A stretch of DNA of 64,000 nt, taken from the NCBI GenBank assembly GCA_022925895.1, contig JAKSYS010000001.1, positions 662,434 to 726,433 on the forward strand. The letters run 5' to 3'. The notes under the pieces were generated by a model. The model saw only the letters and a list, made by a program, of their open reading frames with translations, did not search any database and was not told where the DNA came from. Shown here one piece after another: positions 1 through 64,000 of the stretch; position 1 is the stretch's first letter; every line of letters begins with the position of its first letter. The translations under genes were made by a program, and so were the position numbers. This DNA is from Fragilaria crotonensis. Taxonomy: Eukaryota > Bacillariophyta > Fragilariophyceae > Fragilariales > Fragilariaceae.

Positions 1-2
1 AA

Positions 3-2842
3 GAGGAATTCATTCAATGCATCCAACACACTTTCAACAGAACTACCAATTTGGTCATGGACAATCTTTCTTCTGAGCACAGATCTCAACTCACCAATGG
101 CACCCCATCATTATTTGTATCCCTTTTGAGTGACTATGAACCTGGATCCTTTGGACATGAATGCTCCCTATCCATCCTTTATGCCTTCAAAATGATGTAT
201 CTCATCCACCTTTATATTCAGGGACAAACATCTTCATGCCCTCATCAACCTCCTGAACTTGCTGATATCATTCGCAATATCCCAACTTTTGCGACCGCTC
301 TACGACTTTTCCGAACCGAAGTAACTTCAGAGATGTCCCGCGATTCATTATCAAATTCTTCCAAGATCAGCAACTGTCTCCCAGTCCCTATGATATCACT
401 TTGGACAGCACCAGGACTTCCCATATTCAAACTCCTACACATTTGGACTCTGCATCCCTCATTGCATTCACTCATTCACCGCTTGTCAACGGTTTTGGAG
501 AACCTACAACTGGAATATCTCCATCTGCTTCCCATGTTGCCCGTGTCTTAATCTCAGCAACACTTCGCCAACATGCAACTTTGACTGCCAAACTCACAAC
601 TGGAGATGACTTACATTTGCAACCCTCAAACATCTGCATTGGTTCCCTCCCTCCTGTTGATCTACTCATGAATCACAATTGCTCAGCCTTCCCAATGGCC
701 ACATTACCCACACCTGAACAGTTATCAATCATGGATTCAAAAGCCACTGCTATTGCCGTCAATTTTGTCATCTGCCGTCCGCTCACTTCCAATGATCTTC
801 AGAACTTCACCATCCCAATTGGAAACTGTGATTATGCAACCCTTAAGTCCAACTTTGACCCCATCAAGACAGATACCATCAACCATTCCATTGATTTTCT
901 GCCAGATCATGAGTATACCATGTTCAGAGTTGTCTCAAACATCAATGTCACTGACCCTCAATGTGTCCTACCTCAAACACCCTTGCCAACCAAAGTCCTT
1001 ATCTACCAAGGCAACACCCAAGAGCATCAGTCAACTCCTTCCTACACTCCAGGATCCCCAACTGAGCTTCCTATTCCATTGCCAAGTGCTCATACTTTCC
1101 CTATTATCTACAACAAGGAGAACAAACCAATCATCTTTCACCAACACAATGGGACCATCAAACCTTACACAACAACAACAGTCCAACAGCTTTTCAATGA
1201 CCAAGCTTGCATTCCAATGAACACCTGTTATGCTGCCAATCCCTGGACTTGCCCCAACAATCCTAGCCAACTTTGGCGCCAACCAAACCCTGTTTATCAT
1301 GTCATTGATGATCCCAAAACCATTCCCTTGTCTCTTGCAACTCGCCTCATCCAAGTGATTACTACAAAACGTGGATCCACCGATGTTTATGGATCCTGGG
1401 CTCTCCCACACCTTGAGAATGCCCTCAGCAACCCATTGTCTCAGATCACTCACAATCCTTTTTCATATTATTGGCAACAACACAATCATCCTGAATATCC
1501 TTTCATCAAAGCCTCTGAACCCAATATCTTGAGCAACCCCCCTGGTGAGTCTGGTGTGAACACTAGTCTCTTTAACAACCAGGTTACTACTTGCAACTTA
1601 CCTGATCCTTCTTGCCTGTACAGACACATTGGTGTAAATGCTACAAGAATGGACAGCAGTAATTGTAATGTAGTAAGATTTCAATTGGACAAACAAGAAT
1701 CATCTTTTTGTGAACACACAGCCCTTATGGTTGTCCGCACCCGTAGATCGTCTCTTCAAGAAGAAAATCCCCCTGAAATTGAACCAGAAACTGCAGATCC
1801 AGATACTTCTGACAATTCTTCCGAAACTGACATTTCCCGACACGAAACGCCAAATATTGATGCAAATCAGCCATCTTCTGACGTCCAAGCTCAAGAAATT
1901 GACACACCTGCCGAAAACCCTTTGAAACGCCTTTCACGAACTGTAACACAAATTCTGTCTCCAAAATCTGTGCAACCAGACACCCAAATTGAAACATCCT
2001 CTTCACCAAAGACAGACAATCCCTCCAAACCTGCAGCAAAAGAAAAACCTGTAAAACATCCAACTTTTGCCTATCCTCCAATTCATGAAACATTCTTTAC
2101 TGATGATGAAGATAATGAAGACCAACAGGATGACCCTCCTCAGATCCCTTTGCAATCCCCAGATGCACTAACTTCTTCAACCAGAACTGACTTCACTTAT
2201 CCACCCATTGAAGATTTAACTAAAACCCTTTTGAAATATGCCAAAAATGCCAATCTCCGCAAACTTTCTTATCCAACCGATCTTGTCGCCCGACGCCGAC
2301 AATTCAATGCCTTCATGGATAACCTCCGCATCGTTTGTAACATCTCTCCCTGGACACGCCAAGTCTTTGATCTTTGGCCCAAACAGATTTCCTACTCCCA
2401 TCCCTTCATTGGCACTGCAATTTACAACCTAATCTTTACACATGTTTGTGACCCTTGCCAGAAACACATTATTGATGGCCCACCAGATGCCAGAACTGCA
2501 ATCTTTACTCTCCGCCGACATTGTGCCCCGCTTACTCCAGATCATGTTGAACGCACAAGAGAAGCCTTTTATTCAATCAAACAAGGCCACAATGAAGTTG
2601 CAACCTCCTATTTGAATCGCATCCGAGTTTTGACGCGCGACTGCTACCACGCCGGCATTCCCAATACTGACGCAGATCTTATTAAAAGAGCCATTCGCGG
2701 TGGAAGCAATCACCATTTTTATGCTGCCTCTTACCAACGTTTTGATGCCGACCTCCGCAGAGCCGAACTTAACGATGAAGAATTGCCCGCTTTCTCCGAA
2801 CTTGAGAGCCATCTTTTGAATATTGACGAATCCCGCGGCTAA
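3..2842 (+). CDS. copia gag polyprotein with very long N-terminal extension (5' partial, one frameshift)
   Basis: The frame is open from the window edge (third frame) to about 330, then continues in the second frame from about 341 to a TAA at 2842. A single-base shift is inferred there; the second-frame segment runs on as a Pro/Thr/Asn-rich protein. The recognisable gag core is only the last ~210 residues (about residue 600 onward of the segment counted from 401). It has a helical pattern typical of copia capsids, ending in LESHLLNIDES. The ~600 residues before it have no family I recognise: a beta-rich, Asn/Pro-rich region with several paired Cys (CYAANPWTC, CNLPDPSC), then an acidic Ser/Pro linker. 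The downstream pol frame starts 3 bases after the stop, in another frame. Confidence 0.7.
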
Positions 2843-2844
2843 CT

Positions 2845-5800
2845 TTGCCATCACAAAATCAACGCAATTATAACCAACATGCCAATGCTGCCCGTCAACA
2901 ATTCCATCGTCCTACCCATCGTCCGACTTTCCAGAAACAATTCACCCCGCGACAACATCAAGCTCTCAGCTCAATTTTGCGACCTTATACCCAACAAAAC
3001 AGCAGCAGCAATCGGCCACCAATCAGACCCCAGAGCAACCAAAATCAGCATTCAAACCGTCCGAACAATCACCAAAACAATCGTCGCAACGCTCCGCCAC
3101 CTAGACCGACTCATGGCAACCGACCGCCCTTGCGACCAACCTCATCAAATTCCAATAACCAGCGTCGACCGCAGAGCAATTCCACCCCATTTCGGCAAAA
3201 TCCTTCACCCAATAATGCCACCAACATAGTTTGTAACAATTGTGGAAGAACTGGTCACTATGCAAGGCAATGCCCAACTGCAACTAACAGACCTCAGAAC
3301 ACCAATAACAGAAATGGAGGAAACCCAAGATCACCAACCAATAATGAGAACACTGCTCCTAGAAATCACAGAGCTTATTTTGTCACTGATTCATCTTCAC
3401 CTCATGCTGAAACAACTCATTACCATCAAGCCTTCCTTGCTTCATCAAACACCAACCCTGTCTTTAACAATGGACCACCAACAATCTGGCCTGATACCAA
3501 CTTGCCCCAAATGGAAATCAACCCATCACTGACTGACAATGATTTTGTACCCTCCATGTCACACTCACCTCCCAGCACTGATGCAATTGAATATTTTCCA
3601 GATGATCCCATGTCTGCATATCAGCGCTTTGGACCACCAGATCTTGATAATTGGCTCCCTGACAGTGGTGCCACAAGTCACTACACTCCTGTCTTCAGTG
3701 ATCTCCATGATGTTGAACCCTGCCATGTACCTGTTTCCCTTGCTGATGGAACCACCAAGATATCCACTTTCAAAGGCACAACTGACTGTTTCTTTACAAC
3801 CACAGAAGGACAGAAAGCTATCCTTGGTCTTGCTGATGTTTACTACATTGAAGGTCTTAGTCACCGTCTGCTTTCCCTGACTGCCATCTCTGCCACCCAA
3901 AACTTCACAGTCATCATCCAGAACAGAGCAACCACAATCCGTTTTCCCAACAACTCAACATACACATGGCCAACCATTCTTCAAGAGCTACCCTCTGAAC
4001 AAGCTTTCTCCATGACTTCCCAACCTAACACAACTTCTGATGACACTTCAAACCCTCCTGCCATCACTTTTGAGCAACACTTGGACACTTCAACCAATCC
4101 AAACCCAGACCAACCCACTGCAACCTTGCCACTTGAGATCACATCCCGTCGCCTTGCACATCGTAATTTCCGCAATCTTATGACTGGATCCCTTCACCAT
4201 GTTTGGAATGATCACATTTTGTCACCAGCCACTGACACTCAAACTTGGCCAATCAGAATTTCAATCAGCCAAAAACGCGCCAGAAGCAAAGTCCCACTCC
4301 GCCAAGGTTCAGAACCATTCCATCAACTTCACCTTGACCTTCTGAGAAACCCATTCCGTTTGGCCTGACAACTAACACTAACTATTCTGCCTACCTTTTC
4401 ATTGTGACAACCCTGGCAAACTAACTGGTTGGATTGGACTACCCACTGAAAGCACCTTATCCATTCTCACTGCCCTGCAATCTTGGCTCACACAATCAGA
4501 ACTTCTTGGCGCACCCAATCTGTCCGCTTTATCCGCACTGATGCTGGAACAGCATTTACTTCTGCCAAATTCATCTCAACTTGCACCAATCTTGGAATCA
4601 AAGTTGAAGCTGCAGCCCCTGAACATCAAGAAATGAATGGAATTTGTGAAGCCAAATGGAGAGAAGTCCACAACATTGCAAACACTCTGCTCAACACTGC
4701 CAGACTTGGAGGTGCCTTCTTTCACCATGCTCATGCCTATGCAGTCCAAATTGTCAATGCTTGCCCTGCAAAGAATGTTACTGATCAAGATGGAAATCCT
4801 ACAACTCCCTTCCACTATAGTTATGGCCAAAAACCCAGCCTCATCAACTTCCGCGTATTCGGATGCCCAGTCTATTTCAAACGTTATGAACCGACTTTTC
4901 GAAACAAGTTAATCACTTATAAACAACAACTCCAACGCGCATCCCGTGGAACTTTTATTGGATTCCCTGAAAACTCTGCTGGCTGGCTAGTCTATTCCCC
5001 AGACCATCCTCAACGAATTATCACAACCCGTGACGCTTATTTTGATGAAGATTTCAGCTCTGCCCTTGCTTTTGACTCCAAACCCTTTGCTGGAGCCATT
5101 CCCATCCGCTCCCACATGGACCCTAATGGACTTGAAAATGTTGAGAATTCTGAACCCACCATCATTCACCAGACTGGATCTGTTGCCAACCTTGGAATCA
5201 ATCCCTCTTCCTTCATTGAAGAACCCACTAACAATGATGAGCATCCCCTTCCCATTGAGACTATTGACAATGATGATGACACTGATGATGATGATCTACA
5301 ACCTGGTCCAACACCACCTGCACCTCAATTGCTCAACCTCACTCATCACCAGAAGAGACACACACCCCTTCAGAAAGAGATGACACTTTACTTCCAAGAA
5401 TGTGCTGAATCACCACCATCCATTGACCCTATCCACACTGCCATGCTTACCCTTGATGCCTCTGCTGACACATCCACAGAAAATGATGATCCTGTTGATA
5501 AATACTTGCCAGAACCCCAATCTTTTCAAGCTGTCCTCAAACTTGATGACGACATCCGCTCTGCCTGGCTTCATGCAATCAAAATGGAAATCAAGAACCT
5601 CATTGATCATGGTACCTTCATCCTTGGCCAGAAACCCCATGTAGATGAATTGATTATCCCAGTTAAACTTGTGCTCAAAGCAAAGCAAACAGCATCTGGC
5701 AAACTTGACAAACTCAAAGCCCGCCTTGTTGCACGCGGCGACATGGAAAAGAGAAGAATCAAGAAAACAAAAGCAAAGTACCAGCAGCAACTACTTAAGC

Positions 5801-7335
5801 AAAGAGAAAAGAATACCAATAAAGTTAAGAAGTCTAACACAATCCCAATTGAGATCCCTCAACCTTTTGAAGACACATGGTCACCCTGTGCATCTTCAAG
5901 AGGGGTCAAGCTCCTCATATCCAAAACCTGTGCTTTCCGCCGCATCCTTAAAGGTGCTGACTTCATTGGAGCCTATCTTCAAGCCAAAGTTATTGGACGT
6001 CACTTTGTGATCCTGCCACTTTACCTTGCTTACCACTTCCCAGAATATGCCAAATACTTTGGAGTCCCACTTCTTCTTGACAAAGGAATCTATGGCCTTG
6101 TCTACTCAGGCAAATATTGGAACATTGAATTCTCTGAATGGCTTTACTCTCAAGGATTCATTCAATCCCAAGCAGAACCATCCTATTTTGTTTACTATGA
6201 CAAACACAACCAATGGCTTCGCCTCCTATTCTTCGTTGATGACATGCTTTATGTTGGAAGCAATGATTCCATCGAGAAATCTTTCGAAGATTCCGTCCGC
6301 AACCGCTTTGACGTGAAATTCCTTGGTCCTGCACAATGGTTCCTGCAAATGCGCATCCACCGCCACAAAGATTCCACCTACACTCTAGACCAACACCGTT
6401 ATGTCTTAAACGCTCTCCAACGTTATGACCCAGATTCCGAATTCCCTGAACGCGAAACTCCCTTCCCACCCGATTACGTCTTCACCAAAGATAACCGCCC
6501 TGTCACCGATCATGACAAGTCTATAATTGAGAAAAGACATTCCCGCCTCCCGTTTCGCTCAGCCGTATGCACCCTACTTTATCTAGCATATAACACACGA
6601 GCCGATATCCTTTTTGCAGTCTGCAAACTTGCAAAAGCCTGCATCTGCCCCGGTGAACTTGACTTCCGCGCCCTTATCTGGTTATTTGGCTATCTCAGAC
6701 GCCGACCCAGCTATGCCTTGAAATTCTATCCTGATGGCACCTCTAACCCAATCTATAGTATCTGTGCCCAACACAGCATTCCATACTCTGACCTGACTGT
6801 CTTCTCTGATGCCAGCTGGCAAGATTGCCCTGACACTGGCAGATCAACTGTTGGATACATGATCTTTCACAATGGTGCCCTCATTGAAGCTAACTCAACT
6901 ATGCCTACACCAATTGCAATGTCAACCTCTGAAGCTGAATACATGGCAGCCTGCTCTGCAACTATGGCTACTGCCCACATCAGAATGCTTTTATATGACA
7001 TGACATACCTTGGCACTAAACAATGGCGCGAATCATCCCAACGTTTACCTACAATCCCATCTGTCCTTATGATTGACAATGAAGCAACTGTTCAAATTGC
7101 CAAGAATGGCAAACTAACTCGCAAAACTCGCCACATTGAAAGACGCTTTCACTTTGTCCGCCAAGGCCAACAAGATGGCACTCATCAACTCTATTGGATC
7201 CCTTGTGACTCTCAACTTGCTGACATCCTAACCAAAACTCAGACATCCTCCAAGATTGATCCTCACCTTGACAAAATCTTTTGCAAACTCCCTGATCACC
7301 TACTTTCTCCATCACCAATTTCTACGGAGATCTGA
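2845..7335 (+). pseudogene. copia pol: zinc knuckle, protease, integrase, RT, RNase H (broken in integrase)
   Basis: The first segment (2845-4368) has a basic Asn/Gln/Arg-rich start, a CCHC zinc knuckle beginning at Cys130 (CNNCGRTGHYARQC), the protease motif DSGATSH with catalytic Asp273, and the pre-integrase histidines. The first integrase Asp (HLDLL) lies just before the first break. Between 4366 and 4510 the homologous reading moves through other frames with stops in between, so at least three indels fall in the integrase core. The second segment (from 4483) gives the second integrase Asp (TDAGTAF), the Glu region (EHQEMNG), RT with FVDDMLY (Asp586-Asp587) and RNase H motifs FSDASW, SEAEYMA and IDNEA. 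RT and RNase H look intact; the protein as a whole cannot be translated conventionally. Confidence 0.88.
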
Positions 7336-7346
7336 TTCAAGAGGGG

Positions 7347-7730
7347 TGACAGACTTTTAGTACCGCTCCTACGTATTTTTACTATCTACATTATTCAGTA
7401 CAACACTTCACATTAGGCTAGTAAACAGTATACGTCGTATCGTTACTGTCGTACGGGAATCATATCCCACTCCGAAATTGTAACGATCGTTTTCATGTCG
7501 TTCGTTGCATAAACGACCATTTTCTCGCCCAACGCTCGGCCTCGTACGACCTCTTCAGACGTACACCTTTTCAGACGTGCACTCTTCAGACGTGCACCGT
7601 TTCTTTTGTGATCCTGAGTGTTCCTGAAGAACACTCATCAAAAAGAAGTTGATCATCATTTGATGATCAACAATTTCTCACAAATTTGTCCCTGTAAATA
7701 TATTTAGTCCGGCCCCATTTTTCCACAATG
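7347..7730 (+). repeat. probable 3' LTR of the copia element (right edge approximate)
   Basis: It starts with TG directly after the polypurine tract. It contains three near-copies of TTCAGACGTGCAC (about 7552-7597) and two adjacent perfect inverted repeats. The 5' LTR is not in the window, so the end was set loosely near the last CA-containing stretch before ordinary flanking sequence. Confidence 0.5.
7616..7671. repeat. two adjacent perfect inverted repeats inside the LTR
   Basis: The first hairpin (7616-7636) has 8-bp arms GAGTGTTC/GAACACTC. The second (7648-7671) has 11-bp arms GTTGATCATCA/TGATGATCAAC with a 2-base loop. They could serve as terminator, polyadenylation-region structure or protein-binding palindromes; nothing in the sequence decides which. 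Confidence 0.7.
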
Positions 7731-8416
7731 TACAATTTTCGTAGCAGCGTAACTGACCATGACGACTTTTACCCGCCGTCGTCACGATTCAGTCCCCTGT
7801 AGCGATAGCCAGTGTACTAGTACCCACTTGGCTACCGACGTCACCGTAGGACTCCACCCACGTCCACATACTGTAGTGTCACCTACGCGCAACGTAGCAC
7901 CATCTACTTGCATCGTACCTACAGATACTAGCACAGTTGCTTCGCCTACTAGCACTGTGTCTACGTCTACATGTACTGTAGTTACGCCTAGTCATACCGT
8001 AGCTCAGTATACCCGTCCAGTAGACTTCCACGCGTATACCGTCGCGTTTGCTACTAGCACTCCCGGTTCCTCTGCCGCTAGCGTAGCATCCAGTAGTCCT
8101 GAAACCGTAGCACCGGCCAACGTTCGTACTGTAGCGACCGATACCGTCACCGTGACGTCACCACCTGCCTGCGACCCCGGTCTGGCGTGCGCCCGATTTA
8201 ACCATGGTCTGGCCTCCACTCCGCGCTCGCACGCAGAATCTATCACTACTACTCTGTAGATAGGTGTCATGTGTCCTGTGAGTTTAACGTTCAGAGGGCC
8301 ACGTCACCCTTGTTTCTGGACACATGCTGGCATCCAACAGATCAGAACAGGATATCAACTTCAGACGCTTTTTCTTTGTGGGATATCATGCGGCACATAT
8401 TCGAGTGCATTCGAAC

Positions 8417-9436
8417 ATGATACGACGACTCGTGCCGGCAGTGTCAAAGGAGTTCAGTTTGTTGTGCATCCTCCTGACGCTCCTTCCTTCCGTCCATCAT
8501 GCCTTTACAATAAGCAGCCAAGTTGCCCGACATGAACAACAGCGTTCGTACAGTACGGTGCAATACAATTTTTGGAAAGGTCTCTTTGATTCTGCATTTG
8601 AAAATGATCCATCACTAAGTACAGTAGATCAACGCAAGGGGATGCTTGAGGGTCCCAACAGCAGTGACAATGACAATGATGTCAATACTAGGGTTCCTCT
8701 TACAGATGTTCAACGCGCGTGGAGAGAACGACAGATGCAAACACAATCATCCTCCAATGCTCCTCTCATTGCCAGTTTGTTACCAAATTCTCTCGTGACA
8801 TTGGATTTTTATTTGGTGGGTGTCCCCTCCAAGGACCCATCCAATGATTTATATGGTTCTCGTGTCAATATTAGTAACCGAAATAAGGAATTGGGACTCG
8901 ATGTGCCATCAGAACCCAATGGTGGGTCAATCGATTTACGTTTTTTACCCGATGGACGTTGTCAATGCACATCGGTCGAATCACCCTTTGCCGATGCCAC
9001 CCAAGATGGACAATGGAAATTGTCAGACGATGGAACACAATTGAGATTTAGTTTATATTCCTTGGGATATTCACGAACGATTCAAACCAAGGGAAGTATC
9101 GAACGTGTCTTTTGGTCCGATCAACCAGAAGTAACAAGACAAACGTCATCACAATACTCCATCCCACCCGGTTGGGTCTATGGTGATATCAAGATTAAAA
9201 TTAGCACATCTCGACCTGGAACACTGGACCTCAAGAGTGGTGGGTGTGGAGTTCTGCGGGTGGAGCAAGCTGTGGGTCTCTTGGGAGCCGCCAGCAAACT
9301 TGTGGCATGTGGTACGTTTGATGCCAAAGTCAAATATGATGATAGTACTACACCATCGGCGACTGGTACTACTACTGGCAGTCGGCAGCAACCATCACCC
9401 GGCGCGACTGGTACACCAAATGGAGGTACGTTGTAG
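8417..9436 (+). CDS. predicted plastid-targeted protein of unknown function
   Basis: I do not recognise the enzyme family. The ATG at 8417 is preferred over 8324. It places a basic start (MIRRLVPAVSK) and a hydrophobic core (LLCILLTLLPSV) immediately before HHAF-T, which fits a secretory signal plus the diatom plastid cleavage motif (Phe at +1) and a Ser/Arg/Gln-rich transit region. The upstream ATG would add 31 residues without a signal. The mature part has an FWKGLFDSAFENDPSLS segment and a central beta-rich domain with two short Cys motifs (CQC and GGCG). The tail is Thr/Gly/Ser-rich, about 35 residues, low complexity. The gene is intronless and converges on the monooxygenase, with 72 bases between stop codons. 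Plastid location is inference from the presequence. Confidence 0.75.
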   Translation: MIRRLVPAVSKEFSLLCILLTLLPSVHHAFTISSQVARHEQQRSYSTVQYNFWKGLFDSAFENDPSLSTVDQRKGMLEGPNSSDNDNDVNTRVPLTDVQRAWRERQMQTQSSSNAPLIASLLPNSLVTLDFYLVGVPSKDPSNDLYGSRVNISNRNKELGLDVPSEPNGGSIDLRFLPDGRCQCTSVESPFADATQDGQWKLSDDGTQLRFSLYSLGYSRTIQTKGSIERVFWSDQPEVTRQTSSQYSIPPGWVYGDIKIKISTSRPGTLDLKSGGCGVLRVEQAVGLLGAASKLVACGTFDAKVKYDDSTTPSATGTTTGSRQQPSPGATGTPNGGTL

Positions 9437-9508
9437 AAACATAGGTCGTTCACAAGAATATAAAATTAGAAAAGACTTTCCCACATTATGTACGACTACA
9501 CTTACTGT

Positions 9509-10726
9509 TTAGATTTGTGCCAACAGTGACGGTTCTTGTGGAGGTTCACTCGGTGCATCCGGTCCGGCAAAGATCCAATCACGATACGCATCACTCCAAG
9601 GCGGGATGCTGGCACCTTTTCTGTAAAAGGACTCGGATCGCATCGTTTGATCATCAGATATACTCCTAACTCGTGGAAGTCGTTGCTTCTCAAATTGTCG
9701 CAGAGCGTCCACCACAGTGTTGTCATTGTCGTTACGATTTGGATGTCGACTTTTCATCGCTGCACTCTTGGCCAGTAGACGCGAGAGCACGACCGCGTCT
9801 TCGAATGCTACGGCACCTCCAAGGCCACTGTAGGGACGGACCGCATGGGCGGCATCGCCAATGAGTGTAATGCGACCACTTCCTCCCCAACCGCTCTTGA
9901 GATCAATCACGGAAAGTTCTGACGAACACGTCAAATCGATTTGGAGACTATGTCGAAAGATTTCTCTGGCAGTTTCGATTTTTCGTCTCTCGACATCATT
10001 GTCATTTACCAAATGGATGGATTCTTGCAAATACTCCTCCAAAATATCCATCGGGGTTGTGACTCCAGGTATGATACTTTTCGATTGCGTCCGAGCCGTC
10101 CACGCAATGGTTCCCGGGAGAGTATCATGAAAATTAAAGTAAAACAAGAGCAATTTGGACCCAAACACGTCACTTGACCCAATGCGAATGTCCAATAGGT
10201 GTTGCAGTGCTGGGATGTTGGTGACATTCATCCGTCCTCGCCATGTGAAGGTTCCCGTCGGCACCGCGGGTGGCAATCCCAATATTTCAGTCCGTATCTG
10301 TGACCGGACTCCATCGGCACCAATCAAAACATCTCCTTCCAATACCAAATCCGAATGTTGAAAATTGACCGTCACACCACCATCATGTTGTCGTACTTGA
10401 TCAACTTGCATTCCCATATGAATGGCAATCCGATCTCCATGTTGACGTGCCTCATTCAGGAGTGAATCATGGACCTCCCACCAGGGCAACATGTACCCAT
10501 TGGAATTCTCCATGGGGATGCCCACGGTCTGCAAATGTCGTAACGCGTCGGGACACAATTCTCGGAGTGCCACTTGTCCATTGGGAGCCAGTCCAAAGGT
10601 CGCACCTCGTCGATCAAATTGAGAACGCTTTTCAATAATGTTGACGCAAATGTCATTCTGTTTGGACACAAGGCCCAAGGCAACGGCAAGACCGGCCAAG
10701 CCGGATCCAAAGACAATAATGTTCAT
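9509..10726 (-). CDS. FAD-dependent aromatic-ring-type monooxygenase (group A flavoprotein)
   Basis: An NAD(P)H- and FAD-dependent hydroxylase of the salicylate/kynurenine-type fold; substrate unknown. The Met at 10726 starts directly with the beta strand of the dinucleotide fold, MNIIVFGSGLAGLAVAL (GxGxxG). An upstream in-frame Met would add 21 residues before the fold and is less likely. The DG motif (VLIGADGVRS) lies mid-protein and the FAD ribityl motif (ITLIGDAAHAV) near residue 300. About 405 residues is normal for the family. There is no signal peptide, so a cytosolic enzyme is likely. It is paralogous to the gene at 26603-27835: shared stretches include RRGATFGLA, PWWEV and FGSKLLLFYFNFH. 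A fragment of the same locus lies at 23316. Confidence 0.9.
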   Translation of the reverse strand: MNIIVFGSGLAGLAVALGLVSKQNDICVNIIEKRSQFDRRGATFGLAPNGQVALRELCPDALRHLQTVGIPMENSNGYMLPWWEVHDSLLNEARQHGDRIAIHMGMQVDQVRQHDGGVTVNFQHSDLVLEGDVLIGADGVRSQIRTEILGLPPAVPTGTFTWRGRMNVTNIPALQHLLDIRIGSSDVFGSKLLLFYFNFHDTLPGTIAWTARTQSKSIIPGVTTPMDILEEYLQESIHLVNDNDVERRKIETAREIFRHSLQIDLTCSSELSVIDLKSGWGGSGRITLIGDAAHAVRPYSGLGGAVAFEDAVVLSRLLAKSAAMKSRHPNRNDNDNTVVDALRQFEKQRLPRVRSISDDQTMRSESFYRKGASIPPWSDAYRDWIFAGPDAPSEPPQEPSLLAQI

Positions 10727-10789
10727 GTAGTATATGTAAGAATACTCCCGGGGTAGTGGATCAGTGGTGTGACAAGTAGGAATGGACAA

Positions 10790-11881
10790 TGTTGTTCAAA
10801 AAATGAGATCAAGTTGTTGTTGTTGAGTGTAGAATAGTCTCGTGGCTTGCCAAGCAAGCAAGGAAGCAACAAAGGAAGCAAAGATATGGTATATTTGACT
10901 GTGTGTCCTTGTCCATGCAGCTCCCAATGTTGACGTCACACGTAGACAGCTCACAACATGCAAATACAATGGCAGAAATGTACTTCAGAGAACAATTGTA
11001 CTTCCAATCAGCACTCAGCACTCAGCACTCAGCACTCAGCACTCAGCACTCAGCACTCAGTAATTCACTTGGATACTCCGATTCTCAATTCTCAATGACA
11101 AGGGTTTCACGGTACAGTACTGGAGAGTGTGTGTGTTTGACTCTAGAGTTATTCCCCGTGTATCAATGATATGACTTTGTGATCCCTACACAATGTAATG
11201 GTGAACGACAAGATCGATGCACACGCCGCACACCTTCGATACACAGCATGCGGGAGAAGCAAATTGCGGATCACAACTCACAACAAGAGAAGACTGTGTA
11301 TGATATGGATTATGGATTAATTATGCGAAAATGAGGGCACGCAACGCAGAACATACTGCACACACACATGAGACATGAAGGTGACGACAGGTGGAAGGCA
11401 TTACAAATTACAAGTACACACCTACCTGCTGGTACTATGTGAAAACGGATCGTAATCAATATACCGGTAGTTGTCGTACCAATATGCTGGAATTGGAACA
11501 TCATATGCATACATGATGATTTATTATGATACGACGTACTGTGTACCAGGTACTGGAGTACTACGCGCTGTACAACACTAGTCTACGCACTGCATACTGC
11601 ATACTGCACATACTGCATGGCAAGCAATGTACCGTCGAAGTCAGACTACATGCATCAGTACTCAGTACACATTACACCAGGCCTCCTAGCTAAGAATATG
11701 GATATCCAGAAGATAACAAATAAGCATTTAATTTATGGACACAAGCCTGCATATTTTATGGATTTCCTTATTTTAAGCCCCCCCCTGCTGGGTCATTAAA
11801 CGCTCTCTAGTAGACTCCAGAGGGGGGACAATGAGTGTGTGCACTGCCTTGACTGGAGAACACCCTCCACTGTGAGACTGG
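10790..11881. other. intergenic stretch, no gene seen
   Basis: Between the monooxygenase 5' end and 11.9 kb I find only short unsupported frames, a heptanucleotide repeat, and GTAC/CATACTG-rich low-complexity sequence. The part around 11515-11600 is duplicated in degraded form near 23435-23545. Confidence 0.6.
11009..11060 (+). repeat. heptanucleotide tandem repeat (CAGCACT)n
   Basis: Seven perfect copies of CAGCACT plus a partial CAG, uninterrupted. It is a short minisatellite in the 5' flank of the monooxygenase, about 280 bases upstream of its start codon, and is likely length-polymorphic. Confidence 0.95.
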
Positions 11882-12316
11882 TCATGGACGACCAAAACTT
11901 GTCCATTTCCTATTTAAGGACAGAGAAATCTGATTCAACGAATACTGTGTTTGAGAACAAAGATCCCAATCCTGCAACAAACTGCCTAAGATATGCAACA
12001 CCCCGTTGAAGGCAACCCAGTTACATTGAATATTGTTCCATGATCCTAAAGTGCATTTTTCTTTGAATCCAACCTTGGTATTGAACATGGCATGCACCTC
12101 TTGATGGCCCTTTTCAATCATATCAAGAATCTTGTCAATGTGCTGCCATACTGCAATGTGTGTTGTTTCATGTGGTGACAATTGTATAGTAGTTTGTTTG
12201 ATCAGCAAAAGATATCCCACATCATGATGTTTGCCACTTGCTTGTTGGTGCTTCGCTGCTTGACCACGATTGTCCTCTGTGTCAATGCCTGGCATTCCTG
12301 AGCTCCAAAATTTCAA
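11882..12316 (-). CDS. hypothetical open frame, 144 codons
   Basis: No family recognised. The frame begins at a TTG; the first ATG is seven codons later. It encodes His/Gln-rich sequence with no signal, membrane segment or known motif. It lies in a relic-rich region, so it may be chance or a transposon remnant. Confidence 0.15.
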   Translation of the reverse strand: MKFWSSGMPGIDTEDNRGQAAKHQQASGKHHDVGYLLLIKQTTIQLSPHETTHIAVWQHIDKILDMIEKGHQEVHAMFNTKVGFKEKCTLGSWNNIQCNWVAFNGVLHILGSLLQDWDLCSQTQYSLNQISLSLNRKWTSFGRP

Positions 12317-12908
12317 ATCCTGAAATTCAATGACTCATTTTTACTAGATTCTGAGTGGAATTGATGAGATCTTGGACTCAAAATATATGAACTATAGCTA
12401 CCAGTTCTTCATTTATGTTCATGAATTTCAATTCCTGAATTTGGCATCCGAAAAGAAGAAGTTTGCTGTGTAGTGCTGTATGAAGTAATCACCACAGTAG
12501 TTATGCGCTGACATTGTTCATATAATTGATCTAATTGTTGCTCATTTTCACCAGATTAGTTTTAATGTGTCTATGGTGCGGTTTTGATGAAGCATTCTAC
12601 TATTTATTACTCACCCTCTGGTCAATTCTAAACGGCTTCCTCTTTCACTTCACCATACACAAATTCAGAAGTAAGATGCCTGGAGTAGTTATCATTCTCC
12701 TCATCAGAGTCGTCATTTAATTCATCCATGCACTTGTGGGGGCATTTTTTACCCTTGTCATGAAACTGTTTCTTGACCCCCCAGCAGCCAGACTCCTTTT
12801 CCGTCTTAACAGAAACAGTTTTAGTAGTTCCTGGTTGAATGTTGGGGCTGATTTCTTTCTAACATTCTTGATGGCCATGTATAATTCATCGTATTTCCGC
12901 ATTCCAGC

Positions 12909-13130
12909 CTGTTCCAAGAGAAGGTGTAAAGCGGTGGCTGTGGAACATGGCACTGCAAAGATTGCTTTGAATCTAGGATGTGGTTTTTTCATTTCATTCA
13001 ACCACAGCCTCCCCCATTATCATGAGCACCCTTGTTCCTAGAGAATGTGTGAAGTGGTGGCTGCGGAACATGGTATTGCAAAGATTGGTTAGAATCTAGG
13101 ATGTGTTTTTTCACTTCATTTATCATAGCT
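12909..13130. repeat. diverged tandem duplication, ~100-bp unit, period ~121 bp
   Basis: Two direct copies (about 12909-13008 and 13031-13130) share TGTTCC.AGAGAA.GTGT.AAG.GGTGGCTG.GGAACATGG and the following GCAAAGATTG and AATCTAGGATGTG blocks, with scattered substitutions. The copies are old. No coding role is evident. Confidence 0.75.
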
Positions 13131-13156
13131 TAGCTACCGGTAGGTTTTTGTTGTCC

Positions 13157-13489
13157 TCATCTGCTGTCCATGTACCAATTTGCTGTGTTCAACAAGTGAT
13201 AACAAAACAAGTCAGTTCCTTGATGTTTGTCCTGGACAAACCATTTGGATCTTCTTTCCATTTTCTCTGCCTTAACTAGTTCCGCAAACCACCTCTTCCC
13301 GTAGTTGATCAGGCACAGCAAAATGAATGCTTCATCACTTATGGACAGGATTTTCTTGCTCCATACTTTCTTGTCAGTTGTTGCACAGTGGGTCTCCATG
13401 TTGACAATGTTATTCCACTTGCTGCTGCCGACAATGCATGGGGCATAGGTGTCTATGATTTGGGCATAGTAGCAGATATTATCCCTCAT
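13157..13489 (-). pseudogene. relic of the transposon-linked protein family seen at 52.5-54.2 kb
   Basis: The 110-codon frame shares ordered blocks with the C-terminal half of the 52525-54220 protein: an I..(Y)..C(I/V)VGS segment, KKVW, then SDEAF.LL....Y...W. Order and spacing are similar though identity is modest. It has no convincing start, and neighbouring sequence in other frames is degraded, so I read it as a fragment. The function of the family is unknown. Confidence 0.4.
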
Positions 13490-13649
13490 CTTGTGGAGGT
13501 AAGTGATTTCATCCTCACATCCACTGTATAGACTGTGTCAATATGTTCCTATATAAGAACTGAATCCATCTGGATGCAAAGTGTTTGATGTTGAAAGCAA
13601 GTAGTTGTGAGTATGCTTGGGACTTTGCAAAGTACACTCACTTCAATTC

Positions 13650-14330
13650 CTTACCGTTGAACATGCCCCATGTGTGACGATGCTGAAGACTTCCAACACT
13701 TTCTTACGTGTTGCTCCCCACGTGCTCTTCGTATCCGTTATGACGCTACGTCCGTTCTTCGGAAACAACTGGGGAAGACTCCAGGCACAACGGCCCTCTA
13801 CCGTGCTATCCAAGCATGGACAGCTGAGCCGGATGAACCTGTTCATATTAATCCTGGGGCTCGAACCTATGCGACCTCGGAACACGATGCAATCAAAAGT
13901 CAAACAATGATTGGATGGACGCATCTGTTCCGCGGATTTGTTAGTACTGCGTGGGGAGCTGTCTATTCGCACTCTGATACAACTCCGCTGGAAGTTAGGC
14001 ACACCGTGGCCATTCCTCGTCTGGCTACGATCATCGGAGCACTGCAGGACTACTCTCTTGCCCTATAGATTGGACGGAATACGATTCTTCATGAACAGAG
14101 TCTGCACAGCACGGGCATTGTCCATGCTCAGTTGAACCATGATATCACTCAGATGTACAATCTCAGCCCGAGTCTCTCAGATCACCTTCGGAGTTACTTC
14201 AGTCAACCTTTGGAAGCTCGCTTGCTCCAATCTCCTCGCCAACGCCTACGCTGTTTACGCCTTGTTCGGTTAGCGACATCCCATGCATCTTCCACGGGCT
14301 CGAGTCAACAGCTGATATCTTTATACTTTC
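13650..14330 (+). pseudogene. 5'-truncated non-LTR retrotransposon fragment (C-terminal zinc-finger region)
   Basis: The reading has a CPMC-x7-H-x3-C zinc-binding cluster followed by a helical region with IGWTHLFRGF. It corresponds to the C-terminal module of the full LINE at 41.6-42.5 kb (CPLC..., VIGWRQIFNGRF). A single in-frame TAG at 14066-14068 falls where the intact copy has a Trp, as expected of a TGG-to-TAG change. The same frame continues beyond it with LNHDITQMY, matching the REVNRRLEEIY part of the full copy. Only the 3' portion is present, as expected from 5' truncation at insertion. Its 3' end is not clear. Confidence 0.6.
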
Positions 14331-14794
14331 CGTTTGTGGAGGCTGACAGCGCACATCAGCACACTCCAACGCATCCTCTTCTCGCCAAGGGATCGGAAGG
14401 GACAGCCAATGCCTACTCCTCAACTACATCTCCGATCAGACAACAATCCACGATACTGTCTTACTTCATCAGTACTACCGGCCACAAAGCGTCAAGTACT
14501 ATCTGTGCGTCTCCGCTACTTACACCATCTCCAGTACGTACTGTACCACCTTCACGGCTTCCTACAGATGGCTCCCGCAAACCCACTTCCGACATGAGGA
14601 CTGCTCCAATTCAAGTATGAGTAGCCATCTTTTGATAAACCGGTCTCCGGTTTCACAATGTTTCCTTAGTCCCTAACCAATTCGCCCGCCAAAACTGGCC
14701 AGCACCATGAAATGCCGCCGCCTAGAGATAGACGTCTGATAAACATGGCTAGAAGAGATTAGTATTTATACCTATTCTGTGGTTCTCAAAATGC

Positions 14795-15147
14795 CAGAAC
14801 ACCATTGAGTCATCCAGTTTCGGCAGTGAATCTGTGGCTCTTAGTATCGCAAAGGAAATGATCGTCGCACTTCGATACCCCCCAAATTACGGATGTTCGG
14901 AGTACCCATTATTGGTCCGGCAAATGTCTTCTGTGACATAAAATGGAGTGGTGAAAATACGAGTATGCCACAATCGACCCTCATGAAAAAGCACAACGCA
15001 ATCAATTATCATGCCATCCGTGAAGCAGTGGCTGCTAAGATACTTCGAGTTGGCAAAGAGGATGGAATGACAAACCTAGCAGACCTCTTTGCGAAGATCT
15101 TGACCGCTGATAGACGACGTGCTCTTTGTCGCCATATCATTTACTGA
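14795..15147 (+). pseudogene. copia RNase H remnant
   Basis: Two frames joined across a C-run at about 14876-14882 read as the end of a copia RNase H: SFGSESVAL..AKE upstream, then MFGVPI.GP, a CD..., LMKKHNAINYHAIREAVA and NLADLFAKIL near the stop. This is the chromodiatom-type C terminus and differs from the element at 1-7.7 kb, so it comes from another copia family. No matching RT or LTR was found, and the sequence to 15.4 kb may be its 3' flank. Confidence 0.75.
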
Positions 15148-15844
15148 ATCGCACGAACCCAAGGTTATTGGTGGGTAGCATGGGCACTCCCTCTTACCTC
15201 CTGGGCGGCCACCGAGCCGTGGGTACATACACCAGGTATTAGTTAAACTAATTTCTCGGAGATTTGTACTGTACCCCTCACATTCCTGTACCCACCACTC
15301 CCAAAATTATGTACATTTTCGAACCACTCGACTCAAAAATGAATGCCGATTTTTTATCCTTTGGCAGAAAAATCCTGGCATTTCATTGAAACGTCAGGTC
15401 ATTTGAATTCCACTCGCTGAAAGCTAGCTATTCATGTATAACTCTAATAATCAGAAGACAAGCTTAAATGTTCACTTTCCGTCTTTTCATTCGCCAGCGC
15501 GACATTATTTTTCCTCGGATTCCCTTTATCCATCTGACATTTTTGATGATGATTTGGTGGGATTCCGGCACCCCTCGATGTACATTTGGTGGGTACAAAT
15601 CTAGGATAGTCTTGATGGATCGTTTACGACTTACGGGGACCGCGAGAATCCGAAAGCTCTGGTCACGGTACTGGCACGGGTGCCCGTATACTACGCTACG
15701 AGAGTAACTAGGAAATATAATAACGCAGGATGTTACCGTAGGGACCGGTACAGAATGCACGTAAGCGACAATCTACTCCAAGACTTCGTAATTCGTAAGT
15801 CTCTTGTCTCATGTCATGTGTTCCAAGTGCCCAACTCGACAGAT
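15148..15844. other. intergenic, no gene seen
   Basis: AT-rich sequence following the copia remnant. There are no frames with recognisable content. It may include that remnant's 3' untranslated region or LTR. Confidence 0.5.
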
Positions 15845-16560
15845 ACTATTCCATCATCACAAATTGGACCGCAACTTCTTCAATTCTTGTCTGTTTCAAG
15901 AATTTCGAATTGATCCAAGGCAAGAAAAACATTTTAAAGCTTTCTGTCTACTCAGATTGTTCCCATGGTGGTGGCTTCAAATTAAAATGTACCTCTTGCA
16001 CCATCACAACAGGGCATTCGGACTCTTTAATATACCACATATTGGACCGTAACTGGATCAATTCTTGTCTGTTTTGAGATTTCCGAGTTGATCCGAGTCC
16101 ACAAAAGCATGCTCCGACTGATGGTCAACTCAGATTGTTCGAAAGTTGGTGGCTTAAAATTCCATTTTCCTCTCGCATCATCACAACTTTGCATTCGGAC
16201 TCTATTTCTCTTCCACATATTGGACCATAACATAATCAATTCTCATCTGTTACAAGAATTTCGAGTTGATCTGAGTCCAAAAAAGCATGCTCAAACTGAT
16301 GGTCAACTCAGATTGTGCGCAAGTTGCTGGCTCAAAATTCCATTTTCCTCTCGCATCATCACAATTTCGCATTCGGACGGTATTTCCCTTCCACATATCG
16401 GACCATTACTCGACCAATTCTCGTCTGTTTCAAGAATTTCAAGTTGATCCAAGTCCACAAGAGTATGCTCCAACTGACGGTCAAACCAGATTGTTCGCGG
16501 GTTGGTGGCTTAAAATTCCATTTTCCCGAAACGATAATTTTGAATACCTCTCGCAACATC
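15845..16560. repeat. satellite-like tandem array, 178-bp period, about four copies
   Basis: The marker ATTGGACC recurs at 15863, 16041, 16219 and 16397 (ATCGGACC in the last), exactly 178 bases apart each time. Shared blocks within each unit include TCAAGAATTTCGA(A/G)TTGATC, GATGGTCAACTCAGATTGT, GGTGGCTTAAAATTCCATTTTCC and CTCTCGCATCATCACAA. Copies 2-4 are closer to one another than to copy 1. The last copy is interrupted by about 21 extra bases near 16530. Confidence 0.92.
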
Positions 16561-16870
16561 CATGTGTCAGAAGTACACCGAATACTAAAATGCCGCGAAG
16601 GTAAGGACATGACATCTGGAGGTAGTTTTCCAGATGTGGTGGCAACTCAGGTATCAAGCAGTGTTGCCAAGCTTCAAAACCGAAACCGACGAGGAACTTG
16701 TTTCCGAAGATTCAACATTCATGATCCTCGGGTGTCGAATGTTTTTCTTGCCACTGATGTTGCAGGTGACATCCGGGATACCACCAAGAGAGTGTCTTTC
16801 AAGTAACGTTCTACTTATGGCACAAGTAACATCTCGGTACCATTTTTGAGTACCCACAGTGTTACCGAAA

Positions 16871-16942
16871 CATCTAAAATACCCTTCAACTGGGTAGGAA
16901 TTCCACGTAGGAATACTGCTGTGTTCCGAGGGGTATTTTAGA
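16871..16942. repeat. short inverted repeat (possible MITE core)
   Basis: 13-bp perfect arms ATCTAAAATACCC and GGGTATTTTAGAT flank about 45 bases. Weaker inverted matches lie further out (AAGTAACGTT near 16800 and its complement near 16998; GATACCAxxAAGAG-type blocks), but their order differs on the two sides. A simple MITE with clean ends is therefore not established. Confidence 0.5.
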
Positions 16943-17244
16943 TTTATGTAGACTGTCTCGTTGCTCTTGGTATCGGCCATCGAAAATCTACCAGCGTAAC
17001 GTTACTTTAGTAACATTTATGATCTAATACCGTATGGCTGGGTGCATCGCAATGCTCGGAATAGTAGGATGACATAGAACTCGGTATAGAAAAAATTATG
17101 TCTACACATTTTCAAAGTATGACATCAGCAAATCTTTGTGAACAAAGAACGATTGCCAGATGTGCGTATGCATATGCCACAAAAAAAAATCTTTCCATTG
17201 TTCTTGTTGCTTTGCTCTTTGCAATGGTTGCTTCTCCTTTGCTT

Positions 17245-20200
17245 CTATCCTTCGTTCGTTAAGTCTATGAACGTTGCCTTGCAGAAGCTGTGGTCGAAAT
17301 CGAGGGCACAACGATGTGTTTTGAAGCGTTTGACAAGCTTCTCCGTCTTGATGGGATCTGTCGTGAGCGCACTTTCGTTTGTTCTGGCACTTTCTCTCCC
17401 CTGTCGTTCGCACCAAATCATGTAGTAAGCACAGATGTATGCCCGTGCTCGTCTTGCAAAAAGTCTGATTCGCTCCGTCACTAACACCCCGCCCTTCTCC
17501 CTCGACAGACACTCTCTGACAACGGATTTAAAGTTGTCTTTGCCTCGCTTCTGTTTCAAGGACACACGGCGGTAACTGTTTTTGGCACACCCCCAGGAAT
17601 ACTCGATTCCCTCTCCTGCAAGCTCGCAGTGGCATTTGGGTGTCCGATCAACAAGAACACCCATCTCCCTTCCCATTGACTGAAGAAGTGTCTCCTCCTC
17701 CTCGAAATCAAGGCAGCTGGCCATCAAAGACTTCAAGGCAAAGGTTTTGTCAACAACGCCGTATCCATTTTGCCTTCCATTGATCGTGTACTCTGAAAGT
17801 CTTGTTTCATCGACAATTCCGCGTTCCCAAAGAACCTGTAGGAGGCCTTTTGGTTTTCCCTCCCACCCCTCAACAACTATCTGTGATGTCTCCCGAATCG
17901 GTAAGCCATGCTCTTGTGCAATGGCTTGTATTGCTGCTTTCTTGCCTTTGGCACTGACTCCTCGTTCCTTCTTCAGTACTTTAAGCAGCTCGTCCTTCGT
18001 GAACTCTCGCGTTTTTTCCTCCTCAAGAATTCGATCATGGCGAGTTTCTTCCCGTTGCGCCTCTGTCATCCAAAAAGGACCGGCTTCCAATGGACTGAAC
18101 ACCATTGATTGTGTGTCTCCAACTTGCAGTTTTGGTGAGTGTGGACCGAGATATCCTTGACTTTGCTTTATCGTTGTCTCGCGCATTTTTCTCTGCGCTC
18201 GTCCTCCGAAGCTTCTCGACATCTTCTCCACATTCAACCCGTCCTCCCGTTGTCGATCGTGACCACAGGAGTGGTCGAATAAGAATAGGAAGTCGTACTG
18301 TGGATACTTGACATTGAGGATGTCCACGCAATCCTCAAGCTGCAGCACCATGTGCTGATATGTCCAGTAGCCGTCAGCATTTTGTCCGTACTCGAATTCC
18401 CGAATGAAAGGAGAAGTCGTAAGTGGTTCCTTGTATTCCGTTTTTCTTGTGTCCATTGCTGCTTGTGTGTCACGATACTTAACCCCTTGTCGACGTCTGT
18501 TCACTTCTGATAGGTCCGACTCCGTCGTATCAAGACCAAAACCAAACTCCCTGGATTGAAAAGCCGAAATCATTATCCCAAGACCATCATCCTTCGGACG
18601 AATGAAAGTTTCTCTGTTGGGGCCATACCATTGCTTGGACGGCATCAGGAACTGTTTGAATATACATTCGTCATGCCCGAAGATTATTAATGGCTTCAAC
18701 GATGAATCGAAGCGGACGGAGAGGTTACCACCGAAGTCAGTTGTCACTAGTTGCTGTAAGAGGGCCTTACTCTTTTCGGGTTCGAAGCTGTCGACATGGT
18801 ATTCTCTCATTCGATCCCCGCTGCTGTTAAGGTAAGAGTAGCCGCTTCCTTTTGGTAGCATTTCGTCTGTCTCAAGTTGTGCCGCCACAGGTTCTGTTAT
18901 TTGCACCCAGCGATGCATCCTTCTCTCGTATGATAAGTAGCGTTGACAAAAATCCCATCTATATTGTACCGTGGCAGGTCGTTCGTGACCATCGACATAA
19001 TATCCTTTGCGAGTTGGCTCATAGCGGAAGCCAAGGCGGACCATCCAACGGTAGACAGTTGAGGGACTTATGCAGGTAAGACCGTATCGCTTGAGGATAA
19101 TCCTCAATTGCTTGTTGTATTGCTCTTTGTTGTTTGCCATCATCGCTCTCACACTTTTCTCGGTCGCATCAAAAAGGTCCATCACTAGGATTGGTAAGAC
19201 TTTGTCGTGGATAAAGTCACTCAGCATTTCGATGCTGAGTGTGTCGAGGTGTCCCCTTGCGTATTCTTTTATATTCGTACAGATGTCTGGATTTTGATGG
19301 AGAAATGGCGGAAGGTTCTTCTTTGCTGGTTGCGGAATGACGAAGGTACGAGTCTCGCGGAAGCTACGGTACCACTTGGATACGGTCTCATGGCGAGTGG
19401 CAAGTGTCAATCCTTGCCTTTGTAATTCACCAATCGTTTTCTCACAACATTTTTGCCACGTCCACCCGTTCATGTTCTCCCTCGCCAGGTGGAGTGCAAG
19501 GGCGAGATATTGTGCTTTTTGTTGTATAACCCATTTTTGATGTTCCGTGACGTCGTCTTCGTTAAGCTCGTCAAGATTTCCGGCGACGGTGAGGAAAGCA
19601 TTTGAACTTTTGTTGACGTCGCGAAGGGCTTTGATCTGGTTTTCAATGGCATCAAGAGCAGTCGACTCTGAGGCGAGCGGTCGGAAAAGTAATTTGGCTT
19701 CGGGAGAGTCCCAATACGTTTCGAGAAAGGACGACGTGGAGATGCCAGCGATGAAGCAGTGTCTTCGCTACTTTCTATCATGGTGGCGACCTCATTTGTC
19801 ATACATTCTGAGGCTTCTTCTCCTCCTCGTTCTTCAGATGATGCCAAAACGGCATCATCGGGCGATGAAGTGGCGTCATCACTTGAGGATGATGATGATG
19901 GCGCCATGGAGCTCCCCCCATTCAACAATCTTCCGTGTTGGTTGCAACGTCGTGTCCTCTTTGCTGCTATGCTGCTGCTGAAAGTGCTAGGAGGACTGGT
20001 ACTACGGCAAGGAGAGGATGGCGATAGTTGTCGTTTTCTACTATCGTGCTGGTGAGGATTGCTGTCTAGTTCTACTATGTCGACAAGTTCAGCAGACCGT
20101 TGTCGGGTTGCGGGAGGGAGCAGCCGATTGACAGCAATCGCTGCTTCCCAAGCTGATGTATTGCCTGCCGTAGGAAGAGCTGGCGCCGTTGCTCCAGTCT

Positions 20201-20528
20201 TAGTTATGTAAAAGTAGTAGGACGTCTTTGTCTCGCCTTGTCGTCGTTGATGCTGGATGTACATGTCTAGCTTTGCTCCGTTGCAAACCTCAATGTAGTT
20301 GGCATTGTAGGAGCTGTTCTGGTATGCCTTGTTTATGCATCTCATCATGGCAACCAGGGTAAATTGAAGTCCATTGGAGCAGTACCGTTGATGTATGTAT
20401 TCATGCAAAACGACGGCATTCAACCATTTCTTGTGGAGCGAGGTTTCGCTGATGGCTGCATGAAAGGAAGTGAGAATAAAATGACTCATTCCTCGCCTCT
20501 CGATGTACTTAGGCAATATCTCGCTCAT
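17245..20528 (-). CDS. large DDE transposase (IS630/Tc1-type superfamily), split by one frameshift
   Basis: The N-terminal frame (20528 to about 19750) has a conserved-looking start domain followed by a Ser-rich linker. The C-terminal frame stays open upstream of its first Met (19473) to about 19775 and reads SFLETYWDSPEAKLLF, so the two join across a shift near 19730-19775. Numbered from Met 19473, the catalytic residues are Asp268 (FGHDECIF), Asp400 (FLFDHSCGH) and Glu624 (CELAGEGIEYSWGCAK), the D...D...E pattern with IE..WG..K. Between the second Asp and the Glu is a ~35-residue helical insert, KDELLKVLKKERGVSAKGKK, that resembles a SAP-type DNA-binding motif. No clean terminal inverted repeats were found, so it could be a decayed element or a stranded single gene. 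Such genes are numerous in diatoms (from memory). Confidence 0.75.
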
Positions 20529-20778
20529 ACTGTTGATTGATGAGCTATAACCGGTCGAGGTACGTCGAGCTGCATCAATCCTGTGGAGATATGGATGATC
20601 ATCGTCGGACCATCAAGGCACGAGAAAGTGCGCCATTTTTTTGATCTCATACATGAATTAAAAGATAAGGTTGAGGTTTTTGATGACGTTTTGTACCAGA
20701 TCTACGTATTTTTACTATAAAGTTTTGGCCCGCGCACCCAGCCATAGTACAAGGATTCGAGATCCCGAAGGAAAGAAT

Positions 20779-20932
20779 GCAACGCGAAGCCCTAATCTAA
20801 TGCGACGACATCGCTTATATACAGCGCTTATATTATTTGCAACGCGAAGCCCTAATCTAATGCGAAGACAGCGCTTATATTATTTGCAACGCGAAGCCCT
20901 AATCTAATGCGACGACAGCGCTTATATAATTA
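20779..20932 (+). repeat. three-copy promoter-proximal tandem repeat (47-bp unit)
   Basis: GCAACGCGAAGCCCTAATC starts at 20779, 20839 and 20886. The first unit carries a 13-base internal duplication of its CGCTTATAT tail. Each unit ends AGCGCTTATAT. The array ends about 180 bases before the subtilase start codon and could act as repeated regulatory sites for that gene. It could equally be left by a transposon. Confidence 0.85.
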
Positions 20933-21113
20933 CACTAAATCGTTTTAGCATCAACAGATCTTATTATCTCCCTTATTACCTTTATCTATCCATTTCAGGT
21001 AAGATTTGTCACTCAGATCCAGTTTACACGCAAGAAATCACAATCTGACAGCAATAATCTGAAGTAGTTGTTGCTTGGGTTGTTTGCTTTATTGAGCGTT
21101 AAGTGAGGACAAG

Positions 21114-22823
21114 ATGAAGCTCTCATTTGCATCGTTGCTCCTGTTCGCCCTCTTGGGGCTCAAGACAGTCGTACCCGCCAATGGTCAGCCGGTGCAGCCC
21201 TTCGACGACGGCGGACAGCCATTCCACGACGGCGTCGGCATATTCGACGCTGCCGAAGAAGTTGAACAGGACAAGTACATTATAGGGTACCATAACCAAA
21301 TGGGGCTTGATAAGGCTAGGTCCCGCGCCAAAGCCGTCCGCCACAACTTCCCCAACTACAAGGCAATCGCAACAACAATGAAGCCGAACGAAGTCGAGGC
21401 CCTCAAACTTGACCCGAACATCGCATATGTTGAGCGCGACTACAAGCGCCATTTCATCGGTCTTCGCGGTGGCGGTACGAACTCCGTCCCATCGTCGCCA
21501 AACCACAGGAGGCTCGCCGAGGTCAAACCGTACGGCATTGGGATGGTCCAAGCTGACGAGGTATCCTTCAATACCACGTCCCCTATCAAAGTTTGCATTA
21601 TAGACTCTGGCTACAACTTGGGCCACGAAGACCTTCCCTCAAGTGGTGTCGACGGCATGTCTTATGTTGATACAGGTGTCTGGTCCCAAGATACGCTTGG
21701 CCATGGCACGCATGTCGCTGGGACGATCGTTGCTATCGGCAAAAATGATATGGGCGTCGTCGGCGTTAGTCCTGGCGTTAAGCTCCACATCGTGCGGGTG
21801 TTTGGCGATGTTGATTTCTACTCGTCCACCCTCGTTGCCGCTCTGAATACTTGCAGAGCTGCTGGTGCCAAAATCGTCAGCATGAGTTTGGGAGGGCCTG
21901 ATCGAAGCAAGACTGAATTAAATGCATTCAATGCTGCAAGCAAGGCGGGCGTGCTCTCCATTGCTGCCGCCGGGAATGAAGGAGACACCTCCTACTGGTT
22001 TCCCGCTTCGTACAGCTCAGTCGTTTCCGTTGCCGCCATTGACTCAAGCAAGACCATCGCATCCTTCTCCCAGCAGAACGATCAGGTGGATTTGGCGGCT
22101 CCGGGTGTCGATGTCCTGTCGACCGTGCCAATGGGCAATGGGAGGGCAGGATCTTTGGTCGTTGCCGGGATGAGCTACGAAATCAGGGCAATGGAGGCCT
22201 CTGCGATCAATACCGCAACCGGTCCCCTGTTCATATGCAATCATATCGATGGACTAGGCAGCCCAGGAGACTGTGAAGGTGCTTCCAACAAAGTTTGCGT
22301 CATCAAGCGTGGGAGTATTGCCTTTGCTGCGAAGGTCGAGGAATGCCAGAGTTGGGGGGGACTTGGTGTCATCATCTACAACAACGTAGAGGGCTTATTT
22401 TTAGGCACCCTCGGTGACCCCTCCACAGCAGTCATCCCTGCTGTCAGCATGTCCGACACCGATGGCGCAGCACTTGTCAATATGGCGGGCACATCAGCCA
22501 CTCTTTCTGTTGTAGTGACCAATTATGACTATTATGATGGCACTTCCATGGCGACGCCACACGTGTCGGGTGTGGCGGCTCTGGTCTGGAGCCGCTACCC
22601 TGCCTGCACCAAGCAGAACATCATTAACGCCCTTTTCGTCACTGCGATGGACCTGGGTACCGAAGGGCGGGATGACACCTATGGTTACGGCCTCATCCAA
22701 GCCAAGGCGGCCTCCGACTACTTGTCAAAGGGCTGCTGTACTGCAAAAGGTCGAACATGTACGGTTACCTTAAACTGCTGCAGTGGTACTTGGCAAGGAA
22801 AAAAGAAGAAGACTTGCAAGTAG
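21114..22823 (+). CDS. secreted subtilisin-like serine protease (S8 family) with PA domain
   Basis: Endopeptidase predicted to enter the secretory pathway. Order: signal peptide (residues 1-24), inhibitor I9-type propeptide (about 50-115, ending AYVERDYK), catalytic domain with Asp164 (IIDSG), His200 (GHGTHVAGT), oxyanion Asn288 (AAAGNEG) and Ser478 (GTSMATPH). A protease-associated domain lies between Asn and Ser (about 345-465). The tail is Cys-rich and ends GKKKKTCK, possibly a small disulphide knot. All four catalytic residues are present, and 569 residues is ordinary for PA-containing S8A enzymes. The gene is intronless and unbroken, and by eye has more G/C at third positions than its neighbours. 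The start is supported by the signal peptide. Confidence 0.95.
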   Translation: MKLSFASLLLFALLGLKTVVPANGQPVQPFDDGGQPFHDGVGIFDAAEEVEQDKYIIGYHNQMGLDKARSRAKAVRHNFPNYKAIATTMKPNEVEALKLDPNIAYVERDYKRHFIGLRGGGTNSVPSSPNHRRLAEVKPYGIGMVQADEVSFNTTSPIKVCIIDSGYNLGHEDLPSSGVDGMSYVDTGVWSQDTLGHGTHVAGTIVAIGKNDMGVVGVSPGVKLHIVRVFGDVDFYSSTLVAALNTCRAAGAKIVSMSLGGPDRSKTELNAFNAASKAGVLSIAAAGNEGDTSYWFPASYSSVVSVAAIDSSKTIASFSQQNDQVDLAAPGVDVLSTVPMGNGRAGSLVVAGMSYEIRAMEASAINTATGPLFICNHIDGLGSPGDCEGASNKVCVIKRGSIAFAAKVEECQSWGGLGVIIYNNVEGLFLGTLGDPSTAVIPAVSMSDTDGAALVNMAGTSATLSVVVTNYDYYDGTSMATPHVSGVAALVWSRYPACTKQNIINALFVTAMDLGTEGRDDTYGYGLIQAKAASDYLSKGCCTAKGRTCTVTLNCCSGTWQGKKKKTCK

Positions 22824-23315
22824 TTCCCACCTCGATCCCGTTCAACAGTGTCTTTACGTTTCTTGCATCTTCACGATGAAAAAATGCGAAGCTTCCTTTG
22901 GGTCAGATGCCATACGTTAACAAAAGGGAATGCTTAACAATATCTATGATACTCACAATAGTTTGATTCCTTCTTGCCTTGTGCGCATCGTCGTGGGTCA
23001 TGAATCATGAGCTGTCGTCTCGGTCTGCGGATCGAAAGACTTTATTCAAAGAGATAGTATTGCATACTATACGGACTCAAGGGGATTGTGAAAGGGCATA
23101 CCATCAACACATTTGTCTGTGACCATTTCGTATGAATTCTACAACGTCTGCCTCCTACCATGTACAGCCCGTATCGCCCGACGAATGGCACAATGGTGCA
23201 TTGCTGTACTCTTCAACTCTAGAGCAGAAGATCATGGGTACAGATGCATCATCATTCGATGACGCCAGGAAAAAGCCACGTCCCAGACCGCGATCGATGC
23301 ATCCCAACCCACCAC

Positions 23316-23404
23316 TTGACCGTCACACCACGATCATGTTGTCGCAGTTGATTGACTTGCATTCCCATACGTATTGAAAACAGATCTCCGGGTCAACGAG
23401 CCTC
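23316..23404 (-). pseudogene. 89-bp relic of the FAD monooxygenase gene
   Basis: It aligns without large gaps to 10365-10453, inside the intact monooxygenase (the region coding RIAIHMGMQVDQV). Long exact runs include TTGACCGTCACACCAC and ACTTGCATTCCCATA. No homology to the gene continues on either side, so only an internal slice survives. It cannot code. Confidence 0.8.
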
Positions 23405-23429
23405 CTATAACGGAAGTGGCACATTCTAT

Positions 23430-23545
23430 TCATATCATATAATAATGATACGAGGGTACTGTACGCTGTATCAGATACTGGAACACTATGCGATGTACTC
23501 GGAGTACAACGGTACAGGTAGGCTGCACTGCATAAAATGTTCCCT
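23430..23545. repeat. degraded copy of the monooxygenase flanking sequence (11.5-11.6 kb)
   Basis: AATGATACGAGGGTACTGTACGCTG... resembles ATGATACGACGTACTGTG... at about 11525-11580, and the following GATACTGGAACACTATGCG matches GGTACTGGAGTACTACGCG. It lies on the same side of the gene relic as the intact copy does, so the two blocks are collinear pieces of one duplicated segment with about 1.06 kb lost between them. Confidence 0.55.
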
Positions 23546-24311
23546 ACGCTCTACCGTAGTAGTAAACCCTAAAAGTATTTGACGCTGTACGACCAGTGGA
23601 CATTGGACAGCGGACTCCATGCATGATGCGCATGATTTTACGTGAGATATCTGTATTCTCTATGACATACTCTTCACAATACCACACTACAAACTACACA
23701 CTATACACCAATCTTCAATTACCTTATGGTGGTAGTGTGGTAGAAGGTAGAAGTAGTACTCCATGTGCAGTACTAATCGTTGATGTAGAGGCTCGGATAC
23801 AGACACACTGTGAGTTGTGCTGGATTACAACAACACCAAGAACCAAGACACCAAGTCCTGTCATATTCACACGGGCAGGATGACGATGAGCAATGAGCAT
23901 CGAAGTATGAATGAACAGACAATCGCGTGTGTGTGGACGCAAAAGTGTGTGTGATTCCAATCGCCAGCGACGTAACGACTATCTTCCAGTATTACCGGGG
24001 TACAAGTTGTACCGGTAGTTAGTATAGCACAAGGGAGGGAAGGATGATGTTTTGTTTTACAGTCTGCCATTGACGCTACCCTGATAACTTTCTGCCTACA
24101 CTAAGAAACCACAGCAGCATCCGAAGTCATTCGCCTTCTAACAACGAAACAACGCGGCAGCTGTGCAATCCGGCTAATAATCAATGTTACATTCGTCGTT
24201 AACGTCCTCTGGGACTCAATCAAATTGCGGATGTTTGGTGTGTGCTGTGAGTGGAAGGAACCATCAAGTTGCAAATCGAGATGGTTTACGCGTTCAGAGT
24301 CTGGTCCGAAT

Positions 24312-25308
24312 CTATAGAAGTGTCTTCAATGCGTTGGCCACGCGGGCGCCGATGATGAGCTGCGACGCTTCGTCATAGTGTTTGTCACACGACAAATCGT
24401 CAGTCGGCACAAATGCAGTCTTGGAAGTGGACGCGACGAAACGTCGCTGCGCCTTCATCACTAAAGATCCGTGCAATGTCGTTTTCGCGACCCAACAACC
24501 CAAGCCAACAATGACAACCGGAATATCCGACGGTCGTTTGAAGGTGGTTGAGTCAACCTTGTACACCTCGCTCCGGACGTTGGCTATGAACTTTGTAAGG
24601 TCCGCTTGGTACCCAAAGGCAGTGGTGTTACTGTAGCTGTCGCTCTCTCCCTGAAACCAAACGATGGCCTTCCATTCCTCCGTATCAGTGTCGATGGTTT
24701 GTTTGATTCTTTTCACTAGTTGGGGCCAAATCAAACCATTCTCTCGAGACCAATTACGCCTGAGTGTTGTCCCACTTGCGACAAGTTTAATCATTCTGAA
24801 TGGACGACCAGAATATACATTGCGTAACACATGTCCACACATGGGCAGAGTTCAGGTCCAAAGATGGAACCGCATTTGGCATATGGACTCAGCGCAGAAT
24901 CTACTGTCCTGGTTTTCCCTTCGGTTCCTGCAACACGATAGTCAACGATACGGTCATACTCGTAGAGGGAGCACGTCACATTTGGAAGTGGCTTCAGGAA
25001 ATCAGATTTCACGTATCCTCCGCGTCGGTATTGAAGTAGTTGGGCAGCTTCGAGTTCGTACGTCGAAATTGGCGTTGGCGGCGACGAGACGGCAGTCTTC
25101 AAGTGATTCGACAAGTTTAGAAGAATCTGATCATCGCTTCCAGTTGACAAGAGACGATTCATCGTTTGATCGAATCGACGGGCAGTCATATTCTTGTCGG
25201 GTCAAAGTATCCCAGCATGTTACTTTGACCGACAAAGAGGAAGTGTGCCATCTTTGCTTCCACCGCAGCAGTCAAAGATAATAAGGCAGGCACCCAAAGG
25301 ATTAACAT
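24312..25308 (-). pseudogene. SGNH/SASA-type carbohydrate esterase, two frameshifts
   Basis: Homologous to sialate O-acetylesterase/acetylxylan-esterase-like (SASA, DUF303) hydrolases that remove acetyl groups from glycans. From an ATG at 25308 there is a signal peptide (MLILWVPALLSLTAAVEA) and then the nucleophile block GQSNMLGY. A frame change near 25210 leads to the middle part ending RCG-type CGSIFGPEL. A second change in a CCC run near 24845 leads to the C-terminal part with WFQGESDSY and the Asp/His block DKHYDEASQLIIG. All three catalytic-site blocks are present in order and total length is normal (~330 residues). The lesions are therefore very recent, or errors in the consensus. Confidence 0.8.
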
Positions 25309-26602
25309 CGGGGAGAATTCTCAATACAAGATACATTTCTAATGAAGAGGTCTGACGCTTATTGCTTCCTGTTTAGTTGCGTCAATTATTTGTAAGCATG
25401 TACCTTGGTGGTTTATCGTGGTAAAAATGAGGCATTCGTATTCGCGTGTGACATGCGTTCGCATCCCAGTTCGCTTTTTATTGGGTGTCACTGCCATGCT
25501 TCTGTTCATCAATCATCATGCCATTCAGCCGTACAGAGTATCATTGACATCTTGCAGTTGTCTTTATTCGTGTCCTTGTTCTTATCCTCGTTCTTCCCGG
25601 ACACGAACCCAGTTCCTCGTGCTCGCAGAATTGATTTCATTTCTCGGTGTGTGTGCCCCACTGCACGCGTTGCCTCCGCCTTGTTACAGGCTCTCGCCTC
25701 TTCTGTCCGTCGTCCATCTGGACACCTACGTGCCACCATGCTCGTCCAGAACACTCGGACCCGCGAAGGCTGATGGGACAGGAAGATTCTATGTGTATAT
25801 TATGACAAACAGACCCCACCAGCAAGTCGGCTCGAAGGTACCTCGTACACCAAGAGGCAGGGTATTTGTGGATGTGTGAGAGCTATTATACCTTTGGACT
25901 GCAGGGAATAACAGGAAGGATCGGGCCACGAGTTTCTCGTCGCAGTTTAGGTAGCAACTGGACTGATGAGTATACTCCGTTTGAGAATTGAGTGCACGTC
26001 GCACGTGTGACTGCCGATGGCCGTGTCTGGTGATGCTGAAACTGTTGGGGGGTTATTCACGATATTGAGAAATCTCCCACTTCAATAATCTGATGAAACG
26101 CCGTGTTGATTGCGTCACATTCGTCCTTGATGATTGCTGGTGTGACACTGAAGGGGCTGCCACTTCATCAGTCCCGTCGGCTTGAAGTCCGGCAGGAACA
26201 TGTTTTATGTTGGGGATTGGAAATCACAAGTAGTCCTGTCAACAAGAGACTACCGGTAGAGCAACTTATAACTTTCAATGTCCTCGCCCTAGTGCCGGCG
26301 AAATTACAGTAAGCGCTGCAGCTTTCTCGATTATTTACCGCTAGGTGCACTGTTGTTAGTTGGATAATGAATGTTTCAATGCATTCCGAGCGAAGGCCAT
26401 CACGGGCACAAGCGTTAAACCATCTGGTCTCAGCACCCTGCATTCCACATGACAACATGGCATGGCACGATAAGCAGGACCTCTGCATTCGCATTTTCTC
26501 TCAACTTTGATGCTCTGAAGTTCGATAGTGCACTTTTTGCGTATATTATAATCACAGTGTCATTGTGTCACAAACGATATCACTCTTGAATACATCGCTC
26601 AC
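25309..26602. other. intergenic, no supported gene
   Basis: Several frames of 80-150 codons overlap here on both strands, but none has a recognisable domain or plausible composition (Cys/Pro/Ser-rich chance translations). No repeat of note. Confidence 0.6.
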
Positions 26603-27835
26603 CTAGCTGGGTGGCTCATTCGACGCATCTGGGCCTGCAAACACCCATTCTCGATACATTTCACTCCAAGGTGGCATATCTTCGTTCCGGTACCTTGCTT
26701 CTGCTCGTCTGGACTGATCCTTGGATATACACTTGACGCGATTCAATCGTCTGGATTCGAATTCGCGTAATGCAAGAATTGCCGCGTCATGGGCGCTAGT
26801 CTCGTCAGTGCTCGATGTTGCGCCTTCATCACGTGCAGCAGCAGTAGCGGTGGCGCATTCCTTCAACAGACGAGACAGAATAGCAGCGTCTTCAAACGCC
26901 ATTGATCCACCTTGCCCATCTGTGGGACGTATGGCATGAGCCGCATCACCAATCAAGGTAATTCGACCCTTCCCTCCCCATTGAGTCTGCTGCTCAAGGT
27001 CAACTACAGACAACTGAGATGACGTGGCCAAGGCACTCAGTGGGCTTGCGTTGAAAACAGCAATGGCCGATTCAATATCGCCTTGGCGTGACGTATCATC
27101 GCCGCCGTTGTTCTTGGATTCTTCTTGGCGATACTCTTCGATCAAGTCTAATGGCGTCGTCACTCCTGCGATGATACCGGGAGCCATGCTGCTGACTGTC
27201 CATGCGAGGATACCAGGCCTTGTCTTGTGAAAATTGAAGTAAAAGAGGAGCAATTTGGATCCGAACACCACCAGTTTTGCGTCAGGAATTTCGGTCAAGA
27301 GGGAATTAAGCGATGGAACAGCAGAGGCATCCACACTACCCCTCCACACGAACGCTCCAGTGGAGACAGGGGGCGGGAGTCCAAGGACATGTGTGCGAAT
27401 GTAGGAATGGACCCCATCGGCTCCGACCAACACAGATCCACGAAGGATACGATTCGAGTTGGAAAATGAAACCCGGACATGATGATCATCCTCGATGACA
27501 TCTTGAATCTTCATTCCAAAATGGATTGCAATCCGGTGGTCTTGCTGAGCTGCCCTCAAGAGCGCATCTCTTACTTCCCACCAAGGCACCATGTAGCTCG
27601 TAGTGAATTCCATTAGAATTCCAATCTTTCGCACCTCCTCCAACACTTGTGGACACATTTCTTGCAGGGCGATCTGCCCGTTTTGAGCTAACCCAAAGGT
27701 CGCCCCACGTCGCTCATGGAGATCTTCGCACTTTTCGATGATATCAATTGTTATCCGATCGCCTTGTCCATTCGATAGTAAGCCCAAGGCACAAGAGAGT
27801 CCAGCTAGGCTGCATCCCACAATGATGACATGCAT
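26603..27835 (-). CDS. FAD-dependent monooxygenase, paralogue of the 9.5-kb gene
   Basis: A group A flavoprotein hydroxylase of 410 residues, similar from end to end to the product of 9509-10726. The DG motif (VLVGADGVHS) and the FAD motif (ITLIGDAAHAI) are present. The first glycine motif reads GCSLAG rather than GSGLAG, so the second Gly of GxGxxG is Ser, which could weaken dinucleotide binding or be tolerated. The linker before the last helix is longer and Ala/Thr-rich. It has the same strand and start context as the paralogue. The two copies and the relic at 23.3 kb indicate local duplication. Substrate unknown. Confidence 0.9.
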   Translation of the reverse strand: MHVIIVGCSLAGLSCALGLLSNGQGDRITIDIIEKCEDLHERRGATFGLAQNGQIALQEMCPQVLEEVRKIGILMEFTTSYMVPWWEVRDALLRAAQQDHRIAIHFGMKIQDVIEDDHHVRVSFSNSNRILRGSVLVGADGVHSYIRTHVLGLPPPVSTGAFVWRGSVDASAVPSLNSLLTEIPDAKLVVFGSKLLLFYFNFHKTRPGILAWTVSSMAPGIIAGVTTPLDLIEEYRQEESKNNGGDDTSRQGDIESAIAVFNASPLSALATSSQLSVVDLEQQTQWGGKGRITLIGDAAHAIRPTDGQGGSMAFEDAAILSRLLKECATATAAARDEGATSSTDETSAHDAAILALREFESRRLNRVKCISKDQSRRAEARYRNEDMPPWSEMYREWVFAGPDASNEPPS

Positions 27836-28604
27836 GATGAAGTGCTCCTTCTTTCAATTTGTGAGTGTTCGTGAATGTTGACGACTGCGTAACTACCACC
27901 AGAATGATTCGCAAGTGTCAACCTGGCGAAGCAACCAGCGTCAATGGCGAACAGTTCCTTTCGGATACTCTCAGTAATACGACATCTATGTACATACACG
28001 TTTCGAGTTTCGACCTACTTCGCCGTAGTCGGGGTCATTCCCGAAATGCACCTCTGTGTGTCTGGTATTGATTGCACCGAGCTGCCAACCCGGCTTTTAG
28101 TACATCAGCCACTTGAGTTTAGGGTGTGGCGATCTTGGATTCGTGGCAGTACCTGACGTCGCGCGCGAACCCCCTCTCGCAAGTACGACATATTCAGATG
28201 TGCATTTTCACGTACTGTACATAGACGAACATCTGTTCAGCATGCGACGACAGGTTAGAGTCAGCGATGCGACCGCACCCAAATGCGTGTCCGAGTTGTG
28301 CTACCTTTCCTTATATCCCATACACCATACCTGTAGAAGCAATATCTCAATGCAATTTTCAGCGTGACGCACAATATGGTGCCATGTTGTAGTGTTTACC
28401 GTAGTCCATGCTAGCCGATAGGCGATAATCCACCATGAGCTAGTTTTTCTAGTTTAGAACTAGTAGTGTCAAGGAAGGAATGGGATGAGAACCAATCTCA
28501 CAAACGTGGCGACTAACTGGAGCGCGCGCTTTGCAGCAACAAAACATTTTCTCAACATGGATAATGACAAGTCGAGACCGGACTCGCGTCGCGCTGTATC
28601 AATT
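27836..28604. other. intergenic, no gene seen
   Basis: This separates the monooxygenase 5' end from the 3' end of the dioxygenase gene on the same strand. Only short unsupported frames. Confidence 0.55.
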
Positions 28605-29750
28605 TTAGGTTCGAATGGCGGCGTAATCTTGTGTCTTCATGACCAATTCTGGAAAGAGACTGCCACCGGGCGGGTATGCACCGACATGTTTGGGATTCTG
28701 AATGGTAAAATACAAGAGCACGCGTCGAGTTTGTGATTCGTTGGCGCCGCCAAAATGGAACAATCGGGAATCCATAATCGCACAATCTCCTTTCCGTAAG
28801 GAACTTCGGCGGTATTGACACGTTGCCAACAATTGTTCCTTTTCGAATGGCGACTTTCCAAGCACGTCGTGGCAAGCCAGAGTATTGGTCCGGGGTAGAA
28901 ATATGGTGGGGCCCATGTCATTTTGAATATCTTGGAGTGCCACGAAGACCGTCCAGATCGGAGCATGTTCTGTGTAGCTGCTGTCGGGGTGTATGGATTG
29001 ACTGGCGGATGTTGGGTCACTAATGAGGCTCGAGAACTCATGAAAATTGCCCGTGAGTCCTTCCAGGAGAGATGTAAATAAGTCACCCAGAATGGAGCCG
29101 TCGTGTAGCATGGAAGCCAGAGCGAGTTCAAAGACTCCCTCGTTTCGAAGAAACATATCATATCGGTTTTTTCTGGAGAAGACATTTCCGAATCCCTCCA
29201 AATTAAACGTTTCTTCCTCGTTTACAGTCTCCACGTGGTCCATTGCTGTTGTCTCGGTTGTATCGGATCCCGACAGACGCACGTTGATGAGTTCGAGACA
29301 TTCATCGCACATGGTATCTTTCAAGACTCCATTAATGCGAACGACTCCTTCCTGTTGTAAAGCTTGAGCGAGACAATGGGTCGATACTGATGATACGGCG
29401 AGATCCAAAAGATGGCGATCTGCCACAATGCGTTCGTGTTGAGCGGCCAATTCTCCCTGTTGACGTTGCAAACGACGCATTGTAGACGCAATGACAGAGG
29501 AATCATCAATGTTGTCGTCGTCAACGTTGTTGTTTTTTATTGGGTCAGATATTGTCATCATCTCATCTTCACGCTCATCTTTGTTTGCGAAATGAGGTTC
29601 ATCGTCATAATCGTGATAGTTTTGCATGATTTGAAATTGCTGGAGCAAAGCAAACACATCGCTGGAAAGACCATCCTCGGCCGTAAGGAAATGATCTCCT
29701 TGTTCTTCACTGCTGCAGCTGGTGCAGTTCTCGTTGTCATTATCCTCCAT
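28605..29750 (-). CDS. PhyH-like 2-oxoglutarate/Fe(II) dioxygenase
   Basis: Predicted non-haem iron oxygenase of the phytanoyl-CoA dioxygenase family, substrate unknown. The N-terminal ~130 residues are acidic and Asn/Asp-rich with a short coiled-coil-like helix (RRLQRQQGELAAQHERI). The double-stranded beta-helix follows, with iron ligands His254 and Asp256 (SIHPDSSY) and His332 (RLFHFGGAN), and the 2-oxoglutarate-binding Arg at 342/343 (TRRVLLYF). The order and the ~78-residue HxD-to-His gap fit the family. No signal peptide. The frame is intact from an ATG. Confidence 0.85.
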   Translation of the reverse strand: MEDNDNENCTSCSSEEQGDHFLTAEDGLSSDVFALLQQFQIMQNYHDYDDEPHFANKDEREDEMMTISDPIKNNNVDDDNIDDSSVIASTMRRLQRQQGELAAQHERIVADRHLLDLAVSSVSTHCLAQALQQEGVVRINGVLKDTMCDECLELINVRLSGSDTTETTAMDHVETVNEEETFNLEGFGNVFSRKNRYDMFLRNEGVFELALASMLHDGSILGDLFTSLLEGLTGNFHEFSSLISDPTSASQSIHPDSSYTEHAPIWTVFVALQDIQNDMGPTIFLPRTNTLACHDVLGKSPFEKEQLLATCQYRRSSLRKGDCAIMDSRLFHFGGANESQTRRVLLYFTIQNPKHVGAYPPGGSLFPELVMKTQDYAAIRT

Positions 29751-30267
29751 GCTGCGTAATGTTATTGTGAAAATGACTAATTTTGTGTTGTTTGTCGAAT
29801 GTATTCATATTTATGCAGTGCAAAGGATGGCGATCGATCCAATTTCAGCAGCTGTTGCTTCCTGTTTTAAATTTGTTGGTAGATCGTGCTACGTAGACAA
29901 TCCATCAATCGTGTCCACGATGCAGTCTGCAATCTGCAATCTGTTCATTTGTTCTCTCTTGACATTTGACATTGTTGGATGGATGGTGGGAGTGGGAGTT
30001 GGGTGTGTGGTGTGTGCTGTTCGATGAAATTGATGTACAGTATTGTACCAGTACTACTGGTAACAGTATTGTGGGTGCAACACGAGTAACAGTTTGCAGT
30101 ACAGTGACACTCTACCCCGTCTCCCATCAAAAGAAGCTGCCAGCGTGATGAAAGGATGATTGACGAATTCGCCATGTCGTGCGCTGTCAATCGGTCACGT
30201 GTCGTGTGTGTCAATATCATGAATCATTTTATTTCACATCTTCTGCACGAGCTTCTCAGACCGTTCC
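29751..30267. other. intergenic between dioxygenase gene and Harbinger element
   Basis: Should contain the dioxygenase promoter. GTAC/CAGTA-rich; no specific site can be named. Confidence 0.5.
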
Positions 30268-30300
30268 TTAACCTGACACACTGAGTCCGACACATTCGAT
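30268..30300 (+). repeat. left terminal inverted repeat of Harbinger element
   Basis: TTAACCTGACACACT, then GACACATTCGAT ending at 30300. It pairs with the right end with a few mismatches and one small gap. Confidence 0.88.
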
Positions 30301-30770
30301 CGGTTTGAATTTTTCCTGCATTTTCGGCCGGCTCGCGGGTCGAGTGTGTCCATTCATCTTAACCAAAAATATTAAGTGTGTCCAACAAACGCAGGTGCGA
30401 ACACACTGGTTTCTACTGTAATTTTGAACAGTGGCAATAGATGCTAGTAGTTTATCGGCACTGTTCGTCATACAGTACCATATGAATGGTAGTAATTCGT
30501 TCGTATACATAGAGTGAAGATGAGCCGAGTTCTTGTTGGAGGGGGCGATTGAGAGAAGAACAATACGACAATAGATCACAACAAAGAACGACGACGACAA
30601 AACGAAGCAGGTGAACGTACGTAGCACACTCGGGATCTTGAAGTGAATTTACGGCGCGCGCCCGTGTTGATTCTACGACTGTTGGCTGGTATGCAGAAAG
30701 AATGGCGCACCAGCAAGAATAGATTCGTCTGAGGCGACCACTATTTTCAATCCAACCAACAGTTCATCAA

Positions 30771-31966
30771 ATGTCGTCTGCTGTTGAATCTGACGCTGAG
30801 GATGACGAGGAGAGGACTGGTGATGGCAACACCCTTCGTATTCCATCTGTCGAGGATTCTGATCCTTCTGGAGAAGAATTTTGGACAACTATGAAATGCT
30901 GAATCAGTTGATGGCGAGTATACGCTGAGTGAGAAAATGTGCCATTATGTGGGCGGTCACATCATGCCGGAACATTGGGTGGCATGCAAAGCAAGCAACC
31001 CTTGTGTTCTATGCAGGGTCAACGACATGCAAATTGGCCCCAACAACAAAGACGGGCAGGGAAGCGGCGACTCTTCAAGCCTACAACAATGCGATTGCTG
31101 ATCTTGACAAATCTCAATTCAATTCGAACGCAATTCTTTTTTTTCGCCAATCATTTAGGGATAAGGAAAAGCCAATGACTGGGTATGCATTGTACAGGTA
31201 CTATTTGGATTCGAGGAGCGCAATGAGGAGTACGATTATTCCATTATTCCCAACGAACTTCAATGAAATGAAGTCAGGAAGAGGTTTTCATGAGTCAGTC
31301 AATGCTGCCTTTACCAATATGTACCGAAAGGAGTTGACCACCAGGGTGAAGGACAGAATGACACAGGAAGAGGCGGATCAGGAGACTCCTCCTATGTTCT
31401 GGGAGTATAAAGAGAAGCCATGGTACTTTGGTCTGGCAGTTAAAGTGTATCGTCGTGATTTGCAGCTGGCGCCGATCACCAACGACGTTGCTGAAGATCC
31501 CTCGAATGCTCCAGTTTGTCGGGCCGTATTGAAACGCCATAAGCAATACAAGTCCCACGGTACTTGTATGGAAATGAAGAAAATGTCGGGCACGAAAAAG
31601 CTAGGAGTTCCAGCAAATGAGGTGCTGGTGATTGATGTCGATGCTGAAGAGGAGAAAGAACATAAGAAGAAGAGGAAGACTTCTTTGTTTGCCGCAAATG
31701 TGATGACTTCGAATCTGACCATACGCATGGGACAGATGCAAGAGTTGAAGGAGGCGCTGAATTTCCTGGACAGGATGCGCCCAATCATTGGTGATGAGGA
31801 GTATGCAAAATTGGCAAAGAAGTACTTGTCGTTCTTGCCTGATCCAGCAACGTTTACAAACGAGGTCACCAGTTCCAAGGATTTGGCAATGGCGATTAAA
31901 AAGGAACCCATGGACGAGGAAGAGGAGGGGGAGAACGATGACGAGGATGATGTTGAGTTGTTGTAG
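30771..31966 (+). pseudogene. Harbinger accessory (Myb-like partner position) protein, N-terminal frame breaks
   Basis: An acidic start from the ATG at 30771 stops at 30902. The next frame (about 30898-31098) has a Cys/His cluster, C-H-x5-H-x4-H-W-x2-C-x5-C-x2-C, that looks zinc-binding. The main frame, nominally from 30929 and convincing from about 31060 to 31966, gives a helical domain (SQFNSNAILFFRQSFRDKEK, then FPTNFNEMKSGRGFHESVN), a Lys-rich nuclear-type patch (KEHKKKRKT) and a Glu/Asp tail. Two indels, or a small intron, are needed to connect the parts. By position and charge it matches the second protein of Harbinger elements, which helps DNA binding and nuclear import of the transposase. 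No clear Myb/SANT motif is visible. Confidence 0.55.
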
Positions 31967-32152
31967 GGGGGTCCTTAAGTTCTAGTACTGGTTTATTTTA
32001 TGAATGATTGTATGGAAATGATAGTAGCTAAACGTTGTCATCCTCGGAGGACTACTACTAATTCATCATATACTAGAACTCGTACCTAGCAATTACGAAT
32101 GATTGCTTACATAGGATACACTACAAGTAGAAGTAGCTAAACGTACAACTAG

Positions 32153-33695
32153 CTAGTTCATTGCATGGAACTCATAGTGGTCAACAAGTTTTTGCAATTG
32201 GCATTCCCATAGCAATGAAAGGCGTTTCGATTCGATAGGACACTGCCGTCTCTCCTCATCCTCCATAACTAAATCCTCTGTATTGTCTTCTCCTCGACCT
32301 GTAAGGGCATCTCCCCTTGGATCGTCTGTGAACAACCTGCCTAGACGATCCTTGACCCCATTTAGATAGTTCGGAAGGTCTTCATCCAGCCATCCATCGG
32401 TTTCGAGTAGAATGTTGTGGATGATACAGCATGTCGTGAACGCATTGTCAATATTCTTCTGCTTTCTCATCCGATTGAAAGTTTTGAGATAATGAAATCT
32501 CTTCTTCAGTATTCCGAACACGCACTCGATGTCCTTCCTCACGGATTCCATCATCCCTGCCCACTTCGACAATGGGCTACCGACGGCTCCAGATTTGACT
32601 GGGAACATCAAGCATGGCCAACGATGGTAACCACCATCACAAATCAAATATAATCCTTTGCTTACCTTTGTTCTTCCACGGCGATCCTTGGTTTCCCATG
32701 ACTGCGAATTTAGCCATCCATTTCCGTCGAGAAGGGACATCACGGAGTTGTCAGTTCTAACAATATGTTTATCATTGCGAGCACCTGGATGACCAGCTGA
32801 AACTGACTGAATGAACTTTCTCGACGTGCAAATCACTTCATATGCGATTGAAGTGTATCCTTCTTTACCCTTGTGCATATTCGTGTATTGCACTGGGCAC
32901 ATGTCCCACCCAATGTGAACACAGTCGACACTTCCAACACATCCTGGCAGACCCATTGCTTTGTATTCATCCACGACAAATTTCAATTGGATTGCCTCTT
33001 GAGGCATGTAAATAAACAGCTCTTTAACACTTGCCATAAGACCAACCCACTCGACAAAGAATTTGCGATGAACTTCCTCGCTGATATTTGTTTGGAGGCC
33101 AACCGAAAAATGGTTTGCCCCCATTCCAAGCGTATTCAGACACCCCAATAACTTGAGTTCGAGGTTCCCAACGGGGCGTCCAAACGCATCAACCTTGTAC
33201 TCGTGCCACTCTGGCCACCACATTCGCACAGAGAAATCAAGAATCCTTTCTTTGAATACCATGTACGGAACTCGAAATGCTCGACGAAATGATGTCGCAA
33301 CCTTGCCATCAGGGTCGTTAAGTTGGATTGCTTTCGCCTCCTGTGACAAAAATGCCGTCCACCATGCACTAGTGTTCATTGGATTTCGAACATAGACTCG
33401 ACGAGCTCTCTTGGGCATTGGTATGGGCAGCCAATGCAATGTCCGGCACGTCTTCTTCTTCTTCTTCATCATCGTCGTCGTCGTCGTTGCTGTCCTTGCT
33501 AGTAGTATCATCTGAGTCCTCGCTTGCGTCGCCTGAGTCAGCAGTACTACACTCGCTGCTGTCAACACAGAATCTATTGCCAGAAGTTGACATATTCACG
33601 CCACCACCAACAGTTGGGAGGAACGACATGTCCACACCAACAACTTTCGGAAGAAGATCGTCAATCGTCATGACTGCGAATAAAGTATGAATCAT
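32153..33695 (-). CDS. PIF/Harbinger DDE transposase (DDE_Tnp_4), one frameshift
   Basis: The acidic N-terminal part (ATG at 33695 or 33671, Asp/Glu run encoded about 33455-33490) changes frame near 33440 and continues as MPKRARRVYVRNP. In the C-terminal frame, counted from 33568, the catalytic residues are Asp215 (GSVDCVHIGWD), Asp311 (ICDGGYHRW) and Glu348 (KDIECVFGILKKRF). CIIHNILL follows, the usual final helix. Domain order and spacing are canonical. The single shift lies in the linker, outside the catalytic fold. Confidence 0.9.
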
Positions 33696-33804
33696 GAGTG
33701 TACGAGTACAATTTGTATAAAATTGCGGCGCGGACAGCACACTCGTTTAAGTTTACTGTCACATTTTGTGTGACGTTTCATCTCGGAACGTTCGAAAATG
33801 TTCC

Positions 33805-33884
33805 AGTGTGGCCACACTGAAAGGCAGTGTGACTTCAAACCGGTCTCTGTGTGTGTCGATGGAGCAAACGAGTGTGGCCACACT
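33805..33884. repeat. two perfect subterminal palindromes AGTGTGGCCACACT
   Basis: Copies at 33805-33818 and 33871-33884, 66 bases apart, inside the right end of the Harbinger element. Related half-sites (AGTGTGTCC, AACACACT, CAGTGTGAC) occur near both ends. They are likely binding sites for the element's own proteins, by analogy with subterminal repeats of other DNA transposons. Confidence 0.7.
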
Positions 33885-33998
33885 GTCTCGATGTGGTCGA
33901 TGTGTAGACACGTAGGCCACCGCAAACTGCCTGAAATGGAAATGAAATGAAATGAAACATGTGTATCAGTGGGCAAACTGCCGAAGCACATGGAAAAA

Positions 33999-34029
33999 AT
34001 CGAATGTGTCCTCTAATGTGTCAGGTTAA
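33999..34029 (-). repeat. right terminal inverted repeat of Harbinger element
   Basis: Its complement reads TTAACCTGACACATT, then GGACACATTCGAT, matching the left end block for block. Confidence 0.88.
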
Positions 34030-34640
34030 GAGAGGGTCTCAAATACTGTTCTTCATATCACGGAGAGGAGAACGAGAATCCCCACATTCTCAAATGACAT
34101 CTGAAACACCTGTGTGTGCCAAAGCGGACGACGACGATATGGGTTTTGTCAAGGTTTGCATCAATCGCAAATCTCATTTCATAGATATATTCATACATTT
34201 ATTTTCAGATAAATTGCCCATACCGGTAGAAGCAAGAGCGATCCTACGGTACTGTAGTACTACCGAAATCCACTCTTCCGATATACGGTTTTACTAGTAC
34301 CGTAGTACCGATGATACCGACACACACAGATGTACAAGTAGCGATTTATGATATACAGTAATGCAGTACGAGTACTCGGGTCTCAAGCCAGTTCTTTGCA
34401 CGTAGTGTCTGGTTGGTCTACGGTAGACTACTCACTCGTACTACCGGTAGAGTAGAGCAGTTGATAAAAAGCTTAACTCAGATCTCGGAAAAAGGCGACC
34501 GAATAATCTTCTTTGGATTATCATTGCATCGTGAACACCATTGCTATGCAGTTCCATTGATCATAGCACTCACATTCATATTCATAATCATACACTCTCG
34601 CTCACAGTCCAACGACTTACTGACTGTATCAGTAACGAGA
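34030..34640. other. 5' flank of the amino-acid transporter gene
   Basis: GTAC- and CCGGTAG-rich low-complexity sequence between the Harbinger element and the transporter start. It must include the promoter, but no individual site is identifiable. Confidence 0.45.
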
Positions 34641-36812
34641 ATGGACCTATCATCATATTCAATCAGTGCAATTACGAGGCGTCGACCTCTCACTCCCTCC
34701 AATTCATACATCAACAATACTGTTGCTGTCGCTTCTGCTACTGTATCTGGCTCTGGAGTCAGAGATAATCTTAGTTTGCAACAGAATCAACCACAACAAC
34801 AAGAACGCGAGAATACTCCTCAACACAACAATAAACTACATCGTCACTTGACCTTGACGGACATTATCTTTTACGGCGTCGGTTGCAGCGTCGGTGCTGG
34901 TATCTATTCCTTGGTGGGATTGGTGTTTCTCTCGCTGGACCCTCCATTGCCCTTTCCTTTCTCCTATGTGGTGGATCCTGTATCTTTACATCACTATCAT
35001 ATGCTGAATTTGCTGCTCGTGTTCCATTGGCCGGAAGTGCCTACACCTTTACCTACGTTAGCTTTGGAGAATTGTGCGCGTGGTTGGTCGGATGGAATTT
35101 GACCTTGGGATATGCCGTCAGTGCCGCTGTTGTGGCACGAAGTTGGGCCGACTATGTCATGGGATTTGTACAGGGATTCCTTGTTGACAGCGACGACAAT
35201 ACCAATTACAACAACAACAGCTCAACACAATGGCTTACCAAGTTACGTATACCAATGGTATTTGGCGACGACTACACCTGTTGTCCACTATCAATGGTCA
35301 TTATTGGATTTTGCACTCTGGTGCTTGTCACTGGCGTCAAGGAAAGTTCCAGATTCCAAACGGCCATGACCGTTTTGAATCTTTCCGTTCTCGGCTTTGT
35401 CCTTCTTGCTGGACTTGGAACTGGAACAGTACGCGCCGAAAACTTGTTTCCCATTTTCCCGCATGGGATTGCTGGAATGGCACGTGGTGCAGGATTGGTA
35501 TTCTTTGCCTATTTGGGATTCGATATGGTGGCCTGTCTCTCTGAAGAAGTCAAGAATCCTGAACGAAACATGCCCATTGGTATCATTGGGTCCCTCGTCG
35601 TTTCCATGTCCATCTACGTATCGGTAGCCCTAGTCGTCGTCGGAATGGCGCCAGCCATACTGCTCGGTCAAGACATTCCAGTCACCAACGCACTCTTGGC
35701 CAACGCATGCTGTTCACCGTCACAACAGTTGCAACAGGACGCCGTCACTACATGCCTCTCGTACGCTACATGCGATCCCATTCTCCTTCCCATATTATTT
35801 GTCGGCAGTCGCATCATTTCCTTTGGTGCCATTTTCGGATTGACCACGGCCACATTTTCATGTCTCATGGGCCAACCACGCATTTTCTACAGCATGGCAC
35901 AAGATGGACTACTCTTCAAGATTTATGCTCGCGTCCATCCTCGGACGGGAGTGCCCACCATTGGAACCATCCTGACTGGCATCTTTACAGCACTTGTGGC
36001 GTGTTTCTTTGATTTAGAATCTCTGGCAAACGCGATATCGTTGGGAACGCTTCAAGTTTTTACCTTTGTCAATGCGGGGGTGATCTTGTTGAGAATGAGA
36101 CCATTGACAACCATTTCCGATAATACTACTGCCAGCAGTCCATATGCCAAAGAAACGACACCCCTGTTGGGTGAGCCCAAATCACCAATTGTCAGGGACC
36201 CACGAGCCGCCGCAGTGGTGAGATCCCTGGGTTTGATCAAGAAATCATCTCGTGACATTCGGACCTCCTTGGGACTTCGAGGTAGCTACTACAACGTTCA
36301 CGACAATGGTGCCAAACCAGTTTGGCTAGTGGTTATCTTTACCGCGAGCGCAATCCTTGCATCGGTTGGACTATCCAATTCCTGGTACAGCTACAACAAC
36401 AACAGCACTTGGCACATCACTATCATGATCTTTGTCGTTTTACTACTTCCCATCAGCGCCATTATGCTCGTGACACTGCCAAGGTCTTCTCCACCTGAAA
36501 CATTTGCGTGTCCCCCTAGTCCCCGTTATTCCTCTATTGGGAATACTGTGCAATTCCTACATGATGGGATCCATGCCAAGCACAACGTGGCTCGTTATAT
36601 CGGCATGGCTCATGGCAGGGTTGCTCTTTTATGGCATTTATGGTATTCATCATTCTGAATTGCGTGAGTGTGTCGACGGGAGAACGCCCGCTGCTGCTGC
36701 TACAACTGCTGCTACATCTACAACTGCGTCTCTCTTGGAAGCTGCCAATGGTGTTGTTCCATCGGTTCATCCGTTACTGCCGCCTTTTGCAGATTTTGGA
36801 GAAAAGTTGTAA
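34641..36812 (+). CDS. cationic amino-acid transporter (APC superfamily, CAT-type), two frameshifts
   Basis: A membrane permease of about 14 helices importing cationic amino acids by family analogy. From Met 34641 a Gln/Asn-rich cytosolic tail leads to the first helix (FYGVGCSVGAGIYSL). A one-base shift in the GGTGGG run near 34915 leads to AGPSIALSFLLCGG, YAEFAARVPLAGSAYTF and the remaining core (FFAYLGFDMVACLSEEVKNP, the conserved cytosolic loop; GQPRIFYSMAQDGL). A second one-base shift in a C5 run at 36511-36516 leads to the final CAT-specific helices (VPVIPLLGILCNSYMM, WLVISAWLMAGLLFYGIYG). Each break is explained by one base in a homopolymer and everything else is conserved. The gene is therefore probably intact in vivo, with consensus errors here, or only very recently lost. 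Confidence 0.88.
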
Positions 36813-36962
36813 AATCAAGTTGTTATTGCAGTTATCGTGAGAAATCTTATGGGCAGTGGGTTCAAGATGACAGAAGCACATGATCGCAGCCCACTCCTGC
36901 GTGAGATGGTCAGAACTCAATGTTTATGAATGCTAGTATTATGATGGCCATGATTCACAAGT

Positions 36963-38130
36963 TCAGTAGAAGATTGTGTTGACCCTGTGATGGGTTTTGA
37001 GCTCTCCGTGTTGATTCATTCGTTCGCCCACCTGCCATAGGTGCCAATCGAGTGTGACGGCCGTCATGCGTGGAACGACAGCAGCATTCTCATCAGCATC
37101 ATCATCCGCCTTGGCAGCGATCGCATCATTCACCATCCGAACAAGCTCATCGACACAAACGACAGTTCCAGCTCGAATGGATACTTCTTCTTGTGAGTTC
37201 AGTTCCATGTAACAATCTACCTTGTTTTCCAGCTCGGGACTGTACGCGAGGGCACCAAAGTGTCGCAACACTTGAGGGACGCGATAATCGGCAAAGGTAG
37301 TCAGGTGGTCCATATGGTCAAGGTTCAAATGGAGGGCAGCATTCAAATCTCCCACGGCGATTTGAGCACGTTTGTACAGCGCCACCCAACGACCACGATA
37401 CGTGGTTTCATCGCGAAATCCAGGAAAGGTCCGACGAGGCACGCAACCAAATTGGGTGCCGATCCTGTGCGGCAGTAATCAAGGAAAGTGCTGTACCTTG
37501 ATAGTAGAACAGTAAGCCGTGTCCAAGTTCGTTCCAGAGACGACATCGTTCTTGATTGTTGGGTAGATAATGGCCTTGCAATTCTGGTTCAAGAGCGGCT
37601 TTCATGTCAGGAACAGTTAGTTCGGAAAGATGATTCGGATTGAAAAAGTAATCGTCATTTGTAAGGCTGTTGTCGTCTCGTTCGGCTAACTTTCGAAGCG
37701 CAATGGCCAGGTGATCATACTCTAAACTGTTGCTGTAGTTGCTGCTTTCCCTGTCACTGTGATTATTATTGTGTTGTTCATCATCATGAGGCCAAAAGCA
37801 GAAATTGATGGCATCCAATGCCAGAACGTAGAGAGCCACTCGTTCCTGTCGAAGAGTATCATTTCCCTGAAATTGTGAACCCGCGTAATGCCAACCATCG
37901 GCATCCCACTCAGTCGCATGGCCACCCAAAGAAATGATTGACTCTGTCAACGCCACGAGTCCATCATGTTGAATTTGGACGTGCGGGTTGTCCTTCAGGA
38001 CCATCGAACAAGTGCGTCGCACATTGTTACAAGGGCATAGGGACGGTGGTAAGGTACTGAAACCAATTGTACTCGGACTATGAGAAGTATTATCACAATC
38101 AGTACTTCCATTCGTAGTACTTGTACTCAT
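36963..38130 (-). CDS. QNG1: queuosine 5'-phosphate N-glycosylase (Qng1, DUF2419), two close frameshifts
   Basis: Family role: hydrolyses queuosine 5'-monophosphate to release queuine for tRNA modification, a salvage step important in organisms that cannot make queuine. Start at ATG 38130 (an in-frame TTG precedes it). Family blocks in order: VRRTCSMVLKDNPHVQI, YVLALDAINFCFWP, EYDHLAIALRK, then TFPGFRDE, LYKRAQIAVGDL, TTFADYRVPQVLRHFGAL, the SIRAGTVVCVDEL region and a final VTLDWHLWQVGE. Between ITAAQD and TFPGF the homologous reading uses all three frames within about 35 bases (about 37436-37465), that is, two shifts. The rest is uninterrupted and length (~390 residues, with an Asn/Ser insert) is normal. 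It converges on the transporter, 150 bases apart. Confidence 0.88.
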
Positions 38131-38783
38131 TCTCAAGTTCGGAGGCTATCAGTGAGTGTACAGTGAGAGTGAGGCGAAATGAGAGGAGGGATGCGATTCT
38201 TGGTCATGAGTCAATGATAAAATGATTAGTGCTCCCGAAAACATTCGTTAAAAACTTCTCGCCCATCATCGCGCCGTTAGCCAACGTGTTGACAAAATTG
38301 AGAAATGTGCTACCAGTTCATTGTACTGGAGTACTTGTCAATGAACAAAATGAGTGTGGACTGTGAACTGTCAACTACCTGTCCACAGCAGATTCGATTT
38401 ACTGGTAAAGAGAGCTAAATTTCTTGTTCGCTGGACCTTCCCTGTACACTCGAATCTATAGAGCATATGCTGATTTTTACCTCTCTTTAAGTTAAATTGA
38501 CCGTGACCCATCACATCGTGACACCTGACACCTGGCAATCAAATTCTATTCTTGCAGTTGCTGTTGCGGTAGGCAGTAACGACAACAATGTGTTGTGGAG
38601 CGAATCAAGTGACCGCCGGTGCTTTCAACTACAATGGGTGTTGTAACGCATGCATGCTCATTTATAGACAGTGTGTTTGATTATGTACAGTTTGTTTGAT
38701 TTTGTACAGTTGAATTTTCGTGTTCCCAATTCATAAGGAGCAACGATTCAATAGCGACGTTTATACATCAAAACGATTCCCCC
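38131..38783. other. intergenic, no gene seen
   Basis: It contains a small direct repeat (TGTTTGATTxTGTACAGTT twice, about 38668-38710) and otherwise unremarkable AT-rich DNA. Expected to include the Qng1 promoter. Confidence 0.5.
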
Positions 38784-39248
38784 CTACTCAGAGCATTCAT
38801 TATCGGCTGATGACATGGTGCCCTGCTTCAATCTTCGTCGGACAGTAACTCTTATTGAATCACAAATACTGTCCTCATCTTCGTCATCGTCATAGGTCTC
38901 GCCATTATAGCTCTCCTCGTAGTCTTCGTCTTGAAGGAAGTTTATGTTGTCTGCAAAAGTGAAATGAAAACTGTGTCCGTCCTCGCATTGCCAGTTATCG
39001 GAAGAAACACCAATGAACTCTTGAAATTTCATTAACAACAAGCTGTCGATTGCTTGTGAGGCTTCACCTGTACCGCTACTCGGACAGTTGGCCTGATCAC
39101 GCTGCCCGAATTGAAATCGGCTCAGTTGAGGGGGATTCTTGGCACTATCCGTTCCAATCGAGATGAAATCATCATGCTTCAGCTGGTGAGTGGAAGACTG
39201 AATATCATCTTCATTGTTGCTAGTGCATGTGCTGTGATCCGGATTCAT
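38784..39248 (-). CDS. small acidic hypothetical protein
   Basis: No family recognised. From ATG 39248 the frame gives about 154 residues: Ser/Asn/Asp-rich, with a central FxF-type segment (HSFHFTFADNINFL) and an Asp/Glu run (DDDEDEDS) before a basic stretch (RVTVRRRLKQG). No signal or membrane helix. Composition is biased but not obviously chance. A real small gene is possible. Confidence 0.4.
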   Translation of the reverse strand: MNPDHSTCTSNNEDDIQSSTHQLKHDDFISIGTDSAKNPPQLSRFQFGQRDQANCPSSGTGEASQAIDSLLLMKFQEFIGVSSDNWQCEDGHSFHFTFADNINFLQDEDYEESYNGETYDDDEDEDSICDSIRVTVRRRLKQGTMSSADNECSE

Positions 39249-40401
39249 TTTATTGAACAACTTTGCCGTATGGGCGTATTCGCTTTCTCGTGGTCGTCGT
39301 CGAAAAGTGTGCGCTGAGATTCGATTGGGTTTGTGAGAACGTCAAAAAGCTGTCAAACCGCAGCCTGCAGACGAGTCATCTCTTCGACCAAATGGCCAGA
39401 GCAGAAGGGCTCTCTGATAATTGATACTCTTCTCATAGTAGAAAATCTATTTGTGCCATCCCAATCGTGCCTCAAAATGTCTAAATGTTGGCAAGTAGAC
39501 TGACGATTTCGTGCGTACTTTGATTTGTTGGGCTATTGCTCCTTCGTCCATCAGGACATCGAAGACATCGGAATAGGAGTTGAAGGTCGGAACAAGCGCA
39601 GTACCTTAATTTAGAGACAGAATGACTCTGACGATTCCCGTACGTATGAATCTTTATCTCACAACTATTTGTAGTTTATTCCTGTCCAATCAAACAATTT
39701 AATTATACGAGTATTCGCGATAGTGGTCGAGATTCGAGATGTCAATGACAAAATAATGACGTACTGCAGTACGTAGTACCAATGGTGCAATCATTGTGAA
39801 GCCCTGTGTCCCATTTCAATTCTCTCCTATTACACCGCGGATTTACAAATACTCCGAGTTGCGTGTACATACTACGTATGATATAGCATTCAACATACTG
39901 TAGTAGTATTATGTAGTATATTTATGAATGTATAAAATTCATACTTCCAGTTACGTTTCTACAGTACAAGGCCCTTCAGTAGTCCAGTAGCTCGACGTAG
40001 CTATGGCACCATCGCAACATCTACAAAGGCATGTCCTATAAATACTACACTCTTCTTCACATGTTTATCAGATGTCTATTTCAAGGACTGCGTTTCATGG
40101 GTTTGAGTGGACTGGGTCCAAAATTCCTGTCTCTGGAAGCTACCCAGAATACGCCACATGTTGATGATGCTGGAGATTTTGATGATTGTTGCCAGATTTC
40201 ATGTCTGGCTGCCATCATTGCTGTCTGATCTACAATGGTCTGCTCATCAACTCTGTCAATGACAGTGAGTGCTCAGGAGCATCATAATTGGCACCAATGT
40301 AATCTGGATCCAACTGTTTCCCCCCTTAAAGTCAATGGTCAGCCAGGTTGTGCAAAATCATGCAAGTTTACGCAAGTTTTGATTAGCTACTATTGTTATC
40401 A
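39249..40401. other. intergenic, no gene seen
   Basis: AT-rich sequence with GTAC and TAGTA clusters around 39740-39930. The 65-codon frame at 40031 has no supporting features. Confidence 0.5.
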
Positions 40402-41083
40402 TTAGTTGCTTGGCGGCCCCACAATCGGCATCCAGCCAATAGTCAACACATGAAACCTGGCTTGAAACATTCCAAACGCTCGCTCAATTTCTTCCTTTTG
40501 CCTCCTGGGCAGGGGCAAACAACTGCATCCTTGTTTCCGAATAGAAGTACATTTTGAGAAAGCAAGCAGACCGCCCGAAGATCCCATCAGACAACCAATT
40601 AACATAACTGTACTTGTTTCCATTCAAAGTTAAGTTTACCTTTTGAGTTTTCCTTGTGACTCCATTGTTAAACAGAGGTGACCTGCTCTCAAGAATATTG
40701 ATGTCATTCCATGTTGCAGGTGAGCCAAAGTGCAAAATGTTGTTGAATGGCATCATGTCAATCCCGTATCCTGTCTCGCCATTAACAACAATTGTCAGAT
40801 CTTTAAATCTGATTGACAACGGCGCTGGAGGTTCTCTATTGTTGTTCATTCGACGATTCTCTTGCTGCTTGCGATCTTGCAGCCTTGAAGGATTGCTTGA
40901 TAAATAATGCCCATCTCTTTTTGAACAGAGGTTGCGTTTGGAAGTCCCGTGAGAATGAAAGATTTGTTTGATACTCCTGCATACTGAAGTAACCGTACAG
41001 TAGATCTCAAGCAAAAACATCCGTACAAAATGTTGCAGTAGATAGTCCTCCACTAACTCGCTGTTTCGTGGTATTGTGAGCAT
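40402..41083 (-). pseudogene. relic of a plant-type Harbinger transposase
   Basis: The frame contains ILHFGSPATWNDINILESR, then YVNWLSDGIF. After a frame change near 40500 comes KEEIERAFGMFQARFHVL, the block around the catalytic Glu in the plant transposon protein family (Pfam PF04827 type). The N-terminal part of the catalytic domain is only partly recognisable and there is no start. It differs from the Harbinger element at 30-34 kb. It lies just downstream of the LINE insertion point. Confidence 0.72.
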
Positions 41084-41456
41084 AGTTTGTTTGTTAAACT
41101 CAATTGCAGGTCATAATACAATCAGCCAGTGATGAGAACTACTAACTCTCCAATCAAACACTAAAGCCTTTCTCAGTAGATTCCACACAACAAACCTAAG
41201 TCCTCTTTTCAAGTAGGTTATACCGTAATGCAGCAGACTTTCATTTCACCCACATGGATGCCTCCCTGGGTCTCTCAGAGTAACCCAGCATCCCAGGAAG
41301 TCCTCCTAGTCTTTCAGTCTTGTTCATCTTGATAATGCTTATCCATCCATCATCATATAACCCACCAGCAGCCGAACATAGACTAGAGCTACTGTCGAGC
41401 GTTGTGTACGGTACTGAAATCGATACAGTTGTACTCCTCGGCATCTCAACAGTAGC

Positions 41457-41474
41457 ACTGTAGCACTCAACACA
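41457..41474 (+). repeat. target-site duplication, 3' copy
   Basis: ACTGTAGCACTCAACACA, identical to 50154-50171. It directly adjoins the A8/T8 tract that ends the element. Confidence 0.82.
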
Positions 41475-41601
41475 AAAAAAAGACCTAAAATCGTTTAACG
41501 TGCTGCCGCTGTTCTCACTGACTAGAAAACTCGACTCACACGATTGAACAGTACTCTATACGGGTACTGTCCAATAAAAAGTGCTTCCACAAACAATCAA
41601 A

Positions 41602-42471
41602 TCACGTGGAGACAAAATATGTACGAATCGACCGCACTCCTTGAATGGCTCGTGACTTAGCCCGACGCATACTGTCTCTTAGAATTTGTGCATTGACAGC
41701 AAGCCAGTTTTGATTCACCCATGTAGGTCGCTGAGCATGGTCCTGAAGAGTAGGAAGCAACAAATGCTGGATCTGAGGTTCCAATTGATGCCGCTGGTCA
41801 TATATCTCTTCTAATCTCCGGTTTACCTCTCGGCGTTCAGCTACAGCGTGTGTTTGTTTATCAACTCCGTGCACGTCAGCGTTGCGGGACTTCCAAAGTT
41901 CATACCACCATTCCCATATGACCAAGATAAGTTGTCGCTGCCATCGGGCGCCGGTTCGCTGAGCTTTCGTGCCATGTTTCTTTGGGACCACTCGTCGGTA
42001 ATAAGCTTCCTGCCTGATGCTCCATTCGTTGCTAAATCGTCCATTGAATATCTGACGCCAACCGATAACATTCTGCTGAATAATGATTTCTCGGAGCTCC
42101 GTTGGGTAAAATATTGGTGACACCGTCATATTGTCTTCCGATTGAAGCCACTGGAGCAACGCCTCTTGAAGTAAATGCCGGATTAGAGGGCTAGTCTTCT
42201 CTTGATCATGAAAAGTGTTTAAGCGTGTAAACAGTTCACGTCTCCAATTCGACCGAGCCTCTGCAGGACATCGAATGACATGATCGCGCGTTTCCCGGTC
42301 ACAAGAACATAATGGACACGTTCGTTTACCCGAGTCGATTCGATTTCGCATGCTGTGTGTTGGAAGACAGTCGTGGACAAGTTTCGAGAAATGAATGCGT
42401 CGCTTGATGGAGCTTTTCATGGCTTTGGCGTGAGCATCCCAATTAATGTGACGCATGATTGTTTCATTCAA
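41602..42471 (-). CDS. LINE C-terminal zinc-finger module
   Basis: About 290 codons in a new frame, starting (TTG) where the RNase H frame ends. It reads KRTCPLCSCDRETRDHVIRC, a C-x2-C...H-x3-C cluster as in the reverse-transcriptase zinc-binding region of many LINEs, then helical sequence with VIGWRQIFNGRF and a basic end. It probably continues the polyprotein after a one-base shift, since sequence before the first start in this frame also reads well. The fragment at 13.65 kb is homologous. Confidence 0.78.
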   Translation of the reverse strand: MNETIMRHINWDAHAKAMKSSIKRRIHFSKLVHDCLPTHSMRNRIDSGKRTCPLCSCDRETRDHVIRCPAEARSNWRRELFTRLNTFHDQEKTSPLIRHLLQEALLQWLQSEDNMTVSPIFYPTELREIIIQQNVIGWRQIFNGRFSNEWSIRQEAYYRRVVPKKHGTKAQRTGARWQRQLILVIWEWWYELWKSRNADVHGVDKQTHAVAERREVNRRLEEIYDQRHQLEPQIQHLLLPTLQDHAQRPTWVNQNWLAVNAQILRDSMRRAKSRAIQGVRSIRTYFVST

Positions 42472-43316
42472 TGGTTCTTGACTTTTATATATTCGCGAAG
42501 TCCAGGAGCGGTGGCTGCATACCGAATTACTGCGTCGAAGTTTGCAGTGACCATGCCGTCGTTTAGAAGAAGATATGCTCCTGCATTGGGTGACATTAAA
42601 ACATGTGGCCGTGACATCCCAAACTCTTCCTGATAACGAGTGGCCAGCTTGTCAGCATCAACATTGAGTTGAGACATGAGTGATAATCGTTGATAAGGAG
42701 TATCGTTGTCTTGATGTCCTTTAACGTATTGGAGTCGGATATCGGGTAGTCGACGTAGGGATGCTTGAATCTCGATGAGAAGATCCCATTCAGGTGTCAA
42801 GACATCCAAGGGTTGCAAATGTGTCGCAACATACTCCAATGGTTCTTGACCTTCTTTCTGTTTCCCGAATAACCGATCTAGTAAGCTTTGACTATCAGTC
42901 CCTATCGTGCCCGTCCACTCACCAAACATTTCAGAATATTCGGCCAAACGAATAAGAAAACGAAGAATTGCCAACATGCCACTGCACTCAGCACGATACG
43001 AATCTACCGTGGCCCCCCTGGAGGGTCCGTTTCCACTTGCCATACGTTCACCCGTCGGAGCACTAATCATCCACCCAAATGCACCCTGAGTGTTATGCTT
43101 TGACGATCCATCGCAGCCCGCGAAAAAGCCATCTTGCAACTCCAGAACTGTCATCCGAGGATCATACGATGTACTCGTATAACGAAGGAGATCTTCTTCC
43201 CATGGGTCTAATTGCGCAATAAATTGTTCGAACGTTCTCGGGATAGGAAGCGATGGCTTTTCGGTTCTTTGAGTCGCTTTACTGAGAAGTTCCCACTCAT
43301 CTGATGCTTCCAGCAT
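42468..43316 (-). CDS. LINE RNase H domain
   Basis: Catalytic acidic residues are visible: Asp69 (GCDGSS), Glu110 (YRAECSG), Asp141 (GTDSQSL) and the last Asp in NVDADKLA. Length and order match RNase HI domains of LINE polyproteins. It overlaps the end of the RT frame by 109 bases. The reading switches frames near 43320, where RT-frame ARLP is followed by MLEASDEWELLS in this frame. Confidence 0.9.
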   Translation of the reverse strand: MLEASDEWELLSKATQRTEKPSLPIPRTFEQFIAQLDPWEEDLLRYTSTSYDPRMTVLELQDGFFAGCDGSSKHNTQGAFGWMISAPTGERMASGNGPSRGATVDSYRAECSGMLAILRFLIRLAEYSEMFGEWTGTIGTDSQSLLDRLFGKQKEGQEPLEYVATHLQPLDVLTPEWDLLIEIQASLRRLPDIRLQYVKGHQDNDTPYQRLSLMSQLNVDADKLATRYQEEFGMSRPHVLMSPNAGAYLLLNDGMVTANFDAVIRYAATAPGLREYIKVKNH

Positions 43317-46309
43317 TCGGACGGCAACCGAGCGGCAGATCTTGGAAGATGATTATAGGATAATAGCTTTCCTGTCTCTTTTAATTTTCCATTTGTTGTA
43401 TTGAGACATTCCACGTATCCATCAACAGTCCTAATGGCCACTTTGTTCCGATACCCATACGAGAAATACTCCATGCGTCGCTCTCGATGGTCTCTCAGAA
43501 ATGGTCCGAGGGGTTGTAATAGTTTTCCCGAAGAGTTACTCCACAACCGATTCGCCTTCTTCCATAACTTCCACGTCGGCGTAGACGGTTTATCCTGGTG
43601 AATTTGAATCCATCGAGTACGACTACTCTGCAAGGATGGGGCCCCTTCCACTTTAGACAAATCAAGATATGTCCCATCTACCGTCACCAGATCTGAAATA
43701 GTAACCACTTGAAGGAATAGACGACAGTAGTTAATGCGTCGGATCTCACCTGCCGTGAACTTTCCAGAATGAACAACCCAATCCATTATAAATGAATCAT
43801 GTTCACGTTCTAAGTGCGGAACGATTCCCGAATCAACATGAATACTCGCACGAATGTTTGCCAAATAATGACGCAGAGAAGCTATCCACTTGGAATCAAG
43901 GTGAGGAAGTGGGGTAGTAACGTCTTCGAGAATAGATATCGAGATACCCGCAGCATATTGACACCATTCCAACAAGATCCTCAACATATCGCCCACTGGA
44001 GTATTAGATCTCCAGTGACGAAGAAACAGTCGAATCTGTCCAATACCTTGTTGATCGTACAAGCGTCGAAAGTTTGATCCGCCGTATTCAAGAGGACCAT
44101 ACAAGATTTCTCTCTTCATGTTACGATTGTAACCACACTTTGCAAAAATAATCGACATAGCCTTGCGTTGAATTTGTGTTAGCTGCCGTTCAGTGAAATG
44201 GGAATTTGCCAATGGATAGCTCATACTTGGTAGATAAGTCGCGAAGTAGAAAGTCCATGATTCCTCACGAGTGAGATTTGTGGACCACAGAAAAGATGTT
44301 AACTCCTTACTTTTGTCCTGTAATTTCTTGAATTGCACTCGTTGGGTACCCGCAGGCTCTTTATAGTGTCCAAGAGTTTTATGCGCCTCATACGTGGACA
44401 AGTATTGGAGTTCTTGGTCTTCTCCTGCCAGTGCATCTGGGACCGTGACCGTACCATAATTTTCCCGATCGTTGTATAACACCGGCGAGCCTGATGCAGT
44501 GAATTTCCAGGTTAGGACATGATAGGAGCATTTAGAGTTCGAGTGATCCCCAGATACTGCCAACAATCTCGACCAAGCGGTTGCATTCGCTTTCATCTTC
44601 TGTAAGATTTGTTTCGGGGTATGTATCGTTTCTGGATCTTCAAATGCGTTCGTTTGTCCATTCGAATCGTCGACAAAACCTATCATCCCCAGTTCTGTTC
44701 GCCTTTCTCGATTTGGACTAAGATAGGCTGCTTTAAATGCGACTTCGTCATAACAATCATATAAGATACTTGACAAGAAACACCAAATGACTGGAGAGTT
44801 GCCACTACCCTGTCCTGTTCCGTATATTGGCTGGTCTGACGTATGTTGATAACCTTCCGTTGCAAGTCCCAATTCAGTACGAATCCGATAATCAGTGTGC
44901 TCTAACGTTCGTGCATTGGACAATGTAACTTCCGGGGACTCGAATCTCCGACTTGCCAACATAGCCAGATTGGGAATGATCCTATCGTAGCATGCGGTCG
45001 CATCATAATTAGTAAGTATCATAGTTTTCCGAGTGATACGTGACATTTCCAGTTGCAACTCCTCAAGAAAAACAGGATCAATAGCAGTCCGTTTCGGTCG
45101 CGAGCCGTACTGTCCACTGTTGAGTTGATCATATGCCTCCGCCTGTAGCAACGCAGATCGCCATTTCAAACCCAGCATCAAGTTGTAATCCGCCTCATAA
45201 ATGTGTATGATTCGAGTTCTGTGAATCTTTATATTCCCAGGCTCTTTGAATAAGACCGAATTCGCCACATTACGCCATCTCATATATGAATACCCACGCT
45301 CCAATGCATAGTTCATCAAAATAAGATGAACTCGGAGAATCTCGCTTTGCATGAATGTGAGTGCTTCGCGTTGTTGTTTGTGCTCCTCACTTTCATCTTC
45401 AAGTATCTCGGAGTAGGAATGCTTTGCAATCATTGCCTTGTAATGGCCTAGATGCATTCTGGACGGTGAGGTCACGGTAGACTCACGCCAAGCTTTCAAC
45501 TTTCCAACATAATCCTCTTTACTTATTGTAGGATATACTCGCATAGACGCGAGCTCGTCGGATATCTGTAAATGCTGTATCACTCGTTGCACGTCACTAT
45601 CCATCCCTGCTGGGTACTTGTAGCGACCGCTGAGAATATGATCTGCTTCTGGACCGTCACCGCAATATCCTAACTGATCACGCAACGGCGCTACCGTAAA
45701 CGGTGTTCCATCTGCCTGTCCAAAATGGCGACGATTCCTCTGCCGCAATTGCTCAATCACCTCCGTAGGAACATCAACTTGTCTCCACTCAGTACACGTT
45801 TTGGGGTCCTGGTCTGGGTGCACCGGAATTTCTATCCTGGATATTCCACTTCTCTCACTTTTCTCCTGAAGACGGCGAAGCTTACCAAACAACCTGTTCA
45901 ATGCCTCTGCTTTATGCAATTGCCGTAATACTTTGGCCTGTGCATGATCTTTACTTGATGTGGAGGCTTCGAGACACGTTATACGACTCATTCTTTCGCT
46001 GTCCCGACGTCCGTATTGTTCTGAAATTATGGATCGTACTTGCTGACGCGCCTCTTTTAATTCTCTGGTGCATTCTTTCTCTGTCACAGGTGGATCATTT
46101 GCAAGGCCAGCCTTGCTCCATGCAGTGCGGATAATAGCTTCATTGTTCAGACGAGTTTTGCCATCGACAGACATTTTGTTAATATCTGCGCTTTTGTCTC
46201 GCTTTGTGGAGAGCGACGGACCATGGCGCTGTACCAACTCGTTGAATGGATTTTTCTGCCGCAAGACTTGCTTCAACAACATCTTTATCCAACCTCTCGG
46301 CAAAAGCAT
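43208..46309 (-). CDS. LINE reverse transcriptase
   Basis: The palm motifs are NYDATACYDRI (catalytic Asp436), GTGQGSGNSPVIW and GFVDDSNG (Asp547-Asp548, FVDD in place of YADD). A thumb and a long C-terminal region follow. The nominal first ~45 residues overlap the endonuclease frame and are probably not used. The homologous reading passes from the endonuclease (HKARQKRRY) to KMSVDGKTRLNN near 46185. The catalytic region is uninterrupted for 1,000 codons, consistent with a recently active element. Confidence 0.92.
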   Translation of the reverse strand: MLLPRGWIKMLLKQVLRQKNPFNELVQRHGPSLSTKRDKSADINKMSVDGKTRLNNEAIIRTAWSKAGLANDPPVTEKECTRELKEARQQVRSIISEQYGRRDSERMSRITCLEASTSSKDHAQAKVLRQLHKAEALNRLFGKLRRLQEKSERSGISRIEIPVHPDQDPKTCTEWRQVDVPTEVIEQLRQRNRRHFGQADGTPFTVAPLRDQLGYCGDGPEADHILSGRYKYPAGMDSDVQRVIQHLQISDELASMRVYPTISKEDYVGKLKAWRESTVTSPSRMHLGHYKAMIAKHSYSEILEDESEEHKQQREALTFMQSEILRVHLILMNYALERGYSYMRWRNVANSVLFKEPGNIKIHRTRIIHIYEADYNLMLGLKWRSALLQAEAYDQLNSGQYGSRPKRTAIDPVFLEELQLEMSRITRKTMILTNYDATACYDRIIPNLAMLASRRFESPEVTLSNARTLEHTDYRIRTELGLATEGYQHTSDQPIYGTGQGSGNSPVIWCFLSSILYDCYDEVAFKAAYLSPNRERRTELGMIGFVDDSNGQTNAFEDPETIHTPKQILQKMKANATAWSRLLAVSGDHSNSKCSYHVLTWKFTASGSPVLYNDRENYGTVTVPDALAGEDQELQYLSTYEAHKTLGHYKEPAGTQRVQFKKLQDKSKELTSFLWSTNLTREESWTFYFATYLPSMSYPLANSHFTERQLTQIQRKAMSIIFAKCGYNRNMKREILYGPLEYGGSNFRRLYDQQGIGQIRLFLRHWRSNTPVGDMLRILLEWCQYAAGISISILEDVTTPLPHLDSKWIASLRHYLANIRASIHVDSGIVPHLEREHDSFIMDWVVHSGKFTAGEIRRINYCRLFLQVVTISDLVTVDGTYLDLSKVEGAPSLQSSRTRWIQIHQDKPSTPTWKLWKKANRLWSNSSGKLLQPLGPFLRDHRERRMEYFSYGYRNKVAIRTVDGYVECLNTTNGKLKETGKLLSYNHLPRSAARLPSECWKHQMSGNFSVKRLKEPKSHRFLSRERSNNLLRN

Positions 46310-47507
46310 GTCGATCTCCTAACCATGTCAATTGATCAATTCGTCGGAAAACATTATGATCTTCCAAAATTTTATACTTCCGTCGAATGTACGCTGTTAC
46401 TTGTTGGCGATGGTTGGAGCGGAGAATTCGCGGTTCCAATTTCGAGAGAGGCTGGATCATGGTTCCGAATAGACTCGTGACAGAGAAATCCACAAAGTAT
46501 GGTCTATGATCCGTGGTATATCTTGCGTTAAACGCTTCATATCCTGATTTGCGGACGGATTCCACAACCTTGGGTGTGGCAAGCGCATAATCCAAACATC
46601 GTGAACCTCGTGCATATGTTGCCGGCAACGTCGTTCGATGATGATGTCGCATAATATCAATCATACCCAAAGCGTTCATGACGCTTATCATGCCATCCGC
46701 TTCGCACCCGATCTCTTCATTAAAATCCCCCACCAAAAGAATCTCATGACCTGCCTGGCGACATTTTAGAAGGTATTTTTGAAGATCGCGCCGAAAAGCC
46801 TGTCGTGGATGTATAACGTCATCTTGCTCTTGGATGAGAAGGCTGTGTTGTTGTGAAGCCGCAGTGGTAAGACCTGGAGGGGAGTCTGTGACAACTTGGT
46901 ATGCTGACACGATAGTAATTACACTACCAGCACTGCCTAGGAAAGACTGGCTTGTCCAACGTCCCCATTTATCCCGAAATCGGTCTCGAACACGAGCACA
47001 CGTATCTCCAACTGTCAATACAAACGTTCCTCCTGGTTTATACATTCTCTGAAATTCCATTGGCGTGGTACTAAAATCAAGGCGAGAACGTTGCCAGTAC
47101 TGTTGTGTCGTATGATACAGTGTACTACGAACATATGCCTTTGTGGTATCCAAGTTGTGTTCTTGTCCGCATGACACATCGGCTTGCACTTCTTTGAGCA
47201 CTCGACAAAACATATCATACTGACCTCCCATTCGATCAAGTGTAAATCCATTCACATTTGCACAATAAACCCGAAAAATATCCTCTCCTTTGTCCTCCAA
47301 AGCGTCTCCCCATTGTACATTTGATTTCATATTAGAGTGTGTTAGGAAAATTTCCCGATTGACATTGGATTCGCTATGGCCACGTTCCGCAGCGAAGAGT
47401 CTTTTCCATGCCGCTTGAGCTGTTGCAAGACAAGCAGACTCCTGTGGGGCATTCTGGTTGGGTGCCAGAACACCCCTGTTCACGTTTACCTCGATGGGCG
47501 CACTCAT
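46179..47507 (-). CDS. LINE AP-like endonuclease (EEP family)
   Basis: This nicks target DNA to prime reverse transcription. Motifs in order: YCANVNGF (Asn), CGQEHN (catalytic Glu), GDFNEE, CLDYALAT and TTDHRPYFVDF (His). The ATG at 47507 lies only 5 bases after the ORF1 stop codon (TAG at 47515-47513), so it may be translated by termination-reinitiation. The stop at 46179 comes after the domain, where the RT frame takes over. Confidence 0.92.
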   Translation of the reverse strand: MSAPIEVNVNRGVLAPNQNAPQESACLATAQAAWKRLFAAERGHSESNVNREIFLTHSNMKSNVQWGDALEDKGEDIFRVYCANVNGFTLDRMGGQYDMFCRVLKEVQADVSCGQEHNLDTTKAYVRSTLYHTTQQYWQRSRLDFSTTPMEFQRMYKPGGTFVLTVGDTCARVRDRFRDKWGRWTSQSFLGSAGSVITIVSAYQVVTDSPPGLTTAASQQHSLLIQEQDDVIHPRQAFRRDLQKYLLKCRQAGHEILLVGDFNEEIGCEADGMISVMNALGMIDIMRHHHRTTLPATYARGSRCLDYALATPKVVESVRKSGYEAFNARYTTDHRPYFVDFSVTSLFGTMIQPLSKLEPRILRSNHRQQVTAYIRRKYKILEDHNVFRRIDQLTWLGDRHAFAERLDKDVVEASLAAEKSIQRVGTAPWSVALHKARQKRRY

Positions 47508-47512
47508 TTTGA

Positions 47513-50068
47513 CTACATAGGATTGGTCAGCCCACGAGATTCCGATCGGGCCAACCGGGTTTGATCCTCTTGATTAGGATATATCGCCTCTAGTCTCATC
47601 TCTGTGTGAGGTTCGGCGCTCGGGATCGACGTTTGTCGCGTATCTTGGTGTTGGGATGCAATATCTTGTAGCTCATCGCTACTAATGACGTCATCAGCTA
47701 GAACTCCTGGCGTTGATTCGTAATAAGAATGATGAATGGATGATTGCTCTCTATCGTCGGCAATTTGGCTCGAGTCAAACGACAACTCTTTGCTGCAATC
47801 GTGCAACGGGTGACTGGGATGGTCCGGATACATCGGGCTCGGGGGGTCTTGCACGTAGGGATTTTCTGGCGTCCAGACTGTAGAACGATGAGTTGACCGA
47901 GATCTGAACTGCTGTGTCGCTTGTTCTTCTGACATGTCTGATTCGGATTCTGCAGTTTCGGGAGGTAAAGAAGCATGCGGAGGATACATTACTGGAGACG
48001 CCTGTTGTTTTGCAGGTGATTCACGAATAAATTGCCGTTTACGGCCGCTCGTCAATCGCCTACCACGAACGTCGTGCACTTCCAGGTCATCTTCCGTGGT
48101 ATCGGCATGTTCACTGGCTCTTTGTACTGGATTAATTCCAACATTAGGAAAAGATGTCGATTGTTGCATCATTTGCATCACCATCTCGGTTAACATTTGC
48201 ATGTGCCGATTTTGAGCTGCCATAAACGTCCGAAAATCTGAGTCTGAATTTTGAGCAATGAATGATGTTGGCTGTTGACTCGGTCGCTGCTGGAGTATCG
48301 CTTCTACTTGCCGTGTGATTCGCGTATCCATCTCTTGCTGCTGAGTTGCAACTTGACGTTCAAATTCCTGTCTTTGGTTCGCCAATTGTCGTTCCATCTC
48401 CATACGCTGTTCTGCCACCTGACTTTCAAAAAGACGTTGTTGATCAGCCGCTTTACGTTCCAACTCTCGCTGTTTATTTTCTGCCTGACGTTCAAGCTCT
48501 AAGGCTTGTTGTTGCAGTTTTAAATCCATTTCGCGGCGTTGATGCTCGGCTTGACGTTCAAGTTCACGTTGATAAGACTCTTTCGACACTTCGAATTGAT
48601 GCAACTTCATTTTGAGTTCCTCTACTTCTGCTCGACTTGACGCCAAGTCAGACATGTACTCTTCATCGTATGTGGTTTGCGATGTGGAGGGTGCTTCAGA
48701 AACCGACGCTTGACGAGAGGTTCCCTTGACTCGTTGTGCCCATGTCTTCGAACGGGAGCTCGATCGATCACTTGGTTCTTTGGCTGTCAAGTCAATAATA
48801 GACGGTGCATTATCCGATGCTGAATCCTCCGACATTGTTGCTGCGTACGACATTGCAGTGTTGATACTCGATGACAAATAAGTACCTTCGCCACTAGAAT
48901 ATCCATCAGAAAACAACGGAGCAACTTCGGGGTCACGAAATCGCTCATTGATAAGTTTTGCATCAGCAGATACATGGGTTTCGAACCAATCTTGCAGTTG
49001 AGATATAACACTGTTTCGAGCCTGATGAAAGGCTGCCTTATTCACCAACACTTTGTGACGTCCATCGTGTACAACATTTGAACCTGCAATAACATCTCTA
49101 ATTCCAGGAACCGCTTTGATATGATCGGACATGTAATACATAGCATCTATACTCACGTTGTTCATGATGAAAACGTGATTGTCGTGCATGTGCTGTGTTT
49201 GTTGTCTGATAAACCGAACATAGGCCTCTGGATGCTTAGATCTCAATTGAAATGGAACGAAGTCATGTGTATCGCTATATGCGCGTTTCAACGTCTTCAG
49301 CAATTCCATCGAGTCCAGTTTTGAGGTTTCGATTGCATATGCTTTCGTCTTGATGGTCTTCCCGCGATGTTTGATCTGTGGAGTGGTGAAAGCCAATTGA
49401 AACTTTGGAATTTTTGTCCGGGCCGGCAATTTACTCTGTATGTCTTGTCGCAATTTTTCGGTTGCGGTTGCGACGTCATAAAACTGTGGGTCTAAGCCCA
49501 TGACAAATCCAAGTTGAGTGGTATCCCAGATATCCTCGGTCCATCGGTGCTCAGTAAGGAAGCAGTTGTTGTCTCGGAGAAGACGATACACTTTAGGTAT
49601 GTTTTTGATTTCGGAAAGGGTTACAGACGTCCGAATTCTGTGAATAATCAACGCGGAACCTTTCGGAGATGCGATATACTTCTGGTGTTCACCTTGGACA
49701 GTATCTCCGACTCTAGATCTTGAATTGGAGTGATGAATTTGAAACTGTTTGGAGTGCTGCCCTATGGTCCACCTCATAGTGTCTACAATAGGCATGGTTT
49801 GCCCATTGTTATTCATGATCTGAATATCTGCACCACAATATTCTTGGACTGCTTGAATCCAATGAAGATGGATCTTGGACGGCGACACTGGTTCTCCATT
49901 GTTGTTCAGAAGAAATCGGAATTTCACTGTTTTCTCGACAAGGTGTTGGACATTTGTCCTTCCACCACGTCCACCGGGTGGCGTAACATCTGAGGCATCG
50001 TCTGAGATTCCTCTCACAACCGATGGTACACTCCCATCTCTGGGAGAGCCGATGGGGAGGTCGGTCAT
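47513..50068 (-). CDS. LINE ORF1 (gag-like, coiled-coil)
   Basis: Intact 851-residue frame from an ATG. No family match beyond position. The first ~380 residues are mixed alpha/beta and moderately basic. Acidic/Ser regions follow, then a strong charged coiled coil (about 500-610) made of repeats around RQAE.QRRE and ERQ.A.QQ. A Met-rich helix (HMQMLTEMVMQMMQQ) comes next, then a Ser/Pro/Gln-rich tail. No CCHC knuckle. A coiled-coil ORF1 is usual for LINEs and probably multimerises on the RNA. Confidence 0.8.
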   Translation of the reverse strand: MTDLPIGSPRDGSVPSVVRGISDDASDVTPPGGRGGRTNVQHLVEKTVKFRFLLNNNGEPVSPSKIHLHWIQAVQEYCGADIQIMNNNGQTMPIVDTMRWTIGQHSKQFQIHHSNSRSRVGDTVQGEHQKYIASPKGSALIIHRIRTSVTLSEIKNIPKVYRLLRDNNCFLTEHRWTEDIWDTTQLGFVMGLDPQFYDVATATEKLRQDIQSKLPARTKIPKFQLAFTTPQIKHRGKTIKTKAYAIETSKLDSMELLKTLKRAYSDTHDFVPFQLRSKHPEAYVRFIRQQTQHMHDNHVFIMNNVSIDAMYYMSDHIKAVPGIRDVIAGSNVVHDGRHKVLVNKAAFHQARNSVISQLQDWFETHVSADAKLINERFRDPEVAPLFSDGYSSGEGTYLSSSINTAMSYAATMSEDSASDNAPSIIDLTAKEPSDRSSSRSKTWAQRVKGTSRQASVSEAPSTSQTTYDEEYMSDLASSRAEVEELKMKLHQFEVSKESYQRELERQAEHQRREMDLKLQQQALELERQAENKQRELERKAADQQRLFESQVAEQRMEMERQLANQRQEFERQVATQQQEMDTRITRQVEAILQQRPSQQPTSFIAQNSDSDFRTFMAAQNRHMQMLTEMVMQMMQQSTSFPNVGINPVQRASEHADTTEDDLEVHDVRGRRLTSGRKRQFIRESPAKQQASPVMYPPHASLPPETAESESDMSEEQATQQFRSRSTHRSTVWTPENPYVQDPPSPMYPDHPSHPLHDCSKELSFDSSQIADDREQSSIHHSYYESTPGVLADDVISSDELQDIASQHQDTRQTSIPSAEPHTEMRLEAIYPNQEDQTRLARSESRGLTNPM

Positions 50069-50153
50069 GGTCAGTTTCGTTCAGTACAAAACCTACCTAA
50101 GATTCACGTAGAAATTAGTAAGGGTCTTACAATTTTTCCTAAGTGAAAATTCT

Positions 50154-50171
50154 ACTGTAGCACTCAACACA
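50154..50171 (+). repeat. target-site duplication, 5' copy
   Basis: ACTGTAGCACTCAACACA, identical over 18 bases to 41457-41474, at the 5' boundary of the LINE. Confidence 0.82.
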
Positions 50172-52524
50172 GATTCACCAATAGAAGAATTACTCTTACC
50201 TGCAATCAGCTTGGTTGCTTTTTGAAAGCCATCTTGAAATGGAGGTTGTAAGTTGTAAGCAGTGGTCTGTGTTCTCTCGTTTTGCCTCCAACCTTGCGAC
50301 GCTGGCCTTGTCTTTTCCTTGGTAAAGTTGTCTTGGCGGTTGTTTTTGAAGTGGAATGCTATCCTGCTGATTGCTGTCTTCCAGATGATCATTGTGCTTG
50401 TCGTGCTTGTCCACTGCAGCAGCATCAGACCATCATAGGAGCTGCAATGAGGATGATGACGACAAAGGCTTTGTCAAGGGGGGGGATGTCAATGTTGTTG
50501 CTGTCCCATCCTCTTCACAACCAGAGGTCTAGTACAAGAACATCAATGACCATTCCCTCCTTGCTCATCATGGTGCTGGGTTTCTACGCAGTGTTTACTT
50601 AGTAAGAATGCAGTTGCTGTGTTGTTAGGCTGGTGCCTTGTTGGAGATTGCATGCCCTGATTGTTTCACCAAGGTGAACCAAGCTTGTTCACTTTAATCT
50701 GCAAAAAATAGCATTACAGATTCTTGTTTGTGTAGCACAAGATTCCTTAGCAAAACTTCGACATGAAATGCTACCAAAATTCTAGCTAATCAAGCAATTT
50801 CAGACATCAGCCACTCTTGCATTGAAACTTTCCGTCTTTATGGCATTGTCATGATATGACTTAAGTGCTGGTTGTCCTGCTTTGTATGATAGCTGGGTCA
50901 TCATCAAAATGTTTTGCTGTGCCTTTTGCTTTCTTGAACACCGGGTCCAGTGGATGGACCATACAACACTGCAAAGTCTACTTGGTGCGAACTTGGCTGG
51001 TATGCGGCTTCGTTGCTCTTCCTTTCCCTTATACATACAATGTGAGGGAAGCGACACAACTGCAATTATTTATGGATAACCGATTGCATGAGAGCAATTA
51101 TCGCAAAAGTAAAGAAGCAGACTTCTCGTCTATCATTTCACAAACAGTGCCAGCCAACCGAGCAATGCAGACGACCTGGGAATCATTTGAGCTGAGACAA
51201 CAGCACTTCGAAGGCTGATGAAACCGGTCTAGGTGAAAGGTCATCAAGGATCAAACAATAGACGTGGTGGCAATAGCAACACTATCAACAAGTAGTACAA
51301 TCGAGCAGACAATATGGCCATGACAATATCATGGCATCATAACCAAGGCTCAAGACGGTAATCTATAGAACACACAGAACAGAACACACTGAACAAGCAA
51401 GACTCAATCAAGGGGGTACATGTTTTGGGCCAAGAAGAGGCCTCTATGAGATATAACATAAACGGATATTACCACCTTTGGAAGTTCATACAATCACAAC
51501 AGCAGTGGACTGATCCAGTGCAACATATGATCAATCTCGAGTTACTCGGGGATTTCTGTCCTCGTCTTTCGATTCGGGCGCAGGTCGCCCATACATAGAT
51601 CAATCTCGATCAATGGTGTAGTAATGGTAACAAACGATCCCGGGTGGCAACAATCAAAGCTGATACAATAGTAGGTGTATGCCCTTGCTGCAGGAAGCAT
51701 GGTGAGTCACCGCAACATGGCCTTTGTTGTACCGACAACTCCACACTTTAGTGAGGCATTAAAGGAACTAGCAAAACGACTGACGCCGTCAGAATTCCAT
51801 CTTGCGTTTCCGCTACTGAAACAAGAGATCATGGCAAGGTTTGCGGGAAAAGCCTATGAGCCTGACCTAACTGGCTTTCCGCAAATTCCATGACTCTACT
51901 ATTACGACAGCGCTCGCGGATCAAGAGCAGATTGGGTGGCATTAAAGGGTGTGAATGACCTTTCAACTCAAGAGGACAAAGGTATTTATACTCTAAAAAC
52001 ATCCTGACTCATGTCCAACAGGCAATACAGATCATTTGGAAAGCTTGCAATAGTAATGCACTGCACAACTCCTCCGGGGAGGGTCTTCAAGGCATCAAGA
52101 TCTGGAATTTGCAGAGATTAGGAATACCTCAGAGGGTTCCGGGTTGTACACCTACCATATGGTGGTAACTGTAAAATATTTTTTTGAGTCCGGTACAGAT
52201 TTGTACCATGGTTTTTTTGTGTATCAATTTTTGGTACACCTGAACAAAATAGTACTCCCCTACTAATTGCGTACCACAAAATGGTACAAAGGACTAATGT
52301 TTTTCGATTATAGTACAGCCTTGTCACACTGACTGTACAGTGTGTCACATCTTTGATCATGTGATATCTATGTTACGCTCTCTTCTTTGTATTCCATCTG
52401 TCACATTCACCGTACAACACACCATCTGATTGTACCGATGTACTCCCAGTAGTGCGTCTCTGTGCAATGTGTCCCTATAATGACAAAATTCTATATCGTG
52501 AGCATTTCATTGTTCTTGTTACAA
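50172..52524. other. gene-poor stretch, possible retroelement debris
   Basis: Short frames only. A 72-codon frame (51675-51893, with HFSEALKELAKRLTPSEFHLAF) and a 48-codon segment before 51218 look coding-like but match nothing I know. TGGTAACAAACGATCCCGGG near 51627 looks like a retroelement leader or primer-site region but has no partner. From 52180 to 52350, TGTACC/GGTACA motifs are frequent. Confidence 0.4.
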
Positions 52525-54220
52525 TTACAATTCACAAAACGCCTCTACTGCTTCAGGCATAACACGCCGTCTCCCTCCTTCTTCCTCGGGGTCTCTCAGA
52601 ATGTCATTGTCCACGCGATCTCCAAATTTTTGTCTCCTCAATGCAAGGAGCACTTCTTCTTCAGCTTTCTTTGCATTAGCACTCTTTCTGTCCCTATCTA
52701 CAAGCATCGACAATTCATTGAATCTCGCAACTCCCTCCGCACTCCACCCTCCATACAGGCAGTGATCCATTACCGATGATGTGTATTTGCCCGTGATCTT
52801 CGTATCAGCCTTCTCGCCACGGCGTTCTGTGTGATACCGTGTTATCCATTTTTCAATGTAATTCTCGTAAAGGAGGAGAGCAAAAGCCTCATCAGACACT
52901 GTTACCACAAGTTCTTGACTTCCCTTGTCCACAACAGCTTCAGATACCCTGTAATAGTACTTTTTCCTCCCCCAAACTTTCTTTCCCGACACACATGCCA
53001 GAAACTCCCCAATAAACCACTGAAATGCTTTCTTGTCAAGTTCATGTTCTCCTTGCCTCAATTTTTCAAGTGTCTGCATTGAGTATGGTGGGTTAAGATC
53101 ATCTGCGTTGGCGTAATCAAGTTGACGAAGTAGTTCCTTGACAATCCTCCCACCTGCCTGCTCACAGGTACTTCTCTTGCCATTGATGCTGCCAACAACA
53201 CATGTCTTGTATATCCTCACAAATTCGTCCTCGTCATCTGGTTCTTCAGTTTCAAGAACAATCTTCATTGCTCTATTGAACATTGCCTCACTCGTAATGA
53301 ACTTCATCTTCCTGAATATCATTCCCTTTACAACGACTTGAATTCTATCAACGATGTGCTTCTTTGACTATCATGGGCAGTTCTGTATGACATAGCCTTT
53401 TTCGGATATTATCCTCACCAGTTTGTCCTCTTGATCGACGAGACAGAGGACCGTCATCGTCAGTCAAGGAAAATCCTGAATCATAACTGGATTCACTTCC
53501 AGACAAAGAAGCCTCATCCCTCCGACTCCATCGTCCTCGAGATCTGGCGCTACCACCTTCCCGCGGATGACAACGGTGGGATTCATGGGCACGTTGACGT
53601 TGCCACAATCTGTCAGCAGGACGACCTCTAAATGGAGTGTCATCCTGCACCTGATCATTACCTCTAAATGGAGAGCGATGATCAGGTTGACAATTATGTC
53701 GATGCCAATCATGAGGATTGTTTCGATATTGTCGAGATCCTGGGTTGCCACCTCTAGATGGAGAGCGGTGCCGATCATGAAGACCACCTCTAAATGGAGA
53801 GTGGTGATCAGTTGCGTTACCACTAGCTCCAGTGGGAGATTGGCTTCTTGAGTCATCAGTCCGTCCTTGATTTTGCTGGTTCCGCTGTCTCTCTTGTATT
53901 CCTTGTTGATGTTGGTGAGAGCCTTCATTACCACCTCTACTAGATGGAGAGTGGTGCCGAGCATGATGACCACCTCTAAATGGAGAGTGGTGATCAGCTG
54001 CATTTCCACTACCTCTAGTGGGAGATTGGCTTCTCGAATGATCTACCTGGTCTTGATTTGGTGCATTTGGCTCTCGTTCATTTCTTCCTTGTGCTGTGCC
54101 TACCTGACCTCCTTGTTTCTCTTGCCATTCTTGCCTCTTGTCCCTCCTATCCTCATTCGGGTCCACGTTCTCTTCATTTCCTTCATTGTCTTCACGTGAT
54201 CTCCTCTTCCTCCCTGCCAT
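52525..54220 (-). CDS. Arg/Ser/Gly-rich protein of an unrecognised, transposon-linked family (one frameshift)
   Basis: From ATG 54220 (MAGRKRRSRED) the first half is charged and low-complexity, with repeated (H/R)SPFRGG and SQSPT motifs, resembling RS/RGG RNA- or DNA-binding tails. The reading passes through a one-base change in GTCAAAGAAG near 53362 to KKHIVDRIQVVVKG and a folded C-terminal half. That half has CVVGS, KKVWGRKKYYYRVSE, SDEAFALLLYENYIEKW and LYGGWSAEGVARFNELSMLV. The GGWS.EG..RFNEL block recalls a recurrent stramenopile protein family, though I cannot name a function. A degraded relative lies at 13.2 kb, so the gene multiplies or travels with repeats. Confidence 0.6.
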
Positions 54221-54229
54221 GATTCTCAC

Positions 54230-55562
54230 TCAGGTGTGTGATTCCGTGTTGCACAAAGTGATTTTGTAATGCTCTCCTACATGTGCTCGTGCTCCTTATA
54301 TTTTGTGTTGCTGCGCCATGTTTTCAAACACATCCACAACCAAATTTCAATATATTGTATATACATTACTAGTGCTTAACAATTTGTACATACATCACAA
54401 AGGCTGGTTGTACTTGTAATTCATATTTTATTCGTACTGATTACATTTCTATTCGTATCATACTACAAAGTGGTATGTAAATGCATTTCCGTTATGTATC
54501 CAAAAAAATGATAGTGTCTGCATTTGAATTTTTTTAGTCGTTCAAGGAATGCTGGTTCGAGTGCCTAAGAAGTATAGTACATTAGTCACAGTGAAGAACA
54601 GTACTAGTACACTTGTACCGTGTTCTTGTACTAGCAGGTACGGCGGTACTAGCATTGTTCATGTTCAGTGTAGTATGTACCTGTAGAGCACACTGGATTG
54701 TGCATGCTGTATTGCTGTATTGCTTTGTTCAATACGATGATAGTGTACGTATTACGTACCTGTACGTAGTTAAATTGTATGCATACACACAACGCTGTGC
54801 GAGCCGTTGGTCACACTGTACGCTGTAGTATGGCGAATGGCGATACTTCCTGTCACGTCGACGTTGACGCTGTTGTGCATTTGTACTGCACGTCACACCA
54901 TGCTTGCGCAGTATAGTACGTCAATGTACCACATATCAGTGCTGGTCTAAGTACGTTTGCATTACATGTAATTTTTGCGTGCGCTGTGACGTATGCGTGT
55001 ATTTTGACCGGGTCACGATGTGGTGATAGACTCTGTATCCGCATTTTACACCCTATCGGTCTCGTGTTACTACGGTGACGTTTTTCCGTTCCTCCATGTG
55101 TTTTGGTGGCAGTCATGCGAAAAACATTCGTGTAACTGCACGGTGAATAGTGCATATGATGCAACGATCGTGTCCACTCGTGTTTTTGCATGTATTAAGC
55201 CTATATACATCTGAATATATAACATTACATACAGTGTTTTCTTACATGCATTTTCGCCTGTATTTAAGCTAAAATCATCACAATATATATACGTTGCATG
55301 CGTACAATTAAATATAGTCTTTTCTATGTACACTTTACACACAAAAAGAAAATTAGCATACGTATTTTCTTAGTCTTACAAATTGTATGATCGAAAAGTG
55401 TAGTCCCAGGTAGTGTTTTGTGGGACTTTATTTCTTGGTGGACTTCTATGTCCTATCATTCCTATAGTGCGCGCATGCAGTCCCATTTCACGTCATGATG
55501 CTCGTGCGATAAGAGCAGTGGGAAGTGCACAAAACAGTCTCGAATGCGTGTTGATTGTTTCT
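54230..55562. other. intergenic, GTAC-rich low complexity
   Basis: No gene. Clusters of TGTAC/GTACG occur at 54590-54780. A small hairpin, AGTCCCA...TGGGACT, at 55403-55428 lies near where the left end of the next element is expected. Confidence 0.45.
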
Positions 55563-56110
55563 TGCATCAATCACTTCGATCAATCGACTTCCATTAGAAG
55601 CCTTTGATCGAACTGTTTGATACCCGATCTGACTCGGGTTGTAACAAATACCATTGTAAGGAAGTAGATGCTCCGCGACAAGGACCTGGTGCCACATCAT
55701 TCTCTTCTAGCATTTGACTTCCATTAGAAGCATTTGTCTCGAAGTGGAAGATAGGCAACCTGCATCGATCAGTTTGAGCATTTGTCTTCAATTTGAAGCA
55801 TTTGTTTTCAAGTGTTGTACCTGATCGGACTCAATTTGGGACAAGTAGCTAACCGGCACTCCTTTGGGACAAGGAAGATCTGGTCTGCGAGGAGGTATTC
55901 CGCATCGATCTCTTTTAACAATTGTCTTCCATTAGAAGCATTTGTTTGGAAGTGTTGGAAACGGATTCTGACTCGAATTGAAACGAGAACTTGGTAGCAC
56001 TTGGTAGCACTTCGTGATTGACACAATTCTCAAGGACTACGAGTTCCTGGTTTTGCAGCGATCACTTTGTACAACAGTCTTCCATTAGAAGCATTTGTTT
56101 TGAAGTAGCT
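55563..56110. repeat. diverged repeat array, likely subterminal repeats of the Plavaka-like element
   Basis: CTTCCATTAGAAGCATTTG or close variants occur at 55588, 55718, 55786 (CTTCAATTTGAAG), 55926 and 56079. They sit in a larger unit that also has GCATCGATC before and GATCTGACTCGGTTG-like sequence after, with period about 140-155. The core CTTC-N5-GAAG is itself an inverted repeat. Arrays of short repeated protein-binding sites just inside the ends are characteristic of CACTA-type elements. Confidence 0.7.
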
Positions 56111-56474
56111 GTCATTTGGAACAGAGGGAACCAACTGCGATTGATAAGGATTGGCGACCACCACCAGTGAAACTGTAGTAGCTGTGGTAGGGTGTTCTCA
56201 TTGTTCACGCACTGTCACCTTTGACAAAGCAACTCTCACCATTAGTGGAGTTGCTGTGAACTTCGAGACATTCTTTGGTTTCGAAGCCTACAGTAGGGTT
56301 GACATTACTTTGAACTGGCTCACCATTTAGTGGTCATTTCTTGGTTGGTGTTTTTCTTTGCTTTGGCACAGTTCGAAGTTGTTGCACATCGTGACTACCA
56401 TCGGTTAGTTGGTGCAGCACTGTCCGTTCCTGCTTTGTGTGCCTGTGTTGTGCACTACTGCCATACGCCCTCCC

Positions 56475-59400
56475 ATGTCCCACCAAACTAAAGCCCATTC
56501 TATATGGGGTGGCGGTGCTGCAACAACAACAAAAGGGCTGCAGTATCGAGTTGGTGCCAATGTGGTTGGTGAAGTCGTGCGGTTCCGAACGTTTCCGAGC
56601 GAAACGTCCCGTCGTCTCATGGCAACTATGGCTTTGGCCATGGATATGCCCCGTGCTCTGATGAAGATGGAGGGTGGGGCTGTTGGGCATGTTGACATCC
56701 CACACGATTCTCCTGATGATGTCTCTGATGCTGACTGGTCCGATGCCGAATCGGAGGGCGGAGTGGAGGATGTGGAGGAGGTGGACGATTGGCTGGACAA
56801 CACCAAGGAGGGGGGCAAGAAGAAGCAAAAGCCTCGTACCATTTTCCATCCGTCGAAGATGCAGATGGCACGCACGATTTCGAAGTGTCTACCGAAGCAG
56901 GATGTAGAACAATTTGAACTCCTTTTCAAAACATTTCAAGGTGTTACGGAGTGTCCGTCTGGATGTGACAATTGTGGAACTGATGTCAATGCATTCATAA
57001 TCAAGACTAGAGTTGGCTGTATCGATACTCTGGGCACTTCAGCGTCTATACGGTGTGGGAATGTGGATTGTGAGATGTGTGATCAAATCAACAGTGACCA
57101 CCGGGATGGCAAGGTTTTCTTGAAACGTGACTATCTTGAGATAGTGATGATGGACGCTGTGTTGTCCCGTGTCTTGAATGCCCCAAGGCGTGTCAGCCAC
57201 TGGTAAGGAGACTGTTGACACACCGGTCAAGTTCAGAGCTGAAAGAGCAGAATATTTGGATGCAGAATTTGACTGGAGGTTTCGTGCCTTTCTTGCTGTG
57301 GTTCCTGATGGTGCAACGTATTATTGCCACCGTGATCGGCGGAACCGGGTATTGGGAAAGCAAATGAGGTTATTCCCATGGACACATCGTGGCTACGGGT
57401 AGTGAAGAATGTTGATCGTGACAGCAGTCGGTTTGCTGATGGCGGATATGTTTCTCGACTCTGGGATGGGCAACCATTCTGGAAATTCAAGATCTCGCGA
57501 GGTGAAGCGAATTTCCAGTTGAATCCCATTCCAGAAGAACCTGTCATGAATTTGTCCTGGAATGGAACCCTTCCGACGCTGCGTGTCATGTCAGCATATC
57601 AGTGTCCTGATGAATTGGGTCCATGTCTACCCCCCGATTTCATCAATGGAGAACAACATGATGGTGCCCAAAAAAAGGCACACCTGAGGCGTGTTTACAG
57701 GATGGCTCTCATGAGTTCGAAATCTGCGAGACGCGGGTGCCGTCACTATGCTCATGGCTATCTTCACCGCAAAATTGACCCAAATGAAACCTTGATCATA
57801 GATCCCGAGGATGGTGATATTGACATCCGGGTGGCCATCCAGATAAGACGTCCACCTTCGAAGGCAGACGCTAAAGATCCCACTAAGCATTGCGTTGCTC
57901 TATCTCGTGAGTCTGTGGTGCTGGTCCGTTACTTGCCACACTTGGGAAGCGGTGCCGAGAAGCTATTATCCAATATCAGGGATCACGCAAGTACTGTGCA
58001 AGGCCAAAACAAGCACTCTGCAAGGAACGGGCTTGGTGATCATGGTTCCATGTTTCCTTTGGGTTCACGCATCATGAAGGACAACATCACAAGAAAGCAG
58101 TATGTGACTTCCACGAGGTCAAAGCGGGAGCAGCGGTTATTGAAAGGGGCTGTCGTTGCATGCTCCAGGCTAGCAGCTGTAACCATCCCAGGAATTCTTC
58201 GGATTATGCAGGATGCTGAAGAAGATGGTGACATTCCTCCCCCTCACGGGGGAATGAACGGCGACTGCATGTTTTGTCGAATCTCCCATACAATGGATGT
58301 CAGTGTTGACCTTTCGAATTCAACTCACTATGATGTCAACGATGCGTCCCAAGGTTTTCCATTTGGACTGAGGATGAACCTGGAAGTACTCGCAATTGGT
58401 TCTTTATTCTCCTAACGTTTACGGCAAGAGGCCTGACGGTATGGGTGGGGAGAAGGGTGCGATGTTCCATGGAGTTGCTATTAGGCTGACCCATGGAGTT
58501 CTTATCAGTTGGGATGGTCGGGTGATTCGTCATGGCACATCGGTGATGGAGCGGACTAAACATGTGTATGGATCATTTTTTGCGGCAAAAGGTTCTGTTG
58601 TTGCATATGGCGCGCGTATGGCTTTCAGGAAGGAAGCCATCAGGCGAAGGCGATCGAAGCGGCGACAACGACAACAACGACACGATGGGCCTGGTGGATT
58701 GTTGATTTCTCCTGCGATCAGTGGATGTCGTGACAAGGACGATGGTGTGGATTTGTTATCGATCCCCATTGCCAGAAAGAGTAAGGCTTTCGGGGATTCT
58801 TCTCTGGTTGAAGCCAATGTGCTGGGAAACGATGATACGGATGAGGCTTTGGGCGATGATGTCATCTGTGGCAACGGCATTCTGGGGGATGACAATTCAT
58901 CATGGAGTAACCACAGCTATGCTGATGATGTCAACGACTCCACAAGTTGTGACATCGGCATGATACTTGACTTGACACCTGGAGGTGGACATGGATTGAT
59001 GGGAGGGCTCATGATCGATGTTCCGGATGATGACAGTTCTATTGAGAGTGACGCTCGCGATGACGGCTTTCACCAAGGTCGTCGTCCCCCAAATGATCGG
59101 TATGATAACTTGCAGAACAGAGGCCAGGAATATCCCTCTCCGAATGATGGGAAGAGACGATGGAATGACTTTTGCACTGACAGGGTTTCCAGTTATCCTC
59201 ACAACGGCGGCTTCCAACATGGACATGAACGTCGTCGTCCTCCGAATAATGATCGGTATGATAACTTGCAGAACAGAGACCAGGAATATCCCTCTCCGAA
59301 TGATGGGAAGAGACGATGGAATGACTTTTGCACTGACAGGGTTTCCGTTATCCTCACAACGGCGGCTTCCAACATGGACATGAACGTCGTCGTCCTCCGA

Positions 59401-60018
59401 ATAATGACCGGTATGATAACTTGCAGAACAGACAAGGCCAGGAATATCCCTCTCCGAATGATGGGAAGAGACGATGGAATGACTTTTGCACTGACAGGGT
59501 TTCCGTTATCCTCACAACGGCGGCTTCCAACATGGACATGAACGTCGTCGTCCTCCGAATAATGACCGGTATGATAACTTGCAGAACAGACAAGGCCAGG
59601 AATATCCCTCTCCGAATGATGGGAAGAGACAATGGAATGACTTTTGCACTGACAGGGTTTCCCGTTATCCTCACAACGGCGGCTTCAACATGGACATGAA
59701 CGTCGTCGTCCTTCGAATAATGATCGGTATGATAACTTGCAGAACAGAGACCAGGAATATCCCTCTCCGAATGATGGGAAGAGAGGATGGAATGACTTTT
59801 GCACTGATGGGGTTTCCCATTATCCTCACACTGACGGCTTCCAACGAGGACATGAACTTCGTCGTCCTCCGAATGATGGTTACTTCCGTGGAGGACAAGA
59901 ACATCATTCTACAAACCATGATTCTCTAAATGATAGAAAGAGGGCCTGGCGTGGTGATTGGCAAATCAGTCATGGTGATCGTGTTAACACCAGGGGGGGA
60001 TGGCATCATCGCTCATGA
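56475..60018 (+). CDS. 2-oxoglutarate/Fe(II) dioxygenase-like protein (possible TET/JBP type) with C-terminal repeats, several frameshifts
   Basis: From ATG 56475 a start region leads to an acidic linker and a Cys-rich segment (CPSGCDNCG, CGNVDCEMC). Frame changes near 57195 and 57365 lead to a long conserved region. Its end holds HYDVNDASQGF (His317 and Asp319 of the frame from 57378). After two more shifts (about 58355 and 58405) follow LTHGVLISWDGRVIRHGTS (His46 of the frame from 58396) and HVYGSFFAAKG. The HxD...G...H pattern with strand-rich sequence fits an iron-binding double-stranded beta-helix; assignment to TET/JBP DNA-base oxidases is a hypothesis. A basic patch (RRRRSKRRQRQQR), an acidic stretch and five 52-residue repeats complete the protein. 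Multiple shifts in the repeats mean the exact sequence is uncertain. Confidence 0.55.
59099..59878 (+). repeat. coding tandem repeat, 156-bp unit, five copies
   Basis: GGTATGATAACTTGCAGAAC starts at 59099, 59255, 59410, 59568 and 59725, spacings 156, 155, 158 and 157. The in-frame unit is 156 bases (52 residues: RYDNLQNR..EYPSPNDGKRR, WNDFCTDRVS, PHNGGFQ.GHERRRPPN). The near-identical copies differ by one- or two-base indels that alternate the frame, so copy number and indels are prone to assembly error. Confidence 0.93.
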
Positions 60019-60258
60019 TTGTGGGCAACGGATGGGTGATAACATGCATGTACGCCAACATATGTACGCGCGTTGAGTCACTGGACGGGTGCAATTGAGT
60101 GAAGATGATTCTGACAATGTGGATTCTGATGATGGTTGGTAGTAGAGATGATTCGTATAACTAATTTATTTTGTACGAGACAAATTGATGCATAGGAATT
60201 CTACCAAGCTGATTACATTGACACATCAAGAGAGTCCATTGGGTCTGGCACTGATCGG

Positions 60259-63200
60259 TCAGTCTTCCTCTTCGGAGCTCTCAGCTACTCGATCGAGAAT
60301 CGTTTTCTCATACTGCCAGTCGATGAAAGATGTCCAATTGTCTGCCCATTGATCACGGCGGCGGGTCATGAAGATGTATGGACGAAAAGGATGAGTGATG
60401 CTCCATGCATTGTGCATCCCATAATTACGTGATAAGTCGGTGATGACAACAGTTGGTCCCACTATGGAATCCACTTGGATGATATACAGTTTTGGCAAGT
60501 GCCATGACTCAGGAAGCAGCGATAGTCTATATGACTTGAAAATGGGAGGATCTTTCTCCTCCATGACTTCAGCTGCATCTGCTGCTGGTGTGACTCTGGC
60601 TGCAACTTGGTTGCGTAGTCGCTTCTTACGACGGCGCTTCCTTGGAGAAACATGCATGGAAAGCTCCTTTGCAGCCAACTTGGCTGCCTTCTCCGCCACG
60701 GTGTCAATGGCATCATAAGATTGCACGATGATGTACAAACCTGGCTCTGGGATGAACGCAGATTGATGGGGGAACTTGATTTGGCAGTTTGGTTTCAGGT
60801 TATGAAGGTTGACAATTGAGAGAATTCTAGCTGGGGTGGCTATGTCATCCCAGTCCACAAGGCATGATCGTACCAGGGCTTGTCATCATACTTGGGGTGA
60901 GCACGGTACAGTACACCTTTCGGGCAGGTATACTCAGTTTGACATGCAAGGGTAGGAGGTTCCACAGACGGGAGCAAGTAGTCGACCATGGTTTGCAGAA
61001 CATGCTTATCGATTATAAGCTGAGGCGGAACTTCGTTTGCTTTCTTCCTGTCATTGGATCGCCATGAACATTGGGCAACGCCAAGGGGAGTTGTGGAAAT
61101 GGAATAGGACTTTCCAATCCATGGTCGGCGAACGCTGTTTCCTTCACCAATGAAGTCATTCTGTACGGTAACTTCGGTGGCAACCTGTCGATTGGCATGT
61201 GAGATGGCCAAGTTCTCGGCATAGCGGTGTGCCGCCTGAATCTCATAAGTTTCATTACGCTTCTGTGTGTTCTTGACGGTCTTCTTGGCGATTGGGATGT
61301 GTGCAGATTCAGCATACGCACTATTGAATATCTCAGGAACCCCAAAGTTTTCAATGTCCTCTGCCATGTGAAGAACCAAGTGCATCTTCACAGTATTGTT
61401 TTTCAGGCCATCATGTCGAGGTGCCACAGTCTTTAGCAATCGCAATAGATATGATGTTGCATAAATTGACCTCTTCACGCAACGACGGTCAATCTGTGGT
61501 TGCTTCATCCATGCCCACCACTCCAACAAGGAGGAAAGGAGAAGCTTCAATCGGCAATGAAGTTGTCATGACCGGGATGCTTGTCTACCTGACCACCTTG
61601 GACAGCTGATGCCCTTGCCCTATCAAAACCTCTCCATAGCGGGTGGTTTCAAAAGCGAGGAGCATGATCAGGAGAATGCCAGCATATTCGTGGCCTGGGA
61701 TGTTGGAAGCCGAGGAAAAGTCATTTGTTGTTGTACGTGGAATGTTGCGGTCACTCTGTCTTACCAGCTGTGATGCTATGTCTTGACAGAGTCGACTGTA
61801 CTTCCTGCCAGACACACTAGTCTGGCCAATTTGTTTGAAAAAGGATTTGACAACATACTTAAACCAACCAAGTAACACAAGATGTAAGATCTCGCCAGGA
61901 CAGGCACCGAAGATACCACGATCAGAATGCGCTCCAAATCGGACCTTGTCAAACGCATTTACAAGCATGTGCTGAGATTTTGATTGCAGAACATCAAAAC
62001 TCTTGGCGTGGACAAGTCTGTTGATCGCCAGGGGCTTCCTCTTTGCAAACTGCCGACCCTTTGACCACCCGCTTTTCATTGTGGGACACTCGCAAGCTCG
62101 GCATAACTGTGCGACACCACCGGTGCGAGACTTGTAATGACCACAAAGTGCATCGTGACCCTCTGTGTCCCCTATTATGAAAGGAATGTAGGGGTGGAGA
62201 ACTGTGGGGTACGACTTCCCCCTGTACTGTATGTTCCACTTGATGCCCCGCTCTTGCAGTGAAAGAAAGCCTGATTGTTGGAGGATGAAGTTGATTTGCA
62301 TGTGATACTCGTTTACTTTCCATGTTGCATTGGTACATCTCTTGTACATGGGAAGAGGAGCACTTGCGGCGAGTTCCACAGCAATGCCAGGTTCTGCGGG
62401 CTGAAGATCCTTTTTTAAGGGATGGATATACCCCAAAACACGCATTGCCTCAGGTTTCTTCCGAACATCATGTTGCATGAGCCCATACTGCATTGTAATG
62501 GGTTCCAATGGCAAACGGCCACTTCCACCAACATCACATATTGTCTTGTCGATTGCCAAAGGACATGCAATCAACATATCATGTGGGTTCTTGCAAAGGG
62601 AGCTGTGGGTTTTGAGATACGATCGACCAGTGTTTAAATCTCCGATTACACTACCATTGGGAACTGCATATGGATCGTGGTCGGGATTCCAATCACCGTC
62701 AAATATGTAGTTTGTGTCAGCATTAAGATGACGACAGGACAAAAGGTCAGCAAAAACAGCTGATGCGCTGAAATAAGCAACTCTAACTGACACGTCAGAA
62801 TAAGGAAGGTAAAGTGTCTCCCATACTGGGATCAGCCTATCTCTGTTGAGACGCTTTGTTACCCTTGACAATACTGTCTTTCGAGACGTGATTGCAGTGT
62901 CACGGAAAACGTGACCGCTGCGAACAGAACGATTGGTCCATTGCATAATAGCCTCGTATGCCTTCATTGGGGCACCAAGGTTGCTAAGTGTTTGAAGAAG
63001 ATCAATCTGAACCTTCTCCTCACGGGAAAATAGAGAAAGGTTAAGACCATTGTCGTTGACGGAATCGATGTGCTCCTGATAAGCTACCAGCATGGAAGAG
63101 TCGGAGCATCTTTGTCCTCAGATTCTTCCGCGGAGGATGCTGTTTCAAACTCGCGAATCGAGGAATCAGGAGCATCTTCTTGGTGGACTTCGCCTAAGAC

Positions 63201-63650
63201 AGTGGGTGTCGCTTCGTCATCCAGGACAGGGAAGTCATCACATGGGTTCTCTGATGCGGTACCAAAGTCATTAACCTCACCACGTTGTTCAGGCGTGATG
63301 GTGAGGCTATGACTGTCATTCCTCGAAACTGGGAAAATGGAGCGGCGAGAAGAACTCCGATGATGCAACTGCCTGGGGTGATGATCAGAGTCAACACCAT
63401 CGGAGTCGATATCTTTGGGGTCTGCTGTTGTATCCTCTAATCTCTTTCTACGCTTCCTGCGTCTGGCGTGGTTAGTGGCTGGACGTTTTCGTGAGCCTTC
63501 GATATCAACAGAACACTGGGGGTAATGGGAAAAATGACGTGACATCTGTCCGGCCTTGACCTCTCGACCACATGAGTAGCAGCGCTCCTTCTCTGGGGAT
63601 GAAAAGAGATGACTGCGCTTGCGGATACTTTGAGTGTGGTGTTCATTCAT
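60259..63650 (-). pseudogene. Plavaka-like transposase, several frameshifts
   Basis: Four minus-strand frames form one protein. From Met 63650: a basic start, a zinc-finger-like CYSCGREVKAGQMSRHFSHYP and a Lys/Arg patch. At about 63090 it passes to YQEHIDSVND and the core with MLIACPLAIDKTICDVGG, PFIIGDTEGHDALCG, a CRACECP knuckle and GIFGACPGEILHLVLLGWFK. Shifts near 61590 and 61555 lead to LLEWWAWMK, KMHLVLHMAEDIENFGVPE and AESAHIPIAKKTVKNTQKR. A shift near 60850 leads to DWDDIATPARIL and WSITHPFRPYIFMTRRR. The D..GHD and C-x2-C arrangement and the K.H..H...NFG block match the Plavaka/Tnp2 branch of CACTA transposases as I know them. Protein-level conservation is good despite at least four indels. 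Confidence 0.78.
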
Positions 63651-64000
63651 TGTTGGGGATGCTTTTGCATACAATAAACATAGGAAGGGAACATACACAG
63701 CAATACAATTGAAAGATGTACCGTGGTAGCCATCAGATTGAAAAAGGGATACAAATACGTTCCGAATGTGGAGGCGGGAAGCATCATCTTGGGGTACCTC
63801 AGTGATGTGTTCAGAGATAGTAGGACCATACATGTGCATCACTTCAAAAATTTGAACGACATCCAATTTATAAATAGAAATGTAAAAGTATGTCCATATC
63901 AGGAAAAATTGATACAGAAAAGTGTATAGATAACATACGAAACTGTTCTAAAGTATACCGTCTGTGTGTGGGTGTAAAACCCGCAAGGTTCTGAGGTATG
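63651..64000. other. 5' flank of the Plavaka-like transposase to the window edge
   Basis: An open frame extends upstream to 63866 but lacks recognisable content. No subterminal repeat like the one on the left was found before the window ends. Confidence 0.4.

Follow-up and report, generated by a model that had tools for sequence, protein, structure and literature searches.

TET/JBP genes reportedly travel in KDZ transposons of Basidiomycota (Kyakuja, Dileera and Zisupton), as described by Iyer in 2014 according to later papers. Such TET+ KDZ elements resemble the locus studied here in bearing a TET/JBP gene on a transposon, but differ from it in their unrelated transposase group, their 8-bp duplications (Zisupton) and their fungal hosts. 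Fungal TET/JBP genes fall into three types, found in seven, two and five lineages of transposons, Plavaka among them, and escape from silencing has been proposed for the transposons that bear them (PMC12730594). Every fungal TET+ Plavaka belongs to PlavakaB, which has CATCA..TGATG ends and duplicates 2 or 3 bp of target sequence, and its TET is of the PE type, whose defining motif is HxE (PMC12730594).

Chlamydomonas CMD1 provides a second point of comparison, having a TET fold in an alga, an HxD...H triad and an Asp at the +5 position from the first His. It differs from the protein described here in that it uses ascorbate, yields 5-glyceryl-methylcytosine and has solved chains of about 860 aa, and it is not described as transposon-borne in the accessible part of its source (PMC7854593). 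Lastly, TET2, NgTET1 and CcTET are the best fold matches to our protein and share its putative iron triad, but are only about 6-12% identical to it and are cellular enzymes with demonstrated oxidation of 5-methylcytosine (5mC).

Here we analyze a 64,000-nucleotide stretch of DNA from the diatom Fragilaria crotonensis (the window), which lies terminally on contig C218 in a genome of 62 Mb. A preliminary description of this DNA had compared it to the KDZ transposons of fungi; transposon-borne TETs are indeed known there, but the proper counterpart is Plavaka rather than KDZ (PMC12730594). The likeness to fungal TET+ PlavakaB with PE-type genes (Kojima 2025, PMC12730594) lies in the presence of a Plavaka transposase and a TET/JBP-fold gene, here a predicted one, in one element, in CATCA..TGATG ends for most of the diatom elements, and in 2-bp duplications. 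TET-bearing transposons, Plavaka included, are therefore already known from fungi; what differs here is the diatom host, the CCTCAGA..TCTGAGG ends of the window subfamily, an oxygenase with HxD (25/25 copies) where the PE type has HxE, a regular third gene in fixed order, and the copy number, this single genome having at least 134 oxygenase loci. We found no TET-bearing transposon in a diatom, nor any outside fungi, in the literature searched, a mention of diatoms in Iyer 2014 being possible.

Boundaries and gene content of the element

Comparison between copies fixed the exact ends of an 11,870-bp transposon at positions 52127-63996 of the window; it is bounded by terminal inverted repeats and flanked by a target duplication of 2 bp. 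The element thus begins 3.4 kb to the left of the 55563-64000 interval first proposed as its extent, and a third gene occupies its left end. On this side, the window is joined by sister copies C321 and C770 exactly at 52127 (CCTCAGAGGGTTCCGGGTT...), the first position of the left terminal inverted repeat (52127..52154, + strand, CCTCAGAGGGTTCCGGGTTGTACACCTA...). On the other side, the window, C321, C770 and C129 are common up to ...CCGCAAGGTTCTGAGG at 63996, where the right terminal inverted repeat ends (63969..63996, - strand, ...GGGTGTAAAACCCGCAAGGTTCTGAGG), and then diverge. The two repeats match each other imperfectly and are abutted by TA on either flank (52125..52126 and 63997..63998). 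An 18-nt inverted pair at 52215/63904, picked out by a repeat finder, was rejected as the terminal repeat, the true ends lying outside it.

Other subfamilies have ends reading CATCAGAAGG...CCTTCTGATG or close to that. CATCA..TGATG was seen at both ends in C340, C134, C124, C183, C285 and C609; in C1 and C193 the right end is ..CGATG and the left end was not found. Matching 2-bp target duplications flank seven of the eight elements with both ends known (TA in the window, CC in C321, TG in C340, TC in C134, TA in C124, TT in C183 and TA in C609), the eighth, C285, having non-matching flanks (TA vs. TG). C770 was left out of this count, as it has the same flanks as C321 and looks like its other allele.

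The element contains three genes, in the order g3 (- strand), oxygenase (+ strand) and transposase (- strand) from left to right. All three are frameshifted in the window and this copy is therefore dead. The oxygenase frame is broken three times (at about 57.2 kb, 58.36 kb and 58.41 kb); the pieces of the transposase lie in four overlapping frames and those of g3 in two. Sister copies that are 99% identical to the window have an open oxygenase core. In other subfamilies, the longest open frames reach 1494 aa for the oxygenase and 1188 aa for the transposase.

The third gene, g3 (52525..54229, - strand), forms a single 568-aa frame in C321 and has at least 159 matches in the genome. The N-terminal half of its product is of low complexity, with many RS/SPFRGG motifs, and about 280 aa on the C-terminal side make up a conserved domain. 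A comparison of g3 with Pfam gave nothing above cut-off. A fold model made from three sequences (pLDDT 47) was too poor for use. Our guess would be that g3 encodes a DNA-binding protein or an assembly helper.

The transposase is of the Plavaka superfamily

The transposase gene (60259..63947, - strand), which encodes an N-terminal zinc-finger-like motif, was assigned to the Plavaka lineage from the family alignment and the Pfam profile PF18759 (Plavaka). This profile was matched by 10 of the 12 full-length paralogues, with a best E-value of 6.8e-10; the C414 transposase, 60% identical to that of the window, scored above the cut-off, while the broken window copy itself gave no PF18759 match. An invariant CxxC (LCRxC) in the family alignment, lying between the second acidic residue and the last Glu, corresponds to the C(2)C motif known from the Plavaka clade (PMC12730594). 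A conserved His, a candidate for the H(3-4)H motif after C(2)C, is also present. In its match to PF18759, its C(2)C motif, the PlavakaB-type ends of most elements and the 2-bp duplications, the family agrees with the Plavaka superfamily. The same genome has a second Plavaka lineage, which scores better on the Plavaka profile.

The oxygenase gene was under selection and has an invariant HxD...H triad

The transposase converges on an HxD-bearing gene, and both were found where the preliminary description had placed them. The latter gene, including an N-terminal region and a repeat-rich C-terminal tail, spans 56409..60018 (+ strand) and, although frameshifted in the window, is open for 841 and 948 aa in the C321 and C770 sisters, respectively. 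The repeat array noted earlier beside this gene is located correctly (59078..59878, + strand; 5.1 copies of a 158-bp unit), but in the window subfamily it encodes the C-terminal tail of the oxygenase. Near-identical sisters read through it in one frame, for which reason we discarded the idea of an independent repeat or a regulatory element.

The order of motifs typical of iron/2-oxoglutarate oxygenases, an HxD followed by a distal RH, had also been anticipated, and HxD...H proved invariant in 25/25 aligned copies. It comprises the His-Tyr-Asp motif at 58326..58334 (H362 and D364 of the model described below) and the distal His of a WDGRxxRH motif at 58531..58533 (H431), which the model places on a confidently predicted strand; these residues, all encoded on the + strand, form the putative Fe site. 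Equally invariant (25/25) is an Asp five residues past the first His (58341..58343, + strand; D367), equivalent to TET2 Asn1387, NgTET1 Asp234 and CMD1 Asp350, which hold the N4 atom of 5mC (PMC11040006, PMC7854593). This +5 position is polar in TET/JBP enzymes (Asn or Asp), with Gly in CcTET, according to the same sources (PMC11040006, PMC7854593). A Thr two residues past the distal His is also invariant in the family, and a Lys after the last strand of the model nearly so. Copy pairs with a dS of 0.25-0.7 gave dN/dS ratios of 0.10-0.21 for the oxygenase, which was therefore under purifying selection during the active life of the elements.

The predicted fold of the oxygenase is closest to TET enzymes

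HMMER comparisons of the oxygenase to Pfam, NCBIfam and the PDB gave chance matches only, and the Pfam Tet_JBP profile had no match anywhere in the genome at E-values up to 10. Because no sequence profile recognizes the oxygenase, its family assignment rests on the predicted fold and the positions of its motifs, and sequence surveys relying on Tet_JBP would have missed it. This miss is not disqualifying, since fungal PE-type TETs are also barely detectable by sequence (Kojima, PMC12730594). Two alignments used in searches of viral and prokaryote contigs found no relatives there, a result that is uninformative on eukaryotes.

We modeled the oxygenase core (57240..58626, + strand; coordinates mapped from sister L011, 99% identical) with AlphaFold2, using 28 aligned copies, all from the window's own genome. 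The first sequence of the alignment came from C321 (99% identical to the window) and the other copies were 34-63% identical to it. The five models had pLDDT values from 61 to 80, and the one used had a mean pLDDT of 80 and a pTM of 0.87, the HxD loop being its weakest part (pLDDT about 55). The fold, which the preliminary description had named beforehand as one of two refuting tests of its proposal, is predicted to be a double-stranded beta-helix, with TET2, CMD1 and CcTET as best PDB matches. Foldseek ranked TET2 first (2.5e-9), then CMD1 (8e-8), CcTET (1.5e-7), FTO and NgTET1. VIA-align likewise gave TET2 the highest Z score (18.0, over 285 residues at 4.5 A), then CcTET (16.0), NgTET1 (15.5) and CMD1 (15.0), with ABH3 (11.1), FTO (10.9), PHD2 (10.8) and AlkB (about 11) next after this group, a ranking that speaks only on the families present in the fold list. 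In a library of viral models, the named top matches include JBP1/TET oxygenase proteins. The predicted fold and the invariant residues suggest that the oxygenase is a TET/JBP-type enzyme traveling with a Plavaka transposon in a diatom.

Oxygenase and transposase descended together

Merged matches of several searches of this one genome gave at least 134 oxygenase loci, at least 89 transposase loci of the same lineage and at least 112 g3 loci, all counts being lower bounds. Among the listed loci, 51 of the 54 oxygenase-transposase neighbors within 8 kb are convergent, 60 of the 61 g3-oxygenase neighbors are divergent, and the full three-gene order is found at 45 loci. An oxygenase lies within 8 kb of 53 of the 89 listed transposases, compared to about 4% expected by chance. 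In the second Plavaka lineage of the same genome, an oxygenase was found within 8 kb at 0 of 36 loci.

The other refuting test named beforehand was that the two genes lie in different elements or never co-occur, and like the first it did not refute the proposal in this genome: they occur together inside matching terminal repeats in eight elements, and are convergent at 51 loci. Across 12 elements, moreover, oxygenase and transposase regions diverge in step (r = 0.97, somewhat inflated by near-identical copies among the 12; 0 of 5000 permutations reach this value). Since their divergences track each other, oxygenase and transposase descended together. Their linkage holds across oxygenase subfamilies of about 35% identity.

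Discussion

The explanation we consider probable is that the window contains a dead copy of a large diatom family of Plavaka cut-and-paste transposons, which bring along a third protein and an Fe(II)-dependent DNA oxygenase of the TET/JBP type, and act on 5mC in their own DNA, easing silencing or readying the ends. The oxygenase would oxidize 5mC, or modify it otherwise, in the transposon's own DNA, and methylation silencing by the cytosine methyltransferases of the host would thereby be lifted or prevented; alternatively, the element ends would be left in a state usable by the transposase. In either case, the element would stay expressed and mobile. Both the oxidation of 5mC and its use against silencing are inferred here. 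The host genome encodes several cytosine C5-methyltransferases, 5mC has been reported in diatoms (PMC9998398), and that of P. tricornutum is largely limited to transposons (PMC12344493). Since fungi are known to have such pairings, the family would seem to be a case beyond fungi of a transposon equipped with a tool against silencing by DNA methylation.

The main rival, which we consider rather unlikely, is that the TET/JBP-fold oxygenase adds a different mark, for instance ascorbate-derived glyceryl, like CMD1, or a hydroxyl on thymine, like JBP, labeling transposon DNA for its own transposase or against recognition by the host. CMD1 is indeed among the closest folds, the Asp at +5 is shared with CMD1 and NgTET1, and the invariant Thr two residues past the distal His has the spacing of CMD1 His397/Thr399 (PMC7854593); other activities are also left open for the fungal transposon TETs (PMC12730594). 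However, TET2 outscores CMD1 in fold, and the near-invariant Lys after the last strand could, in the model, still bind 2-oxoglutarate.

It is more improbable still that the oxygenase is a non-DNA 2-oxoglutarate enzyme, i.e. an RNA, protein or small-molecule hydroxylase, carried as chance cargo. The double-stranded beta-helix is common to many 2-oxoglutarate enzymes, and FTO, AlkB and PHD2 match the model at Z scores of about 11, but the TET-family structures score 3-7 Z units over all others, the TET-type +5 residue is invariant, and the linkage to the transposase is strict across subfamilies that are about 35% identical. That the two genes adjoin fortuitously, or because separate elements inserted into one another, could be suspected in a repeat-rich genome where 80 of the 134 listed oxygenase loci have no detected same-lineage transposase within 8 kb (in part broken copies, from lists that are lower bounds), but is effectively refuted by the common ends and duplications, the fixed order and orientation at 45 loci and the correlated divergence.

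A bolder version of the anti-silencing explanation can be offered only tentatively, and we lean against it: an ancient, obligate system in stramenopiles, in which a TET/JBP gene was captured by a diatom Plavaka lineage separately from fungi (HxD motif, no recognizable sequence kinship), selected through only about 35% identical subfamilies, and fixed with a third protein as a standard component, its base chemistry possibly differing from that of known TETs. The diatom family, with element ends of the same type as in fungi but another type of enzyme, suggests that transposons have taken up demethylation enzymes repeatedly or very long ago, and that this strategy is not peculiar to fungi. Diatoms would thereby gain a candidate 5mC eraser, and the family supplies many natural enzyme variants for tests of base chemistry.

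The CpG observed/expected ratio is 0.76 in the element vs. 0.88-1.05 in the middle of the window. This mild CpG poverty suggests that the element may have been methylated at times despite carrying an oxygenase gene, and neither proves nor excludes protection from methylation. The host genome also encodes silicon transporters (PF03842, best E-value 4e-193), which mark it as that of a diatom.

The third gene of the element

The genome contains at least 159 matches to g3 (window 52525-54229, minus strand), the third gene of the Plavaka-type transposon. SR and SPFRGG repeats are present in the N-terminal half of the g3 product, for which Pfam gave no match to a known family over the cut-off; a poor-quality fold model suggests that the product may be helical. 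In the second Plavaka lineage, three transposases (G000:C620:10541-11260, C474:32772-33491 and C674:9396-9743) lie within 8 kb of a g3 homologue, and the TET/JBP-like oxygenase was not detected within 8 kb of these three. Of the two genes, g3 may be the older or the more widely shared.

Surroundings of the element

Four bases (window 63997-64000) separate the right end of the transposon from the end of the contig, where the assembly probably broke at the repeat. The 855-aa first frame of a LINE-like element (41602-50080, minus strand) ends about 2 kb away from the transposon; the LINE-like element also has a 1036-aa long frame, an endonuclease domain (4e-8) and a zf-RVT trace. The window further holds a Harbinger/PIF-type transposase (32153-33595, minus strand; Plant_tran 2e-25, DDE_Tnp_4) and a Copia-type retrotransposon (266-7335, plus strand) with RVT_2 (3e-21), a zinc knuckle, an SH3-like domain and, upstream, a gag-like frame.

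In the host region, a phytanoyl-CoA dioxygenase-like gene (28605-29804, minus strand; PhyH 4e-10) represents an unrelated 2OG enzyme. A subtilase gene (21096-22823, plus strand) lies between two FAD-binding monooxygenase-like genes (9509-10795 and 26603-27853, both minus strand), which are separated by 16 kb.
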